In this document: positions 1 through 52,698 of the stretch, one piece after another
Position numbering within the stretch: the stretch's first letter is position 1
How the letters are laid out: each line of letters opens with the position of its first letter
Virus record (IMG/VR): IMGVR_UViG_3300025102_000043
Span: 1 to 52,698 of that record
Reading direction: 5' to 3' (one strand)
DNA: 52,698 nucleotides
DNA from: a virus
Notes under the pieces: generated by a model
What the model was told of the DNA's origin: nothing
Database searches by the model: none
What the model saw: only the letters and a program-made list of their open reading frames with translations
Made by a program: the position numbers and the translations under genes

Positions 1-140
1 CGTTCTATTGTAATAAAGAACACAAACAGTCCAAGGTAAAGATGTATTTCATAGTAATTACATTGTTCGTCAGGTTCGTAGTGTCTTATTCCAAATAAGA
101 TACCATGAGAAAATTGAAAACCAAAACCTATTCTTTTCAT
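1..140 (-). CDS. Small hypothetical protein, C-terminus cut off by window edge
   Basis: An ATG on the minus strand at 140 opens a frame that stays open to the left edge. It reads MKRIGFGFQFSHGILFGI, then RHYEPDEQCNYYEIHLYL and a hydrophobic stretch GLFVFFITIE. It begins one base after the stop codon of the upstream gene (stop at 142-144), the tight spacing typical of this operon. The pattern of a short aromatic start, an acidic YEIHLYLG segment and a hydrophobic end recalls small accessory proteins of Bacteroidota phages, but I cannot give it a function. At least 46 residues are visible and the end is missing. Confidence 0.6.
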   Translation of the reverse strand, partial: MKRIGFGFQFSHGILFGIRHYEPDEQCNYYEIHLYLGLFVFFITIE

Positions 141-141
141 A

Positions 142-378
142 TTACCATTTGTCTTTTGGGCATTTAGACTTTCTCCATTTAGCTTTCACATCCATCCAGC
201 ACCCACAAATACCACACGTACTCTGATTATGAATAAAATGAACACACGAGTCACAAATTCCAGCTCTTCTTATAAACTCTTCCTTTGGCACGTTTCTTGC
301 ACCATCAACTAGATAGGCTGCTGTATCTTTCGCAATGTTCTTTACTTTATCTAAAAAACTTGGTTTATTTGTTTTCAT
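142..378 (-). CDS. Small zinc-ribbon protein (78 aa)
   Basis: This 78-aa basic protein has paired cysteines in its C-terminal half: CDSC at about residues 42-45, CGICGC at about 55-60, and a further Cys in SKCPKDKW at the end. The layout is that of a one-finger zinc-binding fold (CxxC...CxxCxC...CP). The segment RRAGICDSCVHF followed by STCGICGCWM matches small zinc-binding phage proteins I recognise by pattern; their role is unknown, and DNA or protein binding is inference. The start overlaps the end of the upstream HNH gene by 14 bases, so the two are probably translationally coupled. The ATG at 378 is the only sensible start. Confidence 0.75.
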   Translation of the reverse strand: MKTNKPSFLDKVKNIAKDTAAYLVDGARNVPKEEFIRRAGICDSCVHFIHNQSTCGICGCWMDVKAKWRKSKCPKDKW

Positions 379-763
379 GTTTATCTCTTAATAATTTTCT
401 TTTCTTTCTGTATTCGTTTCTAGATTCTTTACAACCATCGCACCTACAACCTTTTCTATAGGCAGTAACAGATGGGCAGGGCATACCTTCTTTTACTCTT
501 GCAGCCTTATAATTACATCTAGCATGAGAGAACGCTATGTTCTCTAAGTCAAAGAATTTATCAGCAGGGTCGTCTGAATCCAGCCAAGGTTCTTTGTGTT
601 CTACTGTAAATTTATCTATGTCTTTTATTTCTGTGGCACATTGATAGCACCATGCGTAGCCAAGTTTTTGTGCAAAACTAAAAAGTATTGATTTTTTAAG
701 TTTGTGAGCTGCTGTACTAGGATTCATTCCCAGTTGCTTAGTCTTTTTTTCTTTTATTAACAT
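365..763 (-). CDS. HNH endonuclease with second zinc motif
   Basis: The core of an HNH (His-Asn-His) nuclease is visible: CYQC zinc pair, then FTVEHKEPW with the catalytic His, FFDLENIAFSHARCNYKAA with the Asn/His and a further Cys. A second Cys cluster near the C-terminus (CPS, then GCRCDGC) is followed by a Lys/Arg tail (NEYRKKRKLLR), suggesting an extra zinc-stabilised DNA-binding end. The frame is open to 817, but I choose the ATG at 763 (MLIKEKKTKQLGMNPST), because starting at 817 would overlap the upstream gene by 80 bases and the added residues look unstructured. The ATG at 727 (MNPSTAAHKL) is an alternative. It is either a free-standing homing-type nuclease or a packaging-associated HNH; its distance from the terminase favours the former. 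Confidence 0.8.
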   Translation of the reverse strand: MLIKEKKTKQLGMNPSTAAHKLKKSILFSFAQKLGYAWCYQCATEIKDIDKFTVEHKEPWLDSDDPADKFFDLENIAFSHARCNYKAARVKEGMPCPSVTAYRKGCRCDGCKESRNEYRKKRKLLRDKHENK

Positions 764-1022
764 ACTTTCTTTTTTTAGGGTAGTTGTGACCAACCCCTTT
801 CTTTCTTCCACCTTCATTCTTCTTTCCCCTATTTTTTGATTTATCAGTAACAGTTAACTTATTAGAACTGATACCATCAACGTGATGAATTTCTTTACCA
901 TCTCCTTTAGTTACAAGACCCTTTTTAGCCATCTTATACCTATCCCTTTTTCTTTTCCTATTGTCAGCTCTTTGCTTAGGGCTAGATTGAAACTTTTTAT
1001 ATTCGTCTTTATAATCTCTCAT
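738..1022 (-). CDS. Small basic HNH-like protein (94 aa)
   Basis: This 94-aa protein is very rich in Lys and Arg. It contains KEIHHVDGISSNKLTV, which matches the first His strand and the DG...N part of HNH finger nucleases, followed by KSKNRGKKNEGGRKKGVG. It has no zinc Cys pair, so it may be a minimal or degenerate HNH domain or simply a DNA-binding protein. Its 3' end overlaps the open frame of the next HNH gene, so two HNH-type proteins lie back to back. It starts right after the hairpin terminator at 1032-1072, so it may be expressed by read-through from the upstream promoter. Nuclease activity is inference. Confidence 0.55.
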   Translation of the reverse strand: MRDYKDEYKKFQSSPKQRADNRKRKRDRYKMAKKGLVTKGDGKEIHHVDGISSNKLTVTDKSKNRGKKNEGGRKKGVGHNYPKKRKYVNKRKKD

Positions 1023-1031
1023 TGATTCTTA

Positions 1032-1072
1032 AAAAAAATGAGGGGAGATTTAACATTATCAAACCACCCCTC
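1032..1072 (-). terminator. Rho-independent terminator-like hairpin
   Basis: Read on the minus strand, GAGGGG pairs with CCCCTC, and the stem continues past two mismatches to AAA/TTT around a loop of about 9 bases (stem 1040-1072). An uninterrupted run of eight T follows (1039-1032 region). It lies downstream of the DUF5675-like gene and just before the HNH pair, so it would end most transcription of the long late operon and separate the accessory genes at the left end. Confidence 0.7.
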
Positions 1073-1101
1073 AAAACTAAATATTATGATAAAACACACT
1101 G

Positions 1102-1134
1102 TAAATATAATAAAAAAAACAATTATTTATGCAA
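1102..1134 (-). promoter_or_regulatory. Bacteroidota-type promoter candidate upstream of HNH genes
   Basis: On the minus strand, TATATTTA (1109-1102) resembles the TAnnTTTG -7 box, and a TTG (1134-1132) lies 22 bases upstream, within the 17-23 base spacing known for Flavobacterium promoters. The TTG overlaps the end of the upstream gene. The terminator at 1032-1072 sits between this box and the next gene, so any transcript would be attenuated. The last base of the box is A, not G, which lowers confidence. Confidence 0.35.
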
Positions 1135-1627
1135 TATCCTTATAAGTTATTAACACCTCTTTGTTATTAAGTAGTGTTTCTGCTATTTTAGGGTATATTC
1201 TTTTGTATGCTTGTGTAGACTTACCAATAAAACCATTACCAATTATTTGGTTGTTCTCTTGCGAGTCGCCCACGAGTAAGCATCCTGCAGTATGCTCATC
1301 AGTATTACCACAGTGAATAAGGATATACTCAAAGTTAGGTACATTAGTAATATGAAGCATGCCCCTATGAATCTTAGGAAATCTTTTAGAATATTTTTGA
1401 TGGTATCCACCTTCTGTTCTAAGTTTAACTTTATATGTCCCAGCTGGGATTCTTGTTTCTCCATATTTTTTTTCTTCTCTATGTTCATCTTCTAGTGTGT
1501 AGCATACAAAGCTTCTCTTACATCTAAACCCTTCACCATTGGGGTTGTCAGCTGTATCGTCTACCACAAATAATATTCCTGACGTGGAGTCTGGTCCACT
1601 TGATATTCTTAATACTTCTAATTTCAT
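1127..1627 (-). CDS. DUF5675-like protein, possible peptidoglycan-acting
   Basis: This 166-aa protein has the layout of the DUF5675 phage family: an early strand segment with FVCYTLEDEHREEKK, then ETRIPAGTYKVKLR, then MLHITNVPNFEYILIHCGN and HTAGCLLVG. The order His-x-Gly-Asn followed by Thr-x-Gly-Cys resembles the active-site order of L,D-transpeptidases (YkuD: HG...S-x-GC), so a role in cell-wall modification or lysis is plausible but inferred. The protein has no signal peptide. It follows the 3250-aa virion protein by two bases and is the last gene before a strong terminator, a common place for lysis-related genes. The family assignment is by motif memory only. Confidence 0.65.
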   Translation of the reverse strand: MKLEVLRISSGPDSTSGILFVVDDTADNPNGEGFRCKRSFVCYTLEDEHREEKKYGETRIPAGTYKVKLRTEGGYHQKYSKRFPKIHRGMLHITNVPNFEYILIHCGNTDEHTAGCLLVGDSQENNQIIGNGFIGKSTQAYKRIYPKIAETLLNNKEVLITYKDIA

Positions 1628-1629
1628 AA

Positions 1630-4600
1630 TTAATTTATTATCTCTTTAACTTTTTCAAAAATGTTTGGGTCTCGTTCTTTACTCAACTCTTCTTGTTGCC
1701 AAGACTTTAATAGGTCTGCATACGTAAACTTTTTTTGTGCCTCCATCCATTCGTTAAAATTCTTATAAACTCTTTTATCTCTGTTTAAAAAGTTATATAT
1801 CATATTACCATCACTAAAGCCTTGTATATGCATACTAATAACACTATCTCTGTTACCTAACTCACTTAAAACTCTCTCTTTATTCCTATCTTTAACAGTA
1901 ACACCACGTTCTTCTATACCTAAAGCTTCAGAGTATGTATATAACTTATCTAAGTAATTCATCTGTCTTTCAACTTCACGTTTAATTTTTTTAGGACCAT
2001 CTCCTTCTGGGTCTAGTTTCTTTAGAGTATTAGACACATCTCTAACTTTAAAGTTTAAATTTTCTTGTAAATTAAATCTACTAAATCTAAACCCAGTCAT
2101 TGACATGGTTTCATGAACAGGACTTTTCTTTCTATCCATTTCATCTTCATCTAAAAATAATTCTGGTTGCCAGCTTTCCATCATGTCGTATATTTGGTCT
2201 CCAATACCAGGCATTGACTCAGATACAACATGAGTTATTGAGTTTCCTAATCTATCAAACCAATCATCAGTTGTATCATCTAGTTTTCCACCTGATTGTT
2301 TTTCTCTTTTAGATAAATCTTCTAATATTTGAAACATCATACTTGGGCTAAAAAATGTTTCAAGCATAGAGTTTATCACATCATTTTTTATGATTTTATC
2401 AAAGGTTGGGTCATCTTCTGGAGTATTTATTATAGCATTAATAACTCTAGTTATAACATTATTAGACATATTGTCTGATGAGTTCCAAACATAATACGTT
2501 CCATCAAAGTAACCCTCATCTCCTAATTGAGCAGATACTAATTTAACATCTCCATATTTCATATAGCTAGGTAAAAATAATTGAATCATTTTATCTCTAG
2601 TTATGTCATCCATTTTTAATTCATTAAAGTCTACTCCACCATGATTATTGTCAAACCAATCAGAATAACTATCATATAAAGTAAACTCCTTATCAATATC
2701 TCTCTGCTCTTCATTCATTAATGCGTAGTCCATAAGTGGATTGTCTGCCAAACCTTCGTCATCGTCATCTGTAAAATCTTTAAGCATTCCTATTGCACTA
2801 GCAAAAAGAGCTGCTATCCCTGTGTATAAGTGAGGAAGTGTACTCCAAGCAAATACAGTACCAAAAAGTCTTTTGTATCCAGACCTTTGTAGAACTGGGT
2901 TTCCTGAACGTATCATTTTATTAGCTACTTTTAAAGAACCAATACCTGTTCTTAAAACCTCAGCAGGGAAAGATATAAAGTCTCCAACTAAAAGCATTCT
3001 TCTTATTCTCTTACCAACTTTAGGAACTAATGAATATGTAGTGTAACCACCTCTAACATTGTCTGCTGCCATTTTAATAGCCTCAGTTCTTTCATAGCCT
3101 GCCCTTTGAAATAGGTCTACTTCACTTATAAATCCAGCTCCCTTCCATATAACATCCTCCCATAGATAAGCTTTATTAACTAATGTATTTATTTTTTTTA
3201 AAAGACCTGGCTTTCTTTTCTTAACCTTATCCATGTCCATACCAGAATCAAAAAGTTCTGTCATAGCAATACCTAAGTCTCCATCTCTCATAATATCTTG
3301 AAGCTCGTCTGCATATACAGAGTCAATTATACCATTCTCAATCATGGTTGCAAACATTTGCTCTCTTTCTTGAGTTGTTGATTTGTCAAACAAATTCTGC
3401 ATAACATTAAAACTTTCTTTCATATCTGAATAAGAAAAGTGACCATTGATAGATGCAAAATACATATTACCTAAAAAGTTTCTCACGTGTGTTTTAAGAG
3501 AGTAAACAGTTTTACCAAGCTTGATAGCACCATTCATAACTTGAGCTATTCTGTACGCACCTGTTGGGTTATACACCTCTCCATCAATAAACTCCTTAAC
3601 CTCTTTTGTTGTATAATAAACAGCATCTGAAAACTTTAATGTAACAGGGTATCTGTGTGTATCTGATAATTCAGGTGGAAGATTATCCTCTCTATATACC
3701 AAACTTCCTTCCATTGCAGCTACAGCATTAGCCTTAAACTCTAGAGCTTCAAGCTCAGAGGTTTGTTTAGTTAGTGTGCTAACTATATTAAATAATGGAT
3801 TTTTTGCTTCTGAAAACAAATTAGATATAGCATCAGGAAGGTCTTCTCTTTGTTTGAACACACCAGTGTTAACATCATTTGCTCTGTTAACAGCTTTCAT
3901 GAAATCACTAGATTCTGGACCATCACTAAACATTCTTTTTATATCTAGTAAAATTTGTTCCTCTGTAATTTCATTTTCATTTTTATATTTCTTTTTATAT
4001 TTATTTGCTAATGTTTTTCTTATAAACTCATAAGAAGATTGTATTAAATCAGCTTCTTTACCATATCTTTTAACAACTTTTTCTATTTTTTTAGGGTCTG
4101 CTTTTGCTTTAATTAAAGCGTTTATAGCTTTTAACATTTTCTTTTTATATCCCTGGTCATTATGTATTCTATATTGTCTGTTAATATATATACCCATATT
4201 CTTATCAAGAACAACTCCTAATTTATCTGCAACAACATCTTTTAATTTTCTACTAAGTGAATCAACTTTTCTTCTAACTTGTTTTATTAATTTCTGTAAT
4301 TCTGGGGCAGACTCAAGGTCTTTCATTGTAGCTTTACCAACATGATTTTCTTTTAAAGATTTTATTTGCTCTTCTACCTCTCTTATTCTATCTATAACTG
4401 CACCAGCTGCGTATGTTTTGCCATCTCTATCTAAATTCTCTAAATCATATTCATAATTTTTAATTTCAGATTCTAACTCTTGTATTTTGACTGTTGGGTC
4501 TGATAAGACATCATTAATAACTCTTAGTGGTATTGGGTTGTTAGATTTTTGGTTTTCCTCTATAGCAGACCTCATCCTATCTACAAGCTTTAATAATTTA

Positions 4601-7600
4601 AACTTTTCAGCTTTTATTTTAGACTTATATCTCCACTCCATGTCAAAAACCTTTTTAGGTATATTCCCCATTGGTAACAACTCTCTTCTAAAAGAGAAGT
4701 CTGAAAAGAAATCAGATGTTCCTTTAAGCCATTGTCCACCAAGTTGGTTTTTATATTCTGTTGAATAAATAGTTTTTGCATTATTATTAAATCCATCTTG
4801 ATACTCTGTGTCTTTAGATGGGTTCAACATATCTTCTACAACTGAAACTACTGGGCTTGTTATTTCAATAGTTGTTTTAGCTTGACCACCTACTTCTGAT
4901 AATACTGGTCCAGCTTTAGAATCTATACTTTGCATAATATCATTTACAACTTCAGGTATAACAGAATCAAAGAACTCAGCTCTTGGTCCTTTAAAAGCGT
5001 CTCCACTTTCAAAAGCAATTCCATTATAATTTTCTGTAGAAGCAAATGAAATAATATTTCTTACAACAGGTGCTATGTTAGACATCATTTTACTGTTTGG
5101 TGCTTTAATGTTTTTTATAAATAAAACTTTTTCACCAACATCATTTGAAACAACCTCGTAGTCTACATCAGCAAGAGTCTCATTGCCAAGGATAACACTC
5201 ATAGTATTACCACTAAACTGCATTGATGTTTGATGCATTGATATATAGTCTTCTAAAGCAACTTTTGGTATACCATCTGGATAAGACCTTTCAACTGAAT
5301 CTAAGAAATCCTTTATGCCCATGAATTTTATTTCTTGAGAAAGATTTGAACCACCATATTTTTTAAGCTCTTTAAGCCATTGTTTTGGTGTGCCATGAGT
5401 TATGTCAGAAAATTTAATAGAGGTATTTAGACTAGAGAAACCTGACCCCCCCAATGTTACCACTCTCTGGTTTTTTACATCAGGTTGACCAATAAGGTCC
5501 TTTATTGTTTGTATTCTTTCATTTATTGTAGCATCACCCTGAGCTACAGTCTCACCTGTACCACCTGTAGAAACATCCTCAAAGGTTTGTAAATTAAATA
5601 TTGCCTTTTGATTATATTCTCTACCAAGTTGTTTAGCTTCTTCTATCATTTCTATAGGTATAGCTACAGAAATATCCAAGTATGTTTGATTACTTTCAGA
5701 ATCATACCATGTACCAACAGCAACATGATTATCCATATCTAGTAGCTCTTGATTTGCAGCTCTATATTCTTCTAGTTCTTTTTTAGTTACATCTCCACCT
5801 TTTACAATTTTTCCTAATTCAGGAAATATACCTACCATAGCATATGGACCAGAAACATTACCAAAAAAGTTGTTATAAGTTGACCCACCATTTTCTTTAT
5901 GGGATTTGAACTGGTCATCAATATTGTATTGAGACTTCATTTCCCCAGTAGATTTTCCTCTTTTCTTTTCATTTATGTTTAACCCACGTGATGTAGCTTG
6001 AGTAAATATTTTAGTAACATCATCTAAGTTAGTTATTTCACTTAAATCATTTAGGGTTAAATTTAATGGAGCATTTGTGTCAACTCCAAGTAAATATTTT
6101 ATAATAGATTGAATATAAGATTTTGCTTTATTTAATGTAGATTGGTTTTCATCAAACTTTTTTAGTCCAGCGTCTGCTAAAAACTCAGCCATAGCTTCTT
6201 CTAAAACCTTATCAGGATTTGATATATCTTTATCTTTAACATCTGTATCTCTTAAAAGAGCACCACCCTTACCTTTTGCATATCCTAATTTAGCAAATTT
6301 CATATATTTACCCCCCTCTATAGATTCTAAATCTTTTTTTATACCATCTAAAACTTTTTTAATTTCAGGGTTTGTTTTAGACATTTTAATTAATGAAGTT
6401 ATAAATGGGTGTGCACTTTCATGAAACATTGTATTAGGGTTAGCTATATCTAAATTAATATGTATTTCAGGAGTGCCTCCATCAATACCTTCTTCAGATA
6501 TAATAGCCCTACCTATCTCACTTAAATTAACTCCATTGCTAGCAAAAAACTCTCTCAGGGATGCCTCATCTTTATGTATAGTTACATTAAAACCTAAACT
6601 ATTATATAATTTTTTAACTATTTTAAGAACCTTAACTTTTCTATCATAAACCTCTCCTTCGTATTTAGAGTATTCATCTATTAAACTATCTATATTGTTA
6701 TCTGTAACGCTGTCAAATAGAGGATTAATAACTCTTTTTTGTTGTTTTATTTCTTTTTTAGATTTTTTCTTTTTATCAACAGGTTTTTTATCTTGTTCTT
6801 TTTGTTGATTTTGTTCAGTCTCATATCCAAGTTCATCTATTGCCTCCTCAATCATTTGTTCAACATCTTTCATGCTTATAACATCAGCGTTTCCAGCAGA
6901 CAATATATCGTTTGTTATTTTTCCAGCTGCAGCCCCAAATTTTATACTATTATTAGATTGTAGGGTTAATCCTTTGGTTTTACTTACAGCTTCATTAAAT
7001 TGTTGAGTTGTTATTTTTCCTTGGTTTCTTTGTTTCTGTAAAGAATTAAACTTCTTAATAGCTTTATTTTTTATCTCTTCACTGTATTGGTTGTCTAAAG
7101 TAATTATAGAGTTTAAAGAGCCTGTATCATTTTTAGAAAAACCAAGTATATTACCTGTATCCTTACCATCTATATTAAGTTGACCACTTGAGTCTACAGA
7201 AACTTTTTTACCTTCATATTTTAAACCTACAGTTGATAGTCTTTTTCTACCAGTTCCAGCGTCTTTTATTTTTATACCCTTACCCCTTCCTGGAGTTTTA
7301 AGAACAAACTCTCCATTTTTATTTTTATCTAAGATTCCTTGTTTTCCTTTATAGGAGACTGGTTTTCCAATGTTTTGGTTGAGGGTTGTTCTGTCTTGCT
7401 CTGTGTCAGCTTCTGTAATATCTTCTCTAATACTCGTACCTTTAGTTCCTCTGGAAGCTCCTCTAGTCTTGCCTCTACCTCTGGTGATAATCTTTTCATC
7501 TTTTATTGTTTTTATATTAGTAACGTCTTTTTCTAATTTTTTTAATAATGCTAATTCTGATTTTTGTTCTTGATTTAGGTTTTCTTGAGCATCTAATGTT

Positions 7601-10600
7601 GTTATTCTTCTTTTTATTGCATCTAAAGAATCTTTTTGTTGAGACTCTGTTAATGAATCTCCTTTAGTTATTCTTCTTATTAAAGCTTTAGTACCTATAC
7701 CCAATCTACTTATGTCCATAAAGTTACCCACATATTCTCTAACCTCAAAATCAATGGAAGAAGATAAATCATACATAACTTTTACAGGGTCTTCATTTTT
7801 AAGTATTCTATTTATTGCTTTATCAGATTGTTCTATTCTTTTTTTAACCTCCTCTTGTACATCTTTATTTAAACTTCCTTGTAATCCTTCAGCGTTTTGC
7901 TTATACTCTACTAAGTTTAATAATTCTCTTTTTGATAAGTCACTTAGACTAGTTTTTCCAATAAGGTTTTCCATAGTCTTAAACTTATTTTTAAGACCAT
8001 CTTTTAATTTTTTAGCATCATTTTTTGTAAAAGTTTTAAGTTTACCCCCAACCATAACTTCTTTTCCAATTTGATTATCTATAGCTTTGAAGGTGTCTTC
8101 TTGGTTTGTATAAGCATGATACATTCCATCTTTATACATTCCAGATTTTATATATTCTTTATTAAATGAAGAGCTGACATCTGTAACAGCTGTTGCACCA
8201 GAACCTATAATAGCACCTATGGTAAATTCTTCAAGAGCGTCATTAACATTAAACTTAGTGTCAAATTCATATTTATTCCACCATTGGTCTTTTATTAAAT
8301 CAACAGCAGCACCCTGAGCAAGTTCTTCACCACCCTCTATAACTCCATACTTTAATGCCTTTTTACTAAAAACAGAATTAACAATACCTCTTTTTATAGC
8401 AGCGTCTACCACGTCTTTTCCAACTCTATCGCTTATCGCATCTAAAGCTTTATTTGTAGCCATTCTTTTAACTGATGGGTTAATCATTCCAAAATCAGGT
8501 GTAGCAATCTCTATTACAGAAGAAACTAAAGATGCTTGACTTGCCATATCAGATGCATCTCCAGGTAACATACCTTGTCTAATTCCTTCTGCATAATACA
8601 TATTATACATTCTTATATTGGTTGCCCCATAAAGACCTGCATAAAAACCAAACTTACCAGCTCTCGCTGAGTTTGTTAGTTTTTTTGTACCACCCCCAAC
8701 TCTCTTGGCTATAGTCATATCTAATATAAAGTCAGTAGTTGCGTGTGCTAGATTATAAAAAGAACCACCCCATTCTTTCTTTTTCTGTGTTGGGTAACTT
8801 TCTTTATTATTCTCGTATTCTTTTATTATGTTTGCGTACCTATCAGACTCAGGGTTAATAACATAATTATCTTTAGTTATAATGTTTTTTATTTCATTAT
8901 TGCTATCAAAAATAATAGTGCCATCTTCTACATTCGCATAGTAAACATTACCCATACTCTCAGAGTTTGTTAAACTAGTTGGTTTGTATAACCAAGAAGT
9001 TCCAGCCTCTTCCATGTTTTTAGTAATAAATTCAGATGTAACTCCTGCAATTTTATCTGTCATATCATATTCATTCTCATAAGAAAATATACCTTTTGCT
9101 TGTTGTGGGATTGAAGATATACTTTCCACAAAATTACCCAAAGTTCCTAAAGTTACTGAAGAAATATTTCTTAAACCTTTTCCTAACCAAGTAGATTCAT
9201 TATAAGCTTTCTGACTAGCATTTCTTCTTTTTAATAATTTATCTTGTCTCTTTTTATATACTGGCTCATCTGTTGTAGACATTAAATAATTTAAAGAAGA
9301 GTTATAACCATTTATAAGTTTATCTAAAAGTAAAACATTGTTATCTCCCTTTAAATGATTTTCTCTTTTTAATATTAATTCAGCGTATTTTGTGTTTCTA
9401 AAATTATTAAAATCACTAACGAGCTTATTGTATCTGTTTAGGTCGCTTTGTTTCATGCCTCTAGTATCTAAAGGACCATGAGCTAAAGTTGGAAAATCAT
9501 TAATTAAAGCTAATTGTTCTTTTAACCATTGTTCAGCTAATATTATTTCTTCTCCAATTTGTTCTGTTTTTCTATTTATCTCAGACATACTCTTAGAACC
9601 CTCCATGCTTTTAGATAAATTATCAAATAGCTCTAGGGTAAATTGACCAGCTTTTAAATCATATTCTGATTTTTTTATTTGTTTTTTATCCTCGTTTGAT
9701 ATTGATTCTATCTCTCCTTTTAAAAACGTAGAGTTGTCTAGATTAAATTTTTCATATAATTGATTTATAAGCCCCCCATTAAAATTTTCAGCGATACCAT
9801 CACTATTTATATCTTTTAAGAAATTAGGGTCAGATTGCATTTGATTTATTAATTCTGGTAAAGCAGAGGAAGATGCTAGTAATGGGTTTGCTCCACCTGT
9901 CATATCAGGAGATATAACTACACCTGTTTCAGTATGTTTATATTCTGAGTTACCTAAATGCTCCCATCCAGAGGTAAGGTATTGGTTTATTTTTTCTTCT
10001 ACTTTTTGTATAATATTAAAATAAGTTTTTTTATCATTTGGGTGTCTAACATCTCCCCACCATTGTTTCCAATACTCTCCTTTTTTCATAGAGCTAACAG
10101 GCATAAAAAGATATTTTGTTGGATTACCCTTAAAGTCCTCACTACCTTTAATGTAATGGTTTAGTAATCTTTTTTCATCTTCATCAAGTAAATGAGAAAT
10201 ATCAGACAATTTTAAGTTAGGAATATTACTTTCTTTTCCTGCATGACTTTTATATAAAAGGTCTGTTATATCAAAACCATTATCAATTTTATTTGTAGAT
10301 AAAGCAAATCTACCACGATTCTCTAGGTCATTAATTAATTCTTCTTTAGTAGATGGTGGATTAAATTCTGGGTCAAGGTGTTCATGGTTATGAAACTCTC
10401 CATGAATAGTATCCTCAATAGATTGCCTGTTTCCTAAATTTCTTTTAAATTGAACATGAACATGCTCTCTTGGTCCTCCTTCGTCTTCTATGATGATGCC
10501 TGGACCTCCACCAGCACCCTCTGTCCATTTATTAGCCCATTTTTTACCCTCTGCAGTGTTGTTTACCCAATTCAAAAACTCTTTAGAAGATGGTCCTGTT

Positions 10601-11382
10601 AGGTCTATAGCCATGCCATGCAGATGATATGAATGCGAATGCCCACCAACTTTATTATTTAAATCTTCATCTCTAAAGGCACTCTCTATATTTAGTGGGA
10701 CATGATTTTCCCAAACACTACCTAATTCTTCAATAGCTGTGTTTACAGCTGGATTAACTAAATTGTTTGTTAAAGTTGGATTAAAGTTTATATTTTTATT
10801 TTCAGTAGTTATAGGTACAAGACTTTCTTTTTCTACAGATTTTGTTGGGTTACTAGAATCTATTTCATTTTTAGTAATAATATCATTATCTCTAGATTCC
10901 TCTTCTTCTGGTGCTTGAGACTCTTTATAGTTCTCTATGTTTTCAACTAATAAATTTGTTAACTCATCATCATTGTTGATAGTAACATTTATTTCACCAC
11001 TAACTACAGAATCTAGAAACTCTTCTTTATTTACTTGACTTATTAAAGTTTGTCTTGATACTGTGGCTCCATTGACTGTGTATAATGGAACATTACCCTC
11101 TGAAGAGTCCAAACCACCAGTTTCCCCATCTGACGTAATATCTTCCCCATCCAAATTTTCTTCTGATTGGTCTTTTTTTTTTAAGCCATAAGTTTCTTTT
11201 ATGGTGTTCAGTTTATCATCATCTAGCTGAGCTCCACCATATTTGGAGTACAGGTCTTTAAGTAATCCATCAATATCATCTCCATAGGTTTGTTTTATAG
11301 AGTTTATCTTATTTTGGTCAAGTTTTTCATTAGTATACTTACCATAAAAATCTACCAATAATGAGTCTAAATCTTCATTCAT
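1630..11382 (-). CDS. 3250-aa polyvalent virion protein with M15 peptidase domain
   Basis: This giant protein is probably carried in the virion and ejected into the host. The N-terminus has two copies of a 34-residue repeat (LDSLLVDFYGKYTNEKL, then IDGLLKDLYSKYGGAQL). An acidic linker follows, then a D-Ala-D-Ala carboxypeptidase-type M15 domain with the full zinc motif SYHLHGMAID (S251, H253, G256, A258, D260) and a closing HVHVQF near residue 309. This could cut peptidoglycan during entry. A central Lys-rich region contains SH3-like segments, and a second metalloprotease-like helix HESAH lies at 1654-1658 with EEAMAEFLADAG about 60 residues later. The C-terminal third includes a hydrophobic segment near residue 2850 (LYTGIAALFASAIGM) that could insert into the inner membrane. 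The architecture fits large polyvalent proteins or T7 gp16-like ejection proteins. It overlaps the upstream gene by one base. Confidence 0.85.
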   Translation of the reverse strand: MNEDLDSLLVDFYGKYTNEKLDQNKINSIKQTYGDDIDGLLKDLYSKYGGAQLDDDKLNTIKETYGLKKKDQSEENLDGEDITSDGETGGLDSSEGNVPLYTVNGATVSRQTLISQVNKEEFLDSVVSGEINVTINNDDELTNLLVENIENYKESQAPEEEESRDNDIITKNEIDSSNPTKSVEKESLVPITTENKNINFNPTLTNNLVNPAVNTAIEELGSVWENHVPLNIESAFRDEDLNNKVGGHSHSYHLHGMAIDLTGPSSKEFLNWVNNTAEGKKWANKWTEGAGGGPGIIIEDEGGPREHVHVQFKRNLGNRQSIEDTIHGEFHNHEHLDPEFNPPSTKEELINDLENRGRFALSTNKIDNGFDITDLLYKSHAGKESNIPNLKLSDISHLLDEDEKRLLNHYIKGSEDFKGNPTKYLFMPVSSMKKGEYWKQWWGDVRHPNDKKTYFNIIQKVEEKINQYLTSGWEHLGNSEYKHTETGVVISPDMTGGANPLLASSSALPELINQMQSDPNFLKDINSDGIAENFNGGLINQLYEKFNLDNSTFLKGEIESISNEDKKQIKKSEYDLKAGQFTLELFDNLSKSMEGSKSMSEINRKTEQIGEEIILAEQWLKEQLALINDFPTLAHGPLDTRGMKQSDLNRYNKLVSDFNNFRNTKYAELILKRENHLKGDNNVLLLDKLINGYNSSLNYLMSTTDEPVYKKRQDKLLKRRNASQKAYNESTWLGKGLRNISSVTLGTLGNFVESISSIPQQAKGIFSYENEYDMTDKIAGVTSEFITKNMEEAGTSWLYKPTSLTNSESMGNVYYANVEDGTIIFDSNNEIKNIITKDNYVINPESDRYANIIKEYENNKESYPTQKKKEWGGSFYNLAHATTDFILDMTIAKRVGGGTKKLTNSARAGKFGFYAGLYGATNIRMYNMYYAEGIRQGMLPGDASDMASQASLVSSVIEIATPDFGMINPSVKRMATNKALDAISDRVGKDVVDAAIKRGIVNSVFSKKALKYGVIEGGEELAQGAAVDLIKDQWWNKYEFDTKFNVNDALEEFTIGAIIGSGATAVTDVSSSFNKEYIKSGMYKDGMYHAYTNQEDTFKAIDNQIGKEVMVGGKLKTFTKNDAKKLKDGLKNKFKTMENLIGKTSLSDLSKRELLNLVEYKQNAEGLQGSLNKDVQEEVKKRIEQSDKAINRILKNEDPVKVMYDLSSSIDFEVREYVGNFMDISRLGIGTKALIRRITKGDSLTESQQKDSLDAIKRRITTLDAQENLNQEQKSELALLKKLEKDVTNIKTIKDEKIITRGRGKTRGASRGTKGTSIREDITEADTEQDRTTLNQNIGKPVSYKGKQGILDKNKNGEFVLKTPGRGKGIKIKDAGTGRKRLSTVGLKYEGKKVSVDSSGQLNIDGKDTGNILGFSKNDTGSLNSIITLDNQYSEEIKNKAIKKFNSLQKQRNQGKITTQQFNEAVSKTKGLTLQSNNSIKFGAAAGKITNDILSAGNADVISMKDVEQMIEEAIDELGYETEQNQQKEQDKKPVDKKKKSKKEIKQQKRVINPLFDSVTDNNIDSLIDEYSKYEGEVYDRKVKVLKIVKKLYNSLGFNVTIHKDEASLREFFASNGVNLSEIGRAIISEEGIDGGTPEIHINLDIANPNTMFHESAHPFITSLIKMSKTNPEIKKVLDGIKKDLESIEGGKYMKFAKLGYAKGKGGALLRDTDVKDKDISNPDKVLEEAMAEFLADAGLKKFDENQSTLNKAKSYIQSIIKYLLGVDTNAPLNLTLNDLSEITNLDDVTKIFTQATSRGLNINEKKRGKSTGEMKSQYNIDDQFKSHKENGGSTYNNFFGNVSGPYAMVGIFPELGKIVKGGDVTKKELEEYRAANQELLDMDNHVAVGTWYDSESNQTYLDISVAIPIEMIEEAKQLGREYNQKAIFNLQTFEDVSTGGTGETVAQGDATINERIQTIKDLIGQPDVKNQRVVTLGGSGFSSLNTSIKFSDITHGTPKQWLKELKKYGGSNLSQEIKFMGIKDFLDSVERSYPDGIPKVALEDYISMHQTSMQFSGNTMSVILGNETLADVDYEVVSNDVGEKVLFIKNIKAPNSKMMSNIAPVVRNIISFASTENYNGIAFESGDAFKGPRAEFFDSVIPEVVNDIMQSIDSKAGPVLSEVGGQAKTTIEITSPVVSVVEDMLNPSKDTEYQDGFNNNAKTIYSTEYKNQLGGQWLKGTSDFFSDFSFRRELLPMGNIPKKVFDMEWRYKSKIKAEKFKLLKLVDRMRSAIEENQKSNNPIPLRVINDVLSDPTVKIQELESEIKNYEYDLENLDRDGKTYAAGAVIDRIREVEEQIKSLKENHVGKATMKDLESAPELQKLIKQVRRKVDSLSRKLKDVVADKLGVVLDKNMGIYINRQYRIHNDQGYKKKMLKAINALIKAKADPKKIEKVVKRYGKEADLIQSSYEFIRKTLANKYKKKYKNENEITEEQILLDIKRMFSDGPESSDFMKAVNRANDVNTGVFKQREDLPDAISNLFSEAKNPLFNIVSTLTKQTSELEALEFKANAVAAMEGSLVYREDNLPPELSDTHRYPVTLKFSDAVYYTTKEVKEFIDGEVYNPTGAYRIAQVMNGAIKLGKTVYSLKTHVRNFLGNMYFASINGHFSYSDMKESFNVMQNLFDKSTTQEREQMFATMIENGIIDSVYADELQDIMRDGDLGIAMTELFDSGMDMDKVKKRKPGLLKKINTLVNKAYLWEDVIWKGAGFISEVDLFQRAGYERTEAIKMAADNVRGGYTTYSLVPKVGKRIRRMLLVGDFISFPAEVLRTGIGSLKVANKMIRSGNPVLQRSGYKRLFGTVFAWSTLPHLYTGIAALFASAIGMLKDFTDDDDEGLADNPLMDYALMNEEQRDIDKEFTLYDSYSDWFDNNHGGVDFNELKMDDITRDKMIQLFLPSYMKYGDVKLVSAQLGDEGYFDGTYYVWNSSDNMSNNVITRVINAIINTPEDDPTFDKIIKNDVINSMLETFFSPSMMFQILEDLSKREKQSGGKLDDTTDDWFDRLGNSITHVVSESMPGIGDQIYDMMESWQPELFLDEDEMDRKKSPVHETMSMTGFRFSRFNLQENLNFKVRDVSNTLKKLDPEGDGPKKIKREVERQMNYLDKLYTYSEALGIEERGVTVKDRNKERVLSELGNRDSVISMHIQGFSDGNMIYNFLNRDKRVYKNFNEWMEAQKKFTYADLLKSWQQEELSKERDPNIFEKVKEIIN

Positions 11383-13208
11383 TACAATACGCTGCTTCTG
11401 TTACTACTACTACTATTTCCACTGTTAGGGTCACTCACATAATTTTTACAATCTTCGTGAGAGTTAAAATCTAAACTACAATCAAGCTGTTTATTTAGTT
11501 GATTCATTCTACCCTCTGATTCTGATATTAGAATATCATTTCTATCCCCAGAACCTCTACCTGCAATTTGATATCTATAAGCCTCTGCAGGTATTATAGA
11601 TTTTAATAATACATTGTCTCCAGATATAGAGTATTTAATACCTAATGCATCTAACTTTCCTGCCTCACTTTTAGGTAATTTTACATTACCATATAAAGCT
11701 TCTCTATAACTACATCTTTTTTTCTCTTCAAGTGTAAGGCTTTGATATTTCTCTTGAGATATTGCTTTTCCATCTAGAAATAAAGAAACGCCATATTGAG
11801 CTCCTTCAAAGTCAACTTGCTGGTTATAAGAGTCTAATTGAATATCACTAACAACTTGGTTAAATCTAGTGTCTCCACCTATAATTGTTATATTATCAGG
11901 GTTTAAATCTACTTTCGTTGTTATAATACCCTTTTCTCCTGTGTCGTAAGCAGCTCCTTCAAAAACATAATTTGTGTTAGTTGCTGTTTTATAATCTGGG
12001 TTTTGGTTTGCTTGATTTACATTGAAACTTTTATCGTCATCATAAACTAAATCATGTTCATAACCAAATCCACTAATTTCTTGAACAGGTAAATTATATC
12101 TAGGAGTATCGCTTTTACTACCTGATGAAGTTGGTCCTTGACCTGTTCCTAGTCTATAAGCCATGTCTACAATATCAGCTTTTGTTATAATATGGTCTTC
12201 TCCCTTTTCTTGTCTTACTAGGGTTTTAAGATACTTGGAGTGACCATTAGTATTTCCAGTACCAGAATTATCATCCCAATGTCCACCACCACCAAAAATA
12301 TAAGCCTCTAAAGCTTTATAAGATAATTGGTCTATAGCTTTACCTGTTGTATCTCTTCTTATAAGATTCTCATACTCAGCAACAGTTTTTTGAAAATTAC
12401 CTTGACCAACATTAGAAACTTTATCACTAAATCCTAAATCTGTTAACCAATTTGAAAATCCCATTTGGTTATTGTCAAAATCAGTATCTTGACCAGTGTC
12501 TACAGGAGCCATAATAGGTATTGGTTCACCATTTCTATCTACAGCAGCTTTTTGAGGGTCAGTAGTTTCCTCACCATCCACACCCATATACACCTTCATT
12601 TGATTTCCTTCATTATCTAAAATAGGGTTTCCTGTGCTATCAGTTTTTACTTTATGAACTTGTTTTCTTTTTTTGCTATTAACAACCAATCTACCATTGT
12701 TGTCAAAAGTAAAATTAAAACTTTCACCACTCATGCCTTGTTTCCAGACATTTATCATATCATTTAATTTCTGCTCGTTTTCAGCGTTGCCATAATTATC
12801 TTCATCTGTAACCATTAACTCAGCAAGAGCATCATACCTACTTTTTAAATCGTCACCATAAGTGTTGAATATGTCTGCAGCACTCTGCATGTTAAGAAGA
12901 ACTTTATGAGCTTGTTTACAGTCAGGTCCACAATCTTCAGAACGATAGTCTATACTTAATACGCTTGAATTAGCCATAGCGTAATTATAAACTTGGTCAT
13001 TTAAATCTTCTTGAACAGCTAACATGTTCTCATTGTTTGTTCCAAATTCAGCTAATTGAAAATTGTAAGGTTTAGGTTTAGAAGCTTCTGTAGCTTTATC
13101 CTGCTTCATTTGAAGCTCTTTTCTTTTTAAGTATATATCAGCCCAACCTTGAGCTTCTTGGACAAGGTCTCTTCTTCCTACTATTTCTGAGACATTAGCT
13201 ATTGGCAT
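11382..13208 (-). CDS. Hypothetical virion-type protein (608 aa)
   Basis: I do not recognise the family of this 608-aa protein. The first 90 residues look helical and include KRKELQMKQDK and AVQEDLNDQVYNYAMAN; a CGPDC pair follows near residue 95. The middle is rich in Asn, Asp and Gly, and the C-terminus ends in a Ser-rich tail. Its stop overlaps the start of the 3250-aa protein by one base, and its start lies 10 bases after the S74-like gene, so all three are probably made together. Position between the tail-hub gene and the giant ejected protein suggests an internal virion protein or part of the ejection apparatus; this is inference from gene order. Confidence 0.7.
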   Translation of the reverse strand: MPIANVSEIVGRRDLVQEAQGWADIYLKRKELQMKQDKATEASKPKPYNFQLAEFGTNNENMLAVQEDLNDQVYNYAMANSSVLSIDYRSEDCGPDCKQAHKVLLNMQSAADIFNTYGDDLKSRYDALAELMVTDEDNYGNAENEQKLNDMINVWKQGMSGESFNFTFDNNGRLVVNSKKRKQVHKVKTDSTGNPILDNEGNQMKVYMGVDGEETTDPQKAAVDRNGEPIPIMAPVDTGQDTDFDNNQMGFSNWLTDLGFSDKVSNVGQGNFQKTVAEYENLIRRDTTGKAIDQLSYKALEAYIFGGGGHWDDNSGTGNTNGHSKYLKTLVRQEKGEDHIITKADIVDMAYRLGTGQGPTSSGSKSDTPRYNLPVQEISGFGYEHDLVYDDDKSFNVNQANQNPDYKTATNTNYVFEGAAYDTGEKGIITTKVDLNPDNITIIGGDTRFNQVVSDIQLDSYNQQVDFEGAQYGVSLFLDGKAISQEKYQSLTLEEKKRCSYREALYGNVKLPKSEAGKLDALGIKYSISGDNVLLKSIIPAEAYRYQIAGRGSGDRNDILISESEGRMNQLNKQLDCSLDFNSHEDCKNYVSDPNSGNSSSSNRSSVL

Positions 13209-13218
13209 ATTTTATATT

Positions 13219-14478
13219 TTAAAGTTTTCCTATTGATGTTCTACCAAGGTTTCTTAATCTAAATTTTTGCTTTCCAGAAGGAACTCTAGGTTTATGTACA
13301 GCACCATGTTTAGCCATAGTCTTACCAAACTCTGCTTTAGATTCCTCTGTGTCCTCTGCCTCTCTATCCCATTTAGTTAATAGCCTATCCATTAGTTTAA
13401 CTAAAGACTTTCCATCATTATCTTTAATCATCCTTCTCATTTGTTTAACATTCTTAGGAGGCACAATAGCCTCTCCACCAGTCATTTCTCCTACTTTTTC
13501 TGGAGCTCCATTTTCTCCATTTTTCTGAACTAAATCAATAGGGTTTGATTCATGAGAAAATTTACCTGGGGTTACCTCTGGCTCTCCAGCTTCCATCATG
13601 TCTTTTGGCATACCACCTTTAGTAAACTTTTTCATTTTATCTTTAAGTTTACCACCACTAATTTTACCTAGCTTAACATCTAGTTTGCCATAATTAACAC
13701 CTAAAGTGTTCTTTCCTATTTTCCTAACAGCACCTCCATGCTTTGTTCCTACAAGGTCCTGTGCTATAACCCCCTTATACCTACCAGGACCCTTTGGAGC
13801 GTCTTCAGCATCTTTATACTCAAACTCACTAACCTGTACACCATCTTTGGTTTTTCCAACCTTCTTGATGTTCTTTTTTTCTTTTCTATCTGACAACGCA
13901 CTAGCTATAGTACCAATACCAGCATCTATAGCTCCATATTGTTGTTGTTGATAAGAAGCTAAATTTTGTTGACCTGCCATAACATCTTCTCTAGCGTAAT
14001 CAGCTAATTGAGCCTGTCTAGCATAATCAGCTTGCTCTCTAGCCTCTTGAGTGTTTCTAAGTTGTCCTCTCTCAGCTACACCAGCTTTTAAGCCTTGTCT
14101 TTGGGCAGTAGCTTGTTCAGTCGCTAGTTTTGACTCTTGTGCTTGACCTGCTCTGGCAGCAGCAAATGGGTCAACTCTAGAACCACCTCTAGTAGCAGCA
14201 GCCATAGCACCTGCTCTAGACCTTTCAGCAGCCTCTTGTCTTCTGTTTATTTCTGAACCACCAAGACCCTCTTTCATTTTCTCAATCTCAGGAGACATTG
14301 TTAATTTTTGTCTACTGTTTCTGAGCTCTTCTTCTTTAGCTAATTGAGCTTGTCTATCAGCTTCTGCTTTAGCTATATCTTTTTTAGATTGTTTAGCTCC
14401 TTTTATACCAGAGATTAAACCACCAATAAAGTATTTAGCAGCGTGTAATCCTTTTAATTTTTTCTTCTTTTTAGCCAT
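13219..14478 (-). CDS. Virion protein with S74-like chaperone domain and GG motifs
   Basis: Residues 1-190 form a long Ala/Gln/Arg-rich, probably coiled-coil region. SALSDRKEKKNIKKVGKT then opens an S74 (intramolecular chaperone/auto-protease) type domain, followed by SEFEYKD and RYKGVIAQDLVGTKH and a GVNYGKLDVKLG strand. The Ser-Asp start and a Lys resemble the S74 Ser/Lys dyad. Unlike fibres, where S74 is C-terminal, about 130 residues follow, with KFTKGGMPKDM and GEMTGGEAIVPPKNVKQM. The N-terminus carries a short hydrophobic helix (AAKYFIGGLISGIKG). Neighbours are the tail hub and ejection-type proteins, so an internal or tail-tip role is more likely than a fibre. A promoter-like TATATTTG lies seven bases before the ATG. 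Confidence 0.7.
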   Translation of the reverse strand: MAKKKKKLKGLHAAKYFIGGLISGIKGAKQSKKDIAKAEADRQAQLAKEEELRNSRQKLTMSPEIEKMKEGLGGSEINRRQEAAERSRAGAMAAATRGGSRVDPFAAARAGQAQESKLATEQATAQRQGLKAGVAERGQLRNTQEAREQADYARQAQLADYAREDVMAGQQNLASYQQQQYGAIDAGIGTIASALSDRKEKKNIKKVGKTKDGVQVSEFEYKDAEDAPKGPGRYKGVIAQDLVGTKHGGAVRKIGKNTLGVNYGKLDVKLGKISGGKLKDKMKKFTKGGMPKDMMEAGEPEVTPGKFSHESNPIDLVQKNGENGAPEKVGEMTGGEAIVPPKNVKQMRRMIKDNDGKSLVKLMDRLLTKWDREAEDTEESKAEFGKTMAKHGAVHKPRVPSGKQKFRLRNLGRTSIGKL

Positions 14479-14485
14479 GGTTTTA

Positions 14486-14493
14486 CAAATATA
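14486..14493 (-). promoter_or_regulatory. TATATTTG promoter box before S74-like gene
   Basis: In the 27-base gap between two genes, the minus strand reads TATATTTG (14493-14486), a perfect TAnnTTTG box. It ends seven bases before the start codon, so the mRNA would begin at or almost at the ATG. No TTG is present at the usual upstream spacing. It may allow the S74-like, 608-aa and 3250-aa proteins to be made separately from the upstream tail genes. Confidence 0.5.
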
Positions 14494-14505
14494 GTAATTA
14501 TTATT

Positions 14506-17500
14506 TTATTTATTACTAAGTTCACTGTTAATTGTATTTGCATTTACAGCAAACATGTTCATCTTATCTTTAGTTCTTTTTGTTAAGGTTGTGTCCATAT
14601 AGTGACCCTTTAATCTATCTCCTTCTATAGTAGAATTTCTTTTTACAAACATAAAAGTATTTGCTAAAGTAGCTGTAGCATTAGAAGCTAATGTAATCAT
14701 TCTATCTTCATCAATAGTATCTATTACCCCAATTAGTGTTTCAGTTCCAATATTATCATAATAAATTAAATCACCAACACTAATTCCTGCAGTCGTAAAT
14801 GTTGTGTTAGTTGTTGTTCCTTGAACCACTCCACCAACAAGAGCAGACCATGTGGTGCTTCCAAAAATCTCTTCATTACCATTGTTTGAAGAAACATGAC
14901 CTAAACCAATATATTCTCCACCTGATGTATTTGTTTCTCCAAATGGAATATTAGAAGATAAAATTTCCTCTCTTTCTACCCAATTACCTGGAAATAAATT
15001 TCCAGCCTCATCATTTCTATAAGACAGCCTGTGAGTTAAACTAGTTGTATTTATATTTGTTTCTAGTTTAGTTTCGTAAGCTGTATTATCAGCAGATATT
15101 ACAAATAAATTATTAAGTGCAGCTCCAGAAGCTGTTGAACTAGCTGTAATAAAAGCATTAACTTCACCAATAGATGTATTCATATTGGTTCCATTTGTTA
15201 TTGCAGTTATAACCCCAAGAGTTATGAGTGTTCCTTCATCATTATAAAATACAGAGTCTCCAACCATAAAATCATTGTTCTGGAAATCTGTATTAACCCC
15301 AACTAAAGTAGCACTACCAGAAGTTGCTGTAACAGTTGCAGGCTCACCATTTGAATTAGTAGATATTATAGGAATAGATTCTTTTTTAGAAGAACCTTCT
15401 ATTGATAAAACATTCCATGTTTTAACTGTAGAAACATCATTGTTAAATGGAGTAGATATTACAGATTCTTCAGGGTATGGGTTATCATAAAACATATTAT
15501 GATTATCAGGGTCTGAATCATGTTTATATAAGTCTCCATTTTTAAAGCTTATAAAAACTCTATTTAAAGTTCCATAATATTCAGGGTAGAATGTATAAAA
15601 ACTAGTCCACCTATTAGAACTTTCATTAAATGCTAATGTTTGTGGTGATGATGTTAACACATATTCTCTTCCATTGATTTGTTGCTCAGGTCTATCATCC
15701 TCTTCTGGAGTAAACTTATCAATGTCTCTTATTTTTGTTTTAACAGAACGTGTAGCTTTTCTATTTTCAAAGTTTACAGATTCTGCATTAAAATTATTAT
15801 TATTAGTATTAAAGAATGCCATTCTTTGTGGTTTGGTTGTGCTCTTTTCTGTACTATATATACCTGGGAAAGTTACTAAGTAATCACCATGCCTCCTATC
15901 ATACCCACCTAATATAAATAAACCCCCACCTAATTTTTCTTGATACTCAGAAAGTAGTATAGATTGATACTGGTCCATTTTATCTCTAAAGAAATCTTTC
16001 ATTTTATAATCAGACACAACTGTTAATCCATTGCCACCTAATCTTAAAACAGCTCCTTTTCTTATGTCTGTAAAGTATATAGTTTTTTCATGAACAGCTA
16101 CTGACTCTGGGTTTAAAGAAACGCCAAAGTCTCCACCAAAAGGAGTAGCAGTTTGAGGTAAAACATTATTAGATAAAGATATTCCCTCATCTCCTGATGG
16201 TGACGTTATTATAGATTTACTTACTAAAACTTCAGATATTTTCTTCTCTTGCATTAATACTAAATTAGTATCTCTGTTAACAAGTTTTTGAATAGAACCT
16301 AAAGATAGGTCATAGTCCATATATGGTCTTTGGCTAAAATTAAAAGAGTGTAATCCATTATATTGTGTATCTGGTTGGAATACATCAGAGTAAGTTAAAG
16401 TAGCTTCTCTTCTTTGTTCTTTTGCAAAAGTAGAATAAACGTGTGGTCTACCAATGTTACAATGATTAGTTTGCATAAAGTCATTTAAAAAGTAACTTTC
16501 ATATTGTTGACTTCCTAAGATTGCTACATTACCATCTTGGTCTAGTGATGTAAAAAACCTACTTTTCCACCAAACGTCTCCCCTTTTAAATATTCCTTCT
16601 GCAGGGGTGCTTAATGTTTTTTCATTAACATATACTTGACCTTGATTAGCCAAACCTCCCATATGAAATCTATTATCTGCACCAGGGTTTCCTATAAGGT
16701 GTCTTTCGCTAAATTCATGATAAAGAGTTAATTCTTCATTTAAATTTTTCTTAGGTCTATATATTTCAACTATAACTTTATGCCAGTTAGGTAAAACCCC
16801 ATCGCTATTTGCAGTTGATTTATCAAAGTCTGCTATATTTGGGTCAGCTATAATAATAAACTTACCTTCAATAGCGTCTTGAGTTGCGTTTCCACCAACA
16901 GGAGAATCTGAAACCTTTTTTGTTTCATCCATATTTGTCCCCCCTAATTCAAACCTTCCAGGAAAATGCCCAACATCACTAATTTTTAAATCAAAATATT
17001 TTTCAAATAAAGCATTAGCAAAATTAGCACCTTTAGTTATTAGTCTAACTCTATCTCCCTCAGCAAAGCTCCAGTCTCCAATTAAAGATTTATCTTTCTC
17101 ACTATAACTCCAATCTCTACCATCCATGGTATTTAAAGATATATAAAGTTTAGTGTCTGCTTCAGCTTCAGCTTGGGTTGTCCCAGCTTTTTTCCCCATA
17201 TTTATATATGCGTTATCAACAATAAATTGCATATACTTACCAACAGAAGTATTTCTCGCATACGCCCAATGATAATACTTAGCCCATATTGGTGGCTTAT
17301 GAAATATTTTCCAATATATACTTCCTGGATTTAATTTCTCTGGGTCAGTTAAAAGCTCTGTAGATATAGCACTAGGGTTGGTTGTAAGGAATTGTCCAGT
17401 AACTGGACCCATAGCATATTTTTTTTCATTTGGAAAATCTACATAGCATGATGAGTTTCTATCATATGTTGAATCACTAGAGTCTAAAGTGTTTAACATA

Positions 17501-20484
17501 ACAGTAGAGCTTCTTCCCTTTTCATCATAATAAACTAAACCAAATCTATGCCAAGCACCTACTTTAAAAGATGCTTTATCAGCAGCTAATTGTAGGGTGT
17601 TAGCATTGCTAATATTTACGTTTGTTTGTTCTTCCCAGTTATCAACATCTAAGTTTACAGCACCTTTAGCACCATCCCAAGAATTGTTTCCATTATATTG
17701 AACAGTGGATTGGTTACTCCTATATTTTCTACCAGAACCACCCCCTAAAGTGGAAACACCAAATTTATCGCCAGGAGCATCAACAGCAGAAAAATTTGTA
17801 CAGTTAGATAAACCACCTGCATCACTAACGTCTGCATGGTCTCCTTCATCTCCAGCACCATCTACATTTATCCATGAGTGTAAATTAGTAGTAGCTCCTC
17901 CAGGATGATTATGATATGGGGGTTGTATTGAAGAACCAAAAGGGTAATAGTAAGTATCTTTTTGCCTTTTGTCTGGGCATTCATCATCTGGGTATGGGTT
18001 ATTATTTCCATCACCATCATCTTGAACCTCTTGACCATAAGGAACCCACTCCATAAATAGAGCATTATTTGTACCATAACTAGTGTCTTCTTTATATATT
18101 TTTGCTAACCTCATTATAGCAGCTCCTTGTCTTTGATTACCTGTCCAGTCATAGGTATGCGTCTCAGTTCCTGAATTAACCATAAAGGTTGTATATACTT
18201 TACCTGGATTAGGACCATCTTTATGATATGGATTAAAAAACTCATGAGGCTCTCCATTTTCATAAAACTCTTGTGTGGTTCCTCTGTCATCATCTAATCC
18301 AGCACCACTAGGGTCTTGACTAAAGTTAGCCATCTTTTTTATATCTGTTATAAACTCATCAATAAGACCACCAACTCCACCACTAGAAACTTGCCTTGTT
18401 AAATCAAATTGAAAACCAAAATATTTAAAGTTTTTTGAAGTGTCTTGACCTGTATCATAATCTTGAAATGGATATCTAATTTTTATTCCTCTATTCAAAC
18501 CAGTCATGTTGGTGTTTCTTAAATAACTTTGATACCTTTCTCTATGTTGCATCTTTAATCTAAAAGCTTGACCTGACTCAACTATAGTTGGAAACTCTAT
18601 TCTAACAATACTTCTAGCTCCATTAGCATCTAATCCAAAAACTCTCCTACCCTTGCCAGCACTTATTCCATCACCTTCATCTGCATATTCAGTTGTTGCT
18701 CCAAGAGCTGTTGAACTTCCTGAAGGGTATGCGTATGCAACTGCATCTCTTTCATGCATAGCTGTATCTCCCACAACACCATATAAATATGTTGAACTTG
18801 TTCCTCTCCAGGGGCTAAAGTCACCTTCGTTTTGAATACCACCTCCTTCTAGTTCTATATTTTCACTATCACCCTCCCAGGAACCCTCTTCCATCTCCAC
18901 ATAGCTAAGAACATTGTCTACAACATTACCAAGAGCACTACCATCTTTTATAAAAACAGGAGATAAGTGAAAGTGTGGATTAACTTGGTCAAATCCATCT
19001 ATATAGTTTCCATATATAATTCTATTCTCATTTGCTATTTCTTGAGCCTTAGCTCTTTTAGGAACTTGGTCAAACAATTTGTCAAAAGCTATAGGGTCTA
19101 CTTGAGAGTAAACACCATCATTTCTAAAATCAATGTAACCAGATGGCATTTCAGAACGAACAACTGAAGAGCCATTTGCTGCCATAGACCTAATGTATGG
19201 TATGTTAACATTTGAAACAGAAGTCCATCCATATTGTGCGTCTGCAACAGAACTTCCATTTGAGTCAACAGTAATGCTATCAATATATCCAGCCTCTAGT
19301 GATGGGTCATAGGTAGCGTCATAGTAATTATTGTCTACTGTTGCTACTAAATAATATTCCCCTTTATTACCTTCATCTGGAGAGGTTTCTATATATGAAC
19401 ATTTTCTTGCTACAATTTCTATTTTATCAACATCAGAGGGTCCATTGTGATACCAAACTCTAATTTGATTATATGGATTCTGTTTCCCCTCATCTACTTT
19501 ATTTGTATAATATTGAGGTGCAGGAAGAACATAGCTCCATTCTGAATATGCACTTGTCTCGTTGTTTTTATAAATATATCTATAAGCAAATTGCCAAACA
19601 TGACCAAATAGATTATTTTTCTTATAAGCAAAATCAAAGTTTGCGTGAGCCTGTACAGACAATATACCTGCATTAGCAAATGTTATTCCACCAGCTGGTA
19701 CAGATTCAGAGGGTAAAGAAACTTCTTGAGCGTCTGTTAAAGTATTTGTATTTTGAGTTGATGAGGATATATTTCTTATTGGTGTTTGATGAAAGTATAT
19801 AGGGGGGTGTGGTCTATCTTTACATACATCAATGTATTTTAATTTATCTGTATAAGGTACATTTGCATTAACTCCATTATTATCACCACTAGCAGAATAA
19901 AACTCAAATGGGTACATTGTTTCTAAATTAAATGCAGTTGTTGGATTTACAGAATATGCACCACTATCGTAATACACAGCCCACCCAGCTTTAGCCATTT
20001 CTACATTTATATATTTAGGCTCATTATGTTTTTCTTCTCTTATTGGTGATACATAAGAATTATCACTAGTCCAATATAATAAATCACCTATTTTATTAAT
20101 ACCTGTTATTAAAGTATTTTCATCAAATCTAAGAACATTATTTGTTACATCACCACTATCTCTAAATACTGTTGAAACAACATCTGTGTTTATATTATAC
20201 TCAAGTATAGTATGATAAGCCCTTGTGTTAAATAAAAAATAATATATACAACTTTTAGGACTATCTTCATAGGAACCAATAACTTTGTAATCTAATTCTG
20301 TTCTAGGCATAAGTTGAGGAGATGCCTCTTTAACCATCCCTCTAACATTCTCTAGTAACTGAGAACTTCTATTTTCTGAGGATATTATTCGCACATTTTG
20401 AGCGTAGAAATAATCTCCATTAGGGTTTACCCTGGAATCATCATCTCTATTAAGTCCACCTTGAAAGTTCCTTTTGTCTTGCAT
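14506..20484 (-). CDS. Large tail hub/nozzle-type structural protein (1992 aa)
   Basis: The N-terminus MQDKRNFQGGLNRDDDSRV followed by GDYFYAQNVRI is a signature I associate with large tail structural proteins of Bacteroidota podoviruses, equivalent in position to T7 gp12 or P22 gp10 (tail nozzle/hub). The body is beta-rich, with many aromatic residues and Gly/Asn turns, as in propeller or beta-sandwich folds. The C-terminal 400 residues contain two similar segments (SGSATLVGVNTDFQNNDFM and TTTNTTFTTAGISVGDLIY), a repeated small domain. It lies directly downstream of a probable adaptor/ring gene with a four-base gap. Muzzle protein of crAss-like phages is the nearest alternative name. Structural role is secure from context; the exact part is inferred. 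Confidence 0.75.
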   Translation of the reverse strand: MQDKRNFQGGLNRDDDSRVNPNGDYFYAQNVRIISSENRSSQLLENVRGMVKEASPQLMPRTELDYKVIGSYEDSPKSCIYYFLFNTRAYHTILEYNINTDVVSTVFRDSGDVTNNVLRFDENTLITGINKIGDLLYWTSDNSYVSPIREEKHNEPKYINVEMAKAGWAVYYDSGAYSVNPTTAFNLETMYPFEFYSASGDNNGVNANVPYTDKLKYIDVCKDRPHPPIYFHQTPIRNISSSTQNTNTLTDAQEVSLPSESVPAGGITFANAGILSVQAHANFDFAYKKNNLFGHVWQFAYRYIYKNNETSAYSEWSYVLPAPQYYTNKVDEGKQNPYNQIRVWYHNGPSDVDKIEIVARKCSYIETSPDEGNKGEYYLVATVDNNYYDATYDPSLEAGYIDSITVDSNGSSVADAQYGWTSVSNVNIPYIRSMAANGSSVVRSEMPSGYIDFRNDGVYSQVDPIAFDKLFDQVPKRAKAQEIANENRIIYGNYIDGFDQVNPHFHLSPVFIKDGSALGNVVDNVLSYVEMEEGSWEGDSENIELEGGGIQNEGDFSPWRGTSSTYLYGVVGDTAMHERDAVAYAYPSGSSTALGATTEYADEGDGISAGKGRRVFGLDANGARSIVRIEFPTIVESGQAFRLKMQHRERYQSYLRNTNMTGLNRGIKIRYPFQDYDTGQDTSKNFKYFGFQFDLTRQVSSGGVGGLIDEFITDIKKMANFSQDPSGAGLDDDRGTTQEFYENGEPHEFFNPYHKDGPNPGKVYTTFMVNSGTETHTYDWTGNQRQGAAIMRLAKIYKEDTSYGTNNALFMEWVPYGQEVQDDGDGNNNPYPDDECPDKRQKDTYYYPFGSSIQPPYHNHPGGATTNLHSWINVDGAGDEGDHADVSDAGGLSNCTNFSAVDAPGDKFGVSTLGGGSGRKYRSNQSTVQYNGNNSWDGAKGAVNLDVDNWEEQTNVNISNANTLQLAADKASFKVGAWHRFGLVYYDEKGRSSTVMLNTLDSSDSTYDRNSSCYVDFPNEKKYAMGPVTGQFLTTNPSAISTELLTDPEKLNPGSIYWKIFHKPPIWAKYYHWAYARNTSVGKYMQFIVDNAYINMGKKAGTTQAEAEADTKLYISLNTMDGRDWSYSEKDKSLIGDWSFAEGDRVRLITKGANFANALFEKYFDLKISDVGHFPGRFELGGTNMDETKKVSDSPVGGNATQDAIEGKFIIIADPNIADFDKSTANSDGVLPNWHKVIVEIYRPKKNLNEELTLYHEFSERHLIGNPGADNRFHMGGLANQGQVYVNEKTLSTPAEGIFKRGDVWWKSRFFTSLDQDGNVAILGSQQYESYFLNDFMQTNHCNIGRPHVYSTFAKEQRREATLTYSDVFQPDTQYNGLHSFNFSQRPYMDYDLSLGSIQKLVNRDTNLVLMQEKKISEVLVSKSIITSPSGDEGISLSNNVLPQTATPFGGDFGVSLNPESVAVHEKTIYFTDIRKGAVLRLGGNGLTVVSDYKMKDFFRDKMDQYQSILLSEYQEKLGGGLFILGGYDRRHGDYLVTFPGIYSTEKSTTKPQRMAFFNTNNNNFNAESVNFENRKATRSVKTKIRDIDKFTPEEDDRPEQQINGREYVLTSSPQTLAFNESSNRWTSFYTFYPEYYGTLNRVFISFKNGDLYKHDSDPDNHNMFYDNPYPEESVISTPFNNDVSTVKTWNVLSIEGSSKKESIPIISTNSNGEPATVTATSGSATLVGVNTDFQNNDFMVGDSVFYNDEGTLITLGVITAITNGTNMNTSIGEVNAFITASSTASGAALNNLFVISADNTAYETKLETNINTTSLTHRLSYRNDEAGNLFPGNWVEREEILSSNIPFGETNTSGGEYIGLGHVSSNNGNEEIFGSTTWSALVGGVVQGTTTNTTFTTAGISVGDLIYYDNIGTETLIGVIDTIDEDRMITLASNATATLANTFMFVKRNSTIEGDRLKGHYMDTTLTKRTKDKMNMFAVNANTINSELSNK

Positions 20485-20488
20485 TTAT

Positions 20489-21202
20489 TTATATTTTAGG
20501 AGCTTGCTTAAACGACTTTCTTATAGTCTGTAAAGCTTCTTGTTTAGTAAAGCTTAACATTCTAGCTCTAGCAAGTCTCTTTTGATTATACCAGTCAGCT
20601 TTAGCAGAGGTTTTTTCTCCTGCGTCTGCTCCTCTTTTTCTATGTATAGATTTCCAATATATATAAGCTCTCATAGCGTCAGCCATAAATTCATGAACCA
20701 CCACATCTCCCTCTGTTGGATGTATAAAAGAATTAGATATATATTCTAATATTATTTTTTTACCTGAAAGAGAAGATGTAAATTGTATTGTTGAGTTTTC
20801 TAAATCAACCCTGTAATATCCATTAGCATTGTTTCCTCCACCAACTCCATACTCTTGAGAATACTCAAAATATGTAGGATTTAATTCATCATCATTAGCA
20901 ACTGCATCATTTGCTGCAGTAGATATTAATGATTTTTCATTTCTTAAACCAAGTGGGTGAACATCTCCATCTGCACCACGCACACCTATCTTAGTATATT
21001 TTACATAATCATTAGGTAGGTTTACAGTTAATGTATTAGAATCAATAATTAACTCAACTGTTTTTACACCACCAGCTACGTCAAAATTTAATTCTTTCAT
21101 TCCATTCATTCCTAGTTTAAAATATCTAAGAAAATCATTCTCACTTGTTTTACCTTCCTCCACTAAAAGGTCGTTTATTATTTCTTTTAATTTTATATAC
21201 AT
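20489..21202 (-). CDS. Tail adaptor/ring protein, T7 gp11-like candidate
   Basis: This 237-aa protein has the shape of the head-tail adaptor/tail tubular A family: an N-terminal helical pair (MYIKLKEIINDLLVEEGK), a central beta region with LTVNLPNDYVKYTKIGV and KKIILEYISNSFIHP, and a C-terminal helical region with ADAMRAYIYWKSIHRKRG. The strand-turn pattern NLPxDYVKxxKIGV is common in these adaptor proteins. It shares one base with the upstream gene (21202) and lies four bases before the large hub gene, consistent with a block of ring proteins. The assignment comes from pattern and order, not from a search. Confidence 0.65.
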   Translation of the reverse strand: MYIKLKEIINDLLVEEGKTSENDFLRYFKLGMNGMKELNFDVAGGVKTVELIIDSNTLTVNLPNDYVKYTKIGVRGADGDVHPLGLRNEKSLISTAANDAVANDDELNPTYFEYSQEYGVGGGNNANGYYRVDLENSTIQFTSSLSGKKIILEYISNSFIHPTEGDVVVHEFMADAMRAYIYWKSIHRKRGADAGEKTSAKADWYNQKRLARARMLSFTKQEALQTIRKSFKQAPKI

Positions 21203-22887
21203 TATGTTATATCTACGTTATCATTTGTTAAATCTTCTTTAGCTGCCCTCATAGATGTAAACGTAGCAACTAGAGATGTTATCATTTCTGATATTGCATC
21301 AGATGGAATAGGAAACTGGTCTCTCCAACCTAACTCTCCTGATTTTGCAATCATCCAAACAGAAACTTGACTATGGGCTCCTCTTTTAGCATCTCCTACT
21401 TCTAGTCCAAAATCAGCTTCTTCATTATAAAAGTATAATCTTGGTGATGATTGTGGGGGTATGTGATTGACTGAATTGCTACCACCCTGTTGTCTATACC
21501 AGTATTTTCTACCACTTAAAGCTATAGCACTATCATACATATTAGAATATACACCTGGGTTAGGCATTCTAAAATAACAATCTAATTGTCTATAATTAGC
21601 TCTCCTTGATTCTCCAGGACTCTGTGTAAAAGTAACTGTATTTGAAGCACCATCAGCCCCTGGAAGGGTTAATGTATATAAAACATGATGAATACCACCT
21701 AAAGCAAATGTTTCTGAAAGAGCTATCATTCCTGGTGCTGCTGGGGTAGTTAATGCTGTAATACCATATTGTTTTAATATACCTCCAAATTTATTAATCC
21801 ACATTTTTACTAAATGAACATTTCTAATTCCATTATATGTAGAGTCAAGAACACCATCACCATTTGAATCAAAATTTTCTGTAGCTCCATACCCATCTAA
21901 CGCATGCATTTCACTTAAACTTATATCTATGTAACAGTTTAAAACAGATGAATTTTTTGCTTTAACACCCAATGTGTCTGCTTCCATACTGTGCAAGTTG
22001 TTGTTTTTAGGATAATAAATTGTCATTCCAAAACTAAATTCTGGAGAAACATCTGTAGTCATTTCAGCCCAAGAAGTAGCATTTCCAGGGTTAGCAGAAG
22101 CAGTAAAATTAACTATTTCCTCATTTGTTAACACAGACTTTATACTCATGTTACTATCTCCTGTTGGACCAAAACTTTGAGATAAATCATTGCTTTGAAA
22201 AATAAATCTATTTTGAGATGAATTATCTTGTGGGTGAATAATTAATTTATTAGACTCTAAAAAATCTACAAAGTCTGAATTTTTAAGCAAACTATAAACA
22301 ATCCACATTGGTTTTAAATTATACTCTGAAACTATATTTTGTGTTTGTTGAGAGTCATAATCTACATAATCAAAAGTAAATTGATATTTTCTTAAAGTTG
22401 TATCACTTTGACCATGACTAAAAGAGATTAAAAATTTTCTACCTATATTATGTGTTCCAGTTTTTAAACTAAACATAAAATAAGCACTAAATGGAGTAGA
22501 ACTTGAAGCAGGAACATCTGGTGGAGCTATTAAATATGAATCTGTTAAGCCTCTTGCGTAACCATCATCCATTTTACAAACTCTATATATACCACCATCG
22601 TTTGGGAGGTTTATTGGCATTTGGTCTAGCACAACATAAGGTCTACCTCTACCATAAGTGCCTGTAGTGTCATTTTGAACTGTTAAAGTTCTTACGCTAA
22701 GAAATTCATTAGGTATTTCATTCTCACCTATTGTTGCATTTTCCATTACAGTTTTCCTAGCTAAAGCATCTCTTTCATGCTCCATTAAAACTCCAACTTC
22801 TTGAAGAGTTACTTTTGCATCATCACTTATGCCACCACCATTAACTATTCTTAATACTTGTTCTGCTATTTGTTTTTTTGTTGCCAT
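21202..22887 (-). CDS. Tail ring/head-tail structural protein (561 aa)
   Basis: The first 70 residues (MATKKQIAEQVLRIVNGGG and GVLMEHERDALARKTVMEN) look like the helical start of head-tail ring proteins, and the remainder is mostly beta. Sequence features include a conserved-looking YYPKNNNLHSMEADTLGVK and a Tyr/Trp-rich C-terminal part (KYWYRQQGG). It is embedded between two shorter ring candidates with one-base overlaps on both sides (21202 and 22887), so the three are probably co-translated. It might correspond to a ring protein of crAss-like tails. No enzymatic motif is seen. Confidence 0.6.
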   Translation of the reverse strand: MATKKQIAEQVLRIVNGGGISDDAKVTLQEVGVLMEHERDALARKTVMENATIGENEIPNEFLSVRTLTVQNDTTGTYGRGRPYVVLDQMPINLPNDGGIYRVCKMDDGYARGLTDSYLIAPPDVPASSSTPFSAYFMFSLKTGTHNIGRKFLISFSHGQSDTTLRKYQFTFDYVDYDSQQTQNIVSEYNLKPMWIVYSLLKNSDFVDFLESNKLIIHPQDNSSQNRFIFQSNDLSQSFGPTGDSNMSIKSVLTNEEIVNFTASANPGNATSWAEMTTDVSPEFSFGMTIYYPKNNNLHSMEADTLGVKAKNSSVLNCYIDISLSEMHALDGYGATENFDSNGDGVLDSTYNGIRNVHLVKMWINKFGGILKQYGITALTTPAAPGMIALSETFALGGIHHVLYTLTLPGADGASNTVTFTQSPGESRRANYRQLDCYFRMPNPGVYSNMYDSAIALSGRKYWYRQQGGSNSVNHIPPQSSPRLYFYNEEADFGLEVGDAKRGAHSQVSVWMIAKSGELGWRDQFPIPSDAISEMITSLVATFTSMRAAKEDLTNDNVDIT

Positions 22888-23582
22888 TATTTATTTTGTT
22901 CTAGCACTGATGCTGTTCCATATTCAACTATTGTTGCTTCTCTTAATGCTACTCCTAAGTAGGAAAGTATTCTATGAGCAATTTCTTTATGTGTACTTTC
23001 AGGCAATGTCAACTGAACTGAGTTTGTTGGGTTATAAATTTCAATATTGTTTACTGTAGAAAAAGACCATATTGGGTCAGGTGGATTTTTAATATAAGTA
23101 AGTCTAAAACTACCTTCATCTTCGCTATCTTCTCCAATAAAAATTCTAATACCTGCATTAGAAACAACCCCACAAGGGAAAAATTCTGATGGAGGGTTTA
23201 AGTCACTTTGCCTTCTTATTTCTAATTCTTCAATATTCATCATATCAACCATAACTCCTTCAAACTTAGCAGCTACAAAATATAAATAATCACCAGTTGC
23301 AAATATATCAGTTGCACCATCAGCTAAAAATCTAAAATCTCCAGTACCATCATTAGTAATTATAGTGTTATATGAAATAGAAGGTCTTAACTCATCCCAT
23401 AATTGAGAATTTTGTTTATAACCATTTACAATACCATCTCCTGAAGCAGAACCATATCTATCTTTAATAAGGTCAAGCTGTGCCCTTTTAGCTAAAAGAT
23501 TAAATTCAGAAGGTTTTATCCACCCTCTATTCTCTTTGTTAGCTAATAATTTTACAAACTTATATAATTCATCTATTGTCAT
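22887..23582 (-). CDS. Head-tail ring/adaptor candidate (231 aa)
   Basis: This 231-aa protein begins MTIDELYKFVKLLANKE, has a helical N-terminus (FNLLAKRAQLDLIKDRYG), a central beta region with ATGDYLYFVAAKFEG, and ends with LPESTHKEIAHRILSYLGV, a helix common at the end of head-tail adaptor proteins. It is the first gene after a strong terminator and has its own promoter box only five bases before the ATG, so it probably opens the tail transcription unit. Its message would have almost no leader. The structural role follows from position between capsid and tail-hub genes; no known family is certain. Confidence 0.65.
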   Translation of the reverse strand: MTIDELYKFVKLLANKENRGWIKPSEFNLLAKRAQLDLIKDRYGSASGDGIVNGYKQNSQLWDELRPSISYNTIITNDGTGDFRFLADGATDIFATGDYLYFVAAKFEGVMVDMMNIEELEIRRQSDLNPPSEFFPCGVVSNAGIRIFIGEDSEDEGSFRLTYIKNPPDPIWSFSTVNNIEIYNPTNSVQLTLPESTHKEIAHRILSYLGVALREATIVEYGTASVLEQNK

Positions 23583-23587
23583 AAGTA

Positions 23588-23616
23588 CAAATATAACAAA
23601 AAAAAGGGGGCTACAA
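23588..23616 (-). promoter_or_regulatory. Promoter TTG-N18-TATATTTG overlapping a terminator
   Basis: The minus strand has TATATTTG (23595-23588) preceded by TTG (23616-23614) at 18-base spacing, a full match to the Flavobacterium consensus TTG-N17-23-TAnnTTTG. The TTG lies in the loop and stem of the terminator hairpin for the upstream gene. The box ends five bases before the ATG at 23582, so the transcript should be leaderless or nearly so. Confidence 0.65.
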
Positions 23617-23627
23617 AAGCAACCCCC
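23598..23627 (-). terminator. Strong rho-independent terminator
   Basis: The minus strand forms GGGGGTTGC-TTTT-GTAGCCCCC (23627-23606), a nine-pair stem with two G-T pairs and a four-base loop, followed by eight T. It lies between the 311-aa gene ending at 23654 and the next gene starting at 23582. Confidence 0.85.
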
Positions 23628-23653
23628 TCTAAAAAACAGATATGAATGTTTTA

Positions 23654-24589
23654 TTAACTATTAAATTTGTCTATTTGCTTCTTCATTTCAGCTAAAACAA
23701 GTTGACCTTCTTTGTCAATACAGAATCCTGCAAAGTGGTCTAAAGGTTTTTTACCAATAGGAACGTGGCATATTAAAGAGGTTTGGTCACCCTTTTTCCA
23801 AGACACTCTATTTGGTTCCATTAAAATAATAGCATAATCTTGAGCATTTAAAATAACTTCTTTAATAGATGTCATTGGATTATCTAGTCCAGCTATAAAA
23901 GACATTGGAGATTTTTTGGCTAATATTCTCATATCATATCTAATTTCCTCTGTACTCTTCTCAACATTAACACCTAAAACTTTAGCGTATCCAATTAGTT
24001 TACTAATAGGCATTTTAAGAGCTAAAGACATAGCATCTATTTCTTTCAACTCTTTATTTATAATTGCTTTAGCGTCCCTAGATTTATCAACTCTTTCAAA
24101 TGTAGCTCTCCTATCTTTCATTCTATTAGGATTGTTTTTATTTGAATTACAGTTATCTAAATAATTTACAAGTGTAGGGTTTTGATTGTTTACAACTAAA
24201 ACTCCTTCAGTAAAAATAATAGGTGATTTAACTTTTGCATTTTCTTTTTGTTCATCTTCATATATAGAAGACTCTCCAGGTATATACCTAATTTTTCTAT
24301 TTACACCTTTTATTGGGTCAAATATAATATCTTCAGCTTTCATCATAGAAACAATAGGATGTTGTTTTTTATTTGTACCTGGTATTCTCTTTCCACCAAT
24401 AAGTTGAAATATAACTGGCTTTTCAGATTTTTTACCAAAACTTGGATTAACAAAAGGGTTTTTGATAGTTTTCTTTGGCATTGGTGGTACTTTAAATTCC
24501 ACCTCTGCTGGGCTCGCCACAATAGTTTCAGTAGCTACTGCTACATCTTCTGTGGTCTTTTTCTTTGGGAATGTTTTTTTCTTATTCAT
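23654..24589 (-). CDS. Hypothetical head-associated protein (311 aa)
   Basis: This 311-aa protein has a basic, Pro/Lys-rich N-terminus (MNKKKTFPKKK) followed by a mixed region with KPVIFQLIGGKRIPGTNKK and KSPIIFTEGVLVVNNQNP, and an acidic/helical C-terminal half. I do not recognise the family. It lies between two terminators: a weak hairpin upstream (24633-24649) and a strong one downstream (23598-23627), so it may form a single-gene unit. Its position between the capsid block and ring proteins suggests a virion or assembly role, for example a head-completion or cargo protein; this is inference. Confidence 0.6.
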   Translation of the reverse strand: MNKKKTFPKKKTTEDVAVATETIVASPAEVEFKVPPMPKKTIKNPFVNPSFGKKSEKPVIFQLIGGKRIPGTNKKQHPIVSMMKAEDIIFDPIKGVNRKIRYIPGESSIYEDEQKENAKVKSPIIFTEGVLVVNNQNPTLVNYLDNCNSNKNNPNRMKDRRATFERVDKSRDAKAIINKELKEIDAMSLALKMPISKLIGYAKVLGVNVEKSTEEIRYDMRILAKKSPMSFIAGLDNPMTSIKEVILNAQDYAIILMEPNRVSWKKGDQTSLICHVPIGKKPLDHFAGFCIDKEGQLVLAEMKKQIDKFNS

Positions 24590-24632
24590 TTTATTAAATA
24601 TTAAATTAAAATTAAAATTAACATCTTTGGAA

Positions 24633-24649
24633 AGGGGAGAAACTCCCCT
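24633..24649 (-). terminator. Hairpin after capsid block, terminator-like
   Basis: AGGGGAG-TTT-CTCCCCT on the minus strand is a perfect seven-pair stem with a three-base loop. It is followed by a short T run (TTTCC) and then AT-rich sequence, so the U-tract is weak. It lies 58 bases downstream of the 119-aa gene and could end or reduce transcription after the abundant capsid proteins. Confidence 0.6.
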
Positions 24650-24706
24650 CTCCTTAGATATGTTCTTTAGACTGCCTGTATATCATTTCAAGACAGTTCG
24701 CAATTA

Positions 24707-25066
24707 TTACGATGCGTCAATTACATCAATACTAGCACAAGCTGTAATATGTGTACTGCAAAATGCTGAATTTTCAGAATCTGCAATATTCACAAATGAA
24801 TTGTTTCCAGCGATTGAAGGCTCTGTTAAAGCTTTAGCTATATCTTGACAGGCTTCTTTGTGTTTGCCAGTAGCAACTGTTAAAACGATAACTGTTTTGT
24901 TTACTGCGTCTGCCTCCACTTCTTGCATAGAGTCAAAGTAAACTCTCATCTGTGTAGATGTTGCCATCTCAAAGTGTATTAGCTTACTAACAGGAAACAT
25001 AGCTACCTCTTCACCAGCAGCGTTGTCATCAACAGCAGCAGTTGCGAAATATAAATATCTATTCAT
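24707..25066 (-). CDS. Small protein next to capsid gene, decoration candidate
   Basis: This 119-aa protein starts MNRYLYFATAAVDDNAAGEE, continues with VSKLIHFEMATSTQMRVYF and KTVIVLTVATGKHKEAC, and ends with a Cys/Ser-rich tail (FCSTHITACASIDVIDAS). Alternating strands suggest a small beta fold. It follows the major capsid gene by 25 bases and is followed by a hairpin, so it is probably made in large amounts with the capsid. A capsid decoration (cement) protein is the natural guess; a small head-completion protein is the alternative. No family is recognised with certainty. Confidence 0.6.
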   Translation of the reverse strand: MNRYLYFATAAVDDNAAGEEVAMFPVSKLIHFEMATSTQMRVYFDSMQEVEADAVNKTVIVLTVATGKHKEACQDIAKALTEPSIAGNNSFVNIADSENSAFCSTHITACASIDVIDAS

Positions 25067-25091
25067 TGTATAAAGTTTATAAGGTTAATAA

Positions 25092-26528
25092 TTAAGATTT
25101 CTTGATTAACATAAATCTGTTTGGTGCAAAACCTTCAAATCCTCTCTCAGTTCTATAATGAGACTTTAAGTGGTCTTGTTCGTTAGTTTTGTTCTTCAAT
25201 ACAGCAGAACCTGTTAACCAGTGTTCCATCTCTCTTGAGTAACCATTTGCAGCTTTATATCTGATTCTAAGTGATGGTATTTTAGAGCCACTCTTAGCGT
25301 CTCTTTGAGTATCCATAGGAATACACATACCATAACCTGAATAGTTTTGACCAGCAGCTCCTAGCAATTTAGGGTGATTAAACACGTCATAAGTTTTCTT
25401 ATGGAATGTATATCCACCTCTAGTGAAAGAGTTAAACCCTAAATTTAGAGCCATATCTTTCTTGTTTTGGAACGTACCATAATTAGCACCACCTGCAGCA
25501 TATGCTCCTTGTGCAGCTAATAAGTCATCAATATCCATAGATAAGTCAATACCAGCATAAAGAGCCATTTCTTTAGCACCTCTATACTTGTCCAAAGACT
25601 TAACCATAGCATCAAAATCTGCCATAGTAATTGAAGCAGAACCTAAATCCATAGACTGACCTTTACTTTCAATAAAAGAAAGCAGACCTTCAGTTCCTCT
25701 CATAGTCCCACCAGCAGTGGTAGAAATACCAGCATTAGAATTTGTTTGCCCAATGATTAATTGTAACTCACAATAATCTAAGAATCTTTTATAAGTATCA
25801 GCTTCACCTTTTAAGTACCATAAGTAACCAGAACCCATCTTTTCGTTATCCACTTTAAAGTAGATTACGTTAGTTGCTTCTGTACCAGACACCTCAAAAG
25901 ATTCCTTGATAATCATACACTCATTTGTATAAGTGTGGACTCTAGGCATTAATGATGATGGTTGAACTGAGTTTTCTCCATGCATGTTACCAACAATACT
26001 ATATCTTCCTTGAGTTGAAACTGCCATATTTGGAGTTCCATCTAAAGCAGATAATGTAGGGTTACCATTCGCAGCTACTGATTGTACAAACATTAATTCA
26101 CCATTTGGAGCTAATAATACGTCATTTGCTCTTACTGGAGTATCTGTGTTTGTTCCATCAATAGACGCATCAGGCGTACCAGGTGTTCCTGTTAAACCCT
26201 GTGGGTCAGTGTTATCTTCTGATGCATAAACAAATACATCTGAAGTACCACCATACGAACCTGGAGATGTTAATAATACTGAGTTATGAATGAATGCTTC
26301 TTCATAATGCTCAAATTTTGTTTGGGTTGTTTCTTTCTTGGCACCCACCAATTCTAAAAGACCAGTAATACCTTGACTACCATATCTTTTAACAAAGTTC
26401 TCATCTACGTCTCGCTTATGCATAGCTAAAGCAGCAGTAGTTAGAGCACTTACGTAATTGTCCTGGGTAGCTAACGCAACACTTGTTGGGTTTAAAACCA
26501 TCCCAGTACCTAAACTTACACTTGCCAT
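25092..26528 (-). CDS. Major capsid protein
   Basis: This 478-aa protein lies right after an acidic scaffold-like gene, portal and terminase, the standard place for the HK97-fold major capsid protein. It starts MASVSLGTGMVLNPTSVAL without an obvious cleaved prohead region. Visible features include TQTKFEHYEEAFIHNSVLL early, a charged helix (LGSASITMADFDAMVKSLD) in the middle as in the spine/A-domain region, and C-terminal strands with YGMCIPMDTQRDAKSG and EMEHWLTGSAVLK. Composition (Gly, Ala, Thr-rich, balanced charge) fits a shell protein. The resemblance to capsids of crAss-like and related Bacteroidota phages is by recognition only; confirmation would need a structural search. Confidence 0.8.
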   Translation of the reverse strand: MASVSLGTGMVLNPTSVALATQDNYVSALTTAALAMHKRDVDENFVKRYGSQGITGLLELVGAKKETTQTKFEHYEEAFIHNSVLLTSPGSYGGTSDVFVYASEDNTDPQGLTGTPGTPDASIDGTNTDTPVRANDVLLAPNGELMFVQSVAANGNPTLSALDGTPNMAVSTQGRYSIVGNMHGENSVQPSSLMPRVHTYTNECMIIKESFEVSGTEATNVIYFKVDNEKMGSGYLWYLKGEADTYKRFLDYCELQLIIGQTNSNAGISTTAGGTMRGTEGLLSFIESKGQSMDLGSASITMADFDAMVKSLDKYRGAKEMALYAGIDLSMDIDDLLAAQGAYAAGGANYGTFQNKKDMALNLGFNSFTRGGYTFHKKTYDVFNHPKLLGAAGQNYSGYGMCIPMDTQRDAKSGSKIPSLRIRYKAANGYSREMEHWLTGSAVLKNKTNEQDHLKSHYRTERGFEGFAPNRFMLIKKS

Positions 26529-26576
26529 AATTTTATAATTTTAGTTGTTATTTAATAATTTTTTTAATACACGTTT

Positions 26577-27761
26577 TTAGTCCCATAAAGAAGAGTCACC
26601 AAAAATTTGGTCACTTATTTGCTTCTCTATATTACTACCTCCTTGTTTACTAGAAACCTTAGCAGGTTCAAATGATGGATTCTTTATGTCTTTTAAGACT
26701 TGTTCAGAACCTTTTGACCTATATTGATTAGCAACACTTCTAACTATTTTGTCTTGCAACTTCATAGCCATCATGTCTAATGCTAATGCTTCTCTGTCCA
26801 TGTTTCCATTTTCATCCATATAAGGGTCAAAGAAATCATCTAAATTAGCTAAAGCTTGACCTACAACCTGTTTGTCTTCATTTGTTAGTTGATAATCAAA
26901 ACTTTCATTTTCATTAATTCTAAAGGTTAAAGACTCAATACTATCTAGTTCTTCATCCATGTTATCGTAAAAATCCTCCATCCTTTCCTGTTGCTCCATT
27001 TCCATTTTATCAATCTCTTCATCAGAATAATTATCACTTAATTGCTCAGGTGACCAGTATTCCTCTTGAAGGTCTTTTAATTCGTCTTTGGCTTTTGCAA
27101 CATCTCTTTTCAGGTGAATCTTACCTAGTGTAGTATCTTCAGCGTTGTATTTCTCCTCGTTCTGTTTGTACGTGCTTTCAAAAAATAAGTCTATTTCTTT
27201 CTGAGACAAGTTAGGATTTTCTAAAGATAGGTATTCTTTTATAATATCAGAATCAGCCATTTCGTCATAATTCTGTGTTTGAGTTTTAAAGTAGTCCTCT
27301 GGACTTCTACCTGTTTCAGAAACAAATCTATTTAATTCTGCTATCTGTTCGCTAGCAAAATCATTTTCTTGTTTTTTTTCTCCCTCTAAGTCGTCTAATA
27401 AATTGTCTAAATCATCATACTCTGTGCCATACGTTTCGTTTAGCATATCCAAAGTAGCGTCATAAGAGCTATATTCATTAGCTTCCTCTTGAGGTTCCTC
27501 ATTTTCTTGCTCGTTTTCTTCTTCACGAGAATCTGATTTCAAAGAGCTTTCAATAAGCTCCTGTGGACTTTCCTCATTTTGAGTCATTTCCATAGGAGTT
27601 TCTTGTTCAGGTTGTTCTTCAGTTTGAGTTAAGTCTATTACATTATTCTCAAGCTGTGTATCCTCACTATTTTCATTAGGTGTGGATTGGTTAGCAACCT
27701 CTATTTCTGTGCCAGTTAATTCTGCGAATTCACTAGCTACATCTAATTGTTCTTCACTCAT
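26577..27761 (-). CDS. Acidic scaffolding-type protein
   Basis: This 394-aa protein is extremely Glu/Asp/Gln-rich, with long runs predicted to be helical or disordered (EEENEQENEEPQEEANEYS and QEEYWSPEQLSDNYSDEE). It lies between portal and major capsid genes, where scaffolding proteins usually occur, and has the low complexity and acidity typical of them. The C-terminal 90 residues are less acidic and end with a basic stretch (KVSSKQGGSNIEKQISDQ), which could bind the capsid, as in other scaffolds. A promoter box (27793-27821) precedes it, so scaffold and capsid may be expressed above the portal level. No protease gene is seen beside it. Confidence 0.75.
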   Translation of the reverse strand: MSEEQLDVASEFAELTGTEIEVANQSTPNENSEDTQLENNVIDLTQTEEQPEQETPMEMTQNEESPQELIESSLKSDSREEENEQENEEPQEEANEYSSYDATLDMLNETYGTEYDDLDNLLDDLEGEKKQENDFASEQIAELNRFVSETGRSPEDYFKTQTQNYDEMADSDIIKEYLSLENPNLSQKEIDLFFESTYKQNEEKYNAEDTTLGKIHLKRDVAKAKDELKDLQEEYWSPEQLSDNYSDEEIDKMEMEQQERMEDFYDNMDEELDSIESLTFRINENESFDYQLTNEDKQVVGQALANLDDFFDPYMDENGNMDREALALDMMAMKLQDKIVRSVANQYRSKGSEQVLKDIKNPSFEPAKVSSKQGGSNIEKQISDQIFGDSSLWD

Positions 27762-27792
27762 ATCTATTAAATTAAATTATTATTACTTTCTG

Positions 27793-27821
27793 CAAATATA
27801 TTAAATTTTATTAACAAACAA
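27793..27821 (-). promoter_or_regulatory. Promoter TTG-N18-TATATTTG for scaffold-capsid unit
   Basis: The minus strand carries TATATTTG (27800-27793) with TTG (27821-27819) 18 bases upstream, a complete match to the Flavobacterium consensus. It lies in the 63-base gap between portal and scaffold genes, 31 bases before the scaffold ATG. Confidence 0.7.
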
Positions 27822-27824
27822 TAG

Positions 27825-30287
27825 TTATTTAAAAATATTTGGCATTGGATTATCTTCTTGTATTTGTGGTGGAGCAGTTGGTTCAGGTTCCAACTCTGTC
27901 AAAGGCAGAGCTCTATCTCTTTTTTGTTCCACTATTCTTGATTGATTATAAGCAGCTTTATCTTGAGAATCTAATTTTATTTTACCTGATACATTGGCTA
28001 CTTCTTTTTTACCAGAATTATTTAAAGCAATCTCCTTCATTCTTCTTTGATGATTCATGTCTTCTAATTGATTCTTTAACTTAAACTCTGATTCTAGTCT
28101 TTTTAATTCAGAAGAAGCTTGCATTTGTATTTTAGCTTGCTCTATCTGAGCCATCATTTGAGTTTCTTGCATTTTTAATTGAGACTGTTGCTCATTAGAC
28201 TGTCTTTGTATTTCTGAGTTCATTTTTTGTGCCTCTTTAGCCTTCTTGTCTTCCTCCTCTTGATATTTCTTTCTTCTAAACATTAATACCTGATTGGCTA
28301 GTTTAACATTTTTTATTCTTCTAATAGTTATAACATCCTCTAGTCTTATTTCTTTTTGTGCTAAAGACATTTGTAGGTTAGCTTCTAATTGGCTTTTCTC
28401 TTCTTCATTTGGAGCTACATCTAAGGTTACACCAAACTCATGTATTGATATATCTTTATTTACACCAAACATTGTAACAGCTGATTTACCCAGAGCGTTT
28501 GTATATGACTTTTTCTTAGATTTACTTTCTAAAACATCTTGTAGTCTCATAATAATACATTCTGAAACTCTTTTGGTTATACTTAAATAACCATCATTTA
28601 TATTTTTAGTAGCGTTGTTGGAAGCCATTATTTGTAGTTTTTGAACCCCCACTAAGGCTTCACTTGGAGGTTTAGCACCCTCTCTAGCTTCATTAACACC
28701 TGTAACATCTCTAATCATTTGTAGATTATGAGCATATATAGATATAAGTTTTTCCATGTCACTTCCTATACCATTATCTAACTCCTGTACAGGAACAGCA
28801 CCTGTTGGTGCACCATCATCTGTAATAGTTCTATAATATATATTACCAGTTTGGTCATATATTTCTTGTAATTCTAATGGTGTAAAAGAACCACCATCTC
28901 CCTTAGAAACATTCTCTAATGCCCCTAATTCAAATGCTGCACCTTTTGGTCTAGCTTTTGCTATAACCTGCTGAAGCTTTAAATGTGCTAATTGAATTTG
29001 GTCAGCAAATGGAATCATTCTTTCAACCATAGATTTATTAACCATCTTATGAGTACCAGGTGCATATACAACATATGATAATTTAGTCTCTGTAAGGTTA
29101 GACTTGTTTCTCATCATGTTTTTAGCTAAACCATAATTTATACAATAATCTGTTCCAACAATCCATTTACCAGAATAAACAACTTTAACAGAGTTTTTAA
29201 TTAACTCTCTTTCAAATTTAGATTTTTTTGGAGTTTTATAGGAGCCCTTCTTTTTAGTAACAGTATACCCACCATAAGCATTTTTCTTTTTTTCATACTT
29301 TAGTTCGTTTACAGATAAAAATTCTGCATCCATTATAGTTACCCTGTATTTGTCATATTCAAATTCATCCTGATACTCATTCATGTAAGATTCGTAATTT
29401 GGACTTATTTGGTCGTTATGATTTTTTCCTGCAAACTCTTGAGATATTTTTTCATAATCACTTTCAGACAACTGGTCTCCAGCTATTCTTTTTAATTCAC
29501 CTATAGTTATTGTGTAAACTTCTCCTGCATGTTGTATATCGCTGTAATCTTCATTGTTAGTGTAAGATGTAACTAGATTAGCAGGGTCTACATATTTTAT
29601 TTTTACACCAGTATTTGGGTCTATAGATGTTTTTGTAGCTCCAACACCACAAGTAACTAAATCCCTAATAACTGATTTTTTAATAGCATCATAATTATTA
29701 ATATCTAAAACAAATTTAATACCATTTTCTACAGCTATTTCTGTTGACTGTTTGTAATTAAGAGCCATATGTATATCTAACTCTTCTTGAGTTTCTGGTA
29801 TATACCCTTTCTTTTGAACATCATATCCAGTAGCTTTACTAAACTCTTTCATAGCAGGATGAACAAGCATTTTAGCAAATAAAGATTTCTTATCCCTCTC
29901 TCTTAATGTTTCTGATATTGGGTCTATTGCATTTGCTACAATCTCAAACTCTTGATTTGCCAAGTCATTAACTATAAGGTCTATAAATTTAGGTATTATA
30001 TTTACAGGAGTCCAATCAAGGTTTAAGTAAGATGTATCTCCTTGAGCATCTAATAAATCTTTGTACTTAGATACATTTTGAGAACCTTGAGCATAACTTC
30101 TAGACTTAACATATCTAGACCTTCTGCTATCAACTTTCATATCAGCATTATCTTTCCAGTCATAATACATTTTTTTAAAATATGCTAAACCATATTCTAG
30201 TTTTTCTTTTTGTTCTGGTGTTGCAAATGGACTTGGGTATCCACCTACTTTTTTAACTTTATCAAAACCATTTTTTTTAAATTCCAT
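27825..30287 (-). CDS. Portal protein
   Basis: This 820-aa protein immediately follows the large terminase (stop and start adjacent) and has the typical portal layout. The N-terminal wing includes YFKKMYYDWKDNADMK, WTPVNIIPKFIDLIVNDLA and VDPANLVTSYTNNEDYSDI; the stem/crown region contains MIPFADQIQLAHLKLQQVI and MIRDVTGVNEAREGAKPP. The C-terminal 150 residues are Gln/Glu/Met-rich coiled coil (KMQETQMMAQIEQAKIQ), as in long portal barrels. The GxxPIPFADQI-type helix and the GVNEA...P loop are common to portals of crAss-like and related podoviruses. It forms the 12-subunit ring for DNA packaging at one capsid vertex. Confidence 0.88.
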   Translation of the reverse strand: MEFKKNGFDKVKKVGGYPSPFATPEQKEKLEYGLAYFKKMYYDWKDNADMKVDSRRSRYVKSRSYAQGSQNVSKYKDLLDAQGDTSYLNLDWTPVNIIPKFIDLIVNDLANQEFEIVANAIDPISETLRERDKKSLFAKMLVHPAMKEFSKATGYDVQKKGYIPETQEELDIHMALNYKQSTEIAVENGIKFVLDINNYDAIKKSVIRDLVTCGVGATKTSIDPNTGVKIKYVDPANLVTSYTNNEDYSDIQHAGEVYTITIGELKRIAGDQLSESDYEKISQEFAGKNHNDQISPNYESYMNEYQDEFEYDKYRVTIMDAEFLSVNELKYEKKKNAYGGYTVTKKKGSYKTPKKSKFERELIKNSVKVVYSGKWIVGTDYCINYGLAKNMMRNKSNLTETKLSYVVYAPGTHKMVNKSMVERMIPFADQIQLAHLKLQQVIAKARPKGAAFELGALENVSKGDGGSFTPLELQEIYDQTGNIYYRTITDDGAPTGAVPVQELDNGIGSDMEKLISIYAHNLQMIRDVTGVNEAREGAKPPSEALVGVQKLQIMASNNATKNINDGYLSITKRVSECIIMRLQDVLESKSKKKSYTNALGKSAVTMFGVNKDISIHEFGVTLDVAPNEEEKSQLEANLQMSLAQKEIRLEDVITIRRIKNVKLANQVLMFRRKKYQEEEDKKAKEAQKMNSEIQRQSNEQQSQLKMQETQMMAQIEQAKIQMQASSELKRLESEFKLKNQLEDMNHQRRMKEIALNNSGKKEVANVSGKIKLDSQDKAAYNQSRIVEQKRDRALPLTELEPEPTAPPQIQEDNPMPNIFK

Positions 30288-32357
30288 TTAGCGTATTTTT
30301 TTAGATATATTTCCTCTATTAGTATAAGTTTTTACAAATTTAACAAATTTTGGCGATTCTTCCTTAATTCTGACAAATTTTTGTGAAGCAAGTAAAGCTA
30401 AACTAGAACTAATGGTAGCATCAAACTTAGTTCTATTGTTTATATCAAACCTACTCCAATCATCTAAAAGATTGTTGAAATAACATTTTCCTATCTCTCC
30501 TGTGTCTGGTTTTAAGCCAACATTATCATATATATATGTTGCTACAGCTTCTGCTTGAGCATTTATAACTGCAACTCCTGAACCAGGTATACCTTTAGTT
30601 TGTTGTTTTTTGCTAAACTCTGTATGAGTAGATTCTGGTCTATCCATTAAATATTCATAATAACCCCTTCTTTCAAAGTATTTTATTATACCTATTTTGT
30701 TATTCTCAACAAGTATTTGACATCCATAAAAGACACACTGCTTAATCATGTCTTCATAAAATATTTCTGCTTTTGGTGGTCTAAATATATATTCACAAAC
30801 AAATTGTTCACAGGGAGAGTTTTCATCCATTGTAAATTTATGATACACATGGCAAGCAGCATTAGACCTTCTACCATCTGTTGTTGTGTCATGGTCATAG
30901 GGGTCACATCCTGAAACAAGGTTTATTGAGTTTCCTGGTTTTTTCTTTCCATATTTTGTTTCTATAAGATTTCTTTTATTCTCATCAGGAACCCAACATA
31001 TTTCCCATTTACCTTTATTGTTTGGTATCCATATAACTTCACTGTCTTGAATACCATTTTTCCATATAAAATCACCTTTAGTTGTTAAGTTGTCAGTAAT
31101 CTCATTATAATCCATTTGTTGATATATCTTCTCAACATCAAAAACACTAGACAATGAATCATTTCTAAAAGCTTCTTCTGAGGTAAAAGGAAACTGTCTT
31201 TTAAATTCTGACAACTCATTTGTGTTATTTTTTAAACCTTCTCTTCTGTTTTGAATGTAGTTTTTTGAACCTACATCTACATTTACACCATCCATACCCA
31301 TTATTGGTTTTTGTGGCGTGTCTGTTACAGAGAACCCATATTCATCAATAAAACCTTCTAAATTTTCTTGTGCAGGTATAAATAAAGAATATAGTCCAGA
31401 TTTAGTTCTTCTATTCAAATCTTTATCTGTAACATCTGAATCATAATACAAATTCTTATATTCTAACCCACCATCTTCTAGTTTATTAGCAGTAGAACCC
31501 ATCATACATTTACCTACAATTTTTCTACCAAGAAGAAGACAGGTTTGTGTTACTGACCAGTTCTTAGCTATAGATGTTGAGCCTGTCCATTTACCTGCCT
31601 CATCATGAACAAGTAGTTTTAGTTTCATACCATCATAACTATTATCTGCAGTGTTTCTCCAATCTATAATTGTATTAAGAGCTTCTGATTGTTGTATATG
31701 TTTATTCTTTTTAGTTATCTTTTTAGCTGGCTCTCTAAACGCTAACTCAACTCTTGGATTACTTGAACCATCTTGTATTGGTTGAAAAAAGAAAGGATAC
31801 CTTCTGTATATTCTAACCACCTTATCTGTAAACATTGTTTTAGCATCAGAACCTGTTTTAGAAAGTAAACCAAAATTAGATTCATATGTTTGTGTAGCTT
31901 GATTAACCATCTCAGCACTAGCCATATAAGAGAATCCAGAACGCCTGTTCTTTAAGAAACACATACCCATAGAATTTGGGTCTAATTTACAAGCCTCCCA
32001 AAATAAGAAAAACTTTCTATTTGCATCTCTATAGTCAGGATATCCAACATCAATATTAGACCATTGAATAAACATATAATGACTACCTGTTATATAAGTA
32101 GGTTCTCCATTATTCATAAACCAAAGACCTTCTTTTCTTCTTATAAACTCTTGCTCAATATAGTCATAGTAATCTACTGCATTGTCTCTATTTAAACCTG
32201 CAGGCATATCTTCTCTTATCCACCTTTGTTCTGCCTTTTTTTTATATGAGAATAATATATTTTTCTTTGTTGGCTTTTTAGGTAGTTGGATTTTTAATCC
32301 TTGTATTTCTATTATGTCTCCTAAACTTTTAGAGTTTAGTATTATTGGTTTAGACAT
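30288..32357 (-). CDS. terL: Terminase large subunit
   Basis: This 689-aa packaging motor has ATPase and nuclease parts. The ATPase shows a deviant Walker A, KNRRSGFSYMA (136-146), with Lys before the Arg pair and Phe where the usual Gly-Lys-Thr Lys would be. Walker B KLLVHDE with catalytic E253 lies at 247-253, and the coupling motif GSTAN at 287-291. The nuclease part starts near residue 480 with VSGCDPYDHD (D485), then ILVENN (E551), and a C-terminal FDATISSSLAL providing a third acidic residue. The N-terminal half contains aromatic WFMNNGEPTYITGSHYMF, a segment common in this terminase subgroup. Start at 32357 is three bases after the upstream gene. Confidence 0.92.
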   Translation of the reverse strand: MSKPIILNSKSLGDIIEIQGLKIQLPKKPTKKNILFSYKKKAEQRWIREDMPAGLNRDNAVDYYDYIEQEFIRRKEGLWFMNNGEPTYITGSHYMFIQWSNIDVGYPDYRDANRKFFLFWEACKLDPNSMGMCFLKNRRSGFSYMASAEMVNQATQTYESNFGLLSKTGSDAKTMFTDKVVRIYRRYPFFFQPIQDGSSNPRVELAFREPAKKITKKNKHIQQSEALNTIIDWRNTADNSYDGMKLKLLVHDEAGKWTGSTSIAKNWSVTQTCLLLGRKIVGKCMMGSTANKLEDGGLEYKNLYYDSDVTDKDLNRRTKSGLYSLFIPAQENLEGFIDEYGFSVTDTPQKPIMGMDGVNVDVGSKNYIQNRREGLKNNTNELSEFKRQFPFTSEEAFRNDSLSSVFDVEKIYQQMDYNEITDNLTTKGDFIWKNGIQDSEVIWIPNNKGKWEICWVPDENKRNLIETKYGKKKPGNSINLVSGCDPYDHDTTTDGRRSNAACHVYHKFTMDENSPCEQFVCEYIFRPPKAEIFYEDMIKQCVFYGCQILVENNKIGIIKYFERRGYYEYLMDRPESTHTEFSKKQQTKGIPGSGVAVINAQAEAVATYIYDNVGLKPDTGEIGKCYFNNLLDDWSRFDINNRTKFDATISSSLALLASQKFVRIKEESPKFVKFVKTYTNRGNISKKIR

Positions 32358-32360
32358 ATA

Positions 32361-32645
32361 TTATCTTTTTGCAAATTTCTCAGCTAAACCTTTTTCAAAG
32401 TCTTTTTCTTGTTTAAACTCTCCTTGAGCAATTTGTTCTTCTAACTTAGATATACCTATAAGTATTTCTTGTGCGTCTAAAAAACATTCTTTTTTTGCCT
32501 TAATAGCATTTCTTCTTTTCTCATCAGATAAATCAGGGTCTAATGGAGTTCTTATATCTTCTATAAGTATAGCCACAGCTTCTTTTGATGAGTCTATAAG
32601 GTCTTGTAGGGTTCTTTGTACGTATGATTTATTACTTTCCTTCAT
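32361..32645 (-). CDS. Small helical protein upstream of terL, possible small terminase
   Basis: This 94-aa protein is almost wholly helical by sequence (LIDSSKEAVAILIEDIR, KKECFLDAQEILIGISKLE) and strongly charged. It ends four bases before terL and overlaps the upstream co-chaperonin gene by 14 bases. Position and size would suit a terminase small subunit or a packaging helper, but no helix-turn-helix is evident and it is shorter than most small subunits. A structural helper of the terminase is equally possible. Confidence 0.5.
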   Translation of the reverse strand: MKESNKSYVQRTLQDLIDSSKEAVAILIEDIRTPLDPDLSDEKRRNAIKAKKECFLDAQEILIGISKLEEQIAQGEFKQEKDFEKGLAEKFAKR

Positions 32646-33282
32646 TGTTATATAACGCTAATATGTCTTCGTTTCTCATTCTTAACATTTTTTTACCTTC
32701 TATAGTCATCTCATATTCAGAGTTTTCTGAAAAAATAACCTCATCTCCAACATTAACCCCTTGTTCTTTTAACCAACTGTTCATATGTAACACGCTTCCA
32801 TGAAGGGTTATATCTTCTACTTCAGGTTTTATAAATATACCTGATTTAGTTTTTATGCTATCTTCGTCTTCTGTTTTTTGTTCAATAAAATTCCAATGAT
32901 GTAACATTTTTAATTTTCCTTTTCTAACTCTAGCATACATCTGTTGCCAATGAACCTTATATATATTTTCTTTATCTATCCATGTTACTAGATTTTCACT
33001 TTTAAGGTCTTGAGATGATTCATTAGCAAACTGTTGGTCTACAGTAACTGCACCAACAGAGCCTGTTATATGATGGTGAAAATAAACTTTATCACCTTTC
33101 TTAACATCAAAATCTAAACCTTCTGGTAACCAATCTGGATTTTCGTAAACAATACCATATTGTCTAGCAAACGTATATGGGTCCCATTTTACGTCTAATG
33201 AAATTTCTAAACCATTTAATTCTACAGTGTCTTCGTAAGGTTTTTCTACCTCTACCAAGAAATAATTTTTTGGTATCTTCAT
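32632..33282 (-). CDS. Tandem GroES-like co-chaperonin
   Basis: The C-terminal half (about 145-212) closely follows GroES: KSGIFIKPEVEDITLHGSV, then GVNVGDEVIFSENSEYEM, then MLRMRNEDILALY, which matches the end of bacterial GroES (VGDxVxFS...IxxExxLxMxExDILAxx). The N-terminal half repeats the plan: NYFLVEVEKP, ARQYGIVYENPD, DVKKGDKVYFHHH (63-71), and NIYKVHWQQMYARV. So two GroES-like folds appear to be joined in one 216-aa chain, twice the normal ~95-aa length. Phage T4 gp31 shows that phages use such proteins to fold capsid protein with host GroEL. It lies just upstream of the terminase-portal-capsid block. Function by analogy. Confidence 0.7.
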   Translation of the reverse strand: MKIPKNYFLVEVEKPYEDTVELNGLEISLDVKWDPYTFARQYGIVYENPDWLPEGLDFDVKKGDKVYFHHHITGSVGAVTVDQQFANESSQDLKSENLVTWIDKENIYKVHWQQMYARVRKGKLKMLHHWNFIEQKTEDEDSIKTKSGIFIKPEVEDITLHGSVLHMNSWLKEQGVNVGDEVIFSENSEYEMTIEGKKMLRMRNEDILALYNNEGK

Positions 33283-33283
33283 G

Positions 33284-33556
33284 TTAATTAACTTTATATT
33301 CTTCTGTATAGTTTAAATTATATTCTATTCCTGTTAAGTCAAAAAATGACTTCCACATTTCTGATTCATCTTTATCTTCCATTTTAATAAAAACATTAAA
33401 TTTTAACATTTTATATTTTATAAAGTATAAGTCATCTTGAACTATAGCTGTTATCTTTGCTTGACCCCTCATTATAGGTTGTCCAACAACATAAGTAATA
33501 CCATCTTTAATGTCTCCAACAACTATTTTTCTTATTAGTCCATTTATTAATTCCAT
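33284..33556 (-). CDS. Hypothetical protein (90 aa)
   Basis: This 90-aa protein with alternating strands starts MELINGLIRKIVVGDIKDG and ends with an acidic helix (KDESEMWKSFFDLTGIEY). I recognise no family. It lies two bases before the GroES-like gene and shares one base with the upstream gene (33556), so it belongs to the same unit. A small beta-barrel or chaperone-associated role is possible but unsupported. Confidence 0.6.
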   Translation of the reverse strand: MELINGLIRKIVVGDIKDGITYVVGQPIMRGQAKITAIVQDDLYFIKYKMLKFNVFIKMEDKDESEMWKSFFDLTGIEYNLNYTEEYKVN

Positions 33557-33855
33557 TAGGCTTCGTATTTTTTATTATTATTAAATAAATTAAACATATG
33601 TAATTTTGCCATAGTTTCTTTTTCTTCTAGCATTTCAGTTACAGATTGTTCGTCATATGGGTTTTCAAATATCTTTTCTTCAATTACATCCATAAGAGCT
33701 TTAGACGCTAAGTCTTCATCCATATTGTGGATAACATTTGCATCTAAATCATTTAAAGTTTTACCCATTTCTATATAAGAAAATGCAAATTTTACATTAT
33801 TTTCTTTCTTTAAAGATTCTAAATCTTTTAATATTTTTTTAATTTTCTTGTTCAT
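33556..33855 (-). CDS. Hypothetical helical acidic protein (about 100 aa)
   Basis: The protein is helical and acidic after a Lys-rich start (MNKKIKKILKDLESLKKE), with EDLASKALMDVIEEKIFEN and EMLEEKETMAKLHMFNLF. The frame is open to 33885 with other ATGs at 33885 and 33867; I choose 33855, which reduces overlap with the upstream Nmad1 gene to 17 bases and removes an unlikely MIFMMTMKKI start. No family is recognised. Its stop shares one base with the next gene. Confidence 0.6.
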   Translation of the reverse strand: MNKKIKKILKDLESLKKENNVKFAFSYIEMGKTLNDLDANVIHNMDEDLASKALMDVIEEKIFENPYDEQSVTEMLEEKETMAKLHMFNLFNNNKKYEA

Positions 33856-34246
33856 TATTTTCTTCATCGTCATCATAAATATCATAATGTACTTTTAAAT
33901 CTTCTACATTATCAAATGGTGTTCCATTGATATTAGCAAAACCACCTAGTTTAATAGATTGAGCCATTTCCTCATACTCTCCATGTTTTTCTTTATATAT
34001 AGCTACTTTTAATAAAATAAGGTATCCTATTAAATCTGAAACTGTATCTTCTGTATTATCATTAATACCCTTGTTTTGTATACGCATAAGCTTATCGTCT
34101 ATACGTGCACATAAAGAATCTATTGGTGAACCTGATGAGAATACGTTTGATGGATTGGTGGCACTGTCTCCATATGCCTTATTTTTAGATATTAAAAGGT
34201 CTTTCATTTCATCTGTGACCTTTATTATTAAGTCTTCTGTCTTCAT
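33839..34246 (-). CDS. Nucleotide modification-associated protein (Nmad1/DUF1599)
   Basis: This 135-aa protein matches the Nmad1/DUF1599 pattern: LLISKNKAYGDSATNPSNV, SLCARIDDKLMRIQNKG, and EDTVSDLIGYLILLKVAIY. These features (KN-x-YGDSA, RIDDKLMRI, DT-x-DLIGYLxLL) define the family, which is often found near phage nucleotide-biosynthesis and base-modification genes and has an all-helical MazG-like fold. Activity is not known. No thymidylate synthase or base-modifying enzyme is present in this window, so a partner might lie outside. A terminator and TATATTT-type promoter box precede it (34268-34304). Confidence 0.75.
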   Translation of the reverse strand: MKTEDLIIKVTDEMKDLLISKNKAYGDSATNPSNVFSSGSPIDSLCARIDDKLMRIQNKGINDNTEDTVSDLIGYLILLKVAIYKEKHGEYEEMAQSIKLGGFANINGTPFDNVEDLKVHYDIYDDDEENNEQEN

Positions 34247-34267
34247 ATATATTAAATTAAATTTCTA

Positions 34268-34294
34268 TAAATATACAAAAAAAAAGGCTACCAA
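34268..34294 (-). promoter_or_regulatory. Promoter-like TTG-N16-TATATTTA overlapping a terminator
   Basis: On the minus strand TATATTTA (34275-34268) lies downstream of TTG (34294-34292) with 16-base spacing; the TTG is in the terminator loop. The arrangement repeats that at 23588-23616. The final A in place of G and the slightly short spacing make it weaker. It would drive the unit from the Nmad1 gene through terminase. Confidence 0.45.
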
Positions 34295-34304
34295 AAAGTA
34301 GCCT
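34277..34304 (-). terminator. Rho-independent terminator after tail-fibre unit
   Basis: AGGCTAC-TTTTTG-GTAGCCT on the minus strand is a perfect seven-pair stem (34304-34285), followed by eight more T. It lies between the 149-aa gene (ending at 34327) and the Nmad1 gene (starting at 34246). Confidence 0.85.
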
Positions 34305-34326
34305 AATTTAAAAGTTATAAACAAAT

Positions 34327-34776
34327 TTATGAACTGGCTACAAAAAGCTCTATATCAACAGCTGCACTTCCAGTTGGTTGAACACTTATTTTTTCTAAGT
34401 CAGTCATTGTCCCAAACGATGGACTAGTGTCTGCTTCAGATAATATTAAGTCATCAACTGCACCCAAAACGTGACTTTGTTTTGCAGTTAAAGTAATTTG
34501 ATAAAGTGTAGCAGCAGCAATAAAAGCAACCTCAACTGTTTCTGTGTCGTCAAGATTAGTTATTCTAACATATTTAGCGTCTGCTTTCTTAATAGCACCA
34601 TCAGAAGCATGTCCTGTAGCAGCAAAAACTGCTATTGTTGTTGCATGACCATTAACGCATGAAACCTTTCTTTTAAACGCTTCGTTTATATTTTGTATTA
34701 TAAAAGTATTAGATGAACCATATTGATTACCTTCTAGTTCTAAATTCTCTTTATGTGTGACTGTTAGTGTTGCCAT
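34327..34776 (-). CDS. Small virion-type protein after tail fibre (149 aa)
   Basis: This 149-aa, beta-rich protein (MATLTVTHKENLELEGNQY, KYVRITNLDDTETVEVAFI, LYQITLTAKQSHVLG) resembles small head or tail-fibre-associated proteins found beside fibres in marine phages. It lies seven bases after the fibre gene and directly before a strong terminator, so it is the last gene of that unit. It might be a fibre-tip or capsid-spike protein; the evidence is only composition and position. Confidence 0.6.
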   Translation of the reverse strand: MATLTVTHKENLELEGNQYGSSNTFIIQNINEAFKRKVSCVNGHATTIAVFAATGHASDGAIKKADAKYVRITNLDDTETVEVAFIAAATLYQITLTAKQSHVLGAVDDLILSEADTSPSFGTMTDLEKISVQPTGSAAVDIELFVASS

Positions 34777-34783
34777 TTTATAT

Positions 34784-36796
34784 TTATATTAAGTTTCTAC
34801 TTATTTTTTGATAATGAACTGTAACTTCTCTAGTTCCTGTATGTCTTGTTACTAGATTTATTTGTGGAACAAGATGAGCAGTGTCTAAAAGAGCTGCACC
34901 TTTAGTTGATGTACTTGCAGCTTGTCTTCCATATATATATATGTCTGAAGCGTCAGGAAAAGATTTTGTTGATGCAGCAGTGATAGTTATGCTTGTTGCA
35001 GAAGTTACAGCAGTTACTGTTCCCCAAGCAACACCTGTTGAATTTGTTATAACATCACCAACAACAAATTGAGTTGTAGCATCTGAGGTTGTGGTTATAA
35101 CATGAGAACCACCACCTGTTAAACTTACTGCCCCATTAGTGTTAATACCACTGTCACCTACACCTGATATAACTGTTAAACCATATTGTTGTTCATTTAT
35201 AAAAACAGAAGGTTGTCTTGAATCATCTATATCTATTTTAAATCTATATGTTGTTCCTTCAGCTACAGGTAAACCTAAATTAGTAACATAATCAGTTCCA
35301 TTATTGCTATAAACACAGTGCCATGTTGTCCCTGTTCCTTGATATCTATTGAAACTATGTGCACCTGTAATATCTGAATCATAATAAAACATTACTTGGT
35401 CTGCATATTGTGTATGAGTATGAGAGTCTTGTAAAAGAGCTGCTCCACCTAAACCTACAATATATCTTACAGTGTCTTTGGCATTAGCTTCAGTAGCGTG
35501 TGTTGTTATAGCACATTCCCATGAAGTTTCATCTGCTGCACCAAATGTAACATTTTTCCAAGCTGATTGAGCAGTATCTTCATGTGGCATAATAACAGTT
35601 TCGTCTCCATTAGTACCTGATGTTGTTAAAAGTATTCCAGCTCTATTTGCATCAAACCCAGATACAGGAGTTCCTTGACCATCTATCTCAAAGTCTATAT
35701 TTGTACTTATTGCAATACTACCATTTGCTTTTGGTAATTGTTTAAAATATTCCTCTAACTCATACCTACCACCATCTCCAGTTATTTGAGTAGCAGTTAG
35801 TGTACCTGTAACAAGAACATCACCTAGCACATGAAGTTTGGACGTTGGAGAGTCTGTTCCTATACCAACATTACCAGCACTTGTTATTCTCACTCTTTCT
35901 GCAGGATTAGCACTAACACTTCCATCTTTAGTGCTAAAAATCATAAAAGAATCTTGCGTAGAATTTGAGGAGGTCCAGTTGGTTTCTGTACCTACAACTA
36001 AACTTGCTGCTTTTGCTACTGCTGGTGTAGAAGCATCATAGTAAAATTGGTTAAACACAAGTCCTGTTTTTGTATTTATCATAGAAGCAGCATTACCCTT
36101 ATTTGTTATGCTAACAATATCTTTTTGTCCTATTGCTGCACCTGTTTCTGCTACCTCTAATGTAGAAGTTGGAGCAATAACATTCTCTCCAATACCTATT
36201 TTTTTACCAGAGCCATCTACAGAAAGTAGTGTTTCAGAATTGCTAAACACTTCAAAAGTTCTAACTTCTGGTGGAGCATTAACTCTAATTTGATGATTTG
36301 TGGCAGAACCACCACCTATATCTATATAACCAGAACTTGGGTTTGACTTACCTATACCTATAGCCCCAGTAGCTGAACCATTCATTATAACCACTTCACC
36401 AGCACTAGAATGTGCACCAGTGTTACTCATTATATAATTACTGTTAGCTTGAGCTGCTGTGCTTGATGTACCACCACCCACAGTAGCAACTGGATTACAG
36501 TCACCTATACAAAAAGAATATTGAGTTCCTTTTCCTATTATAAATGATGCATTACCATTGTCTATTGTTACAGCTTGAGCTGAACCAGCGTTTATATGTA
36601 ATTTAGCTACAGATGGGTCAACCCCTATACCAAGAGTTGTTGCAGCCTTTACCTTACCAGTAGCTATAAATAAATCACTATCATTTCCAGCACCATCTTC
36701 AACAGCAGTTAATGATGATGTTAACGTAGAGTCACTAGCAGTTTTTAATAAACTACTAAATCTATTTGCTACAGTTTGTCCACTTAATGTTGCCAT
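34784..36796 (-). CDS. Tail fibre protein with VGIGT repeats
   Basis: This 670-aa protein has the repeated fibre-shaft motif G-x-G-x-x-P/S-x-x-K-L-H-V: LGIGVDPSVAKLHINAG, AIGIGKSNPSSGYIDIGG, KIGIGENVIAPTSTLEVAE, and NVGIGTDSPTSKLHVLGD. Such repeats form trimeric beta-helical shafts in phage fibres. After GTLTATQITGDGGRYELEE comes a C-terminal half of about 310 residues with jelly-roll-like strands and Gly/Thr-rich loops (MPHEDTAQSAWKNVTFG), probably the receptor-binding head. No S74 domain is present here; the S74-like domain in this genome lies in a different protein. It is the first of two fibre modules, on opposite strands. Confidence 0.8.
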   Translation of the reverse strand: MATLSGQTVANRFSSLLKTASDSTLTSSLTAVEDGAGNDSDLFIATGKVKAATTLGIGVDPSVAKLHINAGSAQAVTIDNGNASFIIGKGTQYSFCIGDCNPVATVGGGTSSTAAQANSNYIMSNTGAHSSAGEVVIMNGSATGAIGIGKSNPSSGYIDIGGGSATNHQIRVNAPPEVRTFEVFSNSETLLSVDGSGKKIGIGENVIAPTSTLEVAETGAAIGQKDIVSITNKGNAASMINTKTGLVFNQFYYDASTPAVAKAASLVVGTETNWTSSNSTQDSFMIFSTKDGSVSANPAERVRITSAGNVGIGTDSPTSKLHVLGDVLVTGTLTATQITGDGGRYELEEYFKQLPKANGSIAISTNIDFEIDGQGTPVSGFDANRAGILLTTSGTNGDETVIMPHEDTAQSAWKNVTFGAADETSWECAITTHATEANAKDTVRYIVGLGGAALLQDSHTHTQYADQVMFYYDSDITGAHSFNRYQGTGTTWHCVYSNNGTDYVTNLGLPVAEGTTYRFKIDIDDSRQPSVFINEQQYGLTVISGVGDSGINTNGAVSLTGGGSHVITTTSDATTQFVVGDVITNSTGVAWGTVTAVTSATSITITAASTKSFPDASDIYIYGRQAASTSTKGAALLDTAHLVPQINLVTRHTGTREVTVHYQKISRNLI

Positions 36797-36799
36797 ATT

Positions 36800-36973
36800 T
36801 TAAATTTCAAATCCAAAGTTTAATACCATAAATCTAAACCTTGCACAGTTTGTTTTTTCACATATACTGCAAGGGCAGTATTTTAATTCAAATACAGTTA
36901 TAGTGCCAAGCCTTACAGACACACCATATTTTTCTTTTTTATTTCCAGCTCTCCATGAGTTTATCCAATTCAT
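36800..36973 (-). CDS. 57-aa Cys-rich small protein
   Basis: This small gene lies in the gap between the thioredoxin-like gene (ends 36976) and the fibre gene (starts 36796), with a two-base gap on each side or nearly so. From the ATG at 36973 it reads MNWINSWRAGNKKEKYGVSV, RLGTITVFELKYCPCSIC, then EKTNCARFRFMVLNFGFEI. Four cysteines in CPCSIC...C form a possible zinc-knuckle. The tight fit between neighbours and the balanced codon use support it as a real gene. I recognise no family. Confidence 0.65.
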   Translation of the reverse strand: MNWINSWRAGNKKEKYGVSVRLGTITVFELKYCPCSICEKTNCARFRFMVLNFGFEI

Positions 36974-36975
36974 AA

Positions 36976-37368
36976 TTAATTAAATTTTGCTAACATTATT
37001 TTATCTATACTTTTTTGAACATCTTTTTTAGTTGCTTCCAACTCAAACATTATGTTCGCTTTAAATCTTTCCTTTTCCTCACCACTTTCAAATATAATTA
37101 CAGTGGGAATAGAAGTTACTTTATATTTTTCTTGCAAGTTAGGGTATTCTCCAATATTTACCCTATATTTTTCACAATCTCCTAATTTACTTAAATCTGC
37201 AAATTCATTACCACTATTCCATTCAACCCAAAATTCTACAGCAACAATATCTTTTGTTGTTTTTTCATTAAAGTTAGATGGCGTTAAAAACTCTTGACCA
37301 TTTATTTTTGCAACTGAAAATAAAACAATTAAGAATATTAACAATAATTTTAAATCTAAATATTTCAT
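36976..37368 (-). CDS. Exported thioredoxin-fold protein lacking active cysteines
   Basis: This 130-aa protein starts with a signal peptide or anchor (MKYLDLKLLLIFLIVLFSVA, probable cut near GQ-E26). The rest follows thioredoxin: VAVEFWVEWNSGNEF where the WCxxC motif should be, a central helix, YKVTSIPTVIIFESGEE with the cis-proline at residue 88, and a C-terminal helix. The two catalytic Cys are replaced by Asn (W50-N51-S-G-N54), so redox activity is unlikely. A binding, folding-helper or inhibitory role outside the cytoplasm is inferred. It lies one base after the membrane protein gene and before the 57-aa Cys-rich gene. The single remaining Cys65 lies outside the motif. Confidence 0.7.
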   Translation of the reverse strand: MKYLDLKLLLIFLIVLFSVAKINGQEFLTPSNFNEKTTKDIVAVEFWVEWNSGNEFADLSKLGDCEKYRVNIGEYPNLQEKYKVTSIPTVIIFESGEEKERFKANIMFELEATKKDVQKSIDKIMLAKFN

Positions 37369-37653
37369 TTAATTCATTTTATCTATTTTATCTCTGAGGT
37401 ATTTCATGTCCTCTTTTATTTCATTAACATCTTCTTGCGTTGTTAATATAGTTTGACGTATCATTTCGTCTTTCATTTTAAATTCCATTTTAGTAACTTC
37501 TGGTGGGGGTGCTATTGGAAGTTCTTTTGCTTCAGCTATATCAGCTTGCAGTGTAAACCACATACCTACAAAAGCAAAAATTAAAACTGCTAAACCACCA
37601 AGTGATTTTAAACTTACCTCAAATTTAGATTCTTCTGATATTTCTTTTGCCAT
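37369..37653 (-). CDS. Membrane protein with coiled-coil tail, holin/spanin candidate
   Basis: With the ATG at 37653 the protein is about 94 aa: a charged N-terminus (MAKEISEESKFEVSLKS), one membrane span (LGGLAVLIFAFVGMWFTL), a Pro-rich linker (ELPIAPPPEVTK) and a coiled-coil C-terminus (QEDVNEIKEDMKYLRDKID). The frame stays open to 37689, but that start would overlap the upstream gene by 32 bases and add an unlikely MAIIIWVEKS. The layout of one span plus an outer coiled coil is seen in some holins and i-spanins; I cannot decide between them. It ends one base before the thioredoxin-fold gene. Confidence 0.6.
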   Translation of the reverse strand: MAKEISEESKFEVSLKSLGGLAVLIFAFVGMWFTLQADIAEAKELPIAPPPEVTKMEFKMKDEMIRQTILTTQEDVNEIKEDMKYLRDKIDKMN

Positions 37654-37657
37654 TGTT

Positions 37658-39451
37658 TTAGATTTTTCTACCCATATTATAATTGCCACTCTTAGCTCTT
37701 TTCTTTAAAGCAGGTTTTGTTGCAGGAGCTACCTTCTTAGCCATATCATGAACTGATAATGCAGCACCCACATAACCTAATCTTTTAAGAAGTGCTTTAC
37801 CTCCTTTTTTTGCTAATATTCTAGCTATTTGGGTTTTAGTCAACTTCTTAGTTCCTCCTTTTAAAGGTTGCTTTATTTTTTTAAACTTTGCATCTCTTTC
37901 TTCCATTTTTTTTAGGTATTCTTTCATACCATCACTCATTTCTCTAGCCATTGGAGTTCCTCCATCTTTATATGGTCTTTTCATAAAGTTTGTTCCTCCA
38001 CCTGGGTACTTACTTACTTTTCCACCATCTTTATATGGTCTTTTCATAAAATTAGTTCCTCCTCCTGGATACTTTTTCATAACGCCTCCTTTTTTATAAT
38101 TTTTCATAACTCCTCCTTTTTTATACATTCCTGAATTGCTTGCAGCCTTATCTGCTTTTTGCTCTTTTCTTATTCCTTTACCTTCCTTACCTTGGTCAAA
38201 AGCTCTATCTGATTTTCTTTCTTTTCTAGCAGCTTTTCTTTCTTGTCTATTTACGTAAGCTCTATCTGAAGATTCCATATTCATACTGTCTCCATGCATA
38301 GCCATTCCACCCATATTATATTCTCTAACAGGCTCATTCGTTCTGGATTTTTTAAACTTATCGTAATTTTTTAAATTCATATTACCTCTTGGAGAAGATA
38401 TTCCAAGTTTATCTTTTAGATTTCTATACCATCTTCTAGGAGAAATCATTCTTCCACCAGTGTATCTAAAACCTCTATCTTCTCTGCTTTGTTGTCTAGC
38501 TTTTCTTCGCATTGTTCTTCTATACTGTCTAGACTCTTTTCTGTATTTTTTACGTGCTTCTCTTTTTCTTTTTCTCTCTAGTCTATCTTCCATTCTTTTC
38601 TGCCTTCTAGCTTCTCTTTCGTCAAATCTTTCGTCTTTAGTTTTTTTAACTTTAATAGTTTTATTTGATTCTTCTGTTGGGTTTTTGTCTTTATTGTTGT
38701 TTTTATTTCTATTAATATCTTTGTCTCTTACTACTTGTGGTGTGTCAGAACCTTTATTGTAATTACCTTCACCATCTTCTTCATCCATTTCTATTGGATT
38801 TATTTCATCACCATTTACACCACCTTCATTATATTTTCTTTTTATAAAGTTTGTCCCTCCTCCTGGATATTTTTTTACCTTTCCTCCACCTTTATATGAT
38901 GATTCTTTTTTAGGCTTCATATTAGTATTAACCTCCTCAGTTAATACTTTTTTATAACTTGGGCTATCTTCAAAATCTGACACTTCACCCCAATATGTAA
39001 ACGACTTATAAGCTTTGCTATTTTTAGCATCTTTATATGCTTTTGAGTTTATCATTTCATCATAACTCATAAAATTAGCACCTGGCTTTTTAGACTTATC
39101 ATCGTCAGTTACCCCACCAAGAGCATACATTTTTTTATCTTTTTTGGCTTTTTGTTTTGGTTTATTTGGTGTTGAATCTGATACTTTATCATCTAAACCC
39201 CCTGTTGCATCATTAGCTAATTCACCTTCTTTTTCTTGGTCTTCTTTTATTTTAGTAGAATAAACATTCCTTTTTTCTAATAAGTTAAACTGTTTTGGTC
39301 TAAACTTAAAAGTCTCTTCTCCTGCAGCACGTTTTTTCTTAAACTTTTTATTAAACCTTTTTCTGGTTCTACTTTCTTTTTTTGGAGTTGTTGTTGCGTC
39401 TGTTGTTGTTGGTGTTTTTCCACCTTTTACATATTTATCTAACATTTTCAT
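37658..39451 (-). CDS. Basic virion-type protein with repeated Y-x-x-G-G motifs
   Basis: This 597-aa protein is very Lys/Arg-rich and largely disordered. It contains at least ten copies of a short aromatic-Gly motif: KYVKGGK, MYALGGV, KYPGGGT, KYNEGGV, EYNMGGM, MYKKGGV, NYKKGGV, KYPGGGT, PYKDGGK, KYPGGGT, PYKDGGT. A 19-residue unit (KYPGGGTNFMKRPYKDGG) occurs in near-perfect tandem around residues 465-510. An Arg-rich block (RRTMRRKARQQSRED) lies in the middle. The C-terminus is more ordered. It follows the related 768-aa gene by three bases. Strong positive charge suggests DNA contact inside the capsid or during ejection; that is inference. Confidence 0.65.
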   Translation of the reverse strand: MKMLDKYVKGGKTPTTTDATTTPKKESRTRKRFNKKFKKKRAAGEETFKFRPKQFNLLEKRNVYSTKIKEDQEKEGELANDATGGLDDKVSDSTPNKPKQKAKKDKKMYALGGVTDDDKSKKPGANFMSYDEMINSKAYKDAKNSKAYKSFTYWGEVSDFEDSPSYKKVLTEEVNTNMKPKKESSYKGGGKVKKYPGGGTNFIKRKYNEGGVNGDEINPIEMDEEDGEGNYNKGSDTPQVVRDKDINRNKNNNKDKNPTEESNKTIKVKKTKDERFDEREARRQKRMEDRLERKRKREARKKYRKESRQYRRTMRRKARQQSREDRGFRYTGGRMISPRRWYRNLKDKLGISSPRGNMNLKNYDKFKKSRTNEPVREYNMGGMAMHGDSMNMESSDRAYVNRQERKAARKERKSDRAFDQGKEGKGIRKEQKADKAASNSGMYKKGGVMKNYKKGGVMKKYPGGGTNFMKRPYKDGGKVSKYPGGGTNFMKRPYKDGGTPMAREMSDGMKEYLKKMEERDAKFKKIKQPLKGGTKKLTKTQIARILAKKGGKALLKRLGYVGAALSVHDMAKKVAPATKPALKKRAKSGNYNMGRKI

Positions 39452-39454
39452 ATT

Positions 39455-41761
39455 TTATCTTTTTTTTCTATTAGCCTTAGGTCTTCCAATAGCTATTATA
39501 ATTGCCATTTTATTTTTACCATTTTTCATTTTTCCTTTATTTGCCTTAACCATCATGCCTTTTTTTGCTTTACTTTCTCTAAGTGCTTTAGCAGTTGGTG
39601 CTCCTTTACTACCAGGTTTTCTCATTTTTTCTCCAGAGCCTGCAGCAATTCTTTTTTTCTTAGCATGAATATTATGCCAAAGACCTTTTCTTTTTGCTAT
39701 ACCACCCTTTCTCATATCGTTACTAAATGCGTCTCGTAAGTTGTCATCATATTGGGAGTTTTTCTCTGCCTCTTTTATTCTTTCACTCTCTTGCGTTGTT
39801 TCTTTTGCTTTTTGCATATCTTTCTCAACTTGGTTTTTGTGAGTTATATTAAAAGACTTTACATTACCATTTTCATCATAATATTTAAACGCTTTAGTGC
39901 CACCTCCTCCATCTGATTGTGCCCAGGAATCAGCAAATGCCATAGCTCTATCGTAACTACTATAAACACTTCCTCCATCTTTATATTTATTAACCATCAT
40001 ACCCTTCTTAGCAAATCTATTTCCACCTGCTTCTTTATATAGCTCTTCAGCACCTTCAGGAACTTCTCCTGTTTGCTTGTATTGCCTATACATTTTCATA
40101 GCATCTTTTTTCTGACCCTTAGAAGCACCTCTATATAGGTTTTTAGCGTAGCTCATATCATCTTTACTAGCACCCATTGCTTTACCCTCTTTTCTAATTG
40201 CTCTTACTCCACCATGCATGTATTTAGTGACTCCTCCTTTTTTCATTTTACCCATCATAGGTCTTGTGGTTTTTTGCTTTACCTCTTCAGAATCTTTTTT
40301 TCTATCAGCTCTATCTTGAGCATCTTGTTTCTTTTCGTCTGCTATAGCTTTATCATAATCCTTTTGACTTTTGTTTTGTTTATCCCTAGTTTCTTCCATG
40401 TATATATCCCTAACACTTTCATTACTTTTCTTATTCATGGCAAGACTTATTCTCTCCTTTCTTTTTAATTCTTTTTCCATCTCAGGAGTCCATTTACCCT
40501 CTTTCTCTAGTCTTAATTTTTTTTGTCTTTCAATATTTAAACCTCTATCTAACATTCCATAATCAGTCATAGCCTTATATGGAGAACCACCACTAGTTGG
40601 GCTGTCTTCATAAAACTGATATTCTGACACAGGTTTTTGTTCTCTTTTTTGAACAAATCTATTATATCTAGTTTTTAATTTATCTTTGGATTTTTGAAGC
40701 CAGTTTCTTTTACTTTCCTTTTGAGGAGGTATTCCACCATTGTTATATTTTTTCATACTTTTTCTTTTATTAACAACCATTCCTTTTTTGGCAGTAACTT
40801 CGTCTGCTACATCGCCTAATTTATCACCAAGACCTTCTGTAGCGTCACTTAATGTATCACCAAGACCTTCTGTTGCCTCAGATAAACCTTCTCCTGCACT
40901 TGATAATGCATCACCTGCTGAATCTGCTATATTTGAGCTAGCATCTGACAAGCCTTCTCCCATATTAGAAGTTGCATCACCTAAAGCGTTGCCAGCACCC
41001 TGCATTGATTGAGGAGTCATATTTCTAGACTCGTGACTATAGTTTCCTTCTGCTCTACCAATATTAGGATTTTCTCCTTCACCAAAAGTTGATTGAGGAA
41101 TATACTCATCACCTGGATTTACTGTCTGTGGAGTTATGTCTGTATCCATATTTTGCCTGGATATTGTTTGAGGAGTAGCATCTGTATCTATATCTTTTCT
41201 AGATATTGTTTGAGGAGTATAATCTTCGTCTCCACCTCCAGTGTCATTGCCCCCAGTATCACCATCACCATCACCATCACCATCACCATCTCCATTTCCA
41301 TTTCCATCACCATCACCATCACCATCTCCATTTCCATCACCATCACCATCACCATCACCATCTCCATCTCCATTTCCATTTTCATCTAACTCTTCCCTTG
41401 GGTCTTTATCTACTAAGATTTCATCATCTGTATTGTTATTCTCTTCTATTACACTTGAATCGTCTTCACTACCTTTATTCTTATTCTTATTTTTGTTTTT
41501 GGTCTTATTCTTGTTTTTGTTTCCACCACCCAAGTCTATAGCTTCTGCCTGATGAAATTGAGTTCCACCTCCACCTCCACCTGAAGGAGCTTGTTTTTCG
41601 TAGAATCGTACACCACCACCTTCAGCATAGTTTGGTATAGACATGCCTGCTTTGTTATCTTCAGTATATATTATTGGTAAATCGTTTTTCTTAGCATATG
41701 CTTTTGCATCTGCTAAACCCTTGTCAGTGTATGGGAATTTCTTTTTTCCTACTCTTGGCAT
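39455..41761 (-). CDS. Large basic/Gly-rich virion-type protein with Gly-Asp repeat
   Basis: This 768-aa protein starts MPRVGKKKFPYTDKGLADA (a short conserved-looking start), then has NYAEGGGVRF, an Asn/Lys tract and a long (GD)n/(GN)n acidic repeat coded by a hexanucleotide array. Three TPQT(I/V) repeats follow, and Ser/Gly/Leu repeats (SEATEGLGDTLSDATEGL). The second half is basic and contains the same aromatic-GG motifs as its neighbours (KKYNNGG, KYMHGGV, NKYKDGG). The C-terminus carries GLWHNIHAKKKRIAAGSG and KMRKPGSKGAPTAKALR, a motif I associate with many marine phage proteins of unknown function. A virion role is inferred from composition and late-operon position. Confidence 0.65.
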   Translation of the reverse strand: MPRVGKKKFPYTDKGLADAKAYAKKNDLPIIYTEDNKAGMSIPNYAEGGGVRFYEKQAPSGGGGGGTQFHQAEAIDLGGGNKNKNKTKNKNKNKNKGSEDDSSVIEENNNTDDEILVDKDPREELDENGNGDGDGDGDGDGDGNGDGDGDGDGNGNGDGDGDGDGDGDTGGNDTGGGDEDYTPQTISRKDIDTDATPQTISRQNMDTDITPQTVNPGDEYIPQSTFGEGENPNIGRAEGNYSHESRNMTPQSMQGAGNALGDATSNMGEGLSDASSNIADSAGDALSSAGEGLSEATEGLGDTLSDATEGLGDKLGDVADEVTAKKGMVVNKRKSMKKYNNGGIPPQKESKRNWLQKSKDKLKTRYNRFVQKREQKPVSEYQFYEDSPTSGGSPYKAMTDYGMLDRGLNIERQKKLRLEKEGKWTPEMEKELKRKERISLAMNKKSNESVRDIYMEETRDKQNKSQKDYDKAIADEKKQDAQDRADRKKDSEEVKQKTTRPMMGKMKKGGVTKYMHGGVRAIRKEGKAMGASKDDMSYAKNLYRGASKGQKKDAMKMYRQYKQTGEVPEGAEELYKEAGGNRFAKKGMMVNKYKDGGSVYSSYDRAMAFADSWAQSDGGGGTKAFKYYDENGNVKSFNITHKNQVEKDMQKAKETTQESERIKEAEKNSQYDDNLRDAFSNDMRKGGIAKRKGLWHNIHAKKKRIAAGSGEKMRKPGSKGAPTAKALRESKAKKGMMVKANKGKMKNGKNKMAIIIAIGRPKANRKKR
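41258..41386. repeat. Hexanucleotide CATCAC/CATTTC array encoding Gly-Asp repeat
   Basis: About 130 bases of near-perfect six-base repeats (CATCAC with CATCTC and CATTTC variants) run inside the 768-aa gene. On the coding (minus) strand they specify Gly-Asp and Gly-Asn pairs. The array could vary in length by slipped replication. Confidence 0.85.
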
Positions 41762-41765
41762 TTTA

Positions 41766-42089
41766 TTATATTTTTGCTTCTTTTTGTTCTAATATATTAT
41801 AGAACCTAGTTATCATTAATTTTGCTCTGTGTGACATCATATATTTCCTGGCTCTATGCCTAGCTCTCTCTTGATAAATTGCAAGATAACCTTTTTTTAG
41901 TAAATCTGGCATATTTCTGGTCAAAAAAGTCATTGAGCACTTATAGTTGTTTTTAACATAAGTACCTGTGAAATACTTTAAATCACACACAAAGAACAAA
42001 AATTCTATGTCTGAAATCTTCAAACTATAGTTGTCTCTAAAATAAAACAAGGTGTCCCTGTAATACTTTAAATAGTTATTTTCTTGCAT
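41766..42089 (-). CDS. Small winged-helix-like protein, candidate late regulator
   Basis: This 107-aa protein begins MQENNYLKYYRDTLFYFRD and has ISDIEFLFFVCDLKYFTG, then TFLTRNMPDLLKKGYLAIYQ, then KYMMSHRAKLMITRFYNIL. The order of helix, recognition-type helix with 'DLLKKGYLAIY' wing, and final 'S-x-x-x-K-x-M-I-x-x-FY' helix is like MarR-type winged-helix proteins, where such regions bind DNA and dimerise. It is the first gene of the leftward late region and starts 18 bases from a divergent promoter, a good place for a regulator acting on both operons. Similarity is by fold pattern only; a virion assembly protein is the alternative. Confidence 0.55.
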   Translation of the reverse strand: MQENNYLKYYRDTLFYFRDNYSLKISDIEFLFFVCDLKYFTGTYVKNNYKCSMTFLTRNMPDLLKKGYLAIYQERARHRARKYMMSHRAKLMITRFYNILEQKEAKI

Positions 42090-42107
42090 TTAATTAAAAT
42101 ATAATGA

Positions 42108-42140
42108 CAAATATAAATAAATTATTCTTATATTTGACAA
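42108..42140 (-). promoter_or_regulatory. Leftward late promoter
   Basis: The minus strand has TATATTTG (42115-42108) with TTG (42140-42138) 22 bases upstream, within the Flavobacterium range. It lies 18 bases from the ATG of the winged-helix gene and would start the long leftward transcript. The box is one arm of a perfect nine-base inverted repeat with the rightward box. Confidence 0.7.
42129..42136 (+). promoter_or_regulatory. Rightward late promoter box
   Basis: TATATTTG occurs on the plus strand 36 bases before the first gene of the rightward operon. It is the mirror image of the leftward box (CAAATATAA at 42108-42116, TTATATTTG at 42128-42136). No TTG is found at the normal distance upstream, so this side may need an activator. 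Confidence 0.6.
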
Positions 42141-42172
42141 TAAATAAATTATAATCTTAAAATATATACAAA

Positions 42173-42721
42173 ATGGCTAGTAAGTTTTTTTCCACAAGAG
42201 TTGTTCCAGTGTGTTCTACATCAGCTGTGGCAAATAATTCAGTTTTATTTGTTTCATCTGAAGTTCCAACAGGAGTTAGAAATGGTCAATCAGTAATGTT
42301 AAAATCAATTACTGTTATAGATGCAGAGGATGAACTAGAAAACATAGAGCTTTTATTTTTTAGAAAAAGGAGAAATGCTGCTGGCACTGAGGTTGGTTTA
42401 ACAACATTGAGTGGTGCTGTAGATATAACAGCAGCTAATTTGGTTTCTCTTGAACCAATAGGCAGTGTAATGCTAGATTTAGATGGAACTGGTGCTAATG
42501 GTTTTACTGCTACTGAAAAAATGGACCTTATAAATGCTGGTGTTCACACAAGAACTGATATAAACCTTATTATGACAAGCCACCCTAGCGAGTCTAATGA
42601 TGAGCCACTTGCAGAAGAGGGGTGTATATATATGGCAGGAGTTAATAGAGGCTCTGGTAGTATTGGTTTAACATCTGCTTCTGCTTACACTTTTGTTTTA
42701 GGGTTTGAGTTATCAGCTTAA
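42173..42721 (+). CDS. Small virion-type protein before fibre module 2 (182 aa)
   Basis: This 182-aa, mostly beta protein reads MASKFFSTRVVPVCSTSAV, SEVPTGVRNGQSVMLKSIT, and ends YTFVLGFELSA. It is rich in Ser, Thr, Val and Gly, with no signal peptide. As first gene of the rightward operon it lies 12 bases before a tail-fibre gene. It could be a fibre adaptor, capsid spike or tail-side protein; similar sets of short beta proteins before fibres are common in marine phages. No known domain is recognised. Confidence 0.6.
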   Translation: MASKFFSTRVVPVCSTSAVANNSVLFVSSEVPTGVRNGQSVMLKSITVIDAEDELENIELLFFRKRRNAAGTEVGLTTLSGAVDITAANLVSLEPIGSVMLDLDGTGANGFTATEKMDLINAGVHTRTDINLIMTSHPSESNDEPLAEEGCIYMAGVNRGSGSIGLTSASAYTFVLGFELSA

Positions 42722-42733
42722 AATAAACATTAA

Positions 42734-44629
42734 ATGGGTACGAAAACAATTACACCCAGAAGTAATAACGATGGGCAGATAGGTTCATCTTCTAAGTATT
42801 GGGATAAAGGATTCTTTAATGACCTTCATGTTAATAATCTTCACACATCACCTTCGTCAACTCTTTCTGCAAATGCAATATCTGTAACAGCAAATGCAGG
42901 AATTTTATTTGAAGGTGCTATTGCTGATGAGTTTGAGACAGTGGTTACTGCTATAAACCCAACAGCAGATAGAGGGATTCTTTTACCAGATGCTTCAGGT
43001 ATATTTGCTTTAACTTCTGGTGTTGGTGTGACAACATTAAGTGGTACAACAGCTAATGGTTTTGTAACATTTGCAAGTTCTGGAGTATTAGATGTTGAGT
43101 CTACTATTGTATACGATGGGAGTGATAGTGGATTAACACACACTCCACTTGCATGGTCTAGCACTAAAAAATTTCACGTATTAGATTTAAATGATTCTGC
43201 TGCTTCTAGCACTCGTAACTGTATAGGTCTTGAAATTGATTATGATAAAACAGTTGATACAGGTGGTGGAGATGTTATAACAGCTGCTGGTTTGGATGTG
43301 ATTTTAAATGACGCTGCAACAAGTAATGCTGGTACTACAATTTTATATGGAATTAGAAATCAGAATACTCTTGCTAATGCTAATGGTACTACTTCTATTT
43401 ATGGTATTCAAAACGCATTATCTGGTGGTGATATTCAATGGGGGATTAGAAATGTTTGTTTAGGAGGAACTGCTGCAACAACAACTGGACTTTATCAAAT
43501 AGTAGAAGATGGTGGAATTGATATTAGATTAAATAGTTCTGCTGATACTGGAGATTATTTTTCTATAGCAACAACAACTCATGGTGCTACAACAATTAGT
43601 ACAGTAGATGACGATACTACTTTAGCTCATTTAACACTTGATGTGCATGGTGATATAACATTAGATGCCCAAGGCAAAAATGTATATATGGCAAGAGATG
43701 GTAGTAATGTATTTGATTTTAATGTAGACACATCAAGTATGAAAATAATGGACACTACAGACAGTGGAGATTATTTTTCTATAGCAACAACAACTCATGG
43801 TGCTACAACTTTAACAACAGTAGATGATGATAACAGTGGTAGCGCTGCCTCTGCTGATTTAACTCTAAATATTGATGGTGATATTGTTTTAAATTCTGAA
43901 ACTGGTGCTGGAGCAACAGGTGGAATTAAATTTCAACAAGTAGGAACAGAGTTTATGAATTTTACAGCTCATCATGCTGGTTCTTTTTTGCAGATACTTG
44001 GAAATGGTGGAACTTCTACAGGTGATTCATTCTTTATAGACGTAGCAGAACATGGAGACACAACTTTAACAACAGTAGATGCTGCTGGAGCTCAAGGACA
44101 CTTTAGAATTGAGTCAGATGGCGATATAATATTAAACCCTGGAAGTGGTAATATACAAATTCAAGATACTGCTGCAGAATTGGTTTCAGCAGGTCAACAT
44201 ATACATAAACAAGTTAAAGTTGTTTTGTCACAAGCTAATTGTAATGATTTACATTCTACACCTATAGAACTTATACCTTCTCAAGGAGCTAACACTATTA
44301 TAGTTCCACAATCAGGAATAATGATGGTAGATAATAATACATCTGTAAACCAAACAAATAGTTCAGCAGATTTAAATTTTCATTACGCTGATAAAGAACC
44401 TGGAGCTTATGGAACTACAACATTGTTTCACATAAGAAGATTTATGAATACTAATCATTTAACTGATATAGTTTATTCTTTAGGTGAAATGAGTGGATTT
44501 GAAATATCACAAAATTTAACAGACTGTGTAGATAAAGCTGTAGAAGTCTCTGTAGACTCTGCATTAACTAATAATAGTATGACTTCAATAACTATATATT
44601 TAAGTTATCACGTAATAAACATATCGTAA
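42734..44629 (+). CDS. Second tail-fibre protein with internal repeats
   Basis: This 631-aa protein starts MGTKTITPRSNNDGQIGSSS followed by KYWDKGFFNDLHVNNLHT, a typical fibre/baseplate start where G-x-IG-x-x-xKYW is common. The middle holds three copies of a unit GDYFSIATTTHGATTIST-VDDD followed by an ordered HLTLDVHGDITLDAQG strand. Two copies are encoded by a 44-base perfect direct repeat (43550 and 43766). The C-terminus after GNIQIQDTAAELVSAGQH is a separate folded head ending in LTSITIYLSYHVINIS-like strands. The shaft-repeat plus variable head plan fits a fibre or adhesin for host binding. It starts 12 bases after the preceding gene. Confidence 0.75.
   Translation: MGTKTITPRSNNDGQIGSSSKYWDKGFFNDLHVNNLHTSPSSTLSANAISVTANAGILFEGAIADEFETVVTAINPTADRGILLPDASGIFALTSGVGVTTLSGTTANGFVTFASSGVLDVESTIVYDGSDSGLTHTPLAWSSTKKFHVLDLNDSAASSTRNCIGLEIDYDKTVDTGGGDVITAAGLDVILNDAATSNAGTTILYGIRNQNTLANANGTTSIYGIQNALSGGDIQWGIRNVCLGGTAATTTGLYQIVEDGGIDIRLNSSADTGDYFSIATTTHGATTISTVDDDTTLAHLTLDVHGDITLDAQGKNVYMARDGSNVFDFNVDTSSMKIMDTTDSGDYFSIATTTHGATTLTTVDDDNSGSAASADLTLNIDGDIVLNSETGAGATGGIKFQQVGTEFMNFTAHHAGSFLQILGNGGTSTGDSFFIDVAEHGDTTLTTVDAAGAQGHFRIESDGDIILNPGSGNIQIQDTAAELVSAGQHIHKQVKVVLSQANCNDLHSTPIELIPSQGANTIIVPQSGIMMVDNNTSVNQTNSSADLNFHYADKEPGAYGTTTLFHIRRFMNTNHLTDIVYSLGEMSGFEISQNLTDCVDKAVEVSVDSALTNNSMTSITIYLSYHVINIS
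43550..43809 (+). repeat. 44-base direct repeat in second fibre gene
   Basis: Positions 43550-43593 and 43766-43809 are identical over 44 bases. They encode the same GDYFSIATTTHGATT segment of two shaft units. Exact identity at DNA level, while flanks differ, suggests recent duplication or gene conversion between units. Confidence 0.85.
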
Positions 44630-44630
44630 T

Positions 44631-45170
44631 ATGGTACTAACAGCAAAAGCATACGAATCATTTTTTGCAACTTCTGGAGGAGGTGCAAGAGAAATAGACA
44701 ATACAACATTAACAAATATAGAATCAGCTTGGGATGCAGAAAAAGCAGATGGTTGTAGGAAATATGTTGATGACCCTATCTTTGCTCCTATTATTTTTCA
44801 ACTTCAAAAAATGCAAGATGAAATAGATTATCTTAGAACAGAGGTGTCATCCAATAAAGATAAGGCTACATTTCCAGGACTAGGAACTAGTAGCACTACA
44901 GCGTTAGCTGGTGACACAACAGTTATAGTAAAGGCACAAGCTGATGCTATAATACAAAACACAGCCAAGACTAGTATGACTTTAGGTACAAGTGGTAGCA
45001 CAGCATTAGCTGGTGATACTAATATAGTAACAATAGGTAGTAGCACAACAATAGCGTTTGGTGATATGATAACAGTTCCAGGAAAAGGAAAAGTACCAGC
45101 ATCGTATAATATAGTAATGACAGTTACAAATAGTGGAGTAAGTAAAGCAATAACATTAACATTAACATAA
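44631..45170 (+). CDS. Fibre-associated protein (179 aa)
   Basis: This 179-aa protein begins MVLTAKAYESFFATSGGGA and has a charged helical stretch (FQLQKMQDEIDYLRTEVSS) followed by two similar Ser/Thr/Gly-rich halves (LGTSSTTALAGDTTVIVKA and LGTSGSTALAGDTNIVTIG). Ends with a beta segment. It starts one base after the fibre stop. A fibre-tip or fibre-chaperone role is likely from its place; the coiled helix plus repeat could form a trimeric shaft. No family is recognised. Confidence 0.6.
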   Translation: MVLTAKAYESFFATSGGGAREIDNTTLTNIESAWDAEKADGCRKYVDDPIFAPIIFQLQKMQDEIDYLRTEVSSNKDKATFPGLGTSSTTALAGDTTVIVKAQADAIIQNTAKTSMTLGTSGSTALAGDTNIVTIGSSTTIAFGDMITVPGKGKVPASYNIVMTVTNSGVSKAITLTLT

Positions 45171-45180
45171 AATAATTTCG

Positions 45181-45188
45181 TATATTTA
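45181..45188 (+). promoter_or_regulatory. TATATTTA promoter-like box before exported genes
   Basis: TATATTTA lies in the 36-base gap before the outer-membrane protein gene, 18 bases from its ATG. It matches six of the seven informative positions of other boxes here, but the last base is A and no TTG is seen at standard spacing. It might give the exported genes separate expression. Confidence 0.35.
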
Positions 45189-45206
45189 CAGGTAAAAACA
45201 AAAACG

Positions 45207-46235
45207 ATGAAAAGAATAATAATACTGTTACTAATGGTAAACATTTGTGCACAAGCACAAATCCAAGATTTTTTTAAATACTCAACTGTATATACATCAA
45301 TGACAATGAACACATCTTTTATTGAAAGAGATGATTATATAGCTGTGCAAAAAGGATATGAGGATGTAACACAAGTTAATCCTTATGATTATAATTTAAC
45401 AATAGGTTTAAGAAAAATAGCAAGATTTGATTATGAGTACAAGGTTAAGACATGGTATTATGGCACTGAAAAAGGTGTTGCAGACAATGTTACTATTGGT
45501 AACGCTGTTGGTTGGGAGTATTTATTTAATTATTCATTTATACGTAATCGTGGGGATAAGTATACTGAACAAAATTACTGGATTAGATACTTGGGAAATT
45601 GGTGTGTTACCAAAGTCCAATACAAAGACAATCAAAGAGTAGATTTAAGATATAACTCTTTTGATACTAGATTTAGATTAGCTAAAGGTAATTGGGATTT
45701 AACTTTAGGTGGTGTATTTAGAATGCATAACCCATATGGAATTAGCCCTATAGAAGATTTTTGGACACCAGGAGAACAGTCTTTTAAACAACTAGCTGAA
45801 TCCTTTGGTTATAGTACAGAGTTTGTTAATGGTGATTGGCACTGGTTTAACGATGGAGAGTTAATAGCTACATCTGATGACGAGTTCTATAAACATTATT
45901 TTGGAAATGCAGTTGCATCATATAATGAAAGAGAATTAGAAAAACTTGGTATGCAAAAACAGTTGAGTGCTGTCATAGGTGTAGCATATTATAAGTATAC
46001 AGATAGAATGTGGTTACATACGTGGATTAATTGTATGCCTTTTCATTATGGTTTAGATGATTATTCTTTTGAATATGGTATAGAAGATTATGATAATATA
46101 GAGTGGGACGCTGGTATTGTTCTTGGTTCTCGTATAACTAAGCATTTAGGTTTATTTATAGAAGGAACACACATGCGTTATTGGATGAAACCAGTATATG
46201 AAGTGAAGTTTGGTTTTAATTATTTAATATTTTAA
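45207..46235 (+). CDS. Phage-encoded outer-membrane beta-barrel protein
   Basis: This 342-aa protein has a clear signal peptide (MKRIIILLLMVNICAQAQ, cut before IQDF). The mature part is rich in Tyr, Trp and Phe in alternating polar/nonpolar stretches, e.g. YNLTIGLRKIARFDYEYK, NYWIRYLGNWCVTKVQYK, WDLTLGGVFRMHNPYG, KHLGLFIEGTHMRYW, and ends VKFGFNYLIF. The C-terminal aromatic residue is the Bam recognition mark of outer-membrane barrels. Such phage-borne barrels might change the cell surface, for example to block further infection, or aid release; this is inference. It is followed two bases later by another exported gene, so the two are probably co-expressed. It is longer than the small Lom/OmpX-type phage barrels. 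Confidence 0.75.
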   Translation: MKRIIILLLMVNICAQAQIQDFFKYSTVYTSMTMNTSFIERDDYIAVQKGYEDVTQVNPYDYNLTIGLRKIARFDYEYKVKTWYYGTEKGVADNVTIGNAVGWEYLFNYSFIRNRGDKYTEQNYWIRYLGNWCVTKVQYKDNQRVDLRYNSFDTRFRLAKGNWDLTLGGVFRMHNPYGISPIEDFWTPGEQSFKQLAESFGYSTEFVNGDWHWFNDGELIATSDDEFYKHYFGNAVASYNERELEKLGMQKQLSAVIGVAYYKYTDRMWLHTWINCMPFHYGLDDYSFEYGIEDYDNIEWDAGIVLGSRITKHLGLFIEGTHMRYWMKPVYEVKFGFNYLIF

Positions 46236-46237
46236 TT

Positions 46238-46882
46238 ATGAGAAAAAGTATTTTTATTTTATTTGTATTGTTAAGTTGGTTTTGTAAAGGTCAGGGTTAT
46301 GATTTTCAACAATTATGTTTAGACTGTGCCACTCAGGGTGGTTATTATTGTGGAGACGACCCAGCTAATTGGACTCAATATGCTCCTGATGGATGTGTTC
46401 AGACAGCATGGTTAAATGATTCATGGGAAGATTGTGTAGACGCAGGTGATGAGAATGGAGCTGTTCCAACTACTCCATTAGATTGTGCTCCTGATGAAAT
46501 TCCTTGCGATACTATTTTTGTAGATATTCCTGTAATTGAATATGAATACATATACGAAACAGACACAATTATTCAAATTGAAACAGTAATAGAAGTAGAA
46601 TATACGTATATTACAGATACAGTAACAGTTTATGAAGATGTATTAGACACTATGTTTATAGATGTTATAGAATATGTTGAGATATTTGTTATTGATACAA
46701 TAGTAGAATTTGAAACAGAATATTTAGATTGTGAAACAGGTATGCCATGTAATACTTCTATTCCTGAAATATTAGAAAAATCAGAAAATGATGGTCGTAT
46801 GTATAACATTCTAGGTCAACCAATACAAAGACCAGAAAGTATATACATACACGATGGTAAACTTAAATACATATTAAACTAA
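46238..46882 (+). CDS. Exported Cys-rich protein with T9SS-like C-terminal tail
   Basis: This 214-aa protein has a signal peptide (MRKSIFILFVLLSWFCKGQG). Residues 21-90 form a Cys-rich region (LCLDCATQGGYYCGDDPAN, DGCVQTAWLNDSWEDCVD). Then comes an acidic repeated strand region with TDTI/V units (ETDTIIQIETVIEVEYTY, ITDTVTVYEDVLDTMFID, VIDTIVEFETEYLDC). The last 29 residues (186-214) hold RMYNILGQPI, then SIYIHDGKLKYILN, which matches the end of the type A T9SS sorting domain (YNxLGQ...GxYIxxGKxxK). The full sorting domain is usually longer, so only its C-terminal part is visible. This suggests delivery to the host cell surface by the host T9SS. It overlaps the next gene by one base. Confidence 0.65.
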   Translation: MRKSIFILFVLLSWFCKGQGYDFQQLCLDCATQGGYYCGDDPANWTQYAPDGCVQTAWLNDSWEDCVDAGDENGAVPTTPLDCAPDEIPCDTIFVDIPVIEYEYIYETDTIIQIETVIEVEYTYITDTVTVYEDVLDTMFIDVIEYVEIFVIDTIVEFETEYLDCETGMPCNTSIPEILEKSENDGRMYNILGQPIQRPESIYIHDGKLKYILN

Positions 46883-47241
46883 TGTATACTTATAAAGCAA
46901 AGTTAGATAGAGTTGTTGATGGAGATACTATAGATGTAAATATAGACCTAGGTTTTGATATATCAGTTCATAAGAGAGTTAGATTAGCAGGTATAGATAC
47001 TCCTGAGAGTAGAACTAGAGACTTAGAGGAAAAAAAACGTGGCTTAGCTGCTAAGGATAGATTAATAGAAATACTTGATAAAGGTGATTTACAGGTAGAA
47101 AGTAAAGAGGTTGGTAAATATGGTAGAGTTTTAGGTGTATTAACTATATATCCTGACAATCTAGGTTTACCAATTAATGTTAACGACACATTGGTGAGTG
47201 AAGGTCATGCAGTTGAGTATAATGGTGGTAAAAAGAAATAA
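46882..47241 (+). CDS. Thermonuclease-like (SNase) protein
   Basis: This 119-aa protein fits the staphylococcal nuclease fold. Catalytic and metal residues all have equivalents: VVDGDT with D15, RLAGIDTPE with R34, D39 and E42, and KYGRVLG with R82. It is short, lacking an extended C-terminal helix, but the last part with DTLVSEGHAVEY matches the strand-helix end of the family. No signal peptide is present, so it acts in the cytoplasm, perhaps on host DNA or mobile invaders, or is packaged. The start codon overlaps the preceding stop by one base (TAATG). Active-site conservation suggests a working nuclease. Confidence 0.8.
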   Translation: MYTYKAKLDRVVDGDTIDVNIDLGFDISVHKRVRLAGIDTPESRTRDLEEKKRGLAAKDRLIEILDKGDLQVESKEVGKYGRVLGVLTIYPDNLGLPINVNDTLVSEGHAVEYNGGKKK

Positions 47242-47243
47242 TT

Positions 47244-47465
47244 ATGAATATATTTAGAAATGATAATAATTGGAATGAGAAAGCTATAATAGGTTTTGTA
47301 GCATTTCTTATTATGTGTTTAATAATGGTTGCTGATTTAGTAACAGGATGGGTTGGAAAAGACCTCATCATCAATAAATTCGTTTACGACAGTTTTGTTT
47401 GGGTTGTGCTTGGATGTTTTGGAATCAGTGGTGTAGAAAAATTTGCAGGTAATGGCAAAAAGTAG
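47244..47465 (+). CDS. Holin candidate with two membrane spans
   Basis: This 73-aa protein has two hydrophobic spans, IIGFVAFLIMCLIMVADLV and VYDSFVWVVLGCFGISGV, a charged N-terminus (NIFRNDNNWNEK) and a Lys-rich tail (KFAGNGKK). Size and layout fit class II holins. The DLVTGWxGKDxxIN segment between spans is common in small phage membrane proteins. It lies two bases after the nuclease and its end overlaps the next gene by 14 bases. No endolysin lies adjacent; lysis genes may be dispersed (DUF5675-like protein at 1127, M15 domain in the giant virion protein). Confidence 0.6.
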   Translation: MNIFRNDNNWNEKAIIGFVAFLIMCLIMVADLVTGWVGKDLIINKFVYDSFVWVVLGCFGISGVEKFAGNGKK

Positions 47466-49965
47466 AAAGTATATATCTAAAAAAAGAACCAGAAAGTTTT
47501 TCCTTGGTGGTTTAATGAAAAAAATGGCTAGTGCCAATCCATTGGCAATGGGTATTAAAGCTTTAAGAAAGAAAAAAGATGGTGGAGAAGGAGCTGAGGG
47601 GGAAGAGGTTTCTCAAAATAACGATGGAAAAATATTAAAAGTAAAAGTTCTAGGAGAAGGTGGTGGAGAGAATAAGTCTCAACTCTCAAAAGAGGCAAAG
47701 AAAGCTAAAATGGACGCTATGGCAGGTTCTTTAGGAGGAATGTCTAAACCTGGTTTTAATATAGGAATAATGAGAAAAGGTGGTGTTGTTAAAAAATCAT
47801 CAAATAAAGATAAGGATAGAAAATTTGTAATTTTAAACACCCAAGAAGAGATAGATAAAATAAATAAAGATGCAGCAGGCTTCCTGCCAGGAAAAAAAAC
47901 AAATCTTCCTGGATTTGATAAATATAATGCAAGAACTCATAAAAAAAAGAAAAAATACAAGGATGGTGGTAAAGTTTCTGATGCAAGTGATGTTAATTTA
48001 CATAGCAATAAAGGAAATACTGATGAGGGAGCTAAACTAAAGAAAGAAGAAGAAAAAAGAAAAATCCAAGAAAACGACTCTGAAAAACTTAAAAATCTTG
48101 GTAAATCCACAATTAGAGATGAGGCTATTGTTAGAGGAGGACAAGCGTTAGCTAGAAGAGCAGGAGCTACTGGAGTTAATAGGGCTTTAGGTGCTTTTGG
48201 ACCTATAGGAGCTATGGCTGGAATTAGTTACGCTATGTATGATAATTATGATGAAGCTCATGAACAAGCTTTTGGTCCTAAATTAAGAGACTTAGAAAAA
48301 ACCCATGGAAAAGAAACAAGAAAAAAGGTAGAGCAAACAACTCACACTTTTGGTGGACATGGAGCTACAGGATTTGGTCAAGGTTATAAATCAAAAATGG
48401 AAAAAGGTGGTATTATGAAAAAAAGAAAACATGTAAATAGCAATGTTGGAAGAACATTAGAATATCAAATGCTTGATGGTGCAGGAGCACTTTATGATAA
48501 AAAGTCTACAGGAAAAGTTAAAAGACTTTTAAATGAGAAAGAAAAATCTCTATATAGACAAGCAGGTAGAAAACTGCCTAAGAAAAATATATTTAATGAA
48601 GGTGGGGAAGTTTTAAATGAAATGAACGATAAAGAGGGTTACAACCAATGGAAAACAGATAGGTCTACAAGAACTAGAACAAATATATCTCCTTTAGTTT
48701 CAAGAAAACAACATCTTAATAAACATTATGAAGATAATGTAGACCCAGACTCTAAGGGGGCAGATAGAAAAAGTGAATTTGTAGAAAGAAAAAACCAAGG
48801 AACTTGGAATCAAGGTTATGGTAATCAAGATTTGATGATAGAAGCTAAAGAGGGTAGAGGAGATATAAAAAGAAGAGGTTTAGCTAGAGGATTATTTAAT
48901 AGAAAAACTGAGAAAGGTCTTGTTAAGAAAAAATACGATGACGAACTATCTAAAGACAGTGAAGTTATATCAGGAGCTAGAGCATCTAAATTTGGTTTAG
49001 GAGACTATAAAGAAGAAAAGGCAGCTGGTAGAGAGCAGAGAAAATACATTACTTCAGGTGAAGATAGTGATGGAGACCCTATAAAAACAAAAATAAAAAC
49101 AAAGGGTATAAGAGGTAGAGATATACCAACTGAGATGAATAAGGAGAAAATGATTAATGAGAATGAGAGAAAGTTTGTTGATGTTGTAGATGGTAAAAGG
49201 GTAAAGAAAAGAGGCGCTACTGCAAGCACTGCTAGAGAGTATAAAAGAAGAGGTTTAAGGAGAGTTTATACTGACCCAGATGCTGAAGGAAATGTTCAAT
49301 ATGTAGGAACTGGTGAAAGGGCAACACGAAGAGCTGATAGAGAAAGTGGCAGGGATGAGAGAAACCAAAGAAGACAAGAAAATAAAGCAATTAGACAACA
49401 AAAACAACAAGATAGAAAAGCTACAAGAAAACAAAATAGACAAGATTTTAGACAGTCTTTTGGTGGTGACCCAGGAAGCTCTTATTCTTCTGGTTCTAAT
49501 TATGGTGATTACGAGGAAGGTGGAGTTGCATTTAACAAGCCTAAAAGAACCCCAAACCATCCAAAAAAATCACATATAGTAGTTGTTAGAAAACCAGGAG
49601 GTGGTAAGAAAACAATTAGATTTGGTCAACAAGGTGTGACCACTGCTGGTAAACCAAAAGAAGGTGAATCACAAAAACAAAAAAACAGAAGAAAATCTTT
49701 CAAGGCTAGGCATGGTAAAAATATAGCAAAAGGAAAAATGTCTGCAGCCTACTGGGCTAATAAAGTTAAATGGGAAGATGGTGGAGTAAACGCACCTAAA
49801 GGTCTTCACTGGATGAAGAAAGGAGAAGGAAAATACAAACTAATGAAGCATGGCGATAAGCCATTTAAGAAACATGCAGGTGCTAGTTTAAAAGCTAAGT
49901 TTCCTATTCAAAAGAAACACAATCCTAAACAAGACGCTAGAATGGCTAAAAGAAAATACGTGTAA
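47452..49965 (+). CDS. Large basic virion-type protein with GG motifs and C-terminal domain
   Basis: I start at the ATG at 47452 (MAKSRKYISKKRTRK), not the TTG nine bases earlier. The 837-aa protein is very Lys/Arg-rich with GG-motif copies (KYKDGGK, EKGGIMKK, FNEGGEV, YEEGGVA, WEDGGVN) shared with two leftward genes. The middle is helical and charged (RQEERNQRRQENKAIRQQ-like). The C-terminus contains VVVRKPGGGKKTIRFGQQG, RRKSFKARHGKNI and SAAYWANKVKW, a basic domain known from phage virion-type proteins, then GLHWMKKGEGKYKLMKHGD. The role is not known; a packaged, DNA-bound or ejected protein is the likely guess. It overlaps the next gene by one base. Confidence 0.65.
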   Translation: MAKSRKYISKKRTRKFFLGGLMKKMASANPLAMGIKALRKKKDGGEGAEGEEVSQNNDGKILKVKVLGEGGGENKSQLSKEAKKAKMDAMAGSLGGMSKPGFNIGIMRKGGVVKKSSNKDKDRKFVILNTQEEIDKINKDAAGFLPGKKTNLPGFDKYNARTHKKKKKYKDGGKVSDASDVNLHSNKGNTDEGAKLKKEEEKRKIQENDSEKLKNLGKSTIRDEAIVRGGQALARRAGATGVNRALGAFGPIGAMAGISYAMYDNYDEAHEQAFGPKLRDLEKTHGKETRKKVEQTTHTFGGHGATGFGQGYKSKMEKGGIMKKRKHVNSNVGRTLEYQMLDGAGALYDKKSTGKVKRLLNEKEKSLYRQAGRKLPKKNIFNEGGEVLNEMNDKEGYNQWKTDRSTRTRTNISPLVSRKQHLNKHYEDNVDPDSKGADRKSEFVERKNQGTWNQGYGNQDLMIEAKEGRGDIKRRGLARGLFNRKTEKGLVKKKYDDELSKDSEVISGARASKFGLGDYKEEKAAGREQRKYITSGEDSDGDPIKTKIKTKGIRGRDIPTEMNKEKMINENERKFVDVVDGKRVKKRGATASTAREYKRRGLRRVYTDPDAEGNVQYVGTGERATRRADRESGRDERNQRRQENKAIRQQKQQDRKATRKQNRQDFRQSFGGDPGSSYSSGSNYGDYEEGGVAFNKPKRTPNHPKKSHIVVVRKPGGGKKTIRFGQQGVTTAGKPKEGESQKQKNRRKSFKARHGKNIAKGKMSAAYWANKVKWEDGGVNAPKGLHWMKKGEGKYKLMKHGDKPFKKHAGASLKAKFPIQKKHNPKQDARMAKRKYV

Positions 49966-50267
49966 TGACTATTAATTTTATACATACAAAAGGTGTTTTG
50001 GAGAACGCTTTTAGAAAAGATTCCTTTAGACATCTTGAAGTAATATACGCATCTGGAAGCACAGGTGCTATTAGTATTTATTTTGCTGCTGAAGGAGATA
50101 TAGTTGATATGGATAAAATAATTCTTACAGTTAACAAAGACTTCATGCATATTGTTGCAGACTCTATAAAAAAATCAATATCTTCTCCAGGAGACTCTGT
50201 TGTGGAGCTTGGAGCTAAAAAGGGTATTTTCAGACAAATGATTTCTCTGACTCACGTTCCTGGTTAA
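49965..50267 (+). CDS. Small hypothetical protein (100 aa)
   Basis: This 100-aa protein starts MTINFIHTKGVLENAFRKD, with mixed strands and helices (HLEVIYASGSTGAISIYFA, KDFMHIVADSIKKSI), and overlaps the preceding stop by one base (TAATG). It is the last gene of the rightward late operon. I recognise no family; small alpha-beta phage proteins of this kind are often virion-associated. No clear terminator follows directly. Confidence 0.6.
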   Translation: MTINFIHTKGVLENAFRKDSFRHLEVIYASGSTGAISIYFAAEGDIVDMDKIILTVNKDFMHIVADSIKKSISSPGDSVVELGAKKGIFRQMISLTHVPG

Positions 50268-50335
50268 AATATAGATACCACATAGACACCTATCATTATT
50301 AGAACATATATTATTTTAGATACTTCTATTTTCAT
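50264..50335 (-). CDS. Possible 23-aa membrane peptide
   Basis: On the minus strand an ATG at 50335 opens MKIEVSKIIYVLIMIGVYVV then SIF, a single hydrophobic span with a basic start. It lies head-on to the preceding operon and overlaps the last bases of its final gene. The length is too short to be sure, and no promoter box is seen; listed as low confidence. Confidence 0.25.
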   Translation of the reverse strand: MKIEVSKIIYVLIMIGVYVVSIF

Positions 50336-50468
50336 GCTGTAATATACATTTCTAATGTTAATAGAATGTTAAGCTAATATTTTTTTTGTGTTAAAAATTT
50401 TTTTGAGAAATTTTGAGGGTGGGTATTATATACTATTATGCTAATCCAAATTTAGAACCCCAAGTGGA

Positions 50469-50476
50469 TATATTTG
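50469..50476 (+). promoter_or_regulatory. TATATTTG box upstream of operator array
   Basis: TATATTTG lies on the plus strand, 24 bases before the first operator-like site (50501). No TTG lies at the expected distance upstream and no gene follows nearby. It may make a leader or regulatory RNA through the operator region, or be chance. Confidence 0.3.
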
Positions 50477-50500
50477 ACCCCACCCCATTAACTACATAAC

Positions 50501-50651
50501 AGAATAAGCGTTCTGATTCATACATACTATATAATAGAATGGGCGCTCTACTAATACCTATTACCCTACTTAACATAATATATATTATAAGACAATCAAC
50601 ACCAAGCATTTAGAATGAGCGTTCTGCAAAACTATTAAGAACGATTGTTCT
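50501..50651. promoter_or_regulatory. Array of four AGAAY-N4-GYTCT operator-like sites
   Basis: Four 14-base sites share an inverted pattern: AGAATAAGCGTTCT (50501-50514), AGAATGGGCGCTCT (50536-50549), AGAATGAGCGTTCT (50612-50625) and AGAACGATTGTTCT (50638-50651). Half-sites AGAAY and GYTCT are separated by four bases in each, and sites one to three share AGAATRRGCGYTCT. Repeated inverted sites in a noncoding phage control region strongly suggest binding by a dimeric repressor or LexA-like protein. The fourth is fully symmetric in its half-sites. Confidence 0.7.
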
Positions 50652-50903
50652 AGTGAGTAGTAAACACAAATGGTGTAACACCTGTACACTTTATACCAAT
50701 TATCCCCAAATCAATTTGAAGGGCATTTTAAAGCCATCTAACAGACTTTCTATCTGTTCTGAATGTCTACCATTAAAAGTTTCTGTTTCTTTATTAGAAT
50801 CATTTCCCCTCTGTTAAGTTTCTTTACATTTATGATTGTTAATAGTATTGTTAATAACTTTGTTTATTAGCTATTGACTTTATCAATTTAATGCGTTACA
50901 ATC

Positions 50904-50946
50904 ACGCACGTACATCACACGCATACGCATCACACGTACGCACGTT
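50904..50946. repeat. Alternating CACG-rich repeat
   Basis: About 43 bases of CACG/CGTA words contain two copies of CATCACACG (50913-50921 and 50928-50936) and inverted GCACGTAC/GTACGCAC words. Composition differs sharply from the AT-rich surroundings. It could be a protein-binding or origin-related element. Confidence 0.5.
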
Positions 50947-50975
50947 CCATTAGTAGTTTGTAACACCTATTCCTT

Positions 50976-50994
50976 ATTTAGAATCATTCTAAAT
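50976..50994. promoter_or_regulatory. Perfect palindrome ATTTAGAATCATTCTAAAT
   Basis: Nineteen bases read the same on both strands around a central C, with AATCATT at the core. It lies about 70 bases upstream of the early promoter's TATATTTG-like box at 51065 and could be a regulator binding site. A related half-copy, TTAGAATCATTT, occurs at 50794-50805. Confidence 0.6.
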
Positions 50995-51037
50995 TTCATT
51001 TTTTTTTCCTCGAGTCAGAGCATTTATTTCAAATACC

Positions 51038-51072
51038 TTTGTCGAACGTATTGTAAAAAAACATTACATTTG
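51038..51072 (+). promoter_or_regulatory. Early promoter TTTG-N23-TACATTTG
   Basis: TACATTTG (51065-51072) is a perfect TAnnTTTG box, and TTTG (51038-51041) lies 23 bases upstream, at the long end of the Flavobacterium spacing. The start codon of the ArdC-like gene is 52 bases downstream. A second TAnnTTTG (TACCTTTG, 51034-51041) overlaps the upstream element. Confidence 0.65.
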
Positions 51073-51092
51073 TGGTATGAGATTGACACAAG

Positions 51093-51105
51093 GTTAATCA
51101 TTAAC
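51093..51105. promoter_or_regulatory. Palindrome GTTAATCATTAAC just after early start site
   Basis: GTTAAT-C-ATTAAC is a perfect 13-base inverted repeat in the leader of the ArdC-like gene, some 20 bases past the promoter box. It shares the AATCATT core with the palindrome at 50976-50994, so one regulator could bind both. Confidence 0.5.
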
Positions 51106-51124
51106 ACACACTAAACAAAACATT

Positions 51125-52054
51125 ATGAAAAAAGACGTTTATCAGATTATAACAGATGAAGTAATCAAGGGATTAGAAACTCAAGGTCTAACATGGTTCA
51201 AATCATGGGCAGGGAATACAGACACAATGTGTATCAGCCATACAACAGGTAAAATTTACAGAGGTATAAATCAGTTATTATTATCAATGGCAATGATGCA
51301 ATATGACTACTCAAGTAAAGAATTTATGACCTTTAATCAAGCCAAGAAACTAGGGGGAAAGGTCAAGAAAGGTAGCACATCACATATGGTAGTTAACTGG
51401 AGAGTAGCATACTTTGTAACAGATAGCAAAGGCAAGAGAATATATCTAAAGGGCAAAAGCTTAGAAGAGTTAGTAATTCCAAAGGGTTACACCATGAGCG
51501 ATGTTGACAAGTCAATGAGTGCAAGTTATTTCAGAGTATTTAATCTGGATTCTGTTGAGGGTATTCAGGACAAATGGAATATCGATGAAGTTATTGAAGG
51601 TAGTATATTTGAGCCTATCAATGAGGCTGAACAGGTATATACTAATATGAGGAAAAAACCTCAATTAATACACCAAGATAATGTTGGTTGTTTTTACAAG
51701 CCATCTAATCATATGATTAATATGAGTACTCAAGAGACATTTACTACTCCTGATGATTATTATAAAGTTTTATTCCATGAGTTGAATCATTCAACAGGTC
51801 ACGAATCTATACTAAATAGAAAAACTTTGAACTCTCCAAATCATAACAAGGTTGCATATAGTCAAGAGGAGTTAGTAGCTGAGTTAGGAGCTATGTTTCT
51901 AACTAATCTAACAGGTATTAAACCAAAGGGAGATGATAGAAATAGTCAAGCTTATATTAATGGTTGGATAAAGCATTTAAAAGACCACCCAAAAGAAATA
52001 ATTTTTGCGAGTAGTCAAGCTCAAAAATCAGTCGAGTTTATACTTAACAGATAA
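51125..52054 (+). CDS. ArdC-like antirestriction protein
   Basis: This 309-aa protein has the two-part plan of ArdC. The N-terminal half (DUF1738 type: MKKDVYQIITDEVIKGLETQ, TGKIYRGINQLLLSMA, KKGSTSHMVVNWRVAYF) matches the single-stranded DNA-binding domain. The C-terminal half is a zinc metallopeptidase with HELNHSTGH near residues 218-226 and EELVAELGAMFL as the third ligand region. Plasmid ArdC proteins protect incoming DNA from host restriction. Here it is the first early gene after a strong promoter, which suits protection at the start of infection. Similar proteins also occur in phages as replication-linked proteins, so the antirestriction role is inferred. Confidence 0.85.
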   Translation: MKKDVYQIITDEVIKGLETQGLTWFKSWAGNTDTMCISHTTGKIYRGINQLLLSMAMMQYDYSSKEFMTFNQAKKLGGKVKKGSTSHMVVNWRVAYFVTDSKGKRIYLKGKSLEELVIPKGYTMSDVDKSMSASYFRVFNLDSVEGIQDKWNIDEVIEGSIFEPINEAEQVYTNMRKKPQLIHQDNVGCFYKPSNHMINMSTQETFTTPDDYYKVLFHELNHSTGHESILNRKTLNSPNHNKVAYSQEELVAELGAMFLTNLTGIKPKGDDRNSQAYINGWIKHLKDHPKEIIFASSQAQKSVEFILNR

Positions 52055-52069
52055 ATAATAATAGGTCAA

Positions 52070-52091
52070 GGGGGTAGCCTTAAATACCCCC
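52070..52091 (+). promoter_or_regulatory. GGGGGTA/TACCCCC leader hairpin
   Basis: GGGGGTA (52070-52076) pairs perfectly with TACCCCC (52085-52091) around an eight-base loop, 21 bases before the next ATG (52113). No T run follows on the plus strand, so it is not a classic terminator. A similar hairpin precedes the next-but-one gene (52640-52659). Confidence 0.6.
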
Positions 52092-52112
52092 AAAATTTAA
52101 AACTAAATAACT

Positions 52113-52508
52113 ATGAAAAAATTAATTGAAGGTTTAACACAAAGATTAGAAGGAACAAAAGTATATCTAATCGAATTATTAAAATCAGATGATATGATTC
52201 TAATATCTAAATCAGAATTTGATGAGGACATGGAAAGCATTAAAGACCATATAAATGAAATTAAAGCAGAGAGAGATAATGTTTATATCAATGAAGACGC
52301 AATTAGAGACGCAGTAAGTGACGTAATATATCAAATGGACGTTGATGACTCAATGATTGAGGGATTAGATGGTGTAGAAGCTGAATGTGACATGGCTTAT
52401 AATGAACTGAGTAAGATTAGAAGAAAATACGATAGTATGGACAAGAAGAAAGAAGAAGTAATAAATAGTGCAGTTAACAGAGTTATGAATAATAGTATAG
52501 ATAAATAG
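52113..52508 (+). CDS. Acidic coiled-coil hypothetical protein (131 aa)
   Basis: This 131-aa protein is helical and charged throughout: MKKLIEGLTQRLEGTKVYL, then SIKDHINEIKAERDNVYIN, then CDMAYNELSKIRRKYDSMD. Heptad-like spacing suggests a coiled coil. No membrane span or catalytic motif is seen. It follows the ArdC-like gene and a hairpin, so it is probably early. Early small acidic proteins of phages often modify host functions, but I have no evidence for a target. Confidence 0.6.
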   Translation: MKKLIEGLTQRLEGTKVYLIELLKSDDMILISKSEFDEDMESIKDHINEIKAERDNVYINEDAIRDAVSDVIYQMDVDDSMIEGLDGVEAECDMAYNELSKIRRKYDSMDKKKEEVINSAVNRVMNNSIDK

Positions 52509-52513
52509 TTAAT

Positions 52514-52618
52514 ATGGAAAATTTAAATCAACAAGAATTGATTGATAGAGTTTTATCAGGTCAATTAACACAAGATGAATTTGATAATCTAATTTATCAA
52601 GTAATGGAAAAAATGTAG
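52514..52618 (+). CDS. 34-aa small early protein
   Basis: This short gene reads MENLNQQELIDRVLSGQLTQ then DEFDNLIYQVMEKM, an amphipathic, acidic helical peptide. It starts five bases after the preceding stop, the same spacing seen in this unit, which favours a real gene. Its sequence resembles a small helical adaptor, but I recognise no family. Confidence 0.5.
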   Translation: MENLNQQELIDRVLSGQLTQDEFDNLIYQVMEKM

Positions 52619-52639
52619 TGTGTATTTAGTTTGGATTAT

Positions 52640-52659
52640 GGGGGTTGAAATATACCCCC
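52640..52659 (+). promoter_or_regulatory. Second GGGGGT/ACCCCC leader hairpin
   Basis: GGGGGT pairs with ACCCCC around an eight-base loop, extended after a T-T mismatch by ATTA/TAAT (52635-52664). Both this and the hairpin at 52070 are followed by an A/T-rich stretch and an ATG about 20-27 bases on, with matching CTATGA ends. Confidence 0.55.
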
Positions 52660-52686
52660 TTAATTCTAAAAAAATCACTATGAGTA

Positions 52687-52698
52687 ATGAGTAAGCAA
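52687..52698 (+). CDS. Start of next early gene, cut by window edge
   Basis: An ATG at 52687 opens MSKQ and runs off the window. An ATG at 52680 is an alternative but meets a stop after four codons. The position after the second hairpin, like the gene at 52113, supports a real start, but only four codons are visible. Confidence 0.3.

Follow-up and report, generated by a model that had tools for sequence, protein, structure and literature searches.

The gene studied here (46238-46882, + strand) encodes a 214-residue protein from an ATG start, a putative T9SS cargo protein hereafter called the cargo, and its ORF begins 2 bp past the stop codon of 45207-46235 (+), which encodes a predicted outer-membrane β-barrel of 342 residues. 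Both lie in the window, by which we mean the whole stretch of DNA analyzed, an IMG/VR record of 52,698 bases classed as linear. A sequence-only reading had taken the cargo for a phage protein. In agreement, the window contains TerL (phrog_6681), portal (phrog_6547), and virion protein genes, and its terminase is similar to those of Flavobacterium and Cellulophaga phages. Other features of the window include a strong match to an anti-restriction family at 51125-52054 (+) (phrog_7245, E 1e-65), a GroES-like co-chaperonin at 32632-33282 (−) (phrog_13932, E 2e-22), and two very large minus-strand ORFs at 1630-11382 (3250 aa) and 14506-20484 (1992 aa). Gene calls in the analysis scripts were mechanical ORFs, and all relatives are metagenomic.

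The cargo begins with a Sec signal peptide (residues 1-18; 46238-46291, +), predicted to be cleaved before Gln19. This residue is invariant in a 40-member alignment, in agreement with the Bacteroidetes Q-rule (PMC5837995). Seven Cys (27, 30, 38, 53, 66, 83, and 90) are likewise invariant within the head that follows (46295-46507, +), so that the signal peptide and the Cys-rich part of the sequence-only reading are both borne out. The head appears to resemble an LDL-receptor class A (LDLa) module with one Cys pair missing. Of the 40 members, 27 gave a PF00057 match at E≤1 (best E 7e-4), with the window protein scoring 12.8 bits, below the cut-off of 24.1, and inspection of the alignment indicated that the fourth and sixth LDLa Cys are absent. 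In Foldseek searches with the AF2 model of the head (pLDDT ~88), VLDLR LA modules ranked first, without significance, and a PDB sequence search with the cargo gave chance-level matches only, several of them to VLDLR/LRP modules. The head pattern C-V-x3-W-x2-D-x3-D-C-x-D-x2-D-E retains the positions of the LDLa calcium-site residues. Membership in the LDL-receptor class A family was rejected on the sub-threshold Pfam score and the loss of two of the six Cys. Apart from this LDLa match, searches of the cargo against TIGR04183, TIGR04131, Pfam, and PHROGs returned nothing.

Residues 90-163 (46505-46726, +) form a stalk of 74 residues with five DT-plus-hydrophobic copies, a number reached by 2 of 10,000 shuffles. 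These had been described as repeated TDTI strands; the repeats hold, while the strands are unproven because AF2 shows none confidently (pLDDT ~30). A Cys-bounded junction, D-C-E-T-G-M-P-C (residues 164-171; 46727-46750, +), near-invariant in phage and host tails, connects the stalk to the C-terminal tail.

The upstream product (45207-46235, +) has a signal peptide, and its C-terminus is aromatic (...EVKFGFNYLIF). Its AF2 model (pTM 0.71) consists for the most part of antiparallel strands, and the PDB matches listed by Foldseek at E≤0.001 were outer-membrane barrels or barrel-containing proteins. These matches are generic (such as FapF, OmpG, and OMPLA), with low TM-scores of about 0.2-0.45. 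A BFVD search with the model also returned a viral protein, UniProt A0A516LKJ4 (29% identity, TM 0.65). Searches of Pfam (to E≤10), NCBIfam, and PHROG gave no family above chance. Assignment to PorP/SprF was rejected on sequence, given the lack of any Pfam family at E≤10 or NCBIfam family.

A first IMG/VR scan for the cargo yielded 9 relatives, and a second with an alignment query yielded at least 129, of which 80 were kept. Of 38 records searched for copy number, 37 matched with a single cargo each. The exception, a 212 kb contig (L009), was placed outside the family counts because only the stalk and junction are common to both and its CTD is type B (TIGR04131, 35.0 bits, exactly at the cut-off). 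There, a secreted protein of 599 aa (4747-6546) combines this stalk and the DCETGMPC junction with a type B CTD. It adjoins an apparent metalloprotease spread over two ORFs (3475-4747), which has a dockerin domain and a terminus resembling a CTD.

In all 76 cargo relatives long enough to tell, the barrel gene lies upstream on the same strand, with a gap of -4 to 4 bp in 52 of them. The cargo is thus half of a strictly conserved pair, a point absent from the sequence-only reading. As the cargo always follows a barrel gene, the two appear to constitute a dedicated, widespread phage pair for decorating infected ocean Bacteroidota cells. Close pairs gave dN/dS values of 0.12 for the head, 0.08 for the stalk, and 0.10 for the tail; the cargo is under purifying selection and its tail is retained. 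Host contamination, or recent capture of a host gene that no longer functions, might be entertained on the grounds that the same modules occur in host genomes (see below). This was rejected as extremely improbable, being contradicted by TerL and portal in the window, by the gene's presence in at least 129 contigs, and by a dN/dS of ~0.1.

The tail (46751-46879, +) comprises a helix (175-185), motif B (YNILG), motif D (SIYI), and motif E (GKLKYI), as assigned from alignment, AF2, hhalign, and comparison with the short CTDs of Prevotella intermedia. The sequence-only reading had proposed that the protein ends in the terminal part of a type A T9SS sorting domain, shorter than a full one. Its final motif (RMYNILGQPIQRPESIYIHDGKLKYILN) is 28 residues long rather than the 29 given there. 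Our data instead fit a complete short CTD. Counted from Cys171, the tail has 43 residues, within the 43-55 aa range of short CTDs, and it stands at the extreme C-terminus of a protein with a signal peptide. Tyr189 and Gly193 of motif B are invariant in alignment A2. The tail pattern was counted in 83 proteins, and every one had Tyr-x3-Gly, exactly 7 residues, and then (G/S/D)xY or GxF. Motif D reads GxY in 65 of these relatives, SxY in 11, DxY in 6, and GxF in 1, so that 17 of the 83 have Ser or Asp at the Gly position, which is Ser in the window protein. At least one Lys or Arg occurs among the last 8 residues in 83 of 83, giving a basic motif E. The AF2 model of the tail (pLDDT ~82) contains a short helix and a small sheet (strands at ~188, 195, 203-205, and 208-210), in keeping with the three-stranded sheet of short CTDs, and no Ig-like sandwich.

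The proposed profile search against TIGR04183 (Por_Secre_tail) returned nothing at E≤10 with either the protein or its last 75 residues, nothing for the whole contig, and 0 families for 26 tails. A full-length TIGR04183 sorting domain was therefore rejected, as the curated cut-off was not reached. We attribute the negative search to the tail being a complete short CTD and no fragment of the 70-residue domain. The sequence-only reading had named the combination of no profile match and a tail unlike the Ig-like fold as evidence against itself, and taken as worded this combination is what we found. Export by the T9SS is still supported by host proteins with the same tail, by the alignment of the tail profile with that of host short CTDs, and by full TIGR04183 domains on cargo of sister modules. 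In short, the idea of a T9SS signal survives, and that of a fragment of a longer domain does not.

The profile-profile comparison by hhalign aligned the tail with host short CTDs at P 97.8% (E 1e-12), a likeness that is partly circular because the host set was collected with the viral profile. Against independently chosen TIGR04183 CTDs the score was 19.6, compared with a maximum of 17.3 in 200 column shuffles, and motif B was in register; this alignment is short and of low probability, with 15 columns matched at an hhalign probability of 17%.

The same tail is found on host chromosomal proteins. A scan of bacterial genomes revealed the stalk and tail together on a leucine-rich repeat (LRR) protein (503-residue ORF, L084) of the single-cell genome AG-343-M05 (G001). 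The setting reads as chromosomal, with neighbors that look like lysyl-tRNA synthetase, LipB, RpiB, RseP, and Dxr, and the genome encodes 25 TIGR04183 proteins. Tail profile A3 found chromosomal proteins of marine Flavobacteriales in G001, G007, G051, and G082 (E 1e-22 to 1e-25). In three more genomes of the order of AG-343-M05 the tail follows other domains, including Cys-rich repeats (L106). Weaker matches to the profile were mostly secreted proteins with the motif at the end, and a mixed profile extended to short-CTD-like tails of other Bacteroidia. Host genomes G007, G033, and G042, all of which have SprA, also encode proteins with the cargo head. Hosts with such tails are small-genome marine Flavobacteriales with SprA, which was found in 18 of 19 and then 5 of 5 genomes, counts drawn mainly from genomes already chosen, with no class-wide background frequency for comparison. 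These common surface-protein modules, along with one phage contig inside a genome assembly, link the uncultured phages to T9SS-bearing marine Flavobacteriales, as far as sequence can indicate.

That contig (G122:C32) came from a profile search of host-order genomes, which returned one distant barrel homologue (32% identity). It is also an IMG/VR record, and the assembly in which it sits contains SprA. Within 2 bp of its barrel lies a gene for a secreted protein of 994 aa, in which TIGR04183 matches residues 928-994 (53.6 bits, cut-off 23). An IMG/VR scan with this barrel revealed at least 541 relatives. Among 80 fetched loci, 69 had a CTD protein on the same strand no more than 4 genes from the barrel, immediately upstream in 48, compared with 7 of 704 ORFs farther from the barrel. 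Several of the 11 loci lacking a nearby CTD protein have the barrel at or near the contig end. All 56 distinct cargo C-termini submitted matched TIGR04183, a measure of strength rather than an unbiased rate, because they had been preselected with a local model for which host CTDs served as the source. Together, the 69 loci and 56 C-termini establish a barrel plus T9SS cargo as a recurring phage module. With a homologous barrel beside a gene for a C-terminal CTD in 76 of 76 short-CTD loci and 69 of 80 sister barrel loci, the window carries the small-cargo version of this module. Four barrel phages (L191, L201, L223, and L216) encode a further secreted protein, small and with a short CTD at its end, and in L191, L201, and L223 it occurs besides the large long-CTD cargo.

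These findings also bear on whether the cargo could be a virion or tail component, with the tail motif serving as a trimerization or assembly element. The gene is just downstream of 42734-45170, a region of fibre-like genes by reading, where a 179-aa product has a sub-significant PHROG virion-protein match. The invariant Gln19 of the signal peptide, the tails of host chromosomal proteins, and the canonical CTDs of sister cargo all speak against this reading, which we rejected as very improbable. It is very probable that the tail acts as a T9SS signal. That the window protein matches no T9SS model counts against this explanation, as does the replacement by Ser of the motif D Gly, which is absolutely conserved in P. 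intermedia CTDs (PMC11969387), although the G324A substitution in HBP35 had no effect. On balance, we consider export of the cargo by the T9SS highly probable, and its T9SS-dependent display at the surface is well supported.

Three small genes of the window have homologues beside the barrel and cargo of sister module L164/L165. A 73-aa membrane protein (47244-47465, +), found in 41 window-family loci, has a homologue adjoining the large cargo (58% identity, E 8e-28). The homologue of a 106-aa protein (37369-37689, −) follows the barrel gene (58.5% identity, E 3e-40); it has 94 aa, with a TM helix and a charged, helix-like C-terminal part, and homologues occur in 67 loci of the window family and in 66 of the 80 barrel loci. 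The adjacent thioredoxin-fold protein (36976-37368, −; PF00085 E 2.4e-6) matches the 109-aa product of the next gene in L165 (E 3e-24), where all three homologues stand beside the barrel and cargo, followed by an amidase. Directly 3' of the window cargo is a staphylococcal-nuclease-like protein (46882-47241, +), homologues of which also occur in sister-group loci.

The order in L164/L165 (the pair, then the TM protein, thioredoxin-fold protein, and amidase endolysin) and the presence of both small-gene homologues in most loci of both groups would suit a late envelope or lysis module, in which the barrel, cargo, and small membrane and thioredoxin-fold proteins weaken or disrupt the outer membrane when progeny are released. 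Lysis is thus a possible rather than a demonstrated role, because amidases neighbor the barrel in just 18 of 80 barrel loci and in 1 window-family locus. Moreover, the two small genes of the window are 8 kb off on the opposite strand, and a T9SS-anchored surface protein would be an odd tool for lysis. We regard this reading as unlikely.

We favor, with more confidence than doubt, a two-gene module for surface display by the host T9SS. In an infected cell, the barrel (45207-46235) would insert into the host outer membrane, and the cargo would be exported by Sec, losing its signal peptide before Gln19. The host's own T9SS, reading the short CTD, would then carry the cargo over the outer membrane, so that the LDLa-like Cys-rich head is shown on its stalk at the cell surface. 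Retention there could be due to the T9SS attachment step, the co-encoded barrel, or both, perhaps as PorP/SprF hold type B cargo. Contact between barrel and cargo we infer from the pairing, and that the two work together is likely. Against this explanation, the barrel belongs to no known T9SS shuttle family by sequence, and neither gene occurs in cultured phages of the phage collection, where the cargo gave only a chance-level tblastn match (E 3) and the barrel none.

The displayed pair would most likely alter binding to the infected cell, and we tentatively favor, as its purpose, the exclusion of superinfecting phages or the masking of the receptor that the phage itself uses. Equally tentative is a broader form of the display model: the viral barrel may receive and anchor viral T9SS cargo, whether a large protein bearing a long CTD or a small one bearing a short CTD, in the manner of a PorP/SprF or PorV shuttle, and may build with the two small membrane and periplasmic proteins a cross-envelope complex that excludes competing phages or prepares release. 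Alternatively, the cargo could be an adhesin through which an infected cell attaches to particles or to other cells, or a carried accessory whose benefit is unrelated to phage competition. Its head and tail are host surface-protein modules, and LDLa-like heads and Cys-rich repeats fit binding. However, the fixed one-to-one pairing with the barrel and the single copy in 37 matching records suggest a core phage role over an exchangeable accessory, and we hold this alternative to be rather doubtful.

In the literature searched, T9SS use by phages is limited to scattered reports of sorting domains in single phages or clusters. With a fixed pair under purifying selection in well over 100 contigs of one group, and relatives in another numbering in the hundreds, T9SS export would belong to the ordinary course of infection by these phages. 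Surface display by such a pair would offer a tangible way into the question of how Bacteroidota phages alter the exterior of the cells they infect, and the short CTD is a candidate secretion signal short enough to transplant.

The closest counterparts of the tail are the short CTDs of P. intermedia, which are cleaved and glycosylated (PMC11969387). Both stand at the C-terminus of a protein with a signal peptide and have Tyr and Gly in motif B, xY-Ile in motif D, a basic motif E, little spacing between B and D, and a predicted small sheet. In contrast, the window tail is phage-encoded, its motif D Gly is often Ser or Asp in relatives, no P-T/G-I cleavage consensus was seen, and it is known here from sequence alone. 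An outer-membrane barrel beside its own T9SS cargo recalls the PorP/SprF shuttle and anchor proteins (PMC12618676, PMC9143113), from which the window pair differs in a barrel with no PorP/SprF match and a cargo CTD that is type A-like rather than type B. As a putative phage-encoded component of the envelope, produced during infection, the cargo is also comparable to the superinfection exclusion proteins Llp and Cor; T5 Llp is a periplasmic lipoprotein whose gene adjoins that of the receptor-binding protein (PMC9586334). This analogy is one of purpose only, without homology.

Among phages, Cryophage encodes cargo with a T9SS type A CTD (PMC7468147), and a BACON cluster of crAss-like phages encodes T9SS sorting-domain proteins (PMC6949934). 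The window cargo resembles these as a phage protein bearing a T9SS sorting signal. Theirs are recognized sorting domains, however, and those of Cryophage belong to variable accessory genes, whereas the window cargo has a short CTD, a single copy per phage, and a strict pairing with a barrel. A barrel-cargo pair was not described in the literature searched on phage outer-membrane proteins and the T9SS in viral genomes. Phage-borne T9SS cargo being already known from Cryophage, what appears to be new is its constant association with a phage-encoded barrel and the presence of a short CTD in a phage.
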